A DNA stretch of 64,000 bases from the NCBI GenBank assembly GCA_963920765.1, contig OY987252.1:250501-314500 (forward strand). Direction: 5' to 3'. Source of the DNA: Ulota crispa. Taxonomy: Eukaryota > Streptophyta > Bryopsida > Orthotrichales > Orthotrichaceae. Positions 1 to 64,000 of this stretch are shown here, in pieces (within the stretch, counting starts at the first letter, position 1; every line of letters begins with the position of its first letter). The notes under the pieces are model-generated. The model was not told the DNA's origin and did no database searches. It saw nothing but the letters and a program-made list of their open reading frames with translations. The translations under genes were made by a program, and so were the position numbers.

Positions 1-602
1 GTGAAACAAGTCGTGCAATCTACATGAATTAACATAGCCATGAAAAAAAAAGTTAAAAAATAATCCACTTGTATGTTCTCTAACTGTGCTTCACACAAAA
101 ATTTCTTGAGATTGTAGTTATGCTTTCCATCAACTTTGTATATGAAATAACCAAATAACAAATAGGAATCTTTATTTCTTCCAAAGAATGTGCAAAGTAG
201 AAAGTATTGTACATTTGGCAACCACTTCTGAAGTTTCAAATAACATCACAAAAACGATCAAAAACTGCGTTTCAGTTCAATTTCTCTGGATAAGCCAAAT
301 TAGAAGAAGAAGCAAGTAGAAAGGAAACACTGATTAAGATCAAAGAAAATAGCAAACTTATTACTATTATGAAGAATGTTATGACAATAGTTCCCTAAAA
401 TACACTACATACAATTTTTTGTGAGTATTTGTCAATCACAACCACATTGTTTTTTTCAAGAGGTAGGAGCATGGACCCTAAACCCCTCTTATAAACAACA
501 CAACAAAGCATTTCCATTTGGTCCCTTGCTCAAGCGGCAAATCAATATACATTGCTTAGAGACTAAACAAGCTAGTCTCTTTTTATGCTATAGGCATGTT
601 AG

Positions 603-700
603 ACCCTAAATCCTAAACCCTTAAAATGACAAAACATTCTACCCTAAATCCTAAACCCTTAAAATGACAAAACATTCTACCCTAAACTCTAAACGCTTTT
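603..700 (+). repeat. 38-bp tandem repeat with telomere motif
   Basis: Two perfect adjacent copies of a 38-bp unit (603-640 and 641-678) begin ACCCTAAATCCTAAACCC and end AAAACATTCT. A third, diverged partial copy follows from 679. The unit joins two telomere-like heptamers to unrelated sequence, so it amplified after the telomere motif was already in place. Confidence 0.9.
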
Positions 701-2919
701 GGCACTGTCTACAATCTTGTAGTCATTGTACAACAAAACCATTTGTGAACTTTGTATACATTATGATACCACTTCTAATATTTTTCATCCTTAATTTTTT
801 GTAATAAGTCCATGTTCATTCTCTTGGTACTCTCAAATGTTCTTGAAGCAAGGAAAAAAAGAAACAATGATAAACCCTAAACCCTATAATTGTATTTTCC
901 AATGCAATTCAAAGGTAACATGGCCATAATCTTTAAAAATCTAGAACTGCTAGTGGCTTAGGGTTACGGCTGTCTTTACCATTGATCTTGGACTACATTT
1001 GGCATTAATATGCAGCATGAGTTTTTGATGTCTATGAAGTTGGTTTCAAAAAAGATTTGGACTTTGTTTTGTAGCAAATTTGTAGTACTGTGGCAAAGGA
1101 GAATTTTGTTTTTGGATGATTGCAAGAAACACTTTTACTTTTTTTTGTCCCCTCAGTCTTTGGTGGGTGGTTTTTTGGCTATAACTTTTGTGTCATAAAC
1201 TTTTTTCTATTGAATTTTGAAATTCATGTACATGTAATAGTCACAAATATTCAGTATTTTTTTCCATATTTATAAAATTAATTTGCTATTTTTAAGTGGC
1301 CCCCAATTGAGTGTCTGCTTTGGCCATTTTGGGGGTTTTGAGTACTCCCCCTAAATCCTAAAATGCAAATGTGAAGACCAAAATTCACAAAGAATGTTCT
1401 TGTACTAAAATTACACAATTGTACAAAAGATTATTCAAATATAGTAAAATATCCACTTTCTACGTGTGCTCAAAGTGCACTACTTTTGCGCACATGCATA
1501 GAACACAATTTAATTTTCCCAAAAATTTAAACTGATGGAAAAAGAGCACATTCAAGTTAGGGAAAATGGCCAAAGTTTAGTTCATCTTTTTGAAATTCTT
1601 TACTCTTTTCTAAAAACAAAGAAGCAAGATGTCATTTTTCTTGGTGTTTTTGGTCTCTCTATTTGTGCATAACTATTAGAATTTTCTTTTTCTAAGTTTA
1701 AAATTTTCACAAGTATGCTATTTTAAGTACTTTACAAATTATCCATAAGTTAACCCATTTCTTAACAAACTATTCCTAAAGCTCACAATACTACCAATAC
1801 TAAGGCTGTTTAAGTCTATTTGAGACAGAATTGATAGGTGTTTCTTGCAACAATCCTTCTACCCTTGCATAATAGATGACAAAATTGGGAGATTTCAATG
1901 TAAAATTTGGTCCTCGTACTCTTAATTTGATCTTTTATAATTATTGGTGCTCTTGTTTCTACTTTTAAATAAAAGCAACTTATAACTTACAATTTCAAAT
2001 ATTCTCAAAGAAAACCCAAATAGAGACCTTGGAATCTACATAGCTGTATACTCCATATGTTTTCTTTGAATGTTGGTTGTTACCAAATTCCTAAAATTCA
2101 ATAATAATCTACTTTTATGGAATATTGTGTCAATGTAGATGGAGTTCCAAACTTTGATTCATACCAATGTTTGTGACCCTAAACCCTTTTTGGTTGATCC
2201 CAAAAGTGATTGAACCTAAACCCCCAAAAAGATGCTTTCCCTAAACCCCCTAAACCCTACGCCGTTGTCTCTTTCCAAACTTTTTATTTATGAAAAGCTC
2301 TTTCTTTATTTAAGAAATTTCTTTTGTTTATTTTAAAAAAACACTAGCATTGAATGATTTAGCAGTAAGTACTTTTAGGAATTTACAATAGTGGCCATGA
2401 TTCCTTTTTTTTTACTATGTTTTTCCATATATTCTCAATGATTGTCCTTGCCAAAACACCCTAATGGAGTTTTCTTTGTATTGAGTATATTGTATGATTT
2501 TGTCATGAAGTTTGTGTGGAGTCCATCAATTACTTGCTCTCTTGCAGTTATTAAATTAGCATGAATTGTAATGGAATCCATGGAAGTTGCTTCAAAAAAC
2601 CACTCAAATAAAAAAGTACTCAATACAAAGATCAACAAGGCAACAAATGATTATGTTGAATAGTAACTAAATTCAAATACATATATGAATAAGAATAAAA
2701 GGATATTTCTTTTGGACTTGAATGTTATTATATGTTGCCTAACTCGGGAGTGTACTCATATGAATGCATCACAATCATAAGGTTTGACGAATGAAAATAC
2801 AATGCCATCATTGCATAAATAAACAAACAAATGACAAAACCAAATAGTGATGATATGAAATGTATGTAATCAAACGTTCCCTAGTCCCTTAAATAGATAA
2901 GCAACCACCAATCAAAGCA

Positions 2920-4690
2920 AGCATTCCACATCCATTGCTATATAAGGTTTACAAAAGAAAATTCAATCTCAAAACCTTTGCATTATTGTGCATCCTCTTG
3001 CACAACAAGCTCAACAAATGTGGCCGTTCTTACAAGCATGAGACAATCCAAGAACTTTTTGAAATAACAACCACCCTATATCCTAAACACTAAAGCCCAC
3101 TATATGCATGAACTATAAAACCGGCCAACAAATCCAAGCAAGTGCTTCACGTCCCTTTGAAGTGTCTTTACTAAGGAGAACTGAATTCTTAGACCTTTGC
3201 ATTATCATGCATCAAGCCTCAATGTGGGTGCACTTCATACTAAAAAATCCTGGCAAATGTTATTGACACTCTAGCCCTAAAACCAACTCCAAATTTAACT
3301 TAGTGCTCCACATTTACTCAAAATGACTTTGCTAGGGAGAATCCAATCTCTTCACCTTAAGTTGTTTTTTCATGCAACAAAGTGAGTGCTCTTCACCCCT
3401 AAAAATTACAACAGATTTCACAAGCCCAAGGCAATCACGTTATAAACATTTAGGTTTGCGATCATTGCAAGATTCACATCACATGCCAAGAAGACACAAA
3501 CCCCCCCTCCTAAACCCTAAACCCAACTCATACATCCTTAACAAACTCCCTCATATGAATGACAGAACTCCAAGGCTTGAAAACAAGTACTCTAACAAAC
3601 AAGTCACCCTAACCCTTCAATGTGTTCTAAACATTAGCAGCACAACATACTGGCATTTGTTATAGTACTAATCCAACTTGGTCTCCCTAGTTTTGAAACC
3701 CATTCCATGACCCTGAATCAAACCATTTTCTAAATCTTGAACTGTGACCAAAAGACATCAAATCCAAAATTAACCCTACACTCTTTTGAAGCAAGAATTC
3801 AATGCGCAACCAATGATATCCATCGTTACTCCAACAATCCAAAGATGAATGGAGTATGATCCATAGTAGCTCATAGACTAAGCTTCACTGTGTTTGCATC
3901 ACCTCCTCAAAGACCACATGACAATGGTTGGTACCCAATTCTAGCACCACTGCTCCTAAAACATACATGTTAGTGTCCTGGGTTACAACAACTATATAAA
4001 CAAACTCCTAAACCCCAATACTAGAGAAGTTGTAATCAGCAAGAAGCGGGTTGCAAATCCTAATCCCAACTAGCATTTACCTATCCTCTGAACCACTGTG
4101 ATGAGCTCGGAAACACCATTATGGAGGTGCACCAATCTTGCAAGAAAATGACTCAAACATTCATCATTAGTATTGCATAGCCACATCTCAAAGACCTAAA
4201 CCCTAAGCAATCATAAGTCTTTCTTAAACATTCACAACTTTTGCTACACAGAATAGAGATTGCTTTTCTAAAAAAGACAAGAACGTCATGTTTTTCTAGT
4301 AGCCTGAACCCTAAACAAATGATCCATGATGCCTTGAAAGTAAAGACAACCCTAACTCCAAGCGTATACCTTGCACGCCTTCCAAACAATTTGGCTAGGG
4401 AGAACCCAATCTCCGCAAATTGTTTCCACCATTGTGCATCAAAGAGCGTATTGCACCCTCAACCATCAGAAATTGAGGGGGCCAAAGCACCTCAAGCGCA
4501 CCACACGCATACCAACCAAACCCTAGACTAGTTCTTTCTAATCCAAATCTCAAAAACAAGCTCCCACAACGCCTCCAACCCCAAACCCATCCAACCACAT
4601 GTTAGAGCAAGTGCCGTGCTATGCCCCCAGAACGACAGTGCAAGGGAGAATTCAAATCTCTCAAAACCTTTGCACTATTGTGCATCAAGG
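2920..4690 (+). repeat. Degenerate long-period direct repeat
   Basis: Five diverged copies of a block of about 80 bp recur near 2921-3010, 3148-3225, 3300-3385, 4358-4445 and 4607-4690. Each runs roughly: AGTGCTCCAC-like start, then GGGAGAATCCAATCTC, then CCTTTGCATTATTGTGCATC. Spacings range from about 160 to 1060 bp. This is an old expanded or interrupted tandem family; telomere-like motifs are interspersed between copies. No coding potential was recognised. Confidence 0.6.
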
Positions 4691-5224
4691 TGTGCGCTAT
4701 CCTGCAAGCTCAGACATTGTGGCAGTTGATAGGTGCTACACACACAAAACCAAACAAAATACCAACCCAAACTCCCTCATCCAAACCCTCAATATACCAA
4801 AGAACAACACCTTTGAACCCTAAAACAATATCACAATAAAATTCACAAAAGGTGTAGTACCACTTGCAACCAAAGCCACGCCTTTCAATGCACACAAGCA
4901 CATACACAATCAACAAATTGAAAAGAGGGTGGAATATCCATACCTTGTCAAAAGCAAGAACGGCCACAAAAGAGCCCATAGATTTTGAAGGCAGAGTTGG
5001 AACAACCGACTTTACTTCAAATCAAGAACCAAAGTGTACCAAAAAGCTTGGAGTTGGAAGCCGGAGCAAGACCAGCCGGCCCCAGACCACACATGAAAGA
5101 GATAGACACAAAAACCAAACCCTAGACAGCGCCCGGTTGCAAGGTTGAAGAGTAATAAGGAAAAGCCATGGAGAGAGCTACAACTTCAAAGAGCAGTGAA
5201 GAGCAGTGGAGCAAACCCTAGTTC

Positions 5225-6860
5225 AATGGCTTGTAACCCTAAACCTACTTCAATTTCAATTCCAAATCAAATTTCAATTTAAGTTTCAGTTCTGTTTGAT
5301 TTCAATTAGATTCCAATTCTAAATTTCAACTCAAGTCCTTCATTTCATTTTGAATTCCAATTTCAATTTCAAATTCAATCCAATTTTGATTTCATTTCAA
5401 CTTTTATTCCAATTCCAACTTCAAATCAAATCCAATTTCAATTTCAATTCCAATTTCAACTGATCTCAATCTTGATTTCAATTCCAATGTCTATTTCAAT
5501 TCTAACCCTAAATCCAACTTCAATGCCAATTTCAATTCAACCCCAATTCCAATTTCATTTCAATTTCAATATCAATTCCATTTTCATTTCCAACACAACT
5601 TCAATTCAAAATCAATTTCCAATTTCAATTCAATTCAATTTCAATTCAATTTCAAGTTAATTTCAATTCAATTCAATTCTAGTTTCAATTCTACTTCCAA
5701 TTCCAATTCAAAATTCAATTTCAATATCAATTCAATTCTAGTTTCAGTTCTAATTCCAATTTCATTCCAATTTTAGTTTCAAATAATTTCAATTTCAACA
5801 AATTTCAATTCAATTTCAATTCAATTTCAATTCAATTTCAATTTAGTCTCAATTTGATTTCAATTCAATATCAATTCAATATCAATTCAATTTCAATTCA
5901 ATTTCAATTCAATTTCATACCAATTTCAATTTGATTTCGATTCCATTTCAATTCCATTTCAATTCCATTTCAATTCCATTTCAATTTCAATTTCAATTTC
6001 AATTTCAGCTTAATTTCAATTTAGTTTCAATTTCAACTCTAAACCCAATATCAATTTAAAATTCAATTCAATGTGAATTTCAATTCATTTGAATTCAATT
6101 TGAATTCAATTTCAATCTAATTTTAGTTCAATTCCATTTTCAATTTAATTCCCAATATCAATTCAACATTCTAGTTTCACTTTTAATTCCAATATCAATT
6201 CAAATTCAAAGCCCAATTCCAATTTCCCTAAACCCCTTTCAATTCACTTTCAATTTCAATTCCCCTAAACCCTAAATCCAATTCACTTCCAATTTCAATT
6301 CCCCTAAACTCTAAACCCAATTCACTTCCAATTTCAATTCCCCTAAACCCTAAACCCAATGCACTTCCAATTCTAATTTCAATCCCATTTCCATTTCCAT
6401 TCCCTAAACCCATTCAATTCCAATCCCAACCCCTAGTTCATTTTCAATTCAATTCCAATTCCAATCTTAAGTTAAATTTCAATCCAATTCCAATTCCAAG
6501 ATCAATTTCAATTCAATCTCAAGCTTGATTTCATTTCATTCATTTCAATTCAATCCCAATTCAAATTTTAGTTTCAATTTCAATTTCAATTTTGTTTTCA
6601 CTTCATTTTCATTCATTTGCAATTCAAATTTTAGGTACAATCTCAATTTCAATTTCAATTCCAATCCCAACCCTAAATCCCGACCGCAACCCATTCCCAA
6701 TTCCATTCCCAATTCCCAACCCAATTCCAGTTCCAATTCCAATTCCAATTCCAATTCCAATTCCAATTCCAATTCAATTGCAATTCAATTTTGATTTCAC
6801 TTCAATTCAATTCTAGTTTTATTTCAAATCCAATTTTGATTACAACCCAATTCCAATTTC
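5225..6860. repeat. TTCAAT/TTCCAAT low-complexity satellite
   Basis: About 1.6 kb is built almost wholly of TTCAAT, TTTCAAT and TTCCAAT words (AATTGAA on the other strand). Open frames through it, such as the long Asn/Ser/Phe or Leu/Glu-rich frames near 6525-6816, are artefacts of the 5-6 bp periodicity and should not be called genes. Telomere-like CCCTAAA words are mixed in from about 6230 to 6410. Confidence 0.9.
6230..6410 (+). repeat. 39-bp composite minisatellite
   Basis: About four copies of a 39-bp unit combine ATTCACTTCCAATTTCAATT with CCCCTAAACCCTAAACCCA. The minus-strand translation shows the same period as a 13-residue repeat (GLGFRGIEIGSEL). It is a hybrid of the surrounding TTCAAT satellite and the telomere heptamer. 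Confidence 0.85.
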
Positions 6861-6864
6861 ATTG

Positions 6865-7795
6865 CACAGACACCCTAATATCTGTGCATGCATCTCAAAA
6901 AATGCTTCCTAAACCCCTCAAAATGAACATTGAAATTGTCACTCACTAAATCCCTAATCCTATAGAGCACAAAAGTCAAAATAACAATGGTAGAGACACT
7001 CTAAAGGCGACCTTCACTATACCCAAAAAATGTATATGTTGATTTGATGAATCCATTTTTAGCTTGCTTTCCACTTAAAAATAGAGTAAAGGACAAGTTT
7101 AACCAAAGTAAAAAATTTAAAAGTATAACAGAGTACAAGCTTAACTAAAGTAAAACTAAATAAATGATATATGGATGCAATAGTCTTGAATAAAACATTC
7201 AACAATTGGATATGCCCTAAATTACCTAAACGCCCATTTCCAAATCCCTAAGTAATAAAAATAATGAATACATACCATAGCAACCTTAAACCCCTAAAAT
7301 AAATTTAGGTTCATCCCTTCAAATGCACACTTGTTAATACACGCTCCAAGTTACTCATCCAAAAGTTTAATGCATGCTTATTAATCCCCATGACAAGTTA
7401 ATCTTGCAAAAGTCCCCCAAATCACCTAAATCCAAAATCCATTCACTCAAAGGCTATTCATTAATTTGAATGCGCCCTTAGTTGCATAGATCCTAAACTT
7501 TTCATTGCTATAGGTTTTCTACCCAACTGTACAACCATATCAACTGAAGTGCACAAAAATTCCCCTAAATGCATGCATATTCATCTCAATGTAATCATAT
7601 TCACCCAAATGCAAGTGTTTTCACCCTAAACTCCATTTATTAAACCCAAATTTGCAAATATCCACCCAAATGCATAACCAAAAAAGGACATATATAAACC
7701 CTTCACTAAAAGCCTAAACTATTTATCCAAATGCAAAACTATTCACCCACATGTATAATCAAAACTCAAAAAAATACAATTATTCATCTCTATGT
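6865..7795. other. AT-rich spacer, no gene seen
   Basis: AT-rich DNA with scattered CCCTAAA-like words and short runs of the ATTCATCC type that anticipate the next satellite block. No open frame or RNA gene is supported. Confidence 0.5.
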
Positions 7796-10140
7796 AAAAT
7801 TATTTGTTCAAATGTGCATTTATAAACCCTAAATCTAAGAAACTTCATCCAAATATCTACCTATCCATCCAGCAACCCTCTATTCATCCAACTAAACATT
7901 TATTCAACTTTATATTGATTCACCCTTTTAGTAATTCACCCCTCTATTTTTTCATCCAACTTTCACTCGTTCACCCTAGACCTTTTATTCATACATATGT
8001 CTATTTATTCTACTATAAAGCTATTTATTCATCCAACAACCCTTTATACATCACTAAACCCTATTTATTCACCATAAACCATTTATTCACCCAACATTAT
8101 TTTATTCATCTAAACCCTCTTTATTTAAACAACATCCCCTAATTCAACCAACATTCAACTATTGATCCAACATCCATGTGTTTATCAAATGGCTCTTTAT
8201 TCACTCCTAAACCACTTATTCATCCTAAACTGATTTATTCATCTAGTACCCCTTTATTCACCTCTAAACCAATTTATTGATCCGTATACTCATTTATTCA
8301 TTTAATAGCTCGATATTAATCCAAGATTCCCTTATTCATCCAATACCCTTTTGTTCATCCAACACCCTTTTATTCATTCAATAGCCATTTAATCATCGAA
8401 CAGCCATTCATTCTATATACTTCTTTACCCATCCAACGATTCTTTATTCACCCAATAAACAATTATTCATCCAATAGTCCCCTATTCATCCATATGCCCA
8501 TTTATTCATCCAACAGTGTGTCATTTACCATAATACCCAATTATTCATCCAACAATCCTCCTTTATCTAACAACCCATTATTTAGCCAACATCTTCTTAT
8601 TCATCCAATAGATTGTTTATTCATCCATACACCCATTTATTCACTCAATAGTCCTTTATTCACCCTAAACAAGTTTATTCATCCAATAGCCTCCTATCCA
8701 TCCATACGCCCATTTATTCATCCAACAACCCTTTAATCATCTATAAACCCATTAATTTACCCAGTAGTCTTTTATTCATTCATAGGACCTTTATTCATCT
8801 ACGTATCCATTTTTTCATCCAACAATCCCTTATTCATCCATGTATACTCTTGTTCACCCATACACCCATTCATTCATCCACTCCAAATCCTTATTCATCC
8901 ATTTATATATCCAATAGTCCCTTATACATCCAATAGTCCCTTATTCATCTGTTTATACAATAGTCCCTTATACATCCCCTACACCTTTATCCATCCAACA
9001 GCCCTTTATTCATCCATACAACCACTTGTTCATCTGATAGTCCCTTATTCATCCATATATACCATAAACCATCCAATAATCCCTTATTCATCCATATATC
9101 CATTTATTCATCTGTACATCCATTTATTCATCCGTACATCCATTTATTCATCCATACATCCATTTATTCATCCATACACCTATTTATTCATCCATTAACC
9201 CATTTGTTCATCCAACAAATAGTTATTCATCCAACAGATAATTATTCATCAAATAACTTCTTATTCATCCAACAGCCCTTTATTCACACATTCACCAATT
9301 TATTCATCCAATAGTTTCTTATACATCCAATTGCCTCTTATTCATCCATTTATTCATCCAATAGTTTCTTATTCATCCAACTGCCTCTTATTCATCCATT
9401 TATTCATCCAATAGTTTCTTATTCATCCAACTGCCTCTTATTCATCCATTTATTCATCCAATAGTCTTTTATTCATCAATATATAACTTTATTCATCCAT
9501 GTATACTTTAATTCATCCAACAATTCCTTATTCATCCAACAATTCCTTATTCATCCAACAACCCTTTATTCACCCATATACCCATTTATTCATCCAACAC
9601 CTTTTGTTCATCCATATACCCTTTATTCATCCATACATCCATTTGTTAATCCAATACCCTCTTATTAATCCGACACCCTCTTATTCATCCTACCACACTC
9701 TTATTCATCCATAAACATGCGTATTCATCCAACAGCCTTTTATTTGTCCAACAGCCTTTTGTTCATCCATGTACCCTCTGATTCATCCAACACCATAAAC
9801 CCATCCTTTATTCATCCATAAATCCATTATTCATCCATGTATCCCTATATTCATCAAACTCCCACTTATTTGTTGAAATGCCCATTTATTCATCCACATA
9901 TAAAGTTATTCATCTAAATACAGAATTATCTGCCCTGAATCCATTTATTAATCTAAATCTCCATTTCTTCATCCATATGCACATTATTCAACTAATTACA
10001 TGTTATCCCATCCTAATACTAGCTATTTGTCCAAATTTACGTTTATCAATCCATATAACCATTTATTCATCCATGCATACAATTATCCATCCATATATAA
10101 ATTTACCAATCCACAAATTGATTTATTCATCCAAGTTCAC
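7796..10140 (+). repeat. TTATTCATCCA low-complexity satellite
   Basis: About 2.3 kb is dominated by TTTATTCATCCA followed by short variable spacers (AACAGCCC, TACACCCA, ATAGTCCC), giving units of about 18-25 bp. Apparent open frames here (Ile/His/Pro/Ser-rich) are repeat translations. Decay increases towards both edges, with the best-preserved copies near 9080-9480. Confidence 0.92.
9299..9470 (+). repeat. 50-bp higher-order repeat
   Basis: The word CAATAGT recurs at 9309, 9359, 9409 and 9459, an exact 50-bp period. Each unit contains three TTATTCATCCA monomers with different spacers. Near-identity of the units indicates recent amplification inside the older block. Confidence 0.92.
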
Positions 10141-10515
10141 AAGTTGAAATGTGGTCAAAATTACAACAAGAGCGAGTCAAATTTGTAAAAATCTCAAATT
10201 ACATAAAACAAATAAAGCATGCCTCTAGCTAGAACAATTCTAAAATTTTAGATCCTCCTTGTCTAGGTAAAATAAGGACAAGTGGTGAAAACATCCCAAA
10301 TTACTTGAACCAAGGCAATGTAACTGACAGTAGTTAGAAACAAAGTGCTCGTAGTCAGACGTCAGAAGTCAGAAGTCAAAAGTCAGATGTCAGGGAACCA
10401 TGTGAGCCTTTGCTAAACTTGACGTGCATTCCTTTGTTACAACACTAAAACTACGTGCATATACAAGGGAGGCAACACAGCGTTGTGATCTCATGTTATT
10501 TTTGTGACCCTGTGA
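10141..10515. other. Spacer with AGTCAGA short repeat
   Basis: No gene is seen. At about 10348-10392 there is a short imperfect tandem run of AGTCAGA/AGTCAAA words. The region leads directly into the LINE relic. Confidence 0.5.
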
Positions 10516-11313
10516 CCCCAGAAGGCACTGCATAACCCCATTTCATTGCTATAGGATTCACAAGAAACTTGCCTCATCAAATTCCACACCTGAAAATACA
10601 TGGAAAATGCCCGCAAACAAAAATTCTTTGGACATGCACGCTTCCCTTCTATTTTTTGCTCAATATGTAACTCCACCAACCTTGACACATGGCTCCATGT
10701 ACTTCTCCATTGCCAAAATTGATACATTCATGGATTAATTGTAAAAAGACACAACGAAGCCATTTGGGAAATTTGCAAACTTATTATAACTTCCAATATC
10801 TTGCGTTGCTTCATTTGCATGAATGCCGGGATCTTTAATGACAACCCACAAGAAAATATGATCCTATCATGGCTTCTCCCATGTACATGTAGCACATAAA
10901 GATGCCATTGGAATGCCCGCCTTAGACCTGACATCCTATGCATCAAAGGACTTCCGTACGAAGCTCCTCCACCAAACCACATCAATTCCAACCTCACCAT
11001 TCAGTTTATTGAATTCAAATACGGTAATGATAGGTTCTCACAAGAAGCCATCAACATTAAAATTGAAAAATACCAATCACTTATTGAAGACATTAAAACA
11101 CTAGGATGGAATGTTGACCCCCTCATTGTTTTAGTCGCAAGAGCTAGAGCCACCACATTTAAACCTTCTATGACTAGTCACAAAGACAACTTTAACTTCT
11201 CCCTTGAACAAATCAAGAAAACATTCACCGCCATCAACACCATTGCCATTCAATATGCAATGAAGATCCTCCTCACTAAGCGCAAACTTGGAAAACAACC
11301 AAACACTCCCTAA
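10516..11313 (+). mobile_element. LINE ORF2 3' relic: zinc knuckle and RLE
   Basis: One reading frame runs from about 10516 to the TAA at 11311-11313, broken only by in-frame stops (TAG 10552, TGA 10591, TGA 10720, TAA 10897). It reads in order: a basic stretch ending KFFGHARF; a zinc-knuckle-like CSIC...TWLHVLLHC; an RHN motif shortly after; LRPDILCIKG (PD at 10927-10932); then QFIEFKYGNDRF followed by KIEKYQ. This order (CCHC-like knuckle, RHN, PD...E/D...K) is that of the C-terminal restriction-like endonuclease (RLE) of early-branching LINEs. The upstream RT core was not found, so the copy is 5'-truncated, as is usual for LINEs. The assignment rests on motif order, not on a database search. 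Confidence 0.75.
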
Positions 11314-12418
11314 TTTCCTTGATAACACCTAAAATGCATCCAAACTTTTGGATTACCATTAGTAACTTTGTTTTTGTTTTTGGTTACTTTGGTCTGGTTA
11401 CTTGGTACATAGTGTCCACCCTCAAAAGGAGGGAGTAGTTCTATTCCACTTAGGCCTTACTTGTTAGTGTAGAGTCATTGATGGTAGAACAAACGGACAT
11501 TTTATTCACGCCTTTTCCCTTGGGATTGGCGTTCTTCTTCTTTTGAATTGCCCACTCATCCTATGATGCATGATATTGTCAAAGCCATGGTGGCTGCACG
11601 TCTACAGTACATGAAGATTCCAACCGGTAAGAAAATCATAGCACCTAGCTTTGAATCTTTGCACTGCAGGCAATAAGGAGTGTATAATCTCAACTGGGAA
11701 AAGGTTAAATCCCTTTAAACCCATTCATTAAGGAGGTGTGAAACTATCACCTTTCACTGATCTTGCACGGTATTGGTTCACAACCAAAGTCATAGGTTGT
11801 GACATATAGTCGAGGAGCATGGATCACTTTTTTTGGTTCTAAAGGCTGCAAACATTAGGGAGCTAGTGGCAGGTGGGTGTGGGTTCCCAAATGACATACT
11901 AAATGGCTCCTAGAATACATTGATTGTCGTTGGGGGAAGATTCTCATTAAACCACTATAAAGTCTTTCTTCCAGTCAGCTTAATTGAAAGAATCTTGTCA
12001 AGCTAGTACAATATAGTTTATCTCTTTTAGTTTGTTTACTTCAATTATAATTTGTCTTTTGTACTTTCATCCTTTATTTCTATAATCATTTTATTTTTTG
12101 TTTTGAAGTCCTATAGATGTTATTTTTATAAATGTTATTAATTATCGGTATGCAATTCTATAAGAGTTATGTGTTAGAATTCTTTATGTGTTATTATTAT
12201 TTTCTCCCAACCTGTAACATTTATAAAGTTCAAACTGTAGTACGGCAAACAAAAAGTGTAAAATATATGTGCTATTTGTCTCATGAGGAACCATGACTGA
12301 TATCATTGCAAACATACTAAACAGTCGATTAGCAACTATAAAGAAATGGTGACATTTGTGTATGTGACTCTAGTAAGTTTGGTAATCTACACAAGTGCTT
12401 TTTAAGCAATCAACTTAT
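11314..12418. other. Spacer, no gene seen
   Basis: Mixed AT-rich DNA following the LINE end. It may include LINE 3' UTR or the original target, but no polyA tail or target duplication could be identified with confidence. Confidence 0.4.
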
Positions 12419-12580
12419 CATTACTAGCAACCTTGTCGCCCCTCACTTACTATTTCAAGTATTTTAGAAGTTGGTGAGTTAGTCGGGTCACTAAAGACAA
12501 GAAAAAGTACCCTTTTTCATATTCTATGAAAGAAAAAGGCGACATTTTATGAGTGAAGAGCAACAAGGTTTCTTGTAGTG
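12419..12580. mobile_element. CACTA-type MITE, copy 1
   Basis: A 162-bp element whose left end reads CATTACTAGCAACCTTGTCG. The reverse complement of its right end reads CACTACAAGAAACCTTG, close to the canonical CACTA-superfamily terminus. The interior is closely similar to 15926-16080 and 45031-45191. Flanking trinucleotides (TAT/TGT) are an imperfect target duplication. It has no coding capacity. Confidence 0.8.
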
Positions 12581-14361
12581 TGTACATACTCAACAAGATA
12601 GTAAAGTAGATAAAGCGGCAGAGCTAGTGCCGGTGTAGCATGTTGTGGTAGAAGCTGGAAAGTTGTCATAGAAAATACTCAGGAAGATATAGCCCGCATC
12701 TGTCCCCATCTCCAAAAACACCAAAAAAATGATAATTTAATTGGTTAGTGAGGATAGAGCAAGTGTTTACAGACTACAATCATCTTGCTATTGACATCAC
12801 CTTAGTATGAAACATGTACAACATAACAAAACTTCAACCACAAAAAGACAAGTATCATTTGAACAAGCAACTTAATTTGAACCTCTGAACTTGGCATTGT
12901 TGCTAACTTGCTAATTCTTAATAATAAGTGATTATTCAATTAACAAGATTGAAAGATCCACACATCTCTCAATTTCTAATTATCTCATGCCTTATATTAT
13001 AACCAAAAGTGTAGAACAATGTACTGTTCTAAATGGACCAAATGGAGTCAACCATTGTTATAAAAACATGATTGATTGTTAAAGGGCAGGCCCTTGTGAT
13101 TCACAAGAACAACTTTAAAAGTGATACTGTGACATGAAAAGTTATTTGAATTATTTAAATACCTTTTTACAATTTTTGACCATTAGATCTTCAAGCTAAC
13201 TATCAGAAAAATTACTCAATACTTTTCATCACATTTGACCATACAGAGTGAAAGATATATGCATTTCAAGAGTGCAAAATTGTGTTTTCATTGTACTTGA
13301 ATAAAGCCAATGTGCTAGGACTCAAAGTATTAGCAAATTCTTTTATTACACATTGCACTCAATGGATCTATGTACTACTTTGTGTTAGGTCATTGCCTAT
13401 CACAAATCTCACAAAATGGAAGTTTTCCAATAAGGAAAATGTACCCGCAAGGACTAGGAATATAGAAAGTGGCCCTTTTCTCAAAAAATTATTATTTTTA
13501 AATTAAAGAAATTATAGTTTTATCTAAAATTTACACAATGAATAGAATGCTTAGGAATTCTTTCAATAAAAAAAATACATTTCTCAAAAGAAGGTAAAAT
13601 GCTTGATATATATGCATTTTTATGTGAAAATAGTGAAGGTTGCGAGGAAATTTTCTTCATTGCTGTTACTAACTTTGTACTACCACTATTCAATTGCCAA
13701 AGATTGTAGCTTTTGACATTTATATCATCATAACCTTTTCCCAACACTTCAAAAAAATAATCAAAATTTGTACCAATGTTTAAAAATTTCACAACTAAAT
13801 GTCAAAAAATTGGATTTTTAAACAAATTTGCCTAATATTGATTTGTACCTCATAGATACATTTAGTCCTTTACAGGTTAAGTAGCACACAAGTTAGGATT
13901 AAAAAATAAAAAAGCAAGTACTCCAATTTACTTTTACTAGAACCATTTAGGGTTGACTTCTATTGGGCTAGTAGATGTATGACAGTTTGTGCAATCTTCA
14001 CAATTGCTTTGATTTTGTAGTTAATGATGGACTTTATAAATGTAATTTTTGAATTTTTTAAATTCTAGTTTTAACAATACCTTCAAATTCTTTCCCTAAT
14101 TGAACACTTTATTAATTTAACTTAAGATTCTTCTTTGTTTAAAATTATGATGTTCTATTTATTTGATGCTTCTATCATTTCATGAAAGTTTATTATTATC
14201 AAGTTTCTATTCTAGTACAACTAATTTGAATATACTGGTAGCGTTTGATTTTTTAATTTCAACAAGACTTGACATCTGTAACTATCACTTTCTAATTGAT
14301 TTAAGACCTATGTGACACATTACAACAAGTTAATTAAATAGTAGTACTATTGTAGATTACA
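12581..14361. other. AT-rich spacer with possible element ends
   Basis: No gene is supported. AGTCCTTTACAGG followed by TTAA at 13864-13880 resembles the terminus of the TTAA-target element described at 14752-15596. It may mark a strongly decayed reverse copy lying upstream, but I could not trace the opposite end. Confidence 0.35.
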
Positions 14362-15830
14362 TTTTAACCCAAGTCAAATATTCTCCAACATTCTCACACA
14401 TTTTTGGGCAAGGTACCCAAAAACTTCTTCTTTTCCACATAAAACTTTGAAATCTTCATATTTTTTATTTTTTAAGATTTCTACTATATAAGGTAATGCA
14501 AAACTTCTTATTTACTATTTGGATCTTCATTCCAAAACACATCAAAATCAATAATAAAATCAAACGTGAATTGGCAATATTTGAATCTCTACTACTTGCA
14601 AAAATATACTGAATATGCTACACCCCTTTTTTGAGTCTAAAATTTGGTTTACAAAGAACAAACATCATGCTTGACATGATGGTAATGCTTTTAGACCTTG
14701 TATAGTGTAGAATTTGTCACCAAGTGAAGTCAAAGTTTGTTGATCCACTAACCCCTAAAGGACCAATTGTCCCTATTGTCCCTATTGAAGACATTAGAAT
14801 TTTGGGCATGTATCTAAAATTTGACAAAAAATCTTTTTTTGTTGAAAATTTCATATTAGCTTGCCCCTAATAAGAGCTTCATGAAGGTTTGTTTTTTGTT
14901 TTATTTGGATTCATGGTTTGAAAGTTAGTACCACTCAAAGTTTAAAATGGGGAATCCAGGCAGCTTCAAAATTTTGCTAGAAGTGTCTATTGACATTGAG
15001 ATTTTTCACACATGTAAAGAATATTACCTTCTTTGAAGGTGTCAAAAAACAATTCTTGTCATTAGTGAAAAAAAACCGTTAATCCCAAGTCAAACATTTT
15101 TACACATTGTTGGGCAAGGTACAAAAAACTTCTTCTTTTCCACATAAAACTTAGAGATCTTCATATTTTTTACATTTTATTTTTTCTACTATAAGATGTG
15201 GTGCAAACCTTCTGACTAACTGCTTGGATTCTCATTCTAAAACATGTTTAGTTCACAATAAAATAAACGTGAAATGACAATTTTTGGACCGCGTTTAGTG
15301 CAAACTTCTAATACCAAGTGCAGTCAACATGTGTTGATTCATTCAATGCAAAGTGTGTTGATTCACTCAACGCAGGGAAGAAAATGAACCATATTCTTGA
15401 CTTCAAACATTATAATCTTCAAATTTGTGTGGTGGATTGCAGTAAAAAATATATGGTAAGTTCATATAAAAGTCTCTTTCAAGATCTTATGGTCAAAAGC
15501 CCATAATTGTACTTCAAACTAAGATTTGCTGACCACTATTTGATAGTGGCAATTATGGAGTGTTTCTTGAGGAAAAATGCCTTAGTCCTTTAGGGGCTAA
15601 ATGCAAGGAAGAAAATGAACCATTTTCTCTACTTCAAACACTATAATCTTTCAATCCGTGCGATCAAATTTAATGAAACTTTATGATTATGTTAACTAAT
15701 AGGTATTTATTAAAACCCTATGGTTATAATTGAAAAATAAAGTTTTTGTTTCCTTCCTTACTCATTGCAATAAAACCAACAGTTTTGAAGTGCGTTTGGT
15801 ATGTTATGGTCAAGGAATCTTAGAATTTAA
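14362..15830 (+). mobile_element. Decayed TTAA-target element, host of a nested copy
   Basis: Sequence at 14362-14751 and again at 15597-15830 matches consecutive parts of the same noncoding element family (compare 28000-28680 and the interior of 42600-43519). It includes a block on a failing-to-amplify theme shared by all copies: ACTTCTTCTTTTCCACATAA, then GAAGAAAATGAACC. The two parts are separated by the full-length copy at 14752-15596. Joining them restores a continuous element, so this is an older copy split by a younger one. Confidence 0.7.
14748..15600 (+). mobile_element. TTAA-target MITE, copy A (nested)
   Basis: A noncoding element of 845 bp (14752-15596) has ends CCCCTAAAGGACCAA and, reverse complemented, CCCCTAAAGGACTAA. 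Each end is flanked by CTAA (14748-14751 and 15597-15600). The interrupted host sequence reads GATCCA-CTAA-ATGCAAGG when the element is removed. Related uninterrupted DNA at 43282-43305 reads GATTCACTCAAGGCAAGG, so CTAA is a 4-bp target duplication. TTAA-like 4-bp duplications with CCC-starting termini resemble piggyBac-type insertion. No transposase is encoded. Confidence 0.82.
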
Positions 15831-15925
15831 GATAAAGATAAATAAAAATAAATTGTAAAGCTGCTTGTGAACATATATGACCCTCTGTTAGTATGGATGT
15901 TGTTACCAATTTGATTAATTACTGC

Positions 15926-16080
15926 CACTACTAAGAACCCCGCCCCTCACTTACTATTTCAAGCATTTTCGAAGTTGGTGAGTCAGTCGGATCACTAAAG
16001 ACAAGAAAAAGTACTCTTTTCCACATTTTACGTAAGTGAAAGGCGACACTTTATGTGCTTAAGGGGTTTACTTCATGAGG
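15926..16080. mobile_element. CACTA-type MITE, copy 2
   Basis: The left end CACTACTAAGAACC is well preserved, and the interior (CACTTACTATTTCAAGCATT, then AAGACAAGAAAAAGTACTC) matches copies 1 and 3. The right terminus has decayed (TTTACTTCATG instead of TTTCTTGTAGTG), so the end is approximate. Confidence 0.7.
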
Positions 16081-16656
16081 TGATCTTTCCACTGACTTTG
16101 GGATGATGTGAGCGAATCATAACGGTTCTTCAATTGCCTTCGTGCTTAAGCAATCTTTCAAGAGTGGCAAGGGCCATCAGCAAAGATTGACACTGGGAAA
16201 ATTTTGATTCTTGAGCTGGAATTTCTTGCGATTGAGAGGACTTAATCCAGAACCGAGTACTTGGTCATCGCCAGAGGTTGCTGGAGAGGCTGTAAAGCAA
16301 GAATCTTCTGGGAGAAGGTTTTGGACAAAATAGAAGGTCCCAACGAAGATCCATGGAAGAACTTGCTGGTAACAACGTCTGCAGGCCTCTGATTTTTGTC
16401 TTCACGGCGAGAGGACTCGACAGCTCCAGGATCTCATTTACTGTACTGCTGTGTGGTCTTGCGTAAGTACTGCTGTCGAGTACGCTTTGGATAAACTTAT
16501 GTTGACTTACGGCTGACTTGGATCTTGAGGACTTTTGTGCCAAGAAAAACTGTAGGCTGATTAACTATCTCCTCAGAAACCGATCCAATCTCAGCCTTTT
16601 AAAACCTAAACGTCAAAATGTGTCAATAGTGGCCGCAGTTTTCTGGCCGTATATTG
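16081..16656. other. Unassigned less AT-rich segment
   Basis: Base composition is more balanced than in the flanks, and a 92-codon minus-strand open frame occurs at 16265-16543. It is Ser-rich with no recognisable domain. It could be a decayed exon or 5' leader, but nothing supports a function. Confidence 0.3.
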
Positions 16657-17147
16657 ACAAATTTGAACATGATAAACTTCAGATTTTGAACTGACCTCCG
16701 AATGAAAGATGTTGGTTGAAGAAATGTCAATCCAAGTGTGCAAGTCTTGTTAAATTTGAACGTGTTTTTTGTATTCTACATAGAGAAATACAATCATGTA
16801 TCTACAACTCCTGACTGACGTTTAAGGGTTAAATCTTACACGTCGTATTGTGCCACTGGCAACCACATTATATTACACAATATTCTACACGTACTTAAGG
16901 GTTAAATCTTACACGTCGTATTGTGCCACTGGCAACCACATTATATTACACAATATTCTACACGTACAATGACGTATTTGAACATGATAAAGTTCAGATT
17001 TTGAAATGACCTACAATTGAAAGATGTTAGTTAAAGAATTTCCAATCCAAGGGTGTAAATCCTGCTAAATTTAAATACATATTTTATCTTCTACGTAGTG
17101 AAATACAGTCTTGTATACACGGTTCCCGACTGACGTTTAAGAGTTAC
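16657..17147 (+). repeat. Nested tandem duplications (313 bp and 73 bp)
   Basis: Two levels of duplication are present. A 73-bp unit is perfectly duplicated head to tail at 16822-16894 and 16895-16967 (starts TTAAGGGTTAAATCTTACAC, ends CTACACGTAC). Around it, 16657-16830 is repeated with divergence at 16970-17147 (TTTGAACATGATAAA...GACTGACGTTTAAG). The outer duplication is older than the inner one. No coding content was recognised. Confidence 0.9.
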
Positions 17148-17967
17148 GTAGGTTTGTAGGACACGTACTAGGGCGTATGGAAGAATTATCTTGATAGTTT
17201 GGGCATTACTAAGCACGAATTGTGAGCTTGGCTGTGAATTCTACTCTTTGAGGACTAATCTAACTATATATGTTTACTATACCTGTTGGCCGTTGTGACG
17301 CTCTTTTGAACAATTAGTGGTCTCATGCCCCCTAGAACAGTACGTAAAGTTTCTGATGTCTCAACGACGATAGACTACATATTTCATAATCTTGAGAGGC
17401 ATGGTGGTGATGCATGAGGGACTCGGTGATGTGGTTGTACTTCTTGCGAGGAAAATTTGAACTGCGTTTATCTCTGCTGTTTCGCGAGGGTGAGAGTGAT
17501 CCAGACGTGCAAAAGCCTCCACGACCAGATCTACATCCCGGAAATGAAGTGGATCCTTTCTCTCTTGTGGCCCACCCGCACCCGGCAGACATGTCAACCG
17601 GTTCCCCAATGATTCTCCTCAATTACTGTTGCTCCCATTTGCGTGTCACGTTACATTTGTGTTTGAGATACGACGTCTTCTTTGTTGGAAAGTGATCCTG
17701 CGTAGCCAATAGATAAGTTAGATAGATAGAATGTAGAACAAGAGCACCAATACAAATATAGATGCCGATTCTATTTATTTGGACTGTAGTGCCTAAGGCC
17801 CTGTACATATTCCGAACCTTCTTCGGTTCAATCATCTAAGCATTTTGTTTCATCATTCTTTGCGCGCAGGTCTTGGCACGTTGTACTATGACCTTCTTTT
17901 TGCAATCGAACTTGTTTTGATTTGTTAAAAAAATAACAAAAAACAAGAAAAAAGAGAGAAGAAGAAA
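17148..17967. other. Unassigned segment with balanced base composition
   Basis: Overlapping open frames of 70-96 codons occur on both strands around 17330-17840, none with a recognisable domain or signal. The mixed composition at 17400-17620 may reflect a decayed gene or retroelement, but I cannot identify one. Confidence 0.3.
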
Positions 17968-18221
17968 TACTAGTAGAAAATTCAGCACAAAATCAACAGA
18001 ATTTCAACCAAAAACTGTTGACTTTTTTTGTGAATTTGGTCAAGTTGATTTGGATACTTTTCTGTTGATTTTTTGTTGATTATTTACAATTTTCTGTTAA
18101 TTTGTTGTTGATTTCTACTACGTATTTTATGTTGTTCAATTCTATTTTTTTTCATTTTTAAATTTTTTTTCCATAGAATTTGTTATTATTTTACAAAAAT
18201 GTAAACTTTTTAGGGAGATGG

Positions 18222-18345
18222 GGAGCTGCCCGAACGCTCGAACAACTGCCGATAGCGGGGTTTGAACCCTCCACCTCTCCTCTCACACTTCACAACCTTA
18301 ACACATTTTCAAAACCACTAGAAAATGTGCAAATGCACATGCATA
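18222..18345 (-). mobile_element. Possible tRNA-derived SINE fragment
   Basis: On the minus strand GGAGGGTTCAAACCCCGC matches an RNA polymerase III B box in a tRNA-like setting. An A-box-like GTGTTAAGGTTGTG precedes it by about 35 nt. Full tRNA folding is not evident and no tail or target duplication was found. Confidence 0.35.
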
Positions 18346-18843
18346 CATTAGTATCTTGATTCTATTTGTACATTAAATGTTCATGTCTATAGTAATTCAG
18401 TAGACTTTGGAGGCTAATTCCGCCTATTAAAAGATTTTTTTTCAAAAAATTTAGAACTAAAAAAAGTTGGTAAATGTATTTTACTTTCACCTCTAACAAT
18501 TTTTTTTAGATTTCAATCTTTTTATCAAAAGTTATGAGCTAAAATCAGAGAAGGTGTTTAGAAATTTTAAATAAATTGTTTATTTCCATCTTTTTGATTT
18601 TGTTTATAAATTTTTTTTGGAATTCACAAATCTTATAAGGATTGTTGCAGGCAAAGGTTGGATTCATTAATAAATATTATTTAGTGTTAGTTTTTTTGTA
18701 AAAATAACCTTATTTTGTTAAAATAGCCTCTATAGTTTTATAGCTTCAAATAATATGAAGTTGTGAAAAGTTACAAAATTAAATCCTTGCAATTATAAAA
18801 TCAAAATTTTATTGACTTTTGAATAATTCTGGATATTTTGTAA

Positions 18844-19255
18844 GGGCATTAATATGTGAACCACACCCTTTGAACTACTGTACCACACCCTCGGGGAAAA
18901 TTTTAGATTTCTACCATCAAAAATTTGAGTTTGAGAATTTTGAATTCAAATTTGGACTTAGAGATCATGGTATCGTCTTGGACCATAAAAAAAGTTACAA
19001 TTCAACAATACCCAATAAAAAAACTTATCTTTTTTTACAAACAAAAATAAAATTAACAATTTTCTCCCTAACTAAACTTTTTCATTGGGTGTTGTTGAAT
19101 TGCAACTTTTTTTATGGTTCTAGACAATACCATGGTCTCTAAGTCCAATTCTAAATTCAAAATTTTCAAATTCAGCTTTTTGATGGTAGAAATCTAAAAT
19201 TTACCTCATGGTGTGGTATAGTAATTGGAAGAGTGTGGTACACATATCAATTCCC
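18844..19255. mobile_element. Fold-back element with arms of about 180 bp
   Basis: The left arm (18844 to about 19022) and right arm (about 19075-19255) are imperfect inverted copies around a loop of about 50 bp. Matching landmarks are TTTAGATTTCTACCATCAAA and GACTTAGAGA.CATGGTAT in the left arm, with their complements in the right. The whole would fold into one long hairpin. Part of the left arm and loop reads as an open frame by chance. Consistent with a fold-back transposon or long-TIR MITE nested in the CACTA-like element. Confidence 0.8.
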
Positions 19256-20104
19256 ATCTTTTAAAGCTTATAAAAATATTTTATAAGATTGTTTTTTTTT
19301 AATTCATTTGGTTAGTAATAGAAGGAAAAATACTAAAAATACCCTTTAAGTCTTTCAAAATATGAAGTTTATGCCGAAAATATATGAAACATAAAAAATA
19401 GTCTTTGTTTTTTGTAGGAATATCAATTATACTCCTATTATTTTGGAAAAATAATAAAAATGCTCTTCTATTTTGAAATGTTAAATATATCTTTGTATTA
19501 TTTGAAATGTAAAAATCACCTTTGGTTTCTTGTAAGAATTTGCATTAAACTATACACTTGGTTATCATGTAATACAAAGATATTTTTGGTACTTTTAATC
19601 CTTCAGGGACATACATGATTTCTTCAAAGAATTGAGGAGCATCTTTTATATTTGTTTGTAAAGAAATTTTGGTATTTAAAACAACAAAGTGTTGTACTTT
19701 TTATATAAAATTTTGTTGAATTAGTGAAGTTGTGTCCAAAAGTATCTAGATCAACAAAAAACTGTTGAGTTTTTTGTTATTATAGTCATGTGTTTACTTG
19801 ACTTTAAAGGTTGCTAATTTTAAATCTTACCAAATTGTGAAAAGTAAAGAAAATAAAACCAGTCAATGTACACTCAAACTTCTAAAAGATTCTTTTTTTT
19901 GAAAACTTCTTTTATTTTTTAAAACTTCAAAAAAATTTAATGAGGTCCCAAAAGGTTTTAGAATGATTTCAAAAACAAACCTAAACTATTGTGATAGTTT
20001 TTTTGAAAGTAATTTGATGATTTACAAAAAGATTCCTAAAGGAGTCTAATTCAGTCTAAGAGATTCTATTTTTATAAGTATTTTCAAATACTTTAATAAA
20101 TTCC

Positions 20105-20735
20105 ATAAAGATTTAAAAAGATTCTCAAAAATTCCAAAAAGGTTCTTGAAAATTGTTAGAGATTTTCAAAGATTTTTTGAATTTCAAAAAAGATTTTCAA
20201 AAGATTCCCAAAGATTCTCAAAGATTCTCAATTGTTTTCAAACATTCTCAAAGATTCCAAAATACTTGAAAAGATTCCCAAAGATTTCAAATGATTCTCA
20301 AAGATTCCTAAAAGATTTTCAAAGATTTTCAAAGATTTCCAAAGATTCTTGAAGATTCCAAAGAGATTCTCAAAGATTCTCAAAGATTCTCAATTGTTCT
20401 TAAACATTCTTGAAGATTCCAAAAAAACTTGAAAAGATTTTCAAAGATTCCATAAGATTCTCAAAGATTCTAAAAAGATTTTCAAAAATTCTCAAACATT
20501 CTCAATTGTTCTCAAACATTTTCAAAGATTCCAAAAAAACTTGAAAAGATTCCAAAAGATTTTCAAAGATTCATGAAGATTCCTAAAAGATTTTCAAAGA
20601 TTCTAAAATCTCAAAAAGATTCTTAAATATTCTTAAAAATCATGAAAAGATTCTCAATGATTCCCAAAAGATTCTTGAAGATTCTTAAAGATTCACAAAA
20701 AATTCCCAAAAAATCTTCAAAAGATTCCAAAATTT
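20105..20735 (+). repeat. AAAGATTCTC low-complexity repeat
   Basis: About 630 bp of degenerate AAAGATTCTC/AAAGATTCCA words, spaced about 9-15 bp apart. The frame at 20146-20352 (Phe/Lys/Arg/Ser/Asp-rich) is repeat translation, not a gene. Confidence 0.9.
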
Positions 20736-21014
20736 CTGTTGATTTAGATAATGGTGTTCAAATCAACAAAACATTTTTAGTTTTTTACAGAATTCTGTTA
20801 AATTAGTCAATTAGCGTGTGCAAGTGCCCAAATCAACAAGAAACTGTTGGTCTTCTGTTGTTTTGGAAGGAGTTTTCTACTAGTAAAAAATAAAAAGAAA
20901 CACAGCGTCTGACATGTTAAAAAAGCGTCCAATTGCATGGAAGCAGCCGGTCCAGCTCGAGTGGAATAAGGTAAAGCTTAAATGAATACTGGAAAGTCGT
21001 CCAGTGGGATTCGA

Positions 21015-21086
21015 CGAGCCACCCCACGAGCCACCCCACGAGCCACCCCACGAGTCACCCCACGAGCCACCCCACGAGCCACCCCA
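21015..21086 (+). repeat. 12-bp minisatellite, six copies
   Basis: Six tandem copies of CGAGCCACCCCA with one substitution (GTC for GCC in copy four). In one frame they would encode repeats of Ala-Thr-Pro-Arg, but no gene context supports translation. Confidence 0.92.
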
Positions 21087-21600
21087 ACCGGCAGCCCACT
21101 AGCTAATCGGGGACCGGCCCCGAGGTCGTCCGGCGCCGGCGTTTGCGACCGAACTGTCTGCCCCTAGTGGTTCTAATCCTGTGGCGGCGGAACATCATAT
21201 GGGGTCTAGGATCCCTCCTCTTCGGGTGCATCGACTCATGTACATCTCCGCGTCGATCATGAAGGTGGTGCAAGGGGGTGCCAGCTGCCCTGGTGCTCAC
21301 CGTCATCTTCATGAGCAGCATGCACACGTCTGGAATTTCGGCACGGTGAAGCAGTAACCATGCAGACTGTACAAGACCGCGTTCACATATGTGAAAGTCG
21401 CCATTTGTGGACGCCTTGTGAGGCATCTATTGTTGGCGTTGGGCAGATTCTGGGGCGTTTCCGGCTCCGGAATGGTAGGTCAAACTGCGGATGTTTGCAG
21501 CTATCAGCTTCTATTAGATTCTGAGGCTGTAATGGACTTGTTAGTAGTCGGGCGCCTTCAATGTCGGTTTACGCTCGATTTAACAGCGGAATAGGATAAA

Positions 21601-21662
21601 GCATAGGAGGCATTACCATATGGTAATGAAACAAAATTACCATATGGTAATGCCTCCTATGC
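21601..21662. repeat. Perfect 27-nt inverted repeat, 8-nt loop
   Basis: The arms at 21601-21627 and 21636-21662 are exactly complementary, with loop GAAACAAA. Each arm also contains the perfect 16-bp palindrome ATTACCATATGGTAAT, so several alternative cruciforms are possible. The lack of any mismatch marks it as recent or constrained in a region otherwise full of decay. Confidence 0.95.
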
Positions 21663-22849
21663 CCCTTATATATTCATCTATGTCTTCATCCACCGAGTAC
21701 CTGTAATACAATTAGAGGCTCTTGTCTCGACCCCTCCATGCCAGTCATTCGACCATCCTCTCTGTCTGTTACACTCTGTGCTGCTTGGTTTCTTAGTTCA
21801 GCTTGTTTTCTGCCAAAGCTCCCAATATCTCGATTGACCTGCCTGCCGAAGCTGACCCTTGTTACCAGAACTGCCTTGAATGTAGTACTTACGGTATTTG
21901 CAGACTGTTGTTGCTGACGAAGCTTGACTTGTAGGCCACAGACAAAAGAGGTCAAGACTCTTGGTCTGACTTTAATAATAACTCTATCATGTGGAGAGAC
22001 AGTGGCACTTCAACGTTCCTCATGTTCGGTGAGCTCGGCACCCTGATTTATGGGAATACATCTATTCGGCAGTGACCAACCTCAACCCCTGGATTTAGCA
22101 AGCAAGCATTATGATCCTTCCGTGACAGATCAGTAGAAGATTTTGATCTCAGTTCTCTAGTGGGGAAAATTCATCACTGTATTAAAAGATGATACTGTTT
22201 GGTGCACTCTTCTCTAATTTGGGGGAAACGACTTGCAGGGTGTCGTTGACAAGATTACGCTGGTAGTGGTGGATGTCAACCAGGCACCAGTGGAGAGATC
22301 TGTGTTCAGACTTGGTCTCAAGCAACTGTGAAAAGAAGTTGTTACTGTGAACGAGTCGAAGTAAGTATCTTTTTCTTTCCGAAATAGAACCTTCAAGAAT
22401 CAAGATCCCATCTCAAGCTTGTGGTAGCCTATCATTTGTTTCTCCTTCGCCCTATTATTTTCCAACTATGACCATTAGAGACGAAGGAAATTCAATTTTC
22501 GCTGTGTTCTATTGCAGATTGTTCGTGGGAGGTGGATGCTTACCTGAAGTTAACCTCTCCAGACCGTCAAGAAGGGGCATCTTTGGATACCAGCTGATGA
22601 CGAGGTATGGATCAGTGCTTCACTGTAACTTCTATCAAATCAATGCAGAGTAGTTACTAGGATATGTAGCTGTATGTGGAACGCCCTGTAGAAAGAGCCA
22701 CAAACAAGAATTGAGTGACAGTGAGCAAGATTACATGTTCAATATATAGTGGAGCATGATAAAAGGCTGGAAGAGGTGGAGTAGCCAATGGTTATATAAT
22801 ATTCATGGTTACATGTGTATGTAGTTTTGTATCAGGCACAGGCGGAACC

Positions 22850-24121
22850 ATGGCCTCAATTCCGACAGGCTTGTCACAGGCTCAAACTGAGGTATACCAT
22901 AAGCTCCGTCATTGTTGCAAGCAGCGCCATGAGAGAGGTCAGGAGGCTCGGCCAGTAGTGGTCTTTACGGACGTGGGAAAGGACTACGACGATATGGGAG
23001 CGTTGATAGTTCTCAAGGAGCTTCACCGCCTGGGGTTGATTCGGTTGCGCGCCGTGGTGGCAAACCTCATGCCAGCCGACAAGAGAGCGCGTTTAGCTAG
23101 GGCTGCACTCGACTCGTTGGGTCTTCGAGACGGAAAAATTCCAGTAGCACAAGGGACACGCGCATCACCAGATGAAGTTGAGGAATTGTCCTATGAATTT
23201 AACGGAAGCAATATGTTACCAGAAGCTGAATATGCTGGCACTCAGCAAGATGGGCAAGATCTGCTCATTAAAGTCTATCAAGAGGCCAAGGAGAGAAACG
23301 AGAAGTTATTATTACTTTGCCTGTCATCGTTGCAGGATATACACGAATTCGCTACTAACCATCCGGATCTGGTTGCACAGTGTACTGCCGAGGTTCACAT
23401 GCAAGGTGGGAATTATATCACAGGCGAAGGCAAACTCGAGGCAGATTACAAAGCTGCCAACAATCGCTTCAACTGGGACGCTGCGAAGGCGTGGCATTCA
23501 TTCATACAAACGCATACTATCCCAAGCTATACATACACCAAGATTGTTGCGTATGCCGCATCTCTCACTTCGAAGGATTTCCTGCAACTGGAGGCGACTG
23601 GCCACCCCATTGGTGCATATTTGCGGAGGGTTCAGGTCGAGCAAGATCTCGCATTCTATGAGCGAGCATGCGAAAGCGACCCAGCGAAGCGATTTGCGCC
23701 ATTCATGGATCAGATGTGGTTCCTTACCAACAAGACAAACTATTGGCACCACCATGCGAACAGAGATGGCATTTTGCCCATGAACAACATAGGACGGAGT
23801 AATGAGACCAATGGACAGACGCAAGGAGAGGTAGACCATCTGCCTACAGGAAAGGAGATAATACCATATCTTACGAAAATTGTTTTGTACGATGTGCATG
23901 CGGCATTAGGCATTGCTGGTGAGGATGTTGTGGCCGAGCTGAAATTAATCCAGGGGAAGGATCGATGCATTAATGCGGACAAGGGGGGGATTAACGTGCA
24001 CGTTGTGCATCACAAGATCTTTATTGATGAGAACAGTACACTCGTCCCCGAGCATATTGAAGAGAATGTGAAGGCTCTATCGGCATTGATGAGAGGCTCG
24101 CTCTTAGACAGTGTGCAGTAG
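22850..24121 (+). CDS. Nucleoside hydrolase-like protein
   Basis: An uninterrupted 423-residue frame. Residues 36-50 carry a hydrophobic strand followed by TDVGKDYDD, matching the Asp-cluster signature (DxDxGxDD) by which inosine-uridine-type nucleoside hydrolases bind calcium and the ribose. Further on, VVANLMPADKRARLAR and, around residues 190-220, QGGN followed by ADYKAANNRFNWDAA match the later substrate-loop region. The predicted role is N-ribosidic bond cleavage of a nucleoside or a related small molecule; the substrate cannot be read from sequence. I chose the ATG at 22850 for its ACCATGG context. An upstream in-frame ATG at 22805 would add 15 residues, but TGTATCAG between them looks like a splice acceptor. 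There is no signal peptide and there are no introns. The fold is clear; its divergence from the common plant URH-type spacing suggests a distinct, perhaps transferred, lineage. Confidence 0.8.
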   Translation: MASIPTGLSQAQTEVYHKLRHCCKQRHERGQEARPVVVFTDVGKDYDDMGALIVLKELHRLGLIRLRAVVANLMPADKRARLARAALDSLGLRDGKIPVAQGTRASPDEVEELSYEFNGSNMLPEAEYAGTQQDGQDLLIKVYQEAKERNEKLLLLCLSSLQDIHEFATNHPDLVAQCTAEVHMQGGNYITGEGKLEADYKAANNRFNWDAAKAWHSFIQTHTIPSYTYTKIVAYAASLTSKDFLQLEATGHPIGAYLRRVQVEQDLAFYERACESDPAKRFAPFMDQMWFLTNKTNYWHHHANRDGILPMNNIGRSNETNGQTQGEVDHLPTGKEIIPYLTKIVLYDVHAALGIAGEDVVAELKLIQGKDRCINADKGGINVHVVHHKIFIDENSTLVPEHIEENVKALSALMRGSLLDSVQ

Positions 24122-24850
24122 GTCCAGCTGCCGAGATGTCACTCCAACGTTGGTGGGAATCAGGGTTGTCATGACGTGTCATATTGTGACATGTTGTGAT
24201 GGACCCTCTCGTCACAACAAGATAGGGTCACCGTAAGACCAAAAAAGGACTTTACTCTTATGTAGGGTAACTTACATCACAAAATTTAAGGGCCTATGAA
24301 TGATATTTTTCGCATATGAAAATCATATCATTCTAAGGGCTCTTGAGTACAATATTGTTTGTATTAAGAATCGATATCATTTGCATCTTGTAAAAGTTTT
24401 GTATATTTATCATATATAATTCATATTGTCATGTTTTAATGCAAGATTTAAACAAATGATATCTCAAATCCACATAAAATCAACTTTATATAAAAATACA
24501 TGACATAGAATTTATCATTATACTAGAAAAATCGAATCAAAGAATAGGCACTATGGTGTTTCCCCAACCTCACATTCACGCTGCATTAGCCCACCACAAG
24601 GAGATCTCGCAACCCCGCGAATACTCGTCCCCACCCCCACCAATCATCATAGCAGACCAAGATTGAATCCACATCTATGGCCTGAGGAAGCTTGACGTAA
24701 TACCTTTGAAGATTGGTTTGGGAAATCAAAGGGGATCGGAAATACATCACAACATGAAGTCAACAACAAAGAACCCATCCTAAGGAACGGTAACGCAATA
24801 CACTTTGTTCCAATGTGCTTCACTAGCATTTGTTCCTCAGAATCACAAGG
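24122..24850. other. 3' flank and target of the hAT element
   Basis: No gene seen. CAGGGTTGTCATGACGTGTC at 24161 resembles the terminus of the large element starting at 24859 and may be a solo end of a related hAT. The rest is AT-rich spacer up to the 8-bp target repeat. Confidence 0.45.
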
Positions 24851-24858
24851 ATGTGGAT
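24851..24858 (+). repeat. 8-bp target-site duplication, left copy
   Basis: ATGTGGAT, identical to 42571-42578 and directly abutting the left terminal inverted repeat. An 8-bp duplication is characteristic of hAT transposition. Confidence 0.92.
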
Positions 24859-24880
24859 CAAGGTTGTCATAATGGGCAAA
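24859..24880 (+). repeat. Left terminal inverted repeat of giant hAT
   Basis: A 22-nt terminus starting CAAGGTTGTCATAATGGGC. Subterminal GGGCAAA and GCCCG words follow to about 24910, as expected for transposase-binding subterminal motifs. Confidence 0.92.
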
Positions 24881-25084
24881 TGCCCGATTCGCCCGCCTGT
24901 TTGCCCGCCTTGTCTGATAGGGGTCTTCGCCTGCCTGATAGGGTCAAACGTAGTTGACTCTCAAAAATTGTAAAAAACCAATGATGTGGCTTACCATGGA
25001 TTTACCCCCTCGCCACGTTGGTGCCACTTGGTTGCTACAGCTGGTCTAGGGCGCATATAGTAATGTGCAGGGCGTATATAGAAA

Positions 25085-25297
25085 TGTGGCAGGGCGCATA
25101 CAAATAGGGCAAGGATGTCCTTGCTCAAGGCAAAGACATATTTGTTAATGGCAAAGATGTCTTCAAGCAGGATGAAGATGTGTCCGCTCGGCACAAAAAC
25201 CTCTCCGCCTTGGCAAAGACGTCTTTGCCCCGGACGACTACGTCCTCGCCCTTAGGCAAAAACCTGTCCGCCCACGGCGAGGATGTCTTTGTCTAGT
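25085..25297. repeat. ACGT-core array 1 (left subterminal)
   Basis: A degenerate array with unit close to GGCAAAGACGTCTTTGCC, an 18-bp palindrome, with clear matches at about 25210-25235. Copies are spaced 18-30 bp apart. GACGTC is a C-box type ACGT core of the kind plant bZIP proteins bind. The position about 230 bp from the element end also fits a transposase-binding subterminal repeat. Confidence 0.75.
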
Positions 25298-25574
25298 AGT
25301 TCATACATTTTATGATGAGACATTTTGATTTTTGCACATCACATACAATTACCTCAAAGGTAAATAAAAGTTTTTGTATACGAGTGAATTGGCCATTGTC
25401 TTTGTCAATTTCTATATAATACATCATGGAATGTATTGCCAAACATACATACTACATTCCGAAGATAGTTAGGGTGAGCTCTAGATGCAATAGTTCAGTA
25501 AACAATGAACACAAACTATAATATAGAAAAACATGAACAAAAAACTACGTATGAAAATAAAATGACAGCATAGA

Positions 25575-27139
25575 CCAATTGTGGAGTGCTTTTGTCAATC
25601 CATCTAGGACCTCAGACACAGATGCCCTATCCTTCACATCTTCCTTATGGAGGCTTTCAATTTTTAGCTGTAGGTTTGTGTATTGGTCCGATCTGCCTCT
25701 GAATAATTCAACATCATATCTTCATCCTATATCTTCTTGGCCACCTATCTCGCTGCAAACGCAACAGCTGCCATGGAATACAAGTGTTTTTTATTCTCAA
25801 CTTTGTAAGCATTGGCCGAGCCTGGTTCTCCGTATAAAAAGTACAGTTTGGGTGCAACAAAGGGACAATAGCATTTTGTCTTCTTTACTTCATTCAAGGT
25901 CATGAAACTGTACCTCAATGGCGCTTGTTCCACAACTCTACTAGAAAGGCCCCAATTATATAGTCCTATGTATATTATGTTGGCCTTCCATTCATCAAAG
26001 TAGAGGAACATGTTAGTCAGAGATATGTCATTGTGAATGTACTTTGCATCGTGACATGCCCTCACAACCATAAGCAATGATATTGCTAGGTCAATTCAAT
26101 TCATGCAGTAGGTTGCAACCCATCCAAGTTTTGATACTGTGAAAGTGTCATGTGCCATTGACCCAATTTGCTTGTTCCGTATCGCAAGACTCACTTTTGA
26201 ATCATACTTTTGCCAGAACAAATCAAGGGATCCACTATTCCACCAAAATGTATAGCTTGCCATTGTATTTGGGTGGAGGTACGCAAGTCTAATGACACTA
26301 GCGTGCTTCAATGGGTACCCTCCTACCTCCATCACGATCTCTCAATGCTTCTCCATCTCGTTCTTTGTCTTCAAAGACTTTTTGGCAAAAAGAATCCAAC
26401 TAGGAATACTAGGGAACTTTGTAATCATCACCTTCTTGATGTAGCCGTATCCACCTTCCTCATTCCCTTCTGGCATTCTAATGACTTTGGCAGAATTGGA
26501 TAGCCACTGGAATGTTCCACTGGCGCAATGAGCATGAACTTGTTCACTTTCTGTCCCAAACTGTTGAGCCTTCCTCCTGCGCACTTGGGAGAATGATTGC
26601 GCCCAGCCCTGCACCTCTCTTAGTTTTGCCACCAACTCTTTCTCTTTGTTGCTCAAGTTCAGAGCATCCACCTTCTTCTTGGTGAAATAAGTCCAATTGT
26701 GACAATATTTGTTGTCAATGCCTTGACTTGTTTATCTAGCCATTTTTGGTGCAACCAAAAAAACAGTGTAATAATTGAACTCCTCTGATTTGCCAAATCT
26801 CCTCTCCATTTCGTTGCTTAACTCATCACCTAGTTTTTGGAAACCCTCCTCGCCAAAAGCCATGAATTGCCTCCTCAACGTTGTCATGGGGCGGATTTTG
26901 TAGAACCTAATAGCTATTTCTCTACTCTTCACCAAAAACTCATGACCGGGCATATCAACATTAGCACTTGTCATCTGCCTCTTGCCCGTTGATGACAAAG
27001 GGCCCAACAAAGGACCCGACGAAAGACTCGACAAAGCCGCCTCCACGTTCATGTTTTTCAACGAACGGACTGCCTCCTCTATATTGTCTATATCTACAAA
27101 TGGGCGCTTCCCTAACAACCCACTCTCTTCTCTTGCCAT
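25575..27139 (-). pseudogene. Kinase-like cargo gene relic
   Basis: From the ATG at 27139 one minus-strand frame runs 1.4 kb to 25745, broken only by stops (26732, 26342, 26096, 25745) and without frameshift. A second frame then supplies KDRASVSEVLDGL near 25600. An N-terminal helical region of about 150 residues precedes a kinase domain: Gly-rich EEGGYGY, a lysine in ILFAKKSL, YIHNDISLTN at about 26038 (HRD replaced by HND, catalytic Asp and Asn kept), and LYNWG at about 25957 in place of DFG. VAPKL then stands for APE. The changed DFG aspartate suggests a pseudokinase ancestor or decay. Upstream, 27140-27340 resembles the leader of the zinc-cluster gene at 29360-31436. Function in the element is unknown. 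Confidence 0.72.
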
Positions 27140-27299
27140 ACTTCAGCACTCAATGCTCAACTTACAATTAAGATTAGCGTGAAGGAGATTGTGCTCCAAT
27201 TATGATTCTAGTGAATTAATTGCTAGAGTTTGGGTGCAAAAAAACACTTCACATATGCCTTGATCCAGCTCAATGAAGAGGTAGACTCGTGGGAGAATG

Positions 27300-27345
27300 C
27301 AAGGCACAGACAATGGGGCACAGATGCCCTTTTATATTTTACTTT
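27300..27345 (-). promoter_or_regulatory. Promoter-like module of kinase cargo gene
   Basis: TATAAA occurs on the minus strand at 27336-27331. Downstream on the same strand comes CTGTGCCCCATTGT then TGCCTTGC. The cargo gene starting at 31436 has the same order (TATAAATA, then TGTGCCTCATTGT, then TGCCTTGC), so two cargo genes share a promoter of common origin. An ACGT array lies just upstream. Confidence 0.55.
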
Positions 27346-27356
27346 TAGTAAAGGAC

Positions 27357-27690
27357 AAGGCGAAGACGTTAGGACAGGGTAGCGTAGTATTCACAGAAAA
27401 ATTTGCCTAGGCAACAACATCATCACGGCCCCCACGGTCTAGGACAGAGACGTCTTTGCTGAAAAATGGCCTGGGCAACGATGTCATTGCGGCCCCCAAG
27501 GTCCAGGGCAGAGACGTTATCGCGCCCCCTTGTACGAGGCGTAGACGTCACGGCCCCCTCCCCAAACCAGGGCGGAGACATTGTTGCGCCCCCTCGTATG
27601 GGGCGGAGACGTCATTGCAACGGCCGTTGCTGGGTGGCAATGTTACCATCCCCCCCACCTCCCATTATTGGGAGGCGACGTAATCGTGAG
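27357..27690. repeat. ACGT-core array 2
   Basis: A degenerate array of GGGC.GAGACGTC / GACGTTAT units, spaced about 25-50 bp and GC-richer than the flanks. It lies immediately upstream of the kinase-like cargo gene. Short open frames through it are compositional. Confidence 0.75.
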
Positions 27691-27737
27691 CCACGACTGT
27701 TTCTCTTTGAGACTCAATTATTTGATCACTTCCTGAA

Positions 27738-27812
27738 TATAATGTGGACTGCACTATTTCAAACTACCTAGGCCTATTCCAATACACACAAATTACAGTG
27801 GTTGCACTTTAT
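27738..27812. mobile_element. Fragment related to the MITE at 44468-44857
   Basis: AATGTGGACTGCACTATTTC, then CAATACACACAAATTACAGTGG, matches the left part of the 44468 element (GTGTGGACCGTATTATTTC then CAATACACGCAAATTC). No terminus is retained. Confidence 0.5.
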
Positions 27813-27999
27813 GTGAATAATTCTTGAACCTTTGTTAAAAGATGCAAGGAGACAAGAGGTATTTGGGAATGTAAATTATATTCCCGTCAAACCTCTGAAG
27901 AAATAGTTATATCGTCTCAAAGAAAAAATTGTTGAGTGCAGGCACGTCCAGGAACTCCAAAAACTTTTGCTGTGACAGTCTTTTGAATGCGAGATTTTA

Positions 28000-28680
28000 A
28001 CTTCTCTAAGGTAATATTATTTCCTTTCATATTGTTAGAAAGAAAAATCTTGTCCTTAGTGGAAAATAGACTTCTAAACAAAATTAAACATTTTCACGCT
28101 TTGTCACACATTTTCAGGCAAGGAACCAAAAAAAAATCTTTTTTTCCACATATAAATTTGAGATCCCTATACTTTTTACTTTGTATTTATTTAGGGTAAA
28201 AAACATAGTGTAAACCTTTCTATTCACCGTTTGGATTATCATTTTGAAACAAATATTGTTTACCAAAAAAACATGAAGTACCAGATTTTGAACCTTTGTT
28301 TGTTGCACCATTTTTTTTGCATATGCCACACTTACTTTCTATGTCTAAATTTTTATGGGTTATGTACCTAAGGGCAAAAATTCAACACAAAGTGAAATCA
28401 AAGTTTGCTCATCCACTGATCGCAAGGGAGAAAATGAAGCCTTTCCTCTACCTCAAACAGCCTAATCTTTCAATTCATGTGGACAAAGTTTCTGGAACCC
28501 TGTGAGCGTGTTACTTCATAAGCCTTAGCTGAGAGCATATGGTTAAAAGATGAAATGATAGTTTTTCTTTCCTCCCTACCTCATTGCCCTAGAATCAGCA
28601 ATACTAAAGTGTTTATTCTGTGAAATTGTCAAGGAATTTTAGGGGTTATGTACCTAGGTTTCATCTGTATAGAGGCTCAA
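28000..28680 (+). mobile_element. TTAA-target MITE relic (second subfamily)
   Basis: Diverged but collinear with the interior of the TTAA-target element: TTTTCAGGCAAGGAACC, then a TTTTCCACATATAAA block, then GGAGAAAATGAAGCC. The right end reads GGAATTTTAGGGG. It shares features with the host copy at 14362-15830, so at least two subfamilies exist. The copy is inserted inside the giant hAT. Confidence 0.65.
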
Positions 28681-29359
28681 GAGTGTTATTTCTTTAAGTC
28701 TTTTCAATTGCCGATTTAAAGTCCTATAAGTGTTATATGTCACAACTTCACAGGTGCGACTCAAATTTTGCTACCGTGGAGTAACATTTATAGAGAATCA
28801 ACTATACACATCCTTCTTTGTCCATCATGTAATTTGTTTTATTCATTCACTCCCTCTCTTCCGTGTACTGTTAGTTGTTAATTTCTATCCACGTTAAAAA
28901 TTGGGAAAATTAGCACTCTATAAAACCAACCATACAATATTGGAATGTATTACTTACATTGGGAAATAGTTCTATACTATAGAACAAGTGATACAAAAAT
29001 AAATAAATAAATGACGTGCATCATGCATGTCAAGATATCCACCAAAATATCCATGTCCTAATATATTGTAGTCATATAAAGCTATAAATGCAACCACAAG
29101 CCTATGCAACTCTGACTGCTACACTACTAGCCGCAATACGTCAGTCAAGCCTCTTTGAGATCCATTGGGCTATTTGCGGTGCCGCTTCCGCCAGCCTTGT
29201 TGTCGTGCGTTCCTCTTGGTGCGGGGGCAACAAGGTTGTCATCATCTGAACCTATAATCAGTCTCCAAGCAAATGATTGGTTCTTCTCAATGGCCCATCT
29301 TCTTCCAACACTGCCCACATCACTTGTAATTGCATGAGTTCATTGAGAACCCTAACCGT
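28681..29359. other. Spacer inside giant hAT
   Basis: No gene is supported. AT-rich, with one 60-codon frame at 29155-29337 that lacks any recognisable feature. Confidence 0.4.
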
Positions 29360-31436
29360 TTTCGGACTCTATTGTTCTAGCAAAAGCTCGTTGATTTGGT
29401 CATGAATCTTTCCCTCCACTCTAATTTTGATATTGTTTGCATTTCCGCTAGGTGAGGCAGGAATGGATCAAGATTCTGCAGGTTTAGATTACCATCGTCG
29501 TCCGTGACCCTAATCCTGTCTTTGTTCCACTTCCAATCTCTTGGATGTGAACCAAACCTAAATTCTTTCTCGGCTTCATTCTAGTGCCCATCAAAGCATT
29601 AGTAGAAGAAATTGTTGCGCCTGACATATTTTTCCATTTTGCTATTGATTAGATTGTGGCAAACCCTAAAAATCTCCACAGGATCCCACTCCCAACCAAA
29701 TTAGCGAGAAAGTTGGTTTTTTGTCAATCTGTGCAGGTCTAGTTTCCAACTCCAAACCAAGTCAACACCCCACATTCTGGGCTCATCAATGGCATTCTCG
29801 TGGTTGTATTCCCAATGTGGCGGCAAGTATGGTGTTAATCCAAATAACGAGTATAGCCGCTTGTGGAAAGGGCCTTTGCAATGTGCGCACTGCCAATGGG
29901 TAACCATCCACAAAATCAAGCAGATCGGGTGGTAGTAGCAACCGCAGGTGCCCAAGCGTATTCCACCTTTTGGTCCAAATGTTTTATAGCACATTGTACA
30001 TTTGGTTTTGTCAGACACAAAATCCGCTGGTTTTGGCCACACCAATGATTGATTGCCTCCAAGTTGTAGTGGGATTGAAAGTTGTATCTTAAAAGCGTTC
30101 ACCAATTCTTCATCCTTGAAAAGTTTATCTATGGGTACCCATGACATCAAGCCAAACACTCTTTCTTGGTTGTTGACGGAGGAATTGTGGTTCACCCTTG
30201 TTCTTTCAGCCTCCAACTGCTGAGTGCAGTCAACAGTGAGGATGTACGCCAATTTTTGTTGGTAGTATTGTTTGACAAGAACATTACATTGGTCCTAGAG
30301 ACCTCTATTTTAAGCTATCACGTCATTTAGACGTGATTCACTAACCATAGACACGTCTGCCACCACTGCTTTGTCAAATGACAAAGAGTTTACATGAGTG
30401 TGGCTGGTTCCAGCGGCACCATCATTCACAACTTGAACGCCGTCCATTGCGCTCAGCGACGCGGCTTGTAGCGCAAGTCGGAGATCCTCCATCTCTTGTG
30501 CCATCCGGTTTGCCTCAATGTTCTTCATGGTGATCACTTCCATCAATCTAGTGACCTCGTTGTGCAAGGAAGCCAATTCTCCATCTTTCATCCAAAGTTG
30601 GTCCCTCAAGACATCAAGTTTGCCCTTGACGACAATATCTATTGGAATATCAGAGGCCGGATTGTCCCCAACATCTACAAAACTGGGCAGATCCTCTCCA
30701 CCATCTCTTCCACCATCTGAAACTGGTTCCTTGTTATACGGCAATTCCAGGGCCTCCATGAGACCATCAATGATTTCACAAATGATGTTGTTTGTTTCTT
30801 GGTCAGCCCTTCTCCGCTTCCTTTGTCCAAGGGTTTTCTAGGTTACTTCTTGTTTGGCAGTCGAGAGCCATCGGAGTCCAAATTAGGCGCTGATTCGGTC
30901 GAGTGGATAATACAGGGACCGTGAACTTGTGTCCTCATTTTTCCCATGCTTTGTCCTGGGAATCGCTGTCCTAGTCTAATGAAACCATTTTCCGGTGCAG
31001 GCACTATGACTTTCTTATCTAGTAAGCCTTTTAGGCTGGACCAGTCAAATCTCTTGCCCAAAACAAGCTCCGTGTGCACACCTCTTGCAATGAAAAGACC
31101 TACTTTGTTGCACTCGAGGTTGGGTTTGTTGTACAATGTCTGGTACACTTCAATGCATTGTTCTTTAAACACGTTGTTCTTGTAAAACGTCAAGTTGCAC
31201 CAATGATTATGTCAATTATGATTGTGCTAGTGCTCTGAGAAACATTTGTCTATGTAGCACCACTCGATGAATTTGTTGCTATCTTCTTGAGTCCATGGTT
31301 TAGGATGTTCAAGCCATCCTTTGAATGCAAGTTTGGCGGGATTGCGGAGGACGTGCAGTTGTTTCTTGTGGCGCTCTCTAGGTCGTTCTTGGATCTTGAG
31401 TTTCTCCACATTGCTGGGTCTTGCGGTTGGAGCCAT
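29360..31436 (-). pseudogene. Zinc-cluster/coiled-coil cargo gene relic
   Basis: From the ATG at 31436 one minus-strand frame runs to 30843 (one stop region near 31227-31193). After a shift, a second frame runs from about 30830 to about 29360 with few stops (30310, 29701). Reading from the N-terminus: a basic start (RPRERHKKQ); a conserved-looking region with KRFDWSSLKGLL; an acidic then coiled-coil segment (DQLWMKDGELASLHNEV); a zinc-binding cluster CTMC...CGCYYHPIC...CAHC (about 30000-29880) resembling a RING or PHD finger but lacking one ligand pair; then a Trp-rich C-terminus (HPRDWKWNKDRIRV). I do not recognise the family. The zinc cluster suggests ubiquitin-related or protein/DNA-binding activity, which is inference only. 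Confidence 0.65.
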
Positions 31437-31687
31437 GGTACTACACTATTTCAAGCAATATTTTATTTCAAATAGGCTTGACTTACTAAAAGCCTTCTAT
31501 TACAAGTAGTTTTTTGATACAAATAAGCTTCTATTACAAATCCTAAAATAGTCTAAAAGGTGAAGTGTAGAAAAGATTTGCAAAAAGTTGTCTTGCGGAT
31601 GAATATGCACCTTGCGCGACCAAACTAGCTCAATTAAGAAGTAATCAAAGGGAGGAGCAAGGCAGTTACAATGAGGCACACACGTTC

Positions 31688-31695
31688 TATTTATA
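31688..31695 (-). promoter_or_regulatory. TATA box of zinc-cluster cargo gene
   Basis: TATAAATA on the minus strand, about 250 nt upstream of the ATG at 31436, in the same sequence context as the kinase cargo gene promoter. A minor ACGT-type cluster (GGGCAGAGATGTTATTGCC) lies just upstream at 31705-31760. Confidence 0.5.
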
Positions 31696-31789
31696 TGTTT
31701 TTTCCCCGAGACAGGGCAGAGATGTTATTGCCTCTGCCCGTCATGGGGCGGAATTACCTTCAACAATTTTTGGTTCAAAATTTTTTCCC

Positions 31790-32495
31790 TATTTTTTTTT
31801 ATAATTACAAATATAAATTGACATTGACTTTGAGTCTATTGATGTTAAGATTTTTCATACATGTAGAAAATATTACCCTCTCCAAAGATGTCAAAAAACA
31901 TTTCTTGTTGTTAGTAGAACAAACCGTTAAATGCAAGTTAATCAATTTTACACATTGTCAAGCAAGGTACCAAAAAACTTCTTCTTTTCCACATAAATCT
32001 TAAAGATCTTCTTATTTTTTACATTTTATTTTTTGTACTATAAGATGTGGTGCAAACCTTTTTATTGATCGTGAGGATTCTCATTCTAAAGTATATTTAG
32101 TTCACAATAAAATAAGACGTGAAACGATAATTTTTATCTTCCAATCCTTGTGTACTTGTTTTTTATATGGCACACCCTTTATGTTAGTGGTTGCACTTTA
32201 TGTTAATAATTGACCTTGAATGGTGCAAAAATTTAATACCAAGTGCAGTCAAAGTACGTTGATTCACTCAACTTCGAGAAGAAAATGAACCATATTCTTG
32301 ACTTCAAACATTATGATCTTCAAGTTTGTGCAATGGATTGCAAGAAAAAAATTATGGTAAGTTCATATAGAAGCCTCTTTCAAGATCTTACGGTTAAAAA
32401 TTTGTAATTTTACTTGAAACTAGATTGCTTGTGACTTTTTGATAGTGGCAATTTGGAGTGTTTCTTGAGGAAAAAATGCCTTGGTCCTTTAGGGG
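31790..32495 (+). mobile_element. TTAA-target MITE relic, 5'-truncated
   Basis: Closely similar to 14900-15596 and 42800-43519. The right terminus CCTTTAGGGG at 32486-32495 is intact and followed by CTAG. CTAG is part of the 59-bp tandem unit that follows, so the element inserted into that array. No left terminus was found. Confidence 0.75.
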
Positions 32496-32975
32496 CTAGT
32501 GTAAGGGTTCCTAACTTCAATCCTTGGGATCCTATTTTTTTTTTTTGTATTTACTAGTGTAAGGGTTACTGTCTTCAACTATGGGAATCATTTTTGTTTG
32601 TTTTGTATTTACTAGTGCAAGGGATTACTACCTTCAACCAATAAGATCCTTTTTTTTTTTTTTTTTGCTAGTATGAATAATGACTACCGTCAACCATTAT
32701 GATCCTTTTTGTTTGTTTTGTATTTACTAATGCTGGATTACTACCTTCAACCATTAAGATACATTTAGTTTGTTTTGTATTTACTAGTGCAAGGGATTAC
32801 TACCTTCAACTATTAGGATCCCTTTTATTTGTTTTGTATTTACTAGTGTAAGGGGTTACCACCTTCAACTATGGGGATAATTTTTCATTGTTTTTTATTT
32901 ACTAGTGCAAGCAATTGCTACCTTCAACCATTAAGGTCCTATTTGTTTGATTTTTATTTACTAGTGTAAGGGGTT
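32496..32975 (+). repeat. 58-59-bp tandem array, about eight copies
   Basis: CTAGTG or a close variant recurs at 32496, 32553, 32612, 32668, 32726, 32784, 32843, 32902 and 32961. Units read roughly TTGTATTTACTAGTGCAAGG then ATTACTACCTTCAACCA. The array precedes the duplicated module at 33090-33500. Confidence 0.92.
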
Positions 32976-33089
32976 AGGCTTCCTAACTCTCCCACAAGGC
33001 TTCCACTAGGCTCCCTAACTCTCCTTCTCCTCATTAAATTAGAGAGATTTTAAAAACAATTAAAAAGTCTCAAAAGGAAATATGTAACA

Positions 33090-33500
33090 ACTAAAAGTAG
33101 AAATTATATTACATACTTAGTAGACAACAAAAACATGAAAGTCAATGTGGTGGAAGATGTAATGGGATGGCAATGAAAGACAATTCTTAAAAAAAACATA
33201 TTGCGGGATACAAGGTAAGGAGAGTGCTTAAGGTAGGGATAAAGTAGATAGGGAAAGGGAGCACAACCTCTAAAGCCACACCTTAATAACGGAGTTCGTT
33301 CCCACAAATTGGGGAAGACAAGGTTGTTGCCATTAATAGGGAATGATTAGATCTTGTTTCACCTAAGAGTAATTAGAAGCTGCAATGAATGGCTCCTCCA
33401 ACACTTGAGAGAGAGGAGTGGCCTTGGCAAGGCCATTCCCAAGGTTTAGAAGTTTCTATACACATTTTCAGTGGAGCACCAGGATCTTCAGTACCCGGCC
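33090..33500 (+). repeat. Duplicated promoter-side module, copy 1
   Basis: Collinear with 35280-35640: both share GAAAGACAATT, then GGGAGCACAACCT/GGGAGTACGACCT, then GGTTGTTGCCATTAATAGGG-type sequence, then AGCTGCA.TGAATGGCTCC and GCAAGGC.ATTCCCAA. Both copies are preceded by a tandem array of about 60-bp units and followed by an ACGT array, a TATA box and a reading frame. Confidence 0.8.
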
Positions 33501-33504
33501 TCCC

Positions 33505-33815
33505 TTGGACAACAATGTCTTCGCTGAGGGCGAGGATGTTGTCACTCAAGGCGAAGACGTTATTGCCCTCGGTGACAACGTCTTTGCCTTGGGCAAGGAC
33601 GTAATTGCTTAGGCAATAACGTCTTTGCCTAGGGCAAAGACGTCTTTGTAGGGCAATAACGTCTTTGCCCAAGGAGGGGACGTTGTTGCTTTGGGCGAAG
33701 ACAACTTCACTTCGGGCAAGGACTTCTTTGCTTGGGTGACAACGTCCCTACCTTGGGCGAAGATGTTATTGCCCTAGGCAAAGACGTCTCCACCTTGGGC
33801 AAAGATGACCCCACC
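33505..33815. repeat. ACGT-core array 3
   Basis: The clearest array. GGGCAAAGACGTCTTTG and variants (AACGTC, GACGTT) recur every 20-25 bp, with several near-palindromic copies at 33600-33680. It lies 20-300 bp upstream of a TATA box. Confidence 0.85.
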
Positions 33816-33830
33816 TCTGCCCTTCCCAAC

Positions 33831-33839
33831 TATATATAG
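33831..33839 (+). promoter_or_regulatory. TATA box of small cargo ORF
   Basis: TATATATAG lies 60 nt upstream of the ATG at 33899 and about 30 nt downstream of CTTGGGCAAAGATGACCCC. The same arrangement (CTTGGGCAAAGACGTCCCC, then TATATAAATA) precedes the transposase relic. Confidence 0.65.
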
Positions 33840-33898
33840 CAAGTGAACTTCTTCCTTTCTTCATTCCACACCCTAAGCCTCATATACTAGCTTGTTCA

Positions 33899-34300
33899 AT
33901 GCCTTGGTTAGAGTTTGGTGGGTGGTGGAACTTCAAGCAGTTTCTTTTGTGCCGTAAACATTGTTTGATTAGAATGAAGGGCCGCATTACATCTTTGAAG
34001 AAGGATACTAAGGTTCTACACATTGAGTTCCGTGACAAAGTGAACACCGATCTCAAGTCTCTGGAATAGCTTGAGCAGTATGAGTATGGGCGATTATTTG
34101 ATCTATTCATGGAGTATCACGCCGTGAAAGGACCTTTGATTCAAGCAATGTTTAACACATGTCTTAACCTCAACGTTCTTGTTTGCACCAAACACCTCCC
34201 AAGGATGTTAGAGCTCTTACATTATGAGCAAAACGTGAGCATCAACAACAAAGCAGAGGTGGAGATTAGTAAGGCTATTGAAACATACAAGCAAGTGTAG
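33899..34300 (+). pseudogene. Small basic cargo ORF relic, unknown family
   Basis: A 133-codon frame from ATG 33899 to TAG 34298-34300, with one internal stop (TAG 34067-34069). It starts MPWLEFGGWWNF, then has a Lys/Arg-rich helical section (MKGRITSLKKDTK). The end is helical (LPRMLELLHYEQNV). No domain is recognised. It sits directly behind a TATA box and ACGT array on the transposase strand, so it was probably an expressed accessory gene of the giant hAT. A 61-bp tandem array follows. Confidence 0.55.
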
Positions 34301-34574
34301 GAATGCTTTTCTTAAGACGCATTCAAGACTTTGTGCTACATGACATAGGATAGAAAGTGTTCTAATCATGACACTGCTTTTTGCCATTTGTAATAGTTTT
34401 GTAAAGTGTTGGCAGTAAACATAATTTGAAGAGCCCAACACCAAAAAATTTCTCCTATTGTTGATGTTTGATGCTCATGGTGTGAGAAATGCGGACACAT
34501 CAAACATTTACAAGTAACTCCATTATCCCTTTGTTTTTGATCAACATGCAATGTGTTTGTTGTTGGGTAAAAAT

Positions 34575-35090
34575 CTACAGCGTTTCTTGTGTTTATTCAT
34601 GTAAGTTGTTACAACTTACAACTAATGGGCTACCCTTTTCATTTTTTTTTTGTTTATGGATGCAAGTTGTTACAACTTACAACTAATGGGCTACCCTTTT
34701 CATTTGTTTTTTGTTCATTCATGTAAGGTGTTACAACTTACAACTAATGGGCTACCCTTTTGATTTGTTTTTTGTTTATGGATGCAAGTTGTTACAACTT
34801 ACAACTAATGGGCTACCTTTTTGATTTGTTTTTTGTTTATTTATATAAGGTGTTACAGCTTACAACTAATGGGCTACGCTTTTTATTTATTTTTTGTTTT
34901 TTCATGTAAGGTTTTACAACTTTCAACTAATGGGCTACTTGTTTGATTTGTGATTTGGTTTTTTATGTAAGTCGTTACAACTTACAACTACTGGGCCACC
35001 CTTTTGATTTGTTTTTTGTTAATTTATGTAAGGTGTTACATCTTTAACTAATGGACTACCCTTTTGATTTGTTTTTTGTTTGTTCATATT
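34575..35090 (+). repeat. 61-bp tandem array, about eight copies
   Basis: ACTAATGGGCTAC recurs at 34621, 34682, 34743, 34804, 34865 and 34926, then as ACTACTGGGCCAC at 34987 and ACTAATGGACTAC at 35047: an almost exact 61-bp period. Units contain GTTGTTACAACTTACAACTA. It precedes the second promoter-side module, mirroring the 59-bp array. Confidence 0.95.
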
Positions 35091-35279
35091 GTTTTCATTT
35101 TGTTTTCATGTATTTCTCATACAATTATATGATAATTGAAAAGGAATCACAATGGTTGTACGTCATTGTACTTTAGAGTCTTGAGCAATAAGAAAAATTT
35201 TAATAGAAACAACAATAGTTAAGGAGGTACAAGGCAAGGAGGACATGTTAGAAGTAGACAAGCAACGAATTAAATATAT

Positions 35280-35640
35280 TGTGTTGGAAGGTGTAATGGG
35301 GTAGGTATGAAAGACAATTAATTACATACACATGTGAAGGAGGTCAAATGTAAGGGGGAGTGGTTGAGGTAGAGGTTAAGGAGGTAGCGGAAGGGAGTAC
35401 GACCTTCAAAGTCAAACCTTGGATATAGTGTTCCTTCATACATGTTGGCAATGACATGGTCGTTGTCATTAATGGGGAATATCAAGATCTTGTCAGATCT
35501 AATAATGGTAGGTAGCTGCAGTGAATGGCTCCCTCCAATACTTGCAAGGGAAGATTGGCATAGGCAAGGCAATTCCCAATCTTTGGAAGGTTTGGGAGTT
35601 GGGGGGCCTTGTAGTGGTGGTCTCCGCACCCTCTTGCTAT
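35280..35640 (+). repeat. Duplicated promoter-side module, copy 2
   Basis: Diverged second copy of 33090-33500, placed between the 61-bp array and ACGT array 4. It leads to the transposase relic. Confidence 0.8.
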
Positions 35641-35850
35641 AGACATCATTGCCAAGGCGAGGACGTCATTGCTCCAACGTTGACGCTTTTGCCCTAGGCG
35701 AGGATGTCATTGCCAATAAGTGAGGACGTCTTTGCCATGGACAATGATATCTAGTGGTGGGGGCAATGATATCTTTGCCAAAGGCAAGGACATCATTGTC
35801 AACCTCATGTGTGCACCCTTAAAGTCTAAACTTGGGCAAAGACGTCCCCA
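35640..35850. repeat. ACGT-core array 4
   Basis: Units such as GGCGAGGACGTCATTGC and GAGGACGTCTTTGCC every 20-30 bp, ending at CTTGGGCAAAGACGTCCCC next to the TATA box of the transposase relic. Confidence 0.8.
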
Positions 35851-35865
35851 CCCCTCCGTTCACAA

Positions 35866-35875
35866 TATATAAATA
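35866..35875 (+). promoter_or_regulatory. TATA box of transposase relic
   Basis: TATATAAATA, about 20 nt after the last ACGT unit, in the same arrangement as at 33831. It lies about 210 nt before the first recognisable transposase codons. Confidence 0.65.
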
Positions 35876-36084
35876 CAAGAGGGAGGACTAGCATTCCCCA
35901 CGTCTATCACCTTGGCTTCATTTCTTGGACCTCTTAATTTGAGCTCTAAGCAAGCCTAGTTGGGTGACAGGCGGCCATATGTTGTTGCTAAGGTGATGTA
36001 AAAATTAGTTTAAGCGGTACATTGGCGCTACTCATTATCACTATCACCCAAATCTTGATATTGTAGAAGCCCACCTGTTTTGTC

Positions 36085-38474
36085 AACAACAAAGTAGGCG
36101 GTAGACATTTGCATTCATATGTGAATGAAATGGGAAGTCAACGGAGGCAGACCGTTGCATGGGAGCCATGGTACAACTTTTTGGCTGATAGAAAGAGTGG
36201 TACATGTCTTTTCTGCCCAGCCTCTTTTTCCTACAAGAAGGATTGCGCATTTCTCCACCACGGGTTTGGTGAGTGCACACGAAGGACCTTTTGTCCTGAA
36301 TTACCTGATATGGTGAAGGCTAGTTTTCAAAATTGCGGAGGCGTTGTGCCGCAACGAATGACATTGGAAGAGATGGGTCTAGGGAATTCAACTTGACATG
36401 GTCCCCCTAGAGCATTGTCTTTTGGTATATCAAGCCAATCCGTTGCACAAACTGAAGCAATGGCAGGGATGATTAGCAAGAATCCAGAGTGAGAAGCTAA
36501 CCCTTTTTCAAGGAATGAGGCACCACATTGGTCCAATGATGCAGGTGCATTGAACTTGACAAGATTTGGATCAATGCGGCAATGTCAAATGGAAGATGCT
36601 TTTTCCATTCAGAAGAGGAAGGAGTTGGACTAGAAGTGGGCATCATTCTTCTATATGGCAAATGTGCCATTCAAGGTGGCAAGGCATCCTGCCTTCATTT
36701 AGGCGGTGGGGGCAACATCCGTGGCAAAATTTGAATACATTCCTCCTGGTTATCACTAGTTGAGGACTAATTCATTGCCCCAAAGAGGACGCAAATTGAG
36801 AAGGAGATCAAAGCTAAAGTTGGTTTTTTGGTTAAAAACTACAGGGTTTCAATATGCATTGATGATTGGGACAATGTCAATCAGAGGCCTCTCATGAATG
36901 TAATGATGTCTTGCCCCGCGGGTGATATATTCATGGGGAGCATTGACACTAGCAAGGAAACAAAATCCATGCTCTACATCGTAGACCAAATGAAAGTATT
37001 CATTGAGAAGGTGGATGCAAAGTACGTGACGCAAGTTTGTACCGATATTGCGCCAAACATGCTTGGAGCATTGAATGACATCATCAATACATACCCCCAC
37101 ATTTTCAAGCAAAGATGCATGACAATTGCATTGGATCTCATGTTAGAAGATTGGGCCAAGGTCCAAGAATTCAAAGATTTGATTAAATGATCCAAACAAT
37201 TGTGCCAGGACGTAATGAACCATCATGCGTCAATGTCAATTTTTTGCAAATTGAGTCCTAACTTGCAACTTGTAGTATCTAGCAAAACCAGATTTGCTTG
37301 TAATTTCCTCATGTTGCAGCGTATGGTTGAATTTAGGGTAGTGCTGTTGCGGTTGAAAGACCATCCACATGTTCTAAATTACTTTGCTTCCCTACGGAAC
37401 ATGCAAAACGGTGAGCAGGCGGCTACCACTTTGCAAAACGTGGTTCTAACCATTGAGGATGTGGCTTTCTGGCAACAATGTCAAAATTACGTCCACATGA
37501 CCAAAGATGTCTTGAAGGCGTTGCGCATATTTGATGGCCACAAACCAGCAATGGGACGGGCGTGGCTTGTAATGCACAATCTTCAAAAGCATGTGTATTC
37601 TTTGAGCAAGCAACCTTTTAGCCTACAAGATTACATAGCAATTGTCTTAGAAGAGTCCTTCATAGCAAGGTGGAACTTCATTTTCTCTAACGTTTACTAC
37701 GCTGGGGCCATATTGAATCCTATTCTCAAGGACCATGCGGCGCTAAAGGCAGATAATTGTGCCTTTTAGGCATTGTATCGAGTCATCCGCTGCATGGAAG
37801 ATGTATTGGGTGTAGATTATGACATTGTTATGACAAAACTAACACAGTATGAAGAGGGCACTGGACCATATAGCCCGGATTTGACACCCAACTTGCGCGA
37901 GATGAAGTTAGCTGCCCACCATTGGTGGCACTGGGTCGCTGACCAAACACTCTCTAAAATTGCTATGTGTATCCTAGCGCTCATTTGTTCGGCAAGCTCT
38001 AGCAAATGGAATTGGAGTATGTATTCTTTTGTGCACAACAAGAGTCAAAATCAGCTAGCCCTAGAGAAGGCTGAGTCACTAGTTTATATTTATACCAACA
38101 ACCGCATCATATGCAAAAGAGTAGTGGCCGATCCGGTTTGTTGGTATGATGCAAATGTCTTGTTGAAGGACTACAACGTGGATGCCTTAAGCCCTATTCC
38201 AATTGGTGAACCCAATCGTGAATTTGATGTAATGCAAGCACAAGAGGAGGAAAATGATGACATGGAAGCGAACCGAGCCCCATCGGAATATCTGCCAAAT
38301 CCATAACTTTGGAGACGTGGTGCCAATCACCTTGAGGAGACAAGAAACTATTACGGAGAGGATGATGATGATCTAGAAGACCCCACTGATAGAGCTTGGA
38401 GTCCTTGGCCAGAAGTTCCTACTCAAATTCCGTTGCCTCTCCTTCCTAGAAAGAAAGAGGCCACTATGGAATAA
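36085..38474 (+). pseudogene. hAT transposase relic (BED + DUF659 + hATC)
   Basis: Recognisable parts in order: a BED-like zinc finger (WEPWYNFLADRKSGTCLFC, HHGFG, TRRTFCPELPDMVKASF; about 36160-36345); the DUF659 N-terminal region (KWASFFYMANVPFKVARHP, PPGYH; about 36630-36760, with stops); DUF659 proper (KNYRVSICIDDWDNVNQRP, then YVTQVCTDIAPNMLGA; 36828-37190); a helical middle (37200-37769); and the hATC dimerisation region (SASSSKWNWSMYSFVHNKSQ, about 38000-38060) with an acidic tail to 38474. A frameshift lies near 36770-36800. From 36828 onward one frame holds for 1.6 kb with stops at 37188, 37767 and 38304. It would have cut and joined the ends at 24859 and 42570. Now inactive. Confidence 0.85.
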
Positions 38475-38499
38475 CCTTTGTTTTCATCTTCAAAAAAAA

Positions 38500-39690
38500 T
38501 GTTCCGGATGCGGTCAACCTTGATGATTGGGAAATTCCCGTGTCTAATGGCAATGAGGACGGCAATCCTTTTTCAAAAACTGATGCTGGAAATGGAGATG
38601 CCAACAACAATGGGGGCGGTGCAAACTTGGGGAACACAGCAACTCCAAACTTTGATGGATTTGAGTATGAGCGTGAGGGAAACGAGAGGTTCAAAGTCAT
38701 GGGTGCAACAATCCGTAGCAACACAATTGTTCAAGGACAGAACAACAATGTAGCTGTTCCAAACACAAGGATGGTTAAACCGGTCCAAAGGCTTGCAGCG
38801 GTTGTGAATGGATCAAGGCATTTTGACCCTAACTATCAAGACCCAAATGACGCTTTGCGTTCATGGACAACAAAGAATCCGCATCAAATACAGTGCATAG
38901 TGATGTTCTTGACCCAACCACACCCACGCCATGTATCCAGAATTTGACTTCTTTGGCAACTTTGCTTGCCAATGTGAGACGTTTCGGTGAAGGGTTAGAT
39001 TTAGTGAGAAATGTTTGGGTCTCAAATCCAGATACCAATGGTAGTGGTGATGGTAGACTCCCGGCGGCCCCTACACGTCTAGGTGTATATTATCAAGGCC
39101 GTGGAAGAAATGGAGGGACCAAAGGCCATGGAAGGAGTGGAGGCTATGGAAGAAAAGGAGGAATTGGACGGACAAAAGGCCGTGGAAGGAATGAAGGCAG
39201 TGGAGGAATTAGAGGCCGTGGCAAAACAAACAACAACAATCCATCATCTTCTAGATGTGGAAGACGTACGTCTATCGCAATAGGGGTGAGAGATCCAAAT
39301 GTTGTAGTGCTACTGTTTTGGAACACTTTTGTCCCGGGATGCAGTCTTTCAACACCCGCATTTGTTGTTCCCCATGGTACTTGTCTTACCGTCGGCCCTT
39401 GTGTAAATTCCAACAATGAAGATCCCATGGCACATCACCGGAAGAGACTAAGAGTCATGGACAATAAAAACATTTTAGAGGTGCAAAATGAAAACTCAGA
39501 TGTGGAGGTCTCCAGGAGCTTAAGCAATTCCCTTCCTTAAAATGAAAGTGCCAACAATGAAGGCGGCAATGATGAAGACATCAACGACAAAGCACCATCT
39601 GATGATGACGTTGTCATAAGACACATTATTTCAACTATCCCATCTAATAACACAATGCGTAGGTCAAATTGTTTCAATACTTGAGGATCA
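38500..39690 (+). pseudogene. Asn/Gly- and RG-rich ORF relic, unknown
   Basis: Two consecutive frames: about 38520-38947 (acidic, Asn/Gly-rich, NVPDAVNLDDWEIP) and, after a shift, 38863-39690. The latter contains GRGRNGGTKGHGR-type Arg-Gly repeats (about 39090-39230), then a Cys/Pro-containing segment and an acidic tail with one stop at 39538. The RG-rich stretch resembles nucleic-acid-binding tails. It may be the 3' end of the transposase transcript or a separate cargo gene; no domain is recognised and no separate TATA/array module precedes it, which favours the former. Confidence 0.5.
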
Positions 39691-39914
39691 CCAGTAGTAG
39701 CTTTACAAGTCTTTAGGAATTGAAGAGATTCCAAGCAATTCCATGAAAGATGTAAGGCAAAATGGTGGGAGTATCTTAGATAACCGATGGTATTTTCAAG
39801 TTCTATGATGGTAAAATGTATTCCAAAAAGCCTGTTTTTAATACATAGATCTGGTTATACCAGACATTGAAGCACATATGTTGCAGAGTTTTTTAGTTGC
39901 GTTACTATGAGAAA

Positions 39915-40060
39915 GCCCACGGTAACGTCCACGCCTTGACCCAAAGACGTCCGCACCCAAGCCAAAGACGTCCGTGTGCAGATTGCAGACATCCTCGCTT
40001 GAGTCAAAGACGTTCGCGGCTAGACCGCAAACGTCCACGCGCATGCAGGTACGTTGTCGC
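39915..40060. repeat. ACGT-core array 5
   Basis: CCAAAGACGTCCG, CAAAGACGTTCG and CAAACGTCCACG recur every 20-30 bp, a GC-richer variant of the same array type, downstream of the transposase region. Confidence 0.75.
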
Positions 40061-40214
40061 TGTCCTGATGGAGATTCCTCCATCATGTAGATACTCGTTA
40101 TTTATTTATGCTTGTGTTGATTTCAGTAAATCAACAGTTGAGGCAAAAGTGGTGGTCGTGGTGAGGACCACGGTTTGGTGACAGCATAGTGGCTATAGAT
40201 TCCAGTGAGCTGCG

Positions 40215-40400
40215 CCATCTTGTCACATGCACAGCTCAGGAGGATAGGTAGCAGGTTGGCTGGGCCAATTTCCTGCCTCACTAGCTGCCAAGCCGTGAGC
40301 CACCATCATCGCTCGACGAGTTCGATGGGATTCGAACCAGGATCGGCGGGCGGCTAGAGACGACCGCTTCTCCAGCCAACCAAGTCCACGACTTGGCGAC
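40215..40400 (-). mobile_element. tRNA-derived SINE-like unit
   Basis: On the minus strand GGTTCGAATCCC (40338-40327) is a perfect pol III B box. About 35 nt upstream, TTGGCTGGAGAAGCGGTC resembles an A box and D-arm. A non-tRNA body follows (GATGGTGGCTCACGGC). There is no complete cloverleaf, so a SINE rather than a tRNA gene is likely. It lies inside the giant hAT. Confidence 0.5.
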
Positions 40401-40779
40401 TGAAGACAAGCGTTTGACTCTATTATATGCTTGCAAGGGCACGTGGCCATTTTACGATGTTGTTTATTTTGCAATTTAATCATTTTCATATGTTTATTTA
40501 GATGTTTTGGAAGGCTCATATATATTTTGCCTTTGTTTGAATAAAAATACTAAGGATTCAGAAGTTAATGGGAAAGGTGTGAAAAGAAAAAGGGTATGAC
40601 ATCTATGGTGGGGTTAGGATAGGGAGGAGCATGGGCTGATGTGCTCCACCTCCCTATTTTAGATAGGATCGAAATTATGGAAGAAAGATCCCTTAGTTAT
40701 TGAAAGTTAGTGTATGAGTATTGGTGAGAAGAAGGGAAAAAGATCCCAAAACTTTGATGTAAGAGATTTTTTTGTATAT

Positions 40780-41590
40780 ACATGATTTTGAATTGAAATT
40801 TGAGGAGGTTGTTCATTGTGTGATTACCTTTCCAAACTGAGTTTGCAAGTTTGATTGGAGTTGTGATGCAAAAGTTATGAATGTTTGAATTTTGAAGTCA
40901 AAAAGCCAAACTATAAAGAAAGGTTGAGACTTCAACAAGCTATAACTTATGGTTTGTATATCATTTTGCAACAAGATTTGAAGGGAGTGTTTATCTTAGT
41001 CTTGGCTTTCTAGAAAGTTCTTAAACTTGAGATTTGAAACTTGAACGAGAAAGTTATGGAGGTGTGAAGGTTTGGAGGTGGCTGCCTTTTTGTTAGGAGA
41101 AAGCCAAGACTTTGAAGAGCTACAACTTTTGAACAATATGAAATTTTCTTCTCAGATTTTTAGAAGTGATAGTTTGTTGTCATAGCATTTCAAATTGTCT
41201 TTAATTATTTCATTTGGAGTTTTATTGAAGAAGTTATAGTGGGTAAAAATTGGAGATTTGGGTGTTCTCTAAAAAATTGAGACCCACACTTTGAATGACT
41301 AGAGCTTTCGAATAGAGTTTTATTTTGAAGTGAAAACTTTATGGATTGTAGCCAGTGATATCATCTTTCTAAATTGATATCACATTTCTATGGGTGATAT
41401 ATAGAACAAAAGTTATAGAGGTTTATAGAGGCAGTATTTAATTTGTAAGGAGGAAGAAGAGCCTCTACTTTGAACCTGCATAACTTTTGGACTGTATCTT
41501 AAATTGAGTTGATATTTGAAGGAATGTTAAAAGATTAGAAGAGCTTTTCAAATTGCTATTATACTTAGCATTTGAATCTTTGAACCATCT
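40780..41590 (+). repeat. Tandem repeat of about 178 bp, four copies
   Basis: AAAGTTATGAATG / AAAGTTATGGAGG / GAAGTTATAGTGG / AAAGTTATAGAGG start units at about 40871, 41048, 41229 and 41405. In each, about 60 bp later, ACTTTGAA..(GAGCTA)CAACTTTTG-like sequence follows. Spacings are 176-181 bp, with strong divergence between copies. Confidence 0.75.
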
Positions 41591-41665
41591 GTGGCACTAG
41601 ATAGAAGGTTGCTGCTTTTCTAGGACTTATTATTTGTGATTTTCTCCATTGTTTTTATTAAAACA

Positions 41666-41800
41666 TGAAGACTTGAGGACTTGAAGACTTGAAGATTTGA
41701 AGACTTGAAGACTTAAAGACTTAAAGACTTAAAGACTTAAAGACTTAAAGACTTAAAGACTTGAAGATTTAAAAATCTGAAGATCTGAAGATTTCAAGAG
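41666..41800 (+). repeat. 8-bp tandem repeat (GACTTRAA)
   Basis: About fifteen copies of GACTTGAA/GACTTAAA, with the central six (41710-41760) identical GACTTAAA. A short related run (GACTGAAGACTGAAG) recurs at about 42177-42193. Confidence 0.92.
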
Positions 41801-42299
41801 GAATGTTTTGGATTTATTTTTTATGTATGTGTAGGATGTGGCTTTGTTATTCCTAGCCGGTTTTGGAAGCTCATTTGTCAATTCATTTTCATTTTGTTTT
41901 GTAAACCCTATTGCGGACAATTTGGATTAAACCAAACTTAATCTCATTTATTGTTGTGGTGACAAAATGGGATTAATCACCCACATGATTGAGACTTGCT
42001 TTGTTCTTTCAATCTGGAGTTTTGGTCAGCAGATCATGAATTTGATTTTAGAATCTTGTCATACGGACGGCAGCTCGTGTCTGCTGTCCCGATCTATCCA
42101 TCCCGTATCTAGTGAACTCTTATGCCTATCTTGACCCTTATATCCTTAGAGCCAGCTACAGGATAGGCCAACGGAAGACTGAAGACTGAAGATTTGAAGA
42201 GAAAATCAAGATTGACGATGATTTTAGTCGGCAACGCACGATTGCAGCAAAACACTCTGCATATTCTTAAGGCATGCTCCTCTCAACTCGACACCGCCC

Positions 42300-42420
42300 T
42301 GCCCTGCGACGTTTGCGCCTTTGCTTGAATGTTCGCGCCCTATCCCGAGACGTCCTTGCCCCAAAGCTAATATCCATGCCTTGTTAGAGGCGTCCACCTA
42401 GGACGTGCGTCCTTGCTGGA
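42300..42420. repeat. ACGT-core array 6 (right subterminal)
   Basis: GCGACGTTTGCGCC, GAGACGTCCTTGCC, GAGGCGTCCACC and GGACGTGCGTCC units, 150-270 bp from the right end. This mirrors array 1 at the left end. Confidence 0.7.
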
Positions 42421-42548
42421 TGACATGTCACGTATTGACGTGTCATTTTGCGCCAACCATTTATCCTACAGAAAATTACTATGTCTCTAATAGACAATCG
42501 CTGGGTTTGTCCATTTGCCCTATCCAATTTGCCTGCCCATTGACCAAC

Positions 42549-42570
42549 TTTGCCCGTTATGACAACCTTG
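42549..42570 (-). repeat. Right terminal inverted repeat of giant hAT
   Basis: The reverse complement starts CAAGGTTGTCATAACGGGC, matching the left end except for one base. Directly followed by ATGTGGAT. Confidence 0.92.
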
Positions 42571-42578
42571 ATGTGGAT
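42571..42578 (+). repeat. 8-bp target-site duplication, right copy
   Basis: ATGTGGAT, identical to 24851-24858. Confidence 0.92.
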
Positions 42579-42595
42579 AGGGTGTCCCATACATA

Positions 42596-43523
42596 TTAAC
42601 CCTTAAAGGACCAATTGTCCCTATTTGGGACATTAGGATTTTGGGTATGTACCTAAATATTAAAAAAAAATCTTTTTTTGTTGAAAATTTCATACTAGAT
42701 TGCCCCTATTAAGAGTTTCATGGAGATTTTTTTTTTCATTTTTTTGGATTCATGGTTTGGAAGTTAGTACCACTCAAAGTTTAAAATGGGGAGTCCGAGT
42801 AGCTCCAAAATTTTGCTTGAAGTGTCTTTTGACATTGAGATTTTTCACACATGTAAAAAATATTACCTTTTTTGAAGGCGTCAAAAAACAATTCTTGTCT
42901 TTAGTGAAAAAAAACCGTTAATCCCAAGTCAAACATTTTTACATATTGTCGAGCACTGCACCAAAAAACTTCTTCTTTTTTACATAAAACTTAGAGATCT
43001 TCATATATTTTACATTTTATTTTTTCTATTATAAGATGTGGTGCAAACCTTCTTATGAACTGCTTGGATTCTCATTCTAAAGCATGTTTAGTTCACAATA
43101 AAACAAAACATGAAATGACAATTTTTGGACCTCCAATCCTTGCACATTTGTTTTGAATATGCTACACCCTTTATCTACTTTAAAATGTGGTATATAAGGA
43201 ACTAACATCATGCCTCACACAATGGTAAAGGATTTAGACCTTGTCTAGTGCAAAATTTTAATACCAAGTGCATTCAAAGTGTGTTGATTCACTCAAGGCA
43301 AGGAAGAAATGAACCATATTCTTGACTTCATATATTATAATCTTCAAGTTTGTGTGATGGATTGCAGTCAAAAAATATGGTAAGTTCATATAGAAGTCCT
43401 TTCAAGATCATACGGTTGAAAACCCATAATTGTACTTCAAACTAAGATTTGATGGCCACTTTAAGATAGTGGAAGTTATGGAATATTTCTTGAGGAAAAA
43501 TGCCTTGGTCCTTTAGAGGTTAA
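42596..43523 (+). mobile_element. TTAA-target MITE, copy B
   Basis: A 920-bp element (42600-43519) with ends CCCTTAAAGGACCAA and, reverse complemented, CCTCTAAAGGACCAA, flanked on both sides by TTAA (42596-42599, 43520-43523). Collinear with 14752-15596, but it retains a middle section (about 43125-43250) that copy A has lost. No coding capacity. It lies 25 bp outside the giant hAT. Confidence 0.85.
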
Positions 43524-44467
43524 CATGTGACCTTCATGTCATTTACTTCAAGAGGCTCCATGATCTGCAAAGCTTGAACAAATGATTTGATTGCAAATAA
43601 GTTAGCAATCTAAAACAAAGTGCCCATGCAAGAGCTAGACTGAGCATCATATACACATCATTCATGGCAACAAGTTCTACTTCAAAGTCTACTATTTTCA
43701 GGTACAAAGGATTGTAAAAACTATGATAGAAGATATTTCCTTGCAGTATAGTAAATGTAAAACAAAAGTAACTGTTTATTTGATTCCCTTCTACTATTGA
43801 CATATGAGATAATCACTTAATTAGTGATATGAACTCCTAAATGCCCATACTCAACATAGAAATGTCCACTTCAGAACTAAAGATGTGATAACTAAAAATG
43901 CTAAAAATATTTGAGAATCACCTCCATAATCAAGTTTGGAGAAGACTAAAGGATTTAAAAAAAACAAACAATTGACAATATACTGGTAATTGACAATATA
44001 CCAGTAGTCGCAACTACAATTACAATATAATAGTACAATGTTCACACAAGGGCATCATAGATGGGCAGCTTCACAAAGCCACTGTGTATGAGAATTGATC
44101 TAAATACATGTTGTGGGACAGCTTCCACTTGACCAACGCATTTTCCTTCCATGTTGCTCAAGCTTTCATAAATAGCAAGCATAAGCAGCCCCCTTTCAAC
44201 ATCAAACAAATCTGTTGACAACAACTCCTTGGCAAAACTATACCATAACACCATGGTTTGGAAAATTAAGATACACTCCCAATTAAAATATGAATATATT
44301 GAATGTTATTTTTTCTAGTAAAACCTAGGTAGAACACTGCTTCCAATTGTTTTGTTTTTCATTCACGGAAAATTTGGACGAGGTCATTGTCTTGTGTCTT
44401 TTTTGACAAACTTCACTCATCCTCTCTTCATAAGCTCAGAATAGTAAGTGAAAAACCACAAGTTTGC
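43524..44467. other. Spacer with one unassigned possible exon
   Basis: Mostly AT-rich. A 70-codon minus-strand frame at 44042-44254 (ending HSGFVKLPIYDALV) reads like real protein with regular hydrophobic spacing, but I do not recognise it and no splice partners were found. Confidence 0.35.
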
Positions 44468-44857
44468 TACTACACCAAACATTGCATTTAGTGTGGACCG
44501 TATTATTTCAAATTACCTACACTAATTTCAATACACGCAAATTCTAATGGTCCACCTCAATTTTCAACCCACATCAAATCATGTTCCTCATGAGATAGTG
44601 TGGGGTGTATCAAAATTGTTGATACAAATTAATGTGGATCAACAACAAGGTGACGATGAATAGTGATGAGGTGGCGGCAAGTGTTGAGGAGTGGACGATA
44701 TTTTTGTAGTGAGTAAGAGTGAAGTGGGGTGAATGGTGGACACATGTCAAAAAGTATCCACATCAATTGTGTCTCAAGGCCAAAATTGATGTGGTCCACA
44801 ACAATTTTCATCCACATTCCTGATGAATCCACACTATATTCAGTGTTTGGTGTAGTG
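44468..44857. mobile_element. MITE with CACTACACC-type ends
   Basis: The left end TACTACACCAAACATTGCA and the reverse-complemented right end CACTACACCAAACACTGAA are inverted repeats extending about 32 nt (to TAGTGTGGA). Length about 390 bp, noncoding. Flanking trinucleotides do not match clearly. A related fragment occurs at 27738-27812. Confidence 0.7.
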
Positions 44858-45030
44858 GAAGTAGTCATCAAAAGGTTCATTGAGGCATTTAGTTCTTCTT
44901 CCATGCAATGTCTGAATGGGTGCATGCACATTGTGCTCTTTGTAGAAAAAGGCAAATTCACACATTCCCTTTGCATCAGCTCTCTCTACCCTCTAATCTG
45001 TTGGGTAGCACTTAATTCTTAGCGTGAAAC

Positions 45031-45191
45031 AACTACTAGCAACCCTGCCGCTCCTCACTTACTATTGCGAGCATTTTAGAAGTTGGTGAGTCAATGAGGT
45101 TACAAAAAACAAGAAAAGTACTCTTTTCCACATTCTACGTAAATGAAGTGATACACTTGTCAAGTGAGGAGTGACAAAGTTTCTTGTAGTG
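45031..45191. mobile_element. CACTA-type MITE, copy 3
   Basis: 161 bp with left end AACTACTAGCAACCCTGCCG and reverse-complemented right end CACTACAAGAAACTTTG. Flanked by a perfect AAC direct repeat (45028-45030 and 45192-45194), the 3-bp duplication expected for CACTA elements. Same family as 12419-12580. Confidence 0.85.
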
Positions 45192-45511
45192 AACTATGAA
45201 TTCCATGATGTTATCGTATGTTAAGGTTATTGCGTTGCAATGAGGCAGTACTATTCTGTAGTAACAATGGCACTCATTGGCTAATTGCTTTCCATACATA
45301 GCTGTCTATACTTCTTAAAGTGGGTCAACCAAGAGTTGGTTAAAACCAATTCATCAAGAGTGAAAATGTACAAAAATCATATAGTATGGACACACTAACC
45401 ATCCTAATCAATGAAAATGTTTTCTCTCTACCAAGGCCATCAATCAGTACACCTCACATACGGCATATCTACATCAATCAAATGAGAAGGAATTCTAGGC
45501 ATATTACTATC

Positions 45512-46960
45512 TAACACTTTGATTGTATTGCAAAACTAGGTCTCTTTGAGGGGTCATGATTCCAACAACTCTCTAAGAACACTTTCAACCAAAGCACCGG
45601 ATATCTTTGTTTCAAATACTTTGACCTCATCACTGCTTACGGATCAGGATTTGGATAGCAAAAGATGTCATTTACGTTGTAAGAATGGTGATAATATTGT
45701 GCAGGTTCATACCAACAGGCAGCAAAGGTCTTCCCCCATTGAGAACAACATCATAATCATTCCGTCTCACATCCTCAAACAAAATATGACTTGTTATACT
45801 TTTGTAACAAGTCATTGCATAGCTGTACACATCAGCCTCTTTTGTCCACAAATCAAGCTGAAAATTATGATTCTTGATAGCACGTAGTACCTCAGGAGCT
45901 CTCCAAAATCTGGTTCCAATTACTCCCAAAGAGGTTTCAAAGTTGGTAATAACAAAAGTAGGTCTGGGAGGCTCAAACCGCACATTTGGCAAGATCCCAC
46001 ACTAGTAAATCCCTTCGGGCTCAACCAGCACATTAGATATTTTGAGATCCCTCTGCAAAATCCCACACTTGTGTAAACATCTCATTCCTTGAGCAATTTT
46101 GTGCATGATGCGCACTGTATTTTGCAATCAAAAAGGCCCCGCTTCAGCTATCTGGCTGGCACGCAATGATTCTATTTTATTATCAATATATGAGCGCAAA
46201 TCTCCTTCATACTTATCCATCAAAAACGCAAAGGGCCCATCCTTCAACACTGTACCACCCCGTATCCAACAACAATTGCGTTCCTCTTGCATTCAATCTG
46301 TCTCATAATTAAGGTAAAGCAGTGGAAGCATTGGTACAGACCACAACCCCTCTAGTTCTTCTAGATGGGCATACTTGAACACCTTTAATACAAAATGTCT
46401 GCTATCATCTTGGAATTGCGCATCAAAGATTCCAGCTTGCCCTCCTTCCGCAATCTTTGCACCCATCTTCAACTGCTCTCTACAGTCTAGAAAGAAACCA
46501 TATTCAGATTTAGGACAACGCCATTGCTCCACAAGCTGCTTGAATCTTTCACTATTAGCCAATAAGAGGACATGGTTGTCAAAGGACTAGCGAGGCACCT
46601 CCGTCCAGTGCTTGGTGGACTTTTTGATTTTATATTCCACCTTGGGGCAACAGTGGCTCTTAAGAAGATCTACCCTCTGCTGGCGTGGAGTCAATGCTTG
46701 TGAACATGATGCTACATCACCATCTACTGCCGCTGGTGTTTTAGTTGCCTCTTCACCAAGAACTTCTTCTTCAGTGTGTGGAGCAACACTTACAACATGG
46801 CCACTTGCAAAACAAGCTGGTAGAGTGCCAACTATCTTTCCAAGATCTCCACATGTTTGCACATAGGCTTGCAGAAATAACATGATACAGACGCTTAATT
46901 GAAGAGCACTCTGAAATGTTGAGCATTGGTGTCTTGATCATTTGTGACATTGCAAACATA
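45512..46960 (-). pseudogene. Protein kinase pseudogene
   Basis: One minus-strand frame holds from about 46883 to 45672 with four stops (46587, 46293, 46128, 46002) and no frameshift; short out-of-frame extensions lie at both ends. Domains: an N-terminal region of about 100 residues, Gly-rich KIAEGGQAGIF (about 46450), lysine in VLKVF (46385), FLMDKYEGDL, ILQRDLKISNVL (about 46055; HRD changed to QRD), ITNFETS (45944; DFG aspartate changed to Asn), GTRFWRAPEVL and KEADVYSYAMTCY. CWNHDPSKRPSF follows at about 45550. The architecture resembles a tyrosine-kinase-like family I associate with bryophytes and lycophytes. No introns are evident across 1.2 kb, so it may be a retrocopy or an intronless family member. 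Changed catalytic positions and stops argue it is dead. Confidence 0.78.
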
Positions 46961-49336
46961 ATTTCATCAACTTGCTCTAATAAATGCTCAAATGACGTTC
47001 AAAGAATGTGTTGGAGGAAGTATTGTAGTCATTTGGGCCCTAAGTGTCTTCATTGAACCATGTAATCACTATTGACCAATCATTGAAGAACAAGATTTAG
47101 CATGCTCATAGATGTAATAGTTGACAAAATAAATTATACCTTGGTATAGGCAGTGAATCTTGATTTGAGTGTGCCACTTTGACACATGACTAGTCATCCA
47201 ATTTGAACCCACTAAGAAAACCAAATGAAATTTACAAGTTGATCTTGCAAGCTATCCTCAAATCCTCCATAAGAGATGAACTAGTTTGTGAAATGAAGAG
47301 TAATATGGCAGGCCTATCCATCTGTGTACCTCATAAACATAGTGAACAAGGTCCTCAATGCCCATGGTTCCCTTTGGGCAATTTGCACACCAAATTTTGC
47401 AAAGAACGCCAAAAGTCTCTAGACTATCATAAAGCAACAACTCAAAGGGTTGATGATGCCAAGTTTGTATAATGATATGTACAAACCGCAAAAATGTCAA
47501 GCCTAGTCGCACACATAGGTTTTACACATATGTCTCATCCATCATATCTCAACGCAAAGTAGACTCACAGCATACGTCACAAAAAAGAATATATATATAC
47601 ATATGTCTCATCCCCACGGTCATCACATGTAATACTGTCAAACTTTGACGTTCAGCTTGACCATATGACATATTCAAATAGGTTTGTTCTCCTCTATCTA
47701 ATGCATGTTCTTGAAAGTGGTGAAAGTAACAATACAAACAACACATGGGAACAAATAGAAGAACGTACTTGTTGCTGTTACTGCAAAGAGGAAGAAGATC
47801 AGCACACACAGTATAGTGTAGCGTCCTCAACAACACCTGCCTTGTAATGTTAATGAAACCTGATTACCCACCTTGCTGTTAAGATAGACAAAAGCAGATC
47901 ATTAAAGTTACTCACACAAAAGAAGAAACGTGAAGCAAGGTAATAGTTGCGTGATGATTTAACCAGGTTTCTATTTGACACAGCGCATCAATGTGTGCAC
48001 AATCTACACGGCACAAACTACACCCATCAAAACCATACCTGAAATATCAAAGATGGGATGAAAACACTATCCTATCTAGAATTGGAGGTTTTTGTCAACA
48101 ATCAAATTGAATCGGCATCATCTAGGGGCAAAGAAATCAAAGAGAAGAAGAACAATACCGCTTTATAACCCATAATTTTTTGCATAAACAAAGGAAAGAC
48201 ACTGTAGTCGGCAATGTCATTGTACTAGACAATGCTGATATAGTGACACCGCTTTCCCAGATACTTCATACTATTCTTTCCTAGATACTTTAGACTGTTT
48301 GTTCCCAAATACTTCAGATTGTTTTTTCCCAGATACTTCAAATTATTCTTTTCTAGGTACTTCAGATTATTCTTTCCCAGATACTTTAGATTATTCTTTT
48401 CAATCGTTCATACCAGACACATTCCATAATACTAATTCCTAAATGTCAGAATGTGCAAGTGGTGGCTGTGGTATTTCGGTCATATGATGACGTAGTAACC
48501 ACCTTTCTTTGCAGCCAGAGTTTGCAAAGTTGGACATATCATATGATGCGCTTCCTACAAGGCCACCTCCAATGAGGTCACCTCCAATGGGCCCCATGTG
48601 ATGGAGGCCCCTCGGACGGTGCCTCTTTGGATGTTAGCGCCTGATACTCGAGCACTTCCAATGTGGGCGCCGCCTCGTGTGGAGGAACACCATCATGTTC
48701 ATCATCATTTTCATCTTCATCATGTGAGATGTGAATAGTGTAAAGAGAATGAGATTGGTATAGAAGAAGTGATGATAGACTCACAAGTTCAATTTAGAGC
48801 ACCAATGTTTTTTTCCATGTGTATCTGATGTTTACACCATGTGAACATCTCAAAGAATCAAAGGGCTCAGTGTTGTCAAACATTGAGTCTCTACAAAATA
48901 CTATCATGAATGTAAGAAGCTAATGGAGTGTACCATCCAAGTCTTCACATCTATAATATACTCATTTGGGTTTGCAAAAAACATGACTCATGACCACTTG
49001 AATAATTGCGCAAAAGACCTAAACACACAAAACAAAACTTTGTGTTAGTGATGCAATTATGTGTAAAATACATCTTTCATAGGAAATACAATGTGTAATT
49101 AGGAGCAGCAAGTAAAATCAAAGTTCCTTACAAAGTCTTTATTATGACTCTAGCAATTGCTCTAGAATGAAATGCCTTGGATGTGCAAATAAATGCTAGA
49201 ACTGGTTTTTGTCTAATCTATGCTTTTAGAAAAATCCATCCTTTTAAATAGTGTGCAAATAATCTTATGAGGATTTTAAGTTTGTAGGGCATATAGTTTA
49301 GAGTTTAGGGAAGTACTTGAATTTGAAGGTGTATGC
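46961..49336. other. Spacer, no gene seen
   Basis: No supported gene. Several 60-95-codon frames exist without domains or splice support. A 24-bp tandem repeat is listed separately. Confidence 0.4.
48256..48400 (+). repeat. 24-bp tandem repeat, six copies
   Basis: AGATACTT or a close variant recurs at 48259, 48283, 48307, 48331, 48355 and 48379, an exact 24-bp period. Units read CCCAGATACTTCAGATTATT with variation. Confidence 0.92.
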
Positions 49337-49994
49337 TCACATGTACACTATTGCAAAGGTGAATCCACAACTAGCAATGGCAATGCTTGCGGTGGCCTGA
49401 TATGGGACACCACTGATTTTTTGCACCCCTCTGTACAAGGGATTGGAGCATCCTCCAATCTCATGTCCCAGTGTTGGTCTATAGAAGGCCGTCAAATAAA
49501 TGTACACTGCGTCGTTGTCCCACTCGAGGAATTCCTTAGAGCTAGTGTCTCAGCATGCTGGGCACTCTTCCTCTGGAGACCACACCTTCTGTGTCGAGTT
49601 CCTACCAAGCTTCAATTTCAGCTCCTCCTCAGCTACCACTTTAGTCACTTGGCAAAACATCAAAACCAATGTAAGAAAAGTTGGAAATAGATTCAATTAA
49701 AGTTGGAACTAGAAATAATTGAAGTTGGAATGACTATTATTATCATTATTATCACTATTATCATTATTATCATTATTATCATGTTACTAGTATATGTACT
49801 GGATTGGTTATCTCCAATGGGTAGTGTAAATTATGATAAGTTAAGTAAAATTATAAAAGTAAAAGTCAAAAATAAAAGATAACAAACTATCTCCCAATTA
49901 TCTCTCAATTATGTCTTTTAGTAATCACAACAATATCCGTTAGCGCACTTATTATATATATATATGTATATATATATATGTATATATATATATG

Positions 49995-50043
<49 letters not shown>

Positions 50044-51894
50044 ATATATATATATATGTATGTATATATCAAAAATTGGGAGATATTACATTAGAAAAGA
50101 ATGTGAGATTGCCTAACAAGCTTCCAACAAAAAGTATTGCAACAACGCACCTTGTTGTGAGTTCTCCATAACCACAACACAACGTCCTTCTTTGTAACTA
50201 CTGCATCAAACAAGTTTTTGCAAAACAAAAAATAAACAAATAAATGCAACATACTAAGAGAAACTTATCTAGAGTCCAGGAAAAGAATATTAAGTGCTAA
50301 ATCTTACAATCATCTTAATATAACCATGAAATGGGTTGTATAACACAATCTAAATATGAGACAGACCTAGCAATTGTGAAATGTTGGTGGCATTTATTAC
50401 AGTCGTAGAAGTCGGCAACAAAAGTGTTTACTGCTGAGATTACAATGCTACTCTCGAAGACTTCCACTTGCATGGTCAACGAATGCAACAACAGCCACAA
50501 TCCACAACTGCATCCAAAACAAAAACATAACATGACTAATTAAACTAATTCAATGATAAATTCATATTTTGAGTTGAAGAGAATCATATTTTCTAAACTA
50601 TTAATGAACATTAAATATCAACATTTATTTTTTTCATTTAACAGACATGAATTTATCCTTGATTCAACAATATATGCCTTAGAAAATTGCAAAAAATAAA
50701 CCATAGAACTGACAAATCATCAACATTCACAAGCTAAACTCTTAGGTTTAAAGGTTTATCATTAGTTCAACTGCATTGACTAAAGTTGCACCTATATCCA
50801 CAGTCTTTTCCATCACATGTCTCCTAAAAAGAAATTACATATAGAAAATGTGACTAGTTAGAATTATAAGAGAAAGATGAAGTCTTGTTGGTTGAAAATG
50901 GGGAGGAATATGGTAGTACACTCACCTCCCTTTACAAGAACATCAGTTATTTCATGTATAACACTTGGCTTGGATTGTTGTAGAGGGAGATAAGAACTCA
51001 AGCCAACTTTATAAGGTAAGTAAATAGGATTGTGTAAATGGGACTGTACTTACCCAGAAGCTCCCAGGTAAGCCTGGGCCACATATTTGTTGCTCCCTCA
51101 ATGCATTTGAGGGAGGTTGGCGGCGTGGCCACCACTTTGCTATGTTTTTTAGCACTTTCAAACTCCCCTCACGGCACCTAAAAACCATGCCATACAAATA
51201 AAATAACAATAATAATAATAAATAATTTTTAAAAAAATGATATAACATAAACAATTTCCTTATTCACAAGGGCAGTTTTTGAATCAATTGCTAATTTCCA
51301 TCTAACAAGCCCTAATCCATACGTTAATGGCATCAAAAAACTCACTCAATAGACATACTTATGTCATACAACAACTGTAAATAGCACTCTTTGCACCGCT
51401 CTGCATACTCTTGATGATTACACAAGTTACAAAAGGGGCCAATAACTTTTCTTTAACAACATATGTATGTTTTATCTCAACATCACAATTGTTGTTAAAA
51501 CACCAATTTCATCAAAAGGGGTGGCAACTACTTGCAATTATTTTTGTACATATTATTTGGTTTTGAGTTGTGGTTTATTGGGTTACAGTTTTTATGATAT
51601 ACTTCAATCTATTCTTACTTTTGAGAATAATTTTTGGCAAGGAGAGTACCTTTTAGAAGAGTGGTGCCTTTCCAAGAGGTGAACGAATTAGATGAAAGAG
51701 GCTTGACTGGATGAAAGAGGCTCGACTATATGACCGCATCCTTTGCACAAAACAAGCATTTATGGAAGTCAAATTTCACTAACAAGGAAAGAAAAAGAAA
51801 AGAGAACTTGAAAGTGCTTACCTTCTCATCCATCATGTGTGAAAAAGCATGAGCATTTGCTTCTTCCACATCTTGCAATGTTCCAAGCACCTTC
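49337..51894 (-). pseudogene. QSOX-type sulfhydryl oxidase, 3' exons
   Basis: Seven exons (minus strand): 51822-51894, about 51650-51725, 51054-51177, 50792-50823, 50347-50507, 50147-50200, 49337-49647. From 51650 down, phases join exactly, giving HHSSKR-CREGSLKVL, PGSFW-ETCDGKDCGYS-CGLWLLLHSL, DFYDCNKCHQHF, DVVLWLWRTHNKV and SPEEECPAC, then a C-terminal membrane-like segment (SIAIASCGFTFAIVYM). This is the Erv/ALR half of a QSOX, which makes disulfides in secretory proteins; CNKC at about 50400 is the FAD-proximal pair. DVEEANAHAF at 51822-51894 is the linker. Defects: TAA at 51688-51690, UGA at 49560-49562 just after CPAC, and a phase break between the first two exons. No thioredoxin domain was found upstream. 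Either a decaying paralog or a gene with sequence errors. Confidence 0.8.
49735..50070. repeat. ATT/ATC and TATATG microsatellites in intron
   Basis: 49735-49785 is a run of ATTATC/ATT triplets and 49945-50070 is (TATATATG)n/(TA)n. Both lie in the last QSOX intron. Confidence 0.92.
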
Positions 51895-54885
51895 CTCATC
51901 AACAAAACAAACATAGATAATGCTTATCAAAAAATCAACAAGTAGTAACATATGAAAACATGACACAATATTCACATGTATTGCACGTCGCACAATACAT
52001 GAAAGATATTGAACTTCTTACTTGTAAGGTCACCCGGAGTATCAATGAGATATTGATCATTTACTTTATGATTTGTTGGCTTTTAGATCAATGGGAAAGA
52101 TTTTGGTACTCTTTAAGTAGCAATTTTAGCTGCCTTTGAGGAAGAAGTAGGAGAGATTATGAACCTTAGCCACTTTCTTTGACTTATAGCTATTACATCA
52201 ATGGAAAAGCTTGGTGGTTTCTTCATTAACACTAATATCAGTTTAGATGGTCTCTAAACTCAAGTGAGAACCTTCAAAAGTGTCATATGGTAAAGAAAAA
52301 AATTGCTGCCTTCTTCCTTCCTCTTTGAGGTGATTATAGACTAGTTGAGAGCTATTTAGGGCTGTTTTTAATACTTAAAAATAAAAGAGAGGTCCTAACT
52401 CATGGTATCTAATATAACAAATAACACAATTTTGGTAATGTGTTTAGTTGGGTGAGATTCAAGACCCGCCATTGCCAAGCGACCGTTCTAGGAAGTTGAT
52501 TTCCTAGAATTGCTTCATCACTTTTGTCCCCTTCCTTCTCGTTTATCAAAGAATATCATCTAAATTCCAAACAAAAGCCATAATTAGTGACTGCAAACAA
52601 CACTACTAAGTCACCAACTTGAATACAAACTCAATGGTCTACCATCACAACAACAACAAGCCTCAGAAAGAGCTAAATGATTGAAATTACTACAAAACAC
52701 TAATTAAAATGAAGAACTTTCAAAATTATTATATGGTGCTCATCATCAATTTATCACTTAAAAAAGAACACAAAGATTGCAGATTCTAGGAAGTTTTTGG
52801 TGGAACTTCAAAATGTCAATGTTCCACATTAGAAACCATAAAGTGCACCAGGTTGATAACAAAGTCTATTTCAAAAGAAAACCAAAATTATAAAGTGAAT
52901 CAATTTAATGACCAAGTCTAGTTTTAGAAAAAAATTAAAATAATCATGATAAAAGTTTGAAATATTATTTTGGTAGACTTTCTACATATATAGAATTCAA
53001 GGAAGGATTTTTTTTTTCTAGGCAAGGCATTAACCCTTAAACTTCAGTCGAGAACCATATATATAGGCAAAAATTTAACTCTGTAGAATGTAAAATATGT
53101 ATGAAAGTTTAGCAAGAGACACACTTCTAGATTGAAGATTATTCAACTAACATCTTTCATTTGGAGGCCATTTCAATATCATTGGTTGAAATATGACACC
53201 ATAAATGTAGAATATTGAGACCTACTGAGGTTTGAGGGCTAAAATGGATGCTTATTTGTTGAGGCGCTTGTTGATCCACTAAAGAAGGTCATTTGCAGCG
53301 GACACCTCGGCTCATGCCACAGAATCCAATCCCCAGTTCCCTCTTTGGGTTGTTCAAATTGACAGTTACAAAGGTGCATAAGCCTTGGGTGGTTCAACCC
53401 ATTCACATTGACAATGTTCAGGTCCATTTGACAGTATCCTCATATGCCATTTATTTATTATGTTTAATAATTCAAAAATTCATGAATTTATTCAATAATT
53501 TATATTTCATAAATCATTCTACTTATCTCAAGCTACTCCAGCTCAGCCTCCATTTATCTTGTCAACCTCAGAATAAAATTTTGTTTTTATACCACCATGA
53601 TTTTACATATTCATTACTTTTAGTATACCATTCTTGTATGAATCTATATTTAAAGTAATACTCCCTAAAATGGCTCTACTGATAACACTACTTTGACATC
53701 TTATTGGTGTCGCTCTAGGGTGGTCAATCCTTATAACTTCTATAGACTCATTCTAGATCTCAATGCATTACTAACCTGGATTTAATATTACTCTCAGTCA
53801 ATTAAGCTCTTTTAGACATGACTCAAAATCAATCATGGAGATGAAAATGCTCATGTCACTCTTTACTTTTGTTAGATTCTAATGTATACATTAACTCTCA
53901 TGTCTCCCAAAGACAATAAATGCATGTGTGTATTCTCTCTACTTTATTACACTCATCCTACATAAATAATAATTTAATAGAACAAAGGACTATCACTCTA
54001 CTGTCCCTTTCTTTTCCATAAGCAATCCAATTGTCACTAAATTTCTAATCTCCAAACCTTCAAAGTTAGATATTGCTCTTTGGCTCATGTTGTTAGTATG
54101 TTAATTATCACAGTATCAAAGTAATCCATAAAGTTACTCCATTGCATGTGTTTGATCTAGTCAACTCAACCTTAAACTCTTGTTTACCACTCAAGTAGAC
54201 TATTACTGTATCGACTTGGCTGCAAGGAAAGGATGACTATAGACTCTTCTTGTTATATTGTTACAAACTCCATCTTAATTGACTATCATTCACTTTGTAT
54301 TATTTGGCAAAAAGTACATAAATTGACTTGAAATAAATAGAAATATAAATTGTGTTTGATCTAACTTCAATCAGTATTAGCTCTCTCAAAATCTTCTCAA
54401 ATAGACTCACACTCATAATATTGCATATCTAAGGTTGTGTGGTAATCTTTTCTCTATGGCTAATCAACTTATGTTCTAGTCAAATCGACTGCAATTGTTT
54501 AACTGCTCCAATTGTTGGTTTGGTAGAGCCGCCATTAACTATACTTTTCCAATTTTTAAATTGTAAGTCAAATTGAAATTCTATTTGACTTATATCTTTG
54601 AAATATTTCCTATTTGGTTCAATTTTGAACCCTCTTTTCACTACTAAAATTGAAAAGAGTTTAAAAATAAAATTTTAATGTTTACATAGCTCCCTTTTTA
54701 ATCTATTTGACTCCTAGCAAGTACAAAACTAGAAAGTATTGGAGGGATATCTATACTTATAAAAGTTACTATTCAGGTCCGTCTTCTATTTTAAGGTCGC
54801 TTGTTCCAATGATTATCTGCATGTCGTGTCTTGTTGCGGACACCTTGTGCCATTAGCTTAGTAGCATCACGGTGCACATTGTCGT
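51895..54885. other. Upstream of QSOX exons, no clear gene
   Basis: A possible further exon at about 52018-52070 (minus; NDQYLIDTPGDLT) fits the QSOX linker but its phase does not join. The rest is AT-rich. A thioredoxin-type WCxxC exon was looked for on the minus strand and not found. The frame at 53293-53658 has no recognisable domain. Confidence 0.35.
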
Positions 54886-57450
54886 CTACTTGAAGTTCAT
54901 GGTGTTGTGAGTATGTTGATACGCCAGCTCGTTGTCAATGGCCACCTTCCTTGTACCATTAAACTCATTGATGAAGCACCCCTTAGTACCATAAAGGAAA
55001 TGTGTCATACACATGATTTCCAACAATCTATTGAAATGAACATTATTATACCGCAACTTCAAGGCAAGTAAAAATTCAAGTCTACATTCATCAAACCTGT
55101 TTACATTGATAATCACCTTGAAAGTTTTGCACATGTGTGCCAAGAACTTGGTGAATATTGTTGCTCGGAAACACACTAGATCTTTGTGCTTGTGGTGCGT
55201 TAGCCAAAATTCTTTATAAGCAACTGTGCAACTTAAAGCTGTATCAAATTGACTTAGAATCTCTGGCTAGTTATACTCCACAAAGCTGATTGTAGCCTCT
55301 GGTGGCCACTTGAAACGCATCTTTGTGATAGTGCAAAAATGCACATTTGTTTGTATTGCTTCATGAGCTTCCACCGTCCAGGTTTGATTCAGTGATTACT
55401 TGTACACCAGGTCCCACGACTTCTCTTCTTCTCTTGACATATTGTAATCCTCCAGTATCCATACCATTGCATGCCAAGTCGGGATGGAGAACTCATGTTT
55501 AAGGTCAAAAAGACGTTCATAATGTCCTAGATAATGCTCTTTAGCATACGATTCTATCATAGGGGTGTCTATTTGCAACCATGCTAGAGAGCGGAATGAA
55601 GAGGGAGGTAAGTTCAATTGGACTTATTCCTCTTGTGAAGTGAGCTCTATTTGATCCATTGTCAATTGTGCCTTTGTCTTAGTCAAATCTGCATGTGCCC
55701 GGTATAAGGCATATACAATACTCCTAGTTGATAATTCACCACATTGAGCATATCCCTCTTGCTCCAACACATAAGACAGCTTTGTCAATATGCTCTCCCT
55801 ATTTCCAACTGCTGCTTCCAATCCTTCCATTAGCGCCTTCCAGGTTGCTAAGGTCTCTAGTGAAGCTTTCTTCACAACCTCTTTCATTTCATTGTTTAAG
55901 TTAGAGAAAAGAATAGGCCGGATATTCTCTTTTGCTGAGTCTAATAGACGTTGTTGATGCAGCTGGGTCTCTAGTTTCAAGTAGTATAAAACTACTCTAG
56001 CTCCAAGGTGCAATCAAGAATAGCAGCTTATTGAAAGCTGTAAACTTCAAGTCACCTCTTGCTATCATCTCACAAATGAGGTTGTGAGCATTCTCTAGTC
56101 CACTTGACGTATTCCAAGCTCTAGTAAACTCCATCTCATCAAGTAGACTAAGTCAAAGTCAATCCAAAATACGTAGCATCATATCTTGCTGCAGCTCATA
56201 AGCTCTAAAAATAGAGAAACTTGGTGGTGACGCCAATTCTCCCTTCCACATGATTTCTCTTAACCGCGTTGGTTTTTCTTTTCCAACCTATATTTGCTTA
56301 CTGGCATCTGCAAGTAGGTACTTCAAAGAGTCAATTTTAGCTATCAAACGGTTAACTTCAAGTAGGCCCTCTGGTGGTAAATCTTCTGTTAGACGGGCCA
56401 CTTCAATGCTATGGTTTTCTCTTTCTGCTTCAATTTGACATAACAAGGCTTCTTTCTCTTTATTTTGTGGGTATAGAGCTCCAATACATTTGTCCACCAT
56501 GCAACCAACTCATCAAATTGACGTTTTGTCATGGTGTGCTCCAGCTTCTCATGCTTGTATAACTCCTGGAATCAAGTCACCTCTCTTCTAATACCCTCAG
56601 CGGTTTGTAGTAGCTCCTTGTTGAACCTTGCTAGATTTGTCAACTCAACATTACACACTCACAAAGTTTTTGCGTTTTCACTAGCTTTGATTTGAAGTCT
56701 AGTGTTTGTTTTCTCCATCTTCTTCAATTCCTTGCAAAGTTGTACTTTGCGTAGTGCGGTACTTCTCATAACCTCCAAGGCTATCAAATCTAGAGCACTA
56801 CTCTTCCTGTCATCATCTGATGAGATCAAATTGACTAGGGCCACCATTTCCTCTATCACCTTAGGCTTTCTTCCTTGTTTCTTTTCTATTGGTGCACTCA
56901 ACTTGACTGGAGCTCGCACTCTGACTTCAAAATCTTATATTGTTGATGTGGCGATCCTCCTGGTCTGATAAGCCTATGTGACTCAAGATGATGTTGAACT
57001 GGATCCTCCAATTCTTGTCAAGTTGACTTGTTTCATCCTGTAAAATCTCTTAAGTAAGGAAAAGTTGTTGTAGCCACCTCCCTCTAGTGCTCTTGCAACT
57101 GTCGCACTGGTTTTACCAAATTGGTGATGTAGATCACGTTGTGCAACACCATTGGGTTCTGTTGATGTGGCCTCACAACCTCCTGTCTAATATACTCAAA
57201 GATGCTATTGCCCCAGCTCAATTTGACTACGTTCCAGCCCATGACAGCCGCAACAACTCCTTTTTTAGGTATTACACCTATTCCTTGCGGTGCCATTATG
57301 AGTTTTTCATTGAAGAGCCAAAACCATTCCTTCCATTCTTCTTTTGCCTTCTATAGCATGTATCCTTGAACAACTACCGCTTCCTTTTCAAATAGACTCA
57401 CCAAATCTTTGTCATGTACCAGCTCTAATGCACTATTTAACTAAATCTAG
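54886..57450 (-). pseudogene. Long coiled-coil ORF relic, unknown family
   Basis: Consecutive minus-strand frames with few stops and some shifts span 2.5 kb. The N-terminal part (57450-57084) reads ELVHDKDLVSLFEKEAVVV, then KKGVVAAVMGWNVV and SIFEYIRQEVV. A basic/acidic linker and coiled coil follow (56919-56659; KVQLCKELKKMEKTNTRL), then more helices (56500-56288, 56013-55624), then 55617-54886 with YLGHYERLFDLKHEF and CKTFKVIINVNRFDECR. I do not recognise it; the size and multi-copy feel suggest an element-encoded protein, which is inference. No zinc finger, RT or integrase motif was seen. Confidence 0.5.
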
Positions 57451-57497
57451 ACTTTAAGATGAATTTTGGACTTAGGCTCATTATTTTGTGATGGTAG

Positions 57498-57750
57498 CTG
57501 GGGGGATATGTCAATGTCAACATTGAGACAAGATATTTAAACAAAGCCAATGCTATTGACATTGTTATATCTCCCATTCCAAGTAATATAGAGAGTTCTC
57601 TATATTCAAGATACATGGAGGGATTGGGGGATCTATTGATATCACCATTGTGACAACATATTGGAACAAAGCCAATGCTATTGATATCACTAGATCTCCC
57701 GATCCAGGTTACATACAATGACCTCATTATGCAAGATACATGGAGGGAAT
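57498..57750 (+). repeat. 125-bp tandem duplication
   Basis: CAAAGCCAATGCTATTGA starts at 57542 and 57667, and CAAGATACATGGAGGG at 57607 and 57732, both 125 bp apart. The units are about 80-85 percent alike by eye. Confidence 0.9.
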
Positions 57751-60073
57751 ACTAGATCTAGGGACTCATGCGCAAGTGAAGTCATCAATTAGATAGGGGC
57801 GGCAAAATAGGCAACAACATAAGGACTCAACTTTATTTGTAAATAATCTAGATGAAACAGTGGGTACAAAAGATAATGATGGAAACCAACCAATGGACTC
57901 AGCTACCTAGACAATCGGATTTGATGAAAGTGGTATGGTTTAAACAATTTGCGCTTAAACTTCCCATCCCACTCATGTCCAACAAGATATTCCTTAATGG
58001 AGGCATATCTTTGCAGCGGGAGAATGAATAGAAGCAATGTTATTGCAATGTTAGGTATAACATTGGATGCATTGGATAACAACATTTCACCAAACCAAGA
58101 CTTTGGAAAGTAGCAGGCCAAATCACCGTTGAAGACATGCCGGTTGCGTTGATCATCAACCATCAAGACTTTGCTCGGTAAGCAAACATGCTTTGTCATT
58201 CTATTTGTTGAGAGTCTAGAAAGTAGCTTCTCGCAAAATGGATACTTTTGTGGCCTATAGCACCAGTACCTTTAGTAAACAAATAGAAGCTGGGACTTGA
58301 TATCTTCAGGGAGGAAGACTTTAAGTACCTTTTGTAGCCGCAAGAGTATCATGGACGACCATATACCCACATGGAAGCAGCTTAGCAGAATCCTGATGAA
58401 TTCCAGGAGGCCAGGCCTAACGATAATGTTGTTTGGATTAAGGTTTGTGGAGTGTACTTATTGTATTGCTTGTAATAGAGCAACCCAATTACAAGCAGCA
58501 CGATAACTTTCCTTGAGTTGCCATAGATTTGCTGTGAATACAACAGAAGACAAAAGTTATAAACAATTTGATAGTACTCTAGGATCAAAGGATCCTGCCA
58601 TCCGTACTGCAAACAATTTAAAGTATGTCAAGTATAGCCACACTGAGTAGCTAAAGACCATGCCACCACAAGGATCAAAGGATCTTGCCATCGGAGAATC
58701 AGACAATTGTGCCAAATGATAAATAATGGATCTTCCCAATTCGAGGATGTCGAGGGTTGAAATTTATCACCGGAATTGCCATCACAAAACAAAAGAATAA
58801 AGTGGAGGCAAAAACAACAAAGATTGGAACATGCGGCACATTGGATGCCACCTACAAGTTTATCGACAAAATCCTAAATTAGGCAAATGCAACAAAAGGG
58901 AGTCTACTTACACAGTTTGAATTGCCATGGTTGCAGTCAATGCTTGGAAGAGTGCATTGAAGCCATATATACAACTCCATTGCACCTGAACTCCCCCTTC
59001 TCTCATCCAGCTTTGCGTGCAAATCACCCAGCAAGTTGCCATAGCAAATCTAGAGCTGAATTTGTCCCCACAACAACAACGACAACCTGCGAATAGAAAA
59101 CCCTAGAATCCCATTCAACAAGTTGATCTCGCGCGCAACAAACACTCTCTTTCACCGTATTGCAAGCAATATTCACTAAAGGCAATCCTTCCTGCTTGCG
59201 CAAGAAAACCTCAAAAAATGAAGGCACTATTTGTTTACAGATTTTCCTAGGCCAGGCCCAATGGGAGAAGGATCTCCAAACCCTAACAAACCGTCTCCAA
59301 GTAGTCTCTTGGACAACTTGCATGACCCTTAACTTGTACAAATTCATTGTTTACAGCTTGGCCCGATCACGCAATCTTCCTTACATGCAAAGGTTACAAT
59401 TTGCTGCATACAGCACGGCTGTTTCTGTATTGCCAATTGCTACAGTATAATACAAGCTTTTTGCCACTCTTTTGCCCTTGGAGATTACAGATTCAATCCA
59501 AAAATTGTTGGACTGTTCCAAAATGAGCATTAGAGAATAGGCTACAAACACCTCCACAACCAAAATCACCAATACAACACCAAACTCCTGCAAAACCAGA
59601 TACAAAAAGCAGCTACGGCTCGAATCGGGTCGCCTGATCATTAAATGGTTAATACCACAATCCAAGCAACACAAGACAAAACTTCAAACTATCTCATTTG
59701 ATTTATTACTAACTTTGTTCTAAGTCCTAAATTGGTACAAGGTTTCATTGTTGGTTTGAATTGAACAAAAATAAGACAATCCATGAAATATTCATTATTC
59801 AAATATTCACTTTTATGATCTTCCAACTTAGTTTGTGCTTTTCCAACCAAGAGGAAATGACAAAAATATAAAATGATAATATGACAACAATAGTTCAAGA
59901 AAAGTGGACAATCATCAAACTACATAAAATTTGTCCAAAGACAAGAAGGAATGTGCTTCTGAACCTACCCATCACATTTTATTGCACTCTGCCTGCACAA
60001 GAAAAGATAAGCAAGTGGATTGCATCTACATGTACAATGCCACACTGCCTGAAGCCTTGGAAGAGAGCTAGGT
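57751..60073. other. Spacer, no recognised gene
   Basis: Several 60-107-codon frames on both strands (for example minus 57903-58199 and minus 59024-59347) read moderately protein-like but show no domain or splice logic. A short direct repeat, GGATCAAAGGATC, occurs near 58580 and 58671. Confidence 0.35.
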
Positions 60074-61547
60074 CTAACAGACATCCACAATGGTATGCTG
60101 TTCAATATATGTGCTAAGACAGGAAAGAATTTCACCCAAAAAAAAGAACATGGCAGATGCAATACGGCAGGTGTTTATTCTACCTTCTACTTTAGAGGGC
60201 TCCTTGCCAAGCTCTACTTGCAAGCCATTGTAAGGACATTCCCCTGGTGCCTTCAGAAACAATCCAAAAATTTGTGTCAATAGAGATAAAACATGGCGTG
60301 TAAATGTTCAGTAAGAGAAAAGTCTGTTTACAAATAGGATTCTTGATGCTTTGTTGTTCCAAACAACCAGGCCAGCAATGCCGGCAAACAATCCTAGGCT
60401 GCCCATTGTCCAAGTTAGAGCTTCATACTGCACATAGTTGTTGAAGATAATTTAGCTCAGCTCTTTCCAAATAGCGTGTGGGATGAACAACAGATTCAAG
60501 GCAACTAACCCTCTCAAGTAGTAACCATGAACACATCTATGGAAGAGACTACAGTTATTCAATCTGCCGATTATGCAAAGGCTTGAAATCTAAATAATCA
60601 CCCTTCAATAATCTCTCTCATGGATACTCTTTCAACAATTTAGACAATTATCGTGGTCTTAAATGACAGATGATGTTTTGAGAGGCACAACATGAAAAGA
60701 AGGGCCATTAAATAGCTAAATGACTTCATGAAATCTACACCATTAGAATATTTTCAAGTGACACATCATGCCTTTTGTAGTGGATTGAACCATACCTTGC
60801 CAACCATGGGAGCCACATTGTTGAGACAATGCTCCGAGAACGGACTCCCGTTGTCCCAGATGAGCTCGGCATTCTTGAGAAGCTGCCAAAACACACAACA
60901 CAACTCAATCCACTAGAAAATACCCTGAAATATTGAGCAAATCCGCATTCACAAGCTTCATCAAATTACAAAACCCTAATTGGACATGGATCCAGCAATA
61001 ACCCTAAAACATCTTATTCCTCATATGAAACCAAAGAAGATCACCAATGAGCTAAGATCACATCCAAACTCAATTCTTAAAATGGTCCCAAAGAAGATGG
61101 ATCTTGTATTTTGCAAGAAAAGAGTCCAATCCTGAAACCTTCCCAAACCCAACTCCAAATGTCAACCCAACAATGGGCAAACAAGTGCAACCCTACCATG
61201 AATACCATAGACATACTAGCACCCAAAATTTGATTTAAGCTCTAGAATTCCCTCACACCCACATTCAACCAGACCCAACTACAAACATCACCCAAACTTA
61301 AAACCCTAATTCTCCCTAGTAGAATTCACCTAAACCCACATATTGATCTAAACCCTAATGATCTTCCAATGACCACATTCTAGATTGCTCAGGACGATGG
61401 GGGGCTTACAAGGGCGTCGGGCGCCTCTATGATGCCGACGGGTTGACCGGCACCGGCACGCAGGCGCATTGCGGAGGCCAAGGGGTAGGCTCCATTTTGA
61501 AACAGGGCCGGCATGCCCTTGGCAGCGCTCATCCCGCCCGACGCCAT
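60074..61547 (-). CDS. Probable plant mitochondrial complex I subunit
   Basis: Four exons with canonical GT/AG and all phase 0: 61410-61547, 60796-60882, 60332-60427, 60074-60250. The product is 165 residues. It starts MASGGMSAAKGMPALFQNGA, continues EAPDAL-LLKNAELIWDNGSPF, then YEALTWTMGSLGLFAGIAG (one transmembrane helix, residues about 80-98). VVWNNKASRILF then APGECPYNGLQVELGKEP closes the conserved part. The pattern (AELIWDDG..., single membrane helix, WN.KAS+...PY..L.VELG) matches from memory the small plant inner-membrane proteins annotated as ESSS/NDUFB-like subunits of NADH:ubiquinone oxidoreductase. The membrane-arm role is inference. The frame runs about 40 residues past the usual VELGGEP-like end, to a stop at 60074-60076, suggesting loss of the original stop. 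The start has GC-rich context and no in-frame upstream ATG nearby. Confidence 0.75.
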
Positions 61548-62059
61548 GCTGTAGCTATTGCGACAATACTCTCTTCACTTGTTGGTAGGAATGGAAATGG
61601 AAATTGTAGACTGCACTGGCTCTTGTGAAGCTCCAGAAGCTCGCGCTCCCCATGCAACAAAGATGATGACAACGACGTCCTTGATTTTGCTCTGCGCAAT
61701 TTCCGTCTCCATTTCCACCTCACTTTTGCTTATTGCCCGGTTCCACCCTCCTTTCTCAATGATTAACCCATAAACATAGATATCAAAGGTTCACGTGTTC
61801 ATTTTCAAAACTCTTGAAGTACCCAAAAGTTGCACAAATCTTTCTCAAAAATAAGAATTCCGATCCGGAAAGGGCCGGCGTGAATATAGTGTTTGTTTGT
61901 TCTAATCACTGATTTGATGTTCACTAAACAAAGGATAGTGAATCCATAGCTACTCCCTCTTTTTGAGGGTAAACACTTTTCCACACTTGATGCGTAAGAG
62001 AAAACCGCCATGTCATCCCCCACAAGCCTAGGCTTGTGGGTACCCATACAATGAAGTCA
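61548..62059 (-). other. 5' leader and upstream region of complex I gene
   Basis: 61548-61770 is less AT-rich and probably 5' UTR and proximal promoter of the gene starting at 61547. Frames here on both strands are short and unsupported. No clear TATA box at a usual distance. Confidence 0.4.
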
Positions 62060-62831
62060 TTAACCCCTAATAGCCCAAGCCACTTGAAAGATTATAGTGT
62101 TTAAAATCAAGCAAATGGTTCACTTGCTTCTCTAAATTGAGTGGATCAACAGACTTTGATATCATTTGGTATGAAAGTTTTGCACTATATAAGATCTAAT
62201 TTTCTACAATTGTGTTTAGCATGATATTGGTTGCCTATACACCAATTTTTAGGCATACAAAAAGAATGTAGCATATTCAAAACAATTGTGCAAGGACCAA
62301 TAGATGAAAATTTTCTATTTTGCATTTTATTTTTTTGTGAACTCAATGTGTTTTTGAATGATAATCCTAATGGTTGATAAGAAGGTTTTCACTATTTGTT
62401 TTAGTCAAATAAATGAATAGTGAAAATTTTGGAGATCTCTAGATTTTATGTAGGAAATAATGTTTTTCTTACCAACTTGCTCAAAGTGTATGAAAATGTT
62501 TGCTTTGGATTATTTTTTTTAAATTACACTAATGACAAGAATTATGTTTAGAATCTTAAAAGAAGATAACATTCTCTATGTACAAAAAATCCTATTGTCA
62601 ATAGAACATTTTAGCAAGTTGCCCAAACTACCCAAACTTCCTATTTTTTTCTATGAATAGTATTAACTTTTGAATCTTGAATCCAAGAAAATTAATAAAA
62701 ATATATTTACAAAGCTCTTACAAGGTACAATCTAGTCTAAATATTTCAAAGGAATTTTTTTTTTAAATGTTAGATACGTGTCCAAAATCTAAAATATACC
62801 CTTTGCGTATACTTGGGCCTTTAGGAATTAA
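62060..62831 (-). mobile_element. TTAA-target MITE, copy C (reverse)
   Basis: 764 bp (62064-62827) flanked by TTAA on both sides. The left end reads CCCCTAATAGCCCAAG and the reverse-complemented right end TTCCTAAAGGCCCAAG. Its interior is the reverse complement of copy B; for example GTAGCATATTCAAAACAA at about 62267 matches the complement of 43160-43180. It is more diverged than copies A and B. Confidence 0.8.
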
Positions 62832-64000
62832 AGTACATATACTTTTAATAACATGTATTATATGCTAATGAACTTGCCAAAAGTAATTGAATTCATTAAA
62901 TACTTAAAGTCAAATAAGTGGACCATGAGAGTAAGAGACAATTTATGAGTGTAATAGATTTGGCCAAACATTCCATCTACATAGTAGATACATCTCAACT
63001 TGACTCCACACCATGGGCTTTGGAAGCGTTAGAGAATAAATATATTGGCACTTTGTATTACCAAATCATTCTAGTGATTAAATTAAATAATTATTAAAAT
63101 ATATATATAATTCAAAAAGTCAAACTGAACCAAGTTTAGAATGTTTCATCACAAACAATCCTTTTTGTTTGGCAATTTGGAGCTAAATGGCAAAAAAATC
63201 CAAAAAAAGAATATATCTCAAATATTACCAATTTTCAGATTTTTCATTGTCATGTGGCCACTATTTTGTAGGGGCGACTCCATTTTTTTGCCAAAAAAGA
63301 TGTACAAATCTATGTGTATGCAAATAGATTCTTCAAAACAAATATTTATGGAGAAAATTTGGTGTAAAGAAAAACTTTGTGTCGCCAATCAAGCAAAATC
63401 TGGCTATAACCATGAAACAAAAAAAAGGGCTGATCACAAAAATTTAAAGTAAACGTATCTTTATTCATGGAGGAGCTTTTATAAGATTATTAGAGAAATA
63501 TTTATGGCCTTTAGAATTTGTTTTAAATATGGTTTCATGAGAAGTTATTTAGTTCAAACTAAATGATGACATTTGAGAATCAACCAAAATATTGTTTTAT
63601 TCATTAAAAAAATTCATTTATTTGAATAAAGACATTTTGATATCTCAATCATTCTTTAATACAATGGATTTGGAGTCATTATTTGATCTGTAGGAGGCTA
63701 TTACTACTTTATTTTATTTTTAAGAATTACAAAGTGTATAAAAATGACTTGTATATGTTGTGAAAGTTAGACAAATGGACACTGGATTCTATGGCATATC
63801 TACAAACAATATTGTTTTTTATTTAAACAATGGAATCAATGAATTTAATAATAATTGATAGTAGCATGTTTTTTGTATAAGAAATGTTCAAAACAACTTC
63901 CAAGAATGTATAAGGTTGCTCCAAGCACAACCAAATCCATCTTCAAAACTCAAGATCTATAATGGTATAAAATTTGGTCCTTGTTTGATGGAAAAGAATT
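62832..64000. other. AT-rich spacer, no gene seen
   Basis: No supported feature. The 103-codon frame at 63141-63452 is Lys/Ile/Phe-rich, as expected from composition. Confidence 0.45.

Follow-up and report, generated by a model that had tools for sequence, protein, structure and literature searches.

What is the 17.7-kb interval near the middle of this stretch of the Ulota crispa genome: one large transposon that carries its own genes, or unrelated sequences that were brought together between a pair of transposon ends? We examined this question in a window of 64,000 nucleotides (the whole stretch analyzed; positions refer to it) and in the 275-Mb genome around it.

The outer boundaries are clearly marked. 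A 22-nt terminal inverted repeat (TIR) lies at each end (24859..24880 on the + strand and 42549..42570 on the - strand), and each TIR abuts a copy of the 8-bp target-site duplication (TSD) ATGTGGAT (24851..24858 on the left and 42571..42578 on the right). The TIRs are alike at 21 of 22 bases, with one base different, so that their description in the sequence-only reading as near-identical was accurate. At up to three mismatches, the TIR was matched twice in the window and never in 100 shuffles, and we rejected a chance pairing of TIRs and TSDs. The interval between the ATGTGGAT copies is 17,712 bp, of which 2,233 bp belong to a nested, later solo LTR; the element without it measures about 15-15.5 kb. 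An 8-bp TSD, short TIRs, transposase domains, and subterminal repeats at both ends are all present, and the earlier proposal of a single giant hAT-type element across the interval was upheld. Neither the left 300-bp end nor the right end (42294-42570) had a second place in the genome at the DNA level, and matches from a search with the whole element covered the LTR part only (39 of 1125 candidates scored).

The TIRs enclose kinase-like, RING-like, small-ORF, and DUF659 transposase genes, each with stop codons. The transposase pseudogene (36067..38303, + strand) has a TGA and a TAG inside 36771-38303. Its DUF659 domain matched strongly at 36771-37187 (Pfam, E 1.6e-28), and a weak Dimer_Tnp_hAT match fell within 37770-38303 (E 0.0014, under the Pfam cut-off). 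The piece at 36067-36393 was placed in this gene by position only, and because Pfam found no domain there we assign it no BED domain. The BED/DUF659/hATC relic proposed earlier is thus secure in its DUF659 part, weakly matched in its dimerization part, and without its BED part. The kinase-like pseudogene (25748..27142, - strand) occupies one frame with the stops TAA, TGA, and TGA, and its Pfam match is weak (E 0.026). Its four public homologs (524-542 aa, 42-55% identity) probably represent plant DNA in metagenomes. One of the four carries Bacilli as its source label. The RING-like pseudogene (29704..31445, - strand) is broken into several ORF pieces and also has a weak Pfam match (E 0.0098); one piece, 29704-30294, had at least 132 protein matches in the genome, and no public homologs of two RING queries were found among 34 and 264 candidates. 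We weighed a viral source for the kinase and RING genes and set it aside; viral contigs yielded no relative of P0001, and the nearest solved structures were weak VRK matches (E 0.016). The small ORF (33899..34297, + strand) has 133 codons with one TAG. Its one other genome match (C11:544486-544824) lies roughly 3 kb away from a further cluster of kinase, RING, and transposase genes (a set near C11:523676-544824), which agrees with the earlier view of this ORF as cargo, here of a rare kind.

Some of the sequence inside the TIRs has a separate history. The solo LTR (40061..42293, + strand, flanked by TCGC and CCGC) is 83-89% identical to 39 places scored elsewhere in the genome, and two copies of one dispersed repeat family (27946..28642 and 31834..32498) have further copies outside the element. 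These insertions would also be expected if a small hAT had later been invaded by other mobile elements and gene fragments, in which case the outer ends never carried the genes along. A partial TIR-like site at 29231, with its first 12 bases identical to the TIR, raises a different alternative, a macrotransposon (composite insertion) in which the ends of two neighboring hATs once moved the intervening host DNA. Units of this kind, 10.3 and 28 kb long and accompanied by 8-bp duplications, have been described for Ac in maize (PMC9910405), so large size alone is not new in plants. As portrayed there, such units come from nearby Ac ends with local host DNA inside, whereas the gene set found here recurs with related transposases across the genome and is not local host DNA. 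The site at 29231 was the sole inner TIR-like site seen in the element at up to four mismatches. We rejected the macrotransposon origin on the genome-wide recurrence, and regard it as highly improbable.

That recurrence is best seen in the protein-level matches, where kinase, RING, and transposase genes occurred together in 48 of 128 clusters. Random placement gave means of 0.23 and 0.27 such three-gene clusters with a maximum of 3 (two nulls, 300 runs each). Clusters were defined as matches with gaps under 15 kb, and neighboring elements may therefore have been merged. Transposase matches lay within 20 kb of a kinase match in 66 of 84 cases (3.2 at random), and kinase matches lay within 20 kb of a RING match in 65 of 86 (3.3 at random). 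The cluster and distance counts drew on 86 of 91 kinase, 113 of 132 RING, and 84 of 87 transposase matches, with extra fragments omitted, and the genome match counts themselves are lower bounds. The simulations behind the random values set C10 at a guessed 18 Mb. Gene order differs among loci, and 50 of the 65 kinase-RING pairs are divergent. Identities to the window copy were correlated between kinase and transposase (Spearman 0.51, p 6e-5, 55 pairs), weakly correlated between kinase and RING (0.36, p 0.026, 38 pairs), and uncorrelated between transposase and RING (0.01, 28 pairs); these comparisons used 73 kinase, 69 RING, and 39 transposase matches, with the RING matches picked near kinase matches and identities taken from stretches of unequal length.

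The sequence-only reading had regarded the kinase-like and RING-like ORFs as chance cargo of a single element. The same trio at dozens of places, with a related transposase at 48 loci, does not support that part of it; the two genes look like a regular part of a giant kind of hAT that is apparently undescribed. The genes do occur apart as well, since in 53 of the 128 clusters just one gene of the trio is present. By the sequence-only reading's own criterion, these single-gene clusters count against the giant element. One 15-kb stretch that was read (C11:6139000-6154000) contained two RING genes; neither the transposase nor the kinase ORFs of the window had a match there, and no paired TIR-like sites were seen with as many as four mismatches allowed.

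A host gene cluster of kinase, RING, and domesticated transposase, spread by segmental duplication and caught between TIRs only in the window, could also explain why matches occur on every one of the 11 contigs (C1-C11), densely on C11 and C6, and why 14 clusters have kinase and RING genes with no visible transposase. The stops carried by the majority of listed kinase and transposase matches argue against it, as do other sets that have ends of their own. A second element, picked as the best-scoring kinase relative, spans 25.9 kb (C11:4383527-4409429) and holds kinase, RING, and transposase genes between TIRs. Its TSD copies, GTGCCGGC and GTGCCAGC, match at 7 of 8 bases (1.85% of random 8-mers pass the left-end test used for this element), and its TIRs are identical to each other at only 10 of 16 bases. 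On C1, a 14.2-kb set with kinase and transposase genes and no RING match has TIRs on both sides (13 of 16 bases matching); its flanks have only ACTTG in common, offset by 3 bases, and it thus fails the TSD test. The transposase-side ends of these two dispersed sets are homologous over 237 columns (E 4.6e-20, blastn with the full fetched stretches), and the homology breaks off exactly where the two TIRs begin, with both stretches extending further outside. This break at the TIR, the 7/8 TSD, and the widespread stops led us to reject a duplicated host cluster, which we think has very little chance of being correct.

The C1 set and two C6 clusters had been chosen because a TIR among 100 of 880 matches listed lay less than 8 kb from the cluster; the right ends of the two C6 clusters were sought at up to two mismatches and neither was found, leaving each of these sets with a single end. 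The TIR-family pattern behind this choice had 880 genome matches against 18 in a control. It also bounds short elements of 93-370 bp at 5 of the 28 loci read (a count without a control), each with 8-bp repeats within one mismatch. Short copies sharing the ends, anticipated earlier as a possible objection, thus exist for the wider TIR family; the ends of the window element have no other DNA copy.

A motif family links the ends of the window element to its genes. We took the half-site GACGTCTTTGCC from the array at 33578-33805 of the window itself. At 10 of 12 bases or better, it was found 42 times in the element, twice in the remaining window, and 10 times in other loci totaling 274,729 bp. It is concentrated at the element ends and upstream of genes: six half-sites at this threshold at the left end (25108..25293), eight in the kinase gene upstream region (27359..27619), 14 upstream of the small ORF (33550..33809), and nine upstream of the transposase gene (35642..35846). 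The right end has four, three of them in the portion preceding the solo LTR (39940..40014) and one at 42349 in the right subterminal region (42294..42548). A degenerate motif, selected after inspection of the window and the second element, had 23 sites inside the window element and none elsewhere in the window. The portions of the second element that were read contained 14 and its read flanks none, and other loci totaling 121,048 bp contained 12. The palindrome GGCAAAGACGTCTTTGCC, a candidate binding site, occurred at 13 places genome-wide at up to two mismatches, four of them in this element, and so it is no finder of siblings. The array connects the element ends with the regions upstream of three genes, which is difficult to reconcile with a small hAT filled by later arrivals. 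Although the solo LTR, the dispersed repeats, and the short elements of this TIR family favor such a nest, the 48 loci with all three genes, the two other sets with TIR-like ends, and the shared motif array led us to reject it as quite unlikely.

Matched TIRs and TSDs, the 48 three-gene clusters, and further sets with ends together point to the window element as a dead member of a giant multi-gene hAT lineage, and we are confident that 24859-42570 is a decayed autonomous transposon of this kind. The window copy is dead. From hAT biology, its transposase would have bound the TIRs and motif-rich ends, and the whole 15.5-kb unit would have been excised and reinserted with an 8-bp duplication, with the solo LTR presumably arriving after insertion. 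Less certainly, one element protein (the transposase or the RING protein) may link gene-set expression to the element ends through the arrays upstream of genes, and the kinase and RING protein might aid the element via transposase stability or host silencing. It seems probable, with less confidence than for the window element itself, that giant autonomous hATs of about 14-26 kb form a plant lineage with a standard kit of transposase, kinase, and RING genes and one motif family at ends and promoters, that is, a transposon-borne signaling/ubiquitin module controlled together with transposition.

Known hATs are mostly a few kb long with one transposase gene. The elements described here resemble this superfamily (Ac/Ds-like) in their 8-bp TSD, short TIRs, DUF659 and weak dimerization matches, and subterminal motif repeats, and differ in their size and in having kinase and RING genes as recurrent partners. 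VANDAL elements, with the anti-silencing protein VANC, likewise have short-motif arrays in their non-coding parts but are of the MULE type. Maverick/Polinton elements have a 6-bp duplication, DNA polymerase B, and integrase; the window TSD is 8 bp, and no polymerase B or integrase Pfam match was found in 17 scanned ORF segments of the element. Starships are mobilized by a tyrosine recombinase, for which the same 17 segments (part of the ORFs) gave no Pfam match; the window element has instead a hAT transposase and an 8-bp duplication. Starships are giant DNA elements of fungi with several genes (PMC11623301). Pack-hATs have genes between hAT ends with 8-bp duplications, and elements of the Pack-TYPE class lack autonomy and contain coding DNA that they captured (PMC8903248). 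By that account the window element is not a Pack-hAT (non-autonomous, with captured host gene pieces), as it has a transposase relic inside and partner genes that cluster with related transposases at 48 loci. ToxhAT is a 14-kb fungal element described for one host-acting gene (PMC12506042). It is alike in being a large transposon, hAT-type by name, with another gene aboard. We know of no repeated kinase-RING-transposase set in ToxhAT.

No giant multi-gene plant hAT appeared among the titles and abstract openings of the open-licence PMC papers listed in our literature searches, some of which concerned other points (moss genomes, giant viruses, macrotransposons). Multi-gene giant transposons are known from fungi, and hATs are generally viewed as small, single-gene elements. 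If our interpretation is true, an ordinary cut-and-paste family would have evolved a regulatory kit of its own, with a shared kinase and RING protein. These two proteins and the candidate binding site GGCAAAGACGTCTTTGCC would offer testable components through which such an element may manage host silencing and its own activity.

We re-read the window for the 22-nt terminal inverted repeats (TIRs) and 8-bp repeats that the sequence-only reading had claimed, and their positions proved exact. No further TIR site at up to three mismatches was found elsewhere in the window or in 100 shuffles. Between the TIRs (24859-42570), a kinase-like frame is broken by three stops and a small ORF by one; a RING-like pseudogene and the relic of a DUF659/hAT transposase, which likewise contains stops, are also present. 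Because the TIRs, the 8-bp repeats, and the interior genes were confirmed, the 17,712 bp thus bounded are real. Excision and insertion with an 8-bp duplication are established for transposases of the hAT family, and it follows from the TIRs and target-site duplication that the window element moved as one unit. Its kinase copy is probably also dead as a kinase, since DWG has become NWG and APE has become APK; lysine 246, HND (361-363), and DWG (387-389) are invariant in four public homologs. Outside the element, an open frame of 452 codons (22763-24118) stops about 0.7 kb left of the hAT insertion; its nucleoside-hydrolase-like match has an E value of 2.9e-7 and does not reach Pfam's cut-off. 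Short tandem repeats of the types TTCAAT and TTTATTCATCC fill almost 5 kb (5249-9977) and show very strong strand asymmetry, with GC skew as low as -0.76.

Plant-type CCCTAAA words and the genome's layout point to a plant, perhaps a moss, as the likely host. Searches of the source genome (274.8 Mb in 157 contigs, with the window at G000:C11:250501-314500) with the 300 bp at the left end of the element and the 277 bp at its right end found each at its own place alone. The TIR type is common, with 335 matches at up to three mismatches (30 in the control) and 880 for a wider pattern (18 in the control). We read 28 of these matches with 1.5 kb on each side: five had a partner 93-370 bp away and 8-bp repeats within one mismatch, six had a partner TIR but no 8-bp repeats that close, and for 17 a partner was absent within that reach. 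Short-distance pairing of the ends, which the sequence-only reading had set against a giant element, thus occurs in the TIR family (5/28) but was not found for the ends of the window element. Other hAT families with MITEs likewise have ends that pair over short distances.

Protein-level searches with the window proteins gave at least 132 RING, 91 kinase, and 87 transposase matches, the best-scoring besides the window being 46, 35, and 46% identical, respectively. A RING match lay within 20 kb of 65 of 86 kinase matches (3.3 at random), in divergent kinase-RING order in 50 of these 65 pairs, and a kinase match lay within 20 kb of 66 of 84 transposase matches (3.2 at random). Because this co-location is far above random, the three genes' matches are not placed independently. 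Joining matches less than 15 kb apart gave 128 clusters, 48 of them with all three genes, where 0.23 were expected from random placement and 0.27 from circular shifts (maximum 3, 300 runs each). Two genes were combined in 14 kinase-RING, 8 kinase-transposase, and 5 RING-transposase clusters, and 53 clusters had a single gene (26 RING, 14 transposase, 13 kinase). The order transposase> <kinase RING> is frequent, and others occur, including the window's <kinase <RING transposase>. At the 10 loci where transposase identity to the window copy reaches 42% or more, the adjacent kinase is 30-42% identical; at the remaining 45 loci it is 21-33% identical. RING identity correlated weakly with kinase identity (38 pairs, 0.36, p 0.026) and not with transposase identity (28 pairs, 0.01). 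Kinase and RING matches were concentrated on C11, the small contig (6.3 Mb) that carries the window (kinase 17/86, RING 25/113), and on contig C6 (kinase 18, RING 26, many past 18.7 Mb), as if these regions were sheltering the elements.

Five sets were examined: one was clean, one was nearly clean, and one had both TIRs but no clean duplication; the remaining two yielded a single end each. The best-scoring kinase relative, at C11:4396601, is surrounded by a 25.9-kb element with a transposase, a kinase, and two RING genes, which was read on either side of C11:4387201-4393999. Its left TIR starts at C11:4383527, past transposase fragments and preceded by GTGCCGGC, and GTGCCAGC comes after the end of its right TIR at C11:4409429; the two TIRs agree at 10 of 16 bases, and random 8-mers pass the left-end test at 1.85%. 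On contig C1, a TIR starting at 17088121 and a reversed TIR ending at 17102282, 14.2 kb apart and agreeing at 13 of 16 bases, enclose a kinase and a transposase with no RING match between them. This set failed the 8-bp duplication test, since its flanks, CATACTTG and ACTTGCGG, have ACTTG alone in common. The transposase-side ends of the C1 and C11 sets are homologous (237 columns, 68%, E 4.6e-20; blastn on the full fetched stretches), and this homology halts at base 1 of each TIR, with 1.7 and 5.5 kb of flank included; deeper inside, a further 1,394 columns aligned at 67% (blastn). Shared sequence that, in two sets on different contigs, reaches the TIR but does not pass it has the look of a transposon boundary. 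Two C6 clusters also had a TIR close by; searches at up to two mismatches gave no matching right end for either. The strongest candidate for a sibling of the window element is C11:523676-544824, a second four-gene set of transposase, RING, kinase, and small ORF that an LTR element adjoins; two 5-kb pieces read beside it held no TIR at up to five mismatches.

The window element received a later insertion, a solo LTR at 40061-42293 that is 83-89% identical to 39 scored genome places; without it, the element measures about 15.5 kb. Many LTR matches are paired about 8.4 kb apart, which fits two LTRs of one element. The solo LTR is flanked by TCGC and CCGC, which, apart from one change, fit the CG-centred 4-bp duplication seen at the other copies. 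The duplicated 4 bp are ACGT, CCGG, ACGG, GCGT, GCGG, or CCGT, and flanks were identical in five of six solo copies (the sixth being ACGT/ATGT) and in all 10 readable paired copies; for this count, the pair L053/L054 had an unreadable end, and the copies L040 and L061 were read singly. Such CpG-centred target choice by the LTR element would be unusual, if so. Copies of a dispersed repeat lie inside the window element (27946-28642 and 31834-32498) and outside it (14384-15823, 42597-43523, and 62082-62789).

The half-site GACGTCTTTGCC, taken from the window array at 33578-33805 and scored at 10/12 or better, occurs 42 times in the window element: six at the left end, four at the right end, one at 38946, and the others upstream of genes (kinase eight, small ORF 14, transposase nine). 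Beyond the element, we found two in the rest of the window and 10 in 274,729 bp of other loci. The RING upstream region had no half-site at this threshold and a weak version of the motif at best. A degenerate motif, written after inspection of the window and C11 elements, has 23 sites in the former and none elsewhere in the window. Within the stretches read, the C11 element has 14 sites (one at the left end, six between kinase and RING, three before the second RING, three near the right end, and one at 4407753) and its flanks none; other loci had 12 in 121,048 bp. The C1 sequence was left out of the motif design, and the 4.9 kb read there contained two distinct matches, both on the inner side of the right end at distances of 224 and 529 bp, with none beyond that end.

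Maize hAT macrotransposons of 10.3 and 28 kb are described, and large hAT movements are already known in plants (PMC9910405); Pack-hATs carry captured DNA (PMC8903248). Among the titles and abstract openings of the literature searched, we found no lineage of multi-gene hATs carrying kinase and RING genes. We file the window element as a hAT whose giant, multi-gene form is new. The arrays common to its ends and genes may regulate the genes of the element, and the kinase and RING proteins may have roles for the element.
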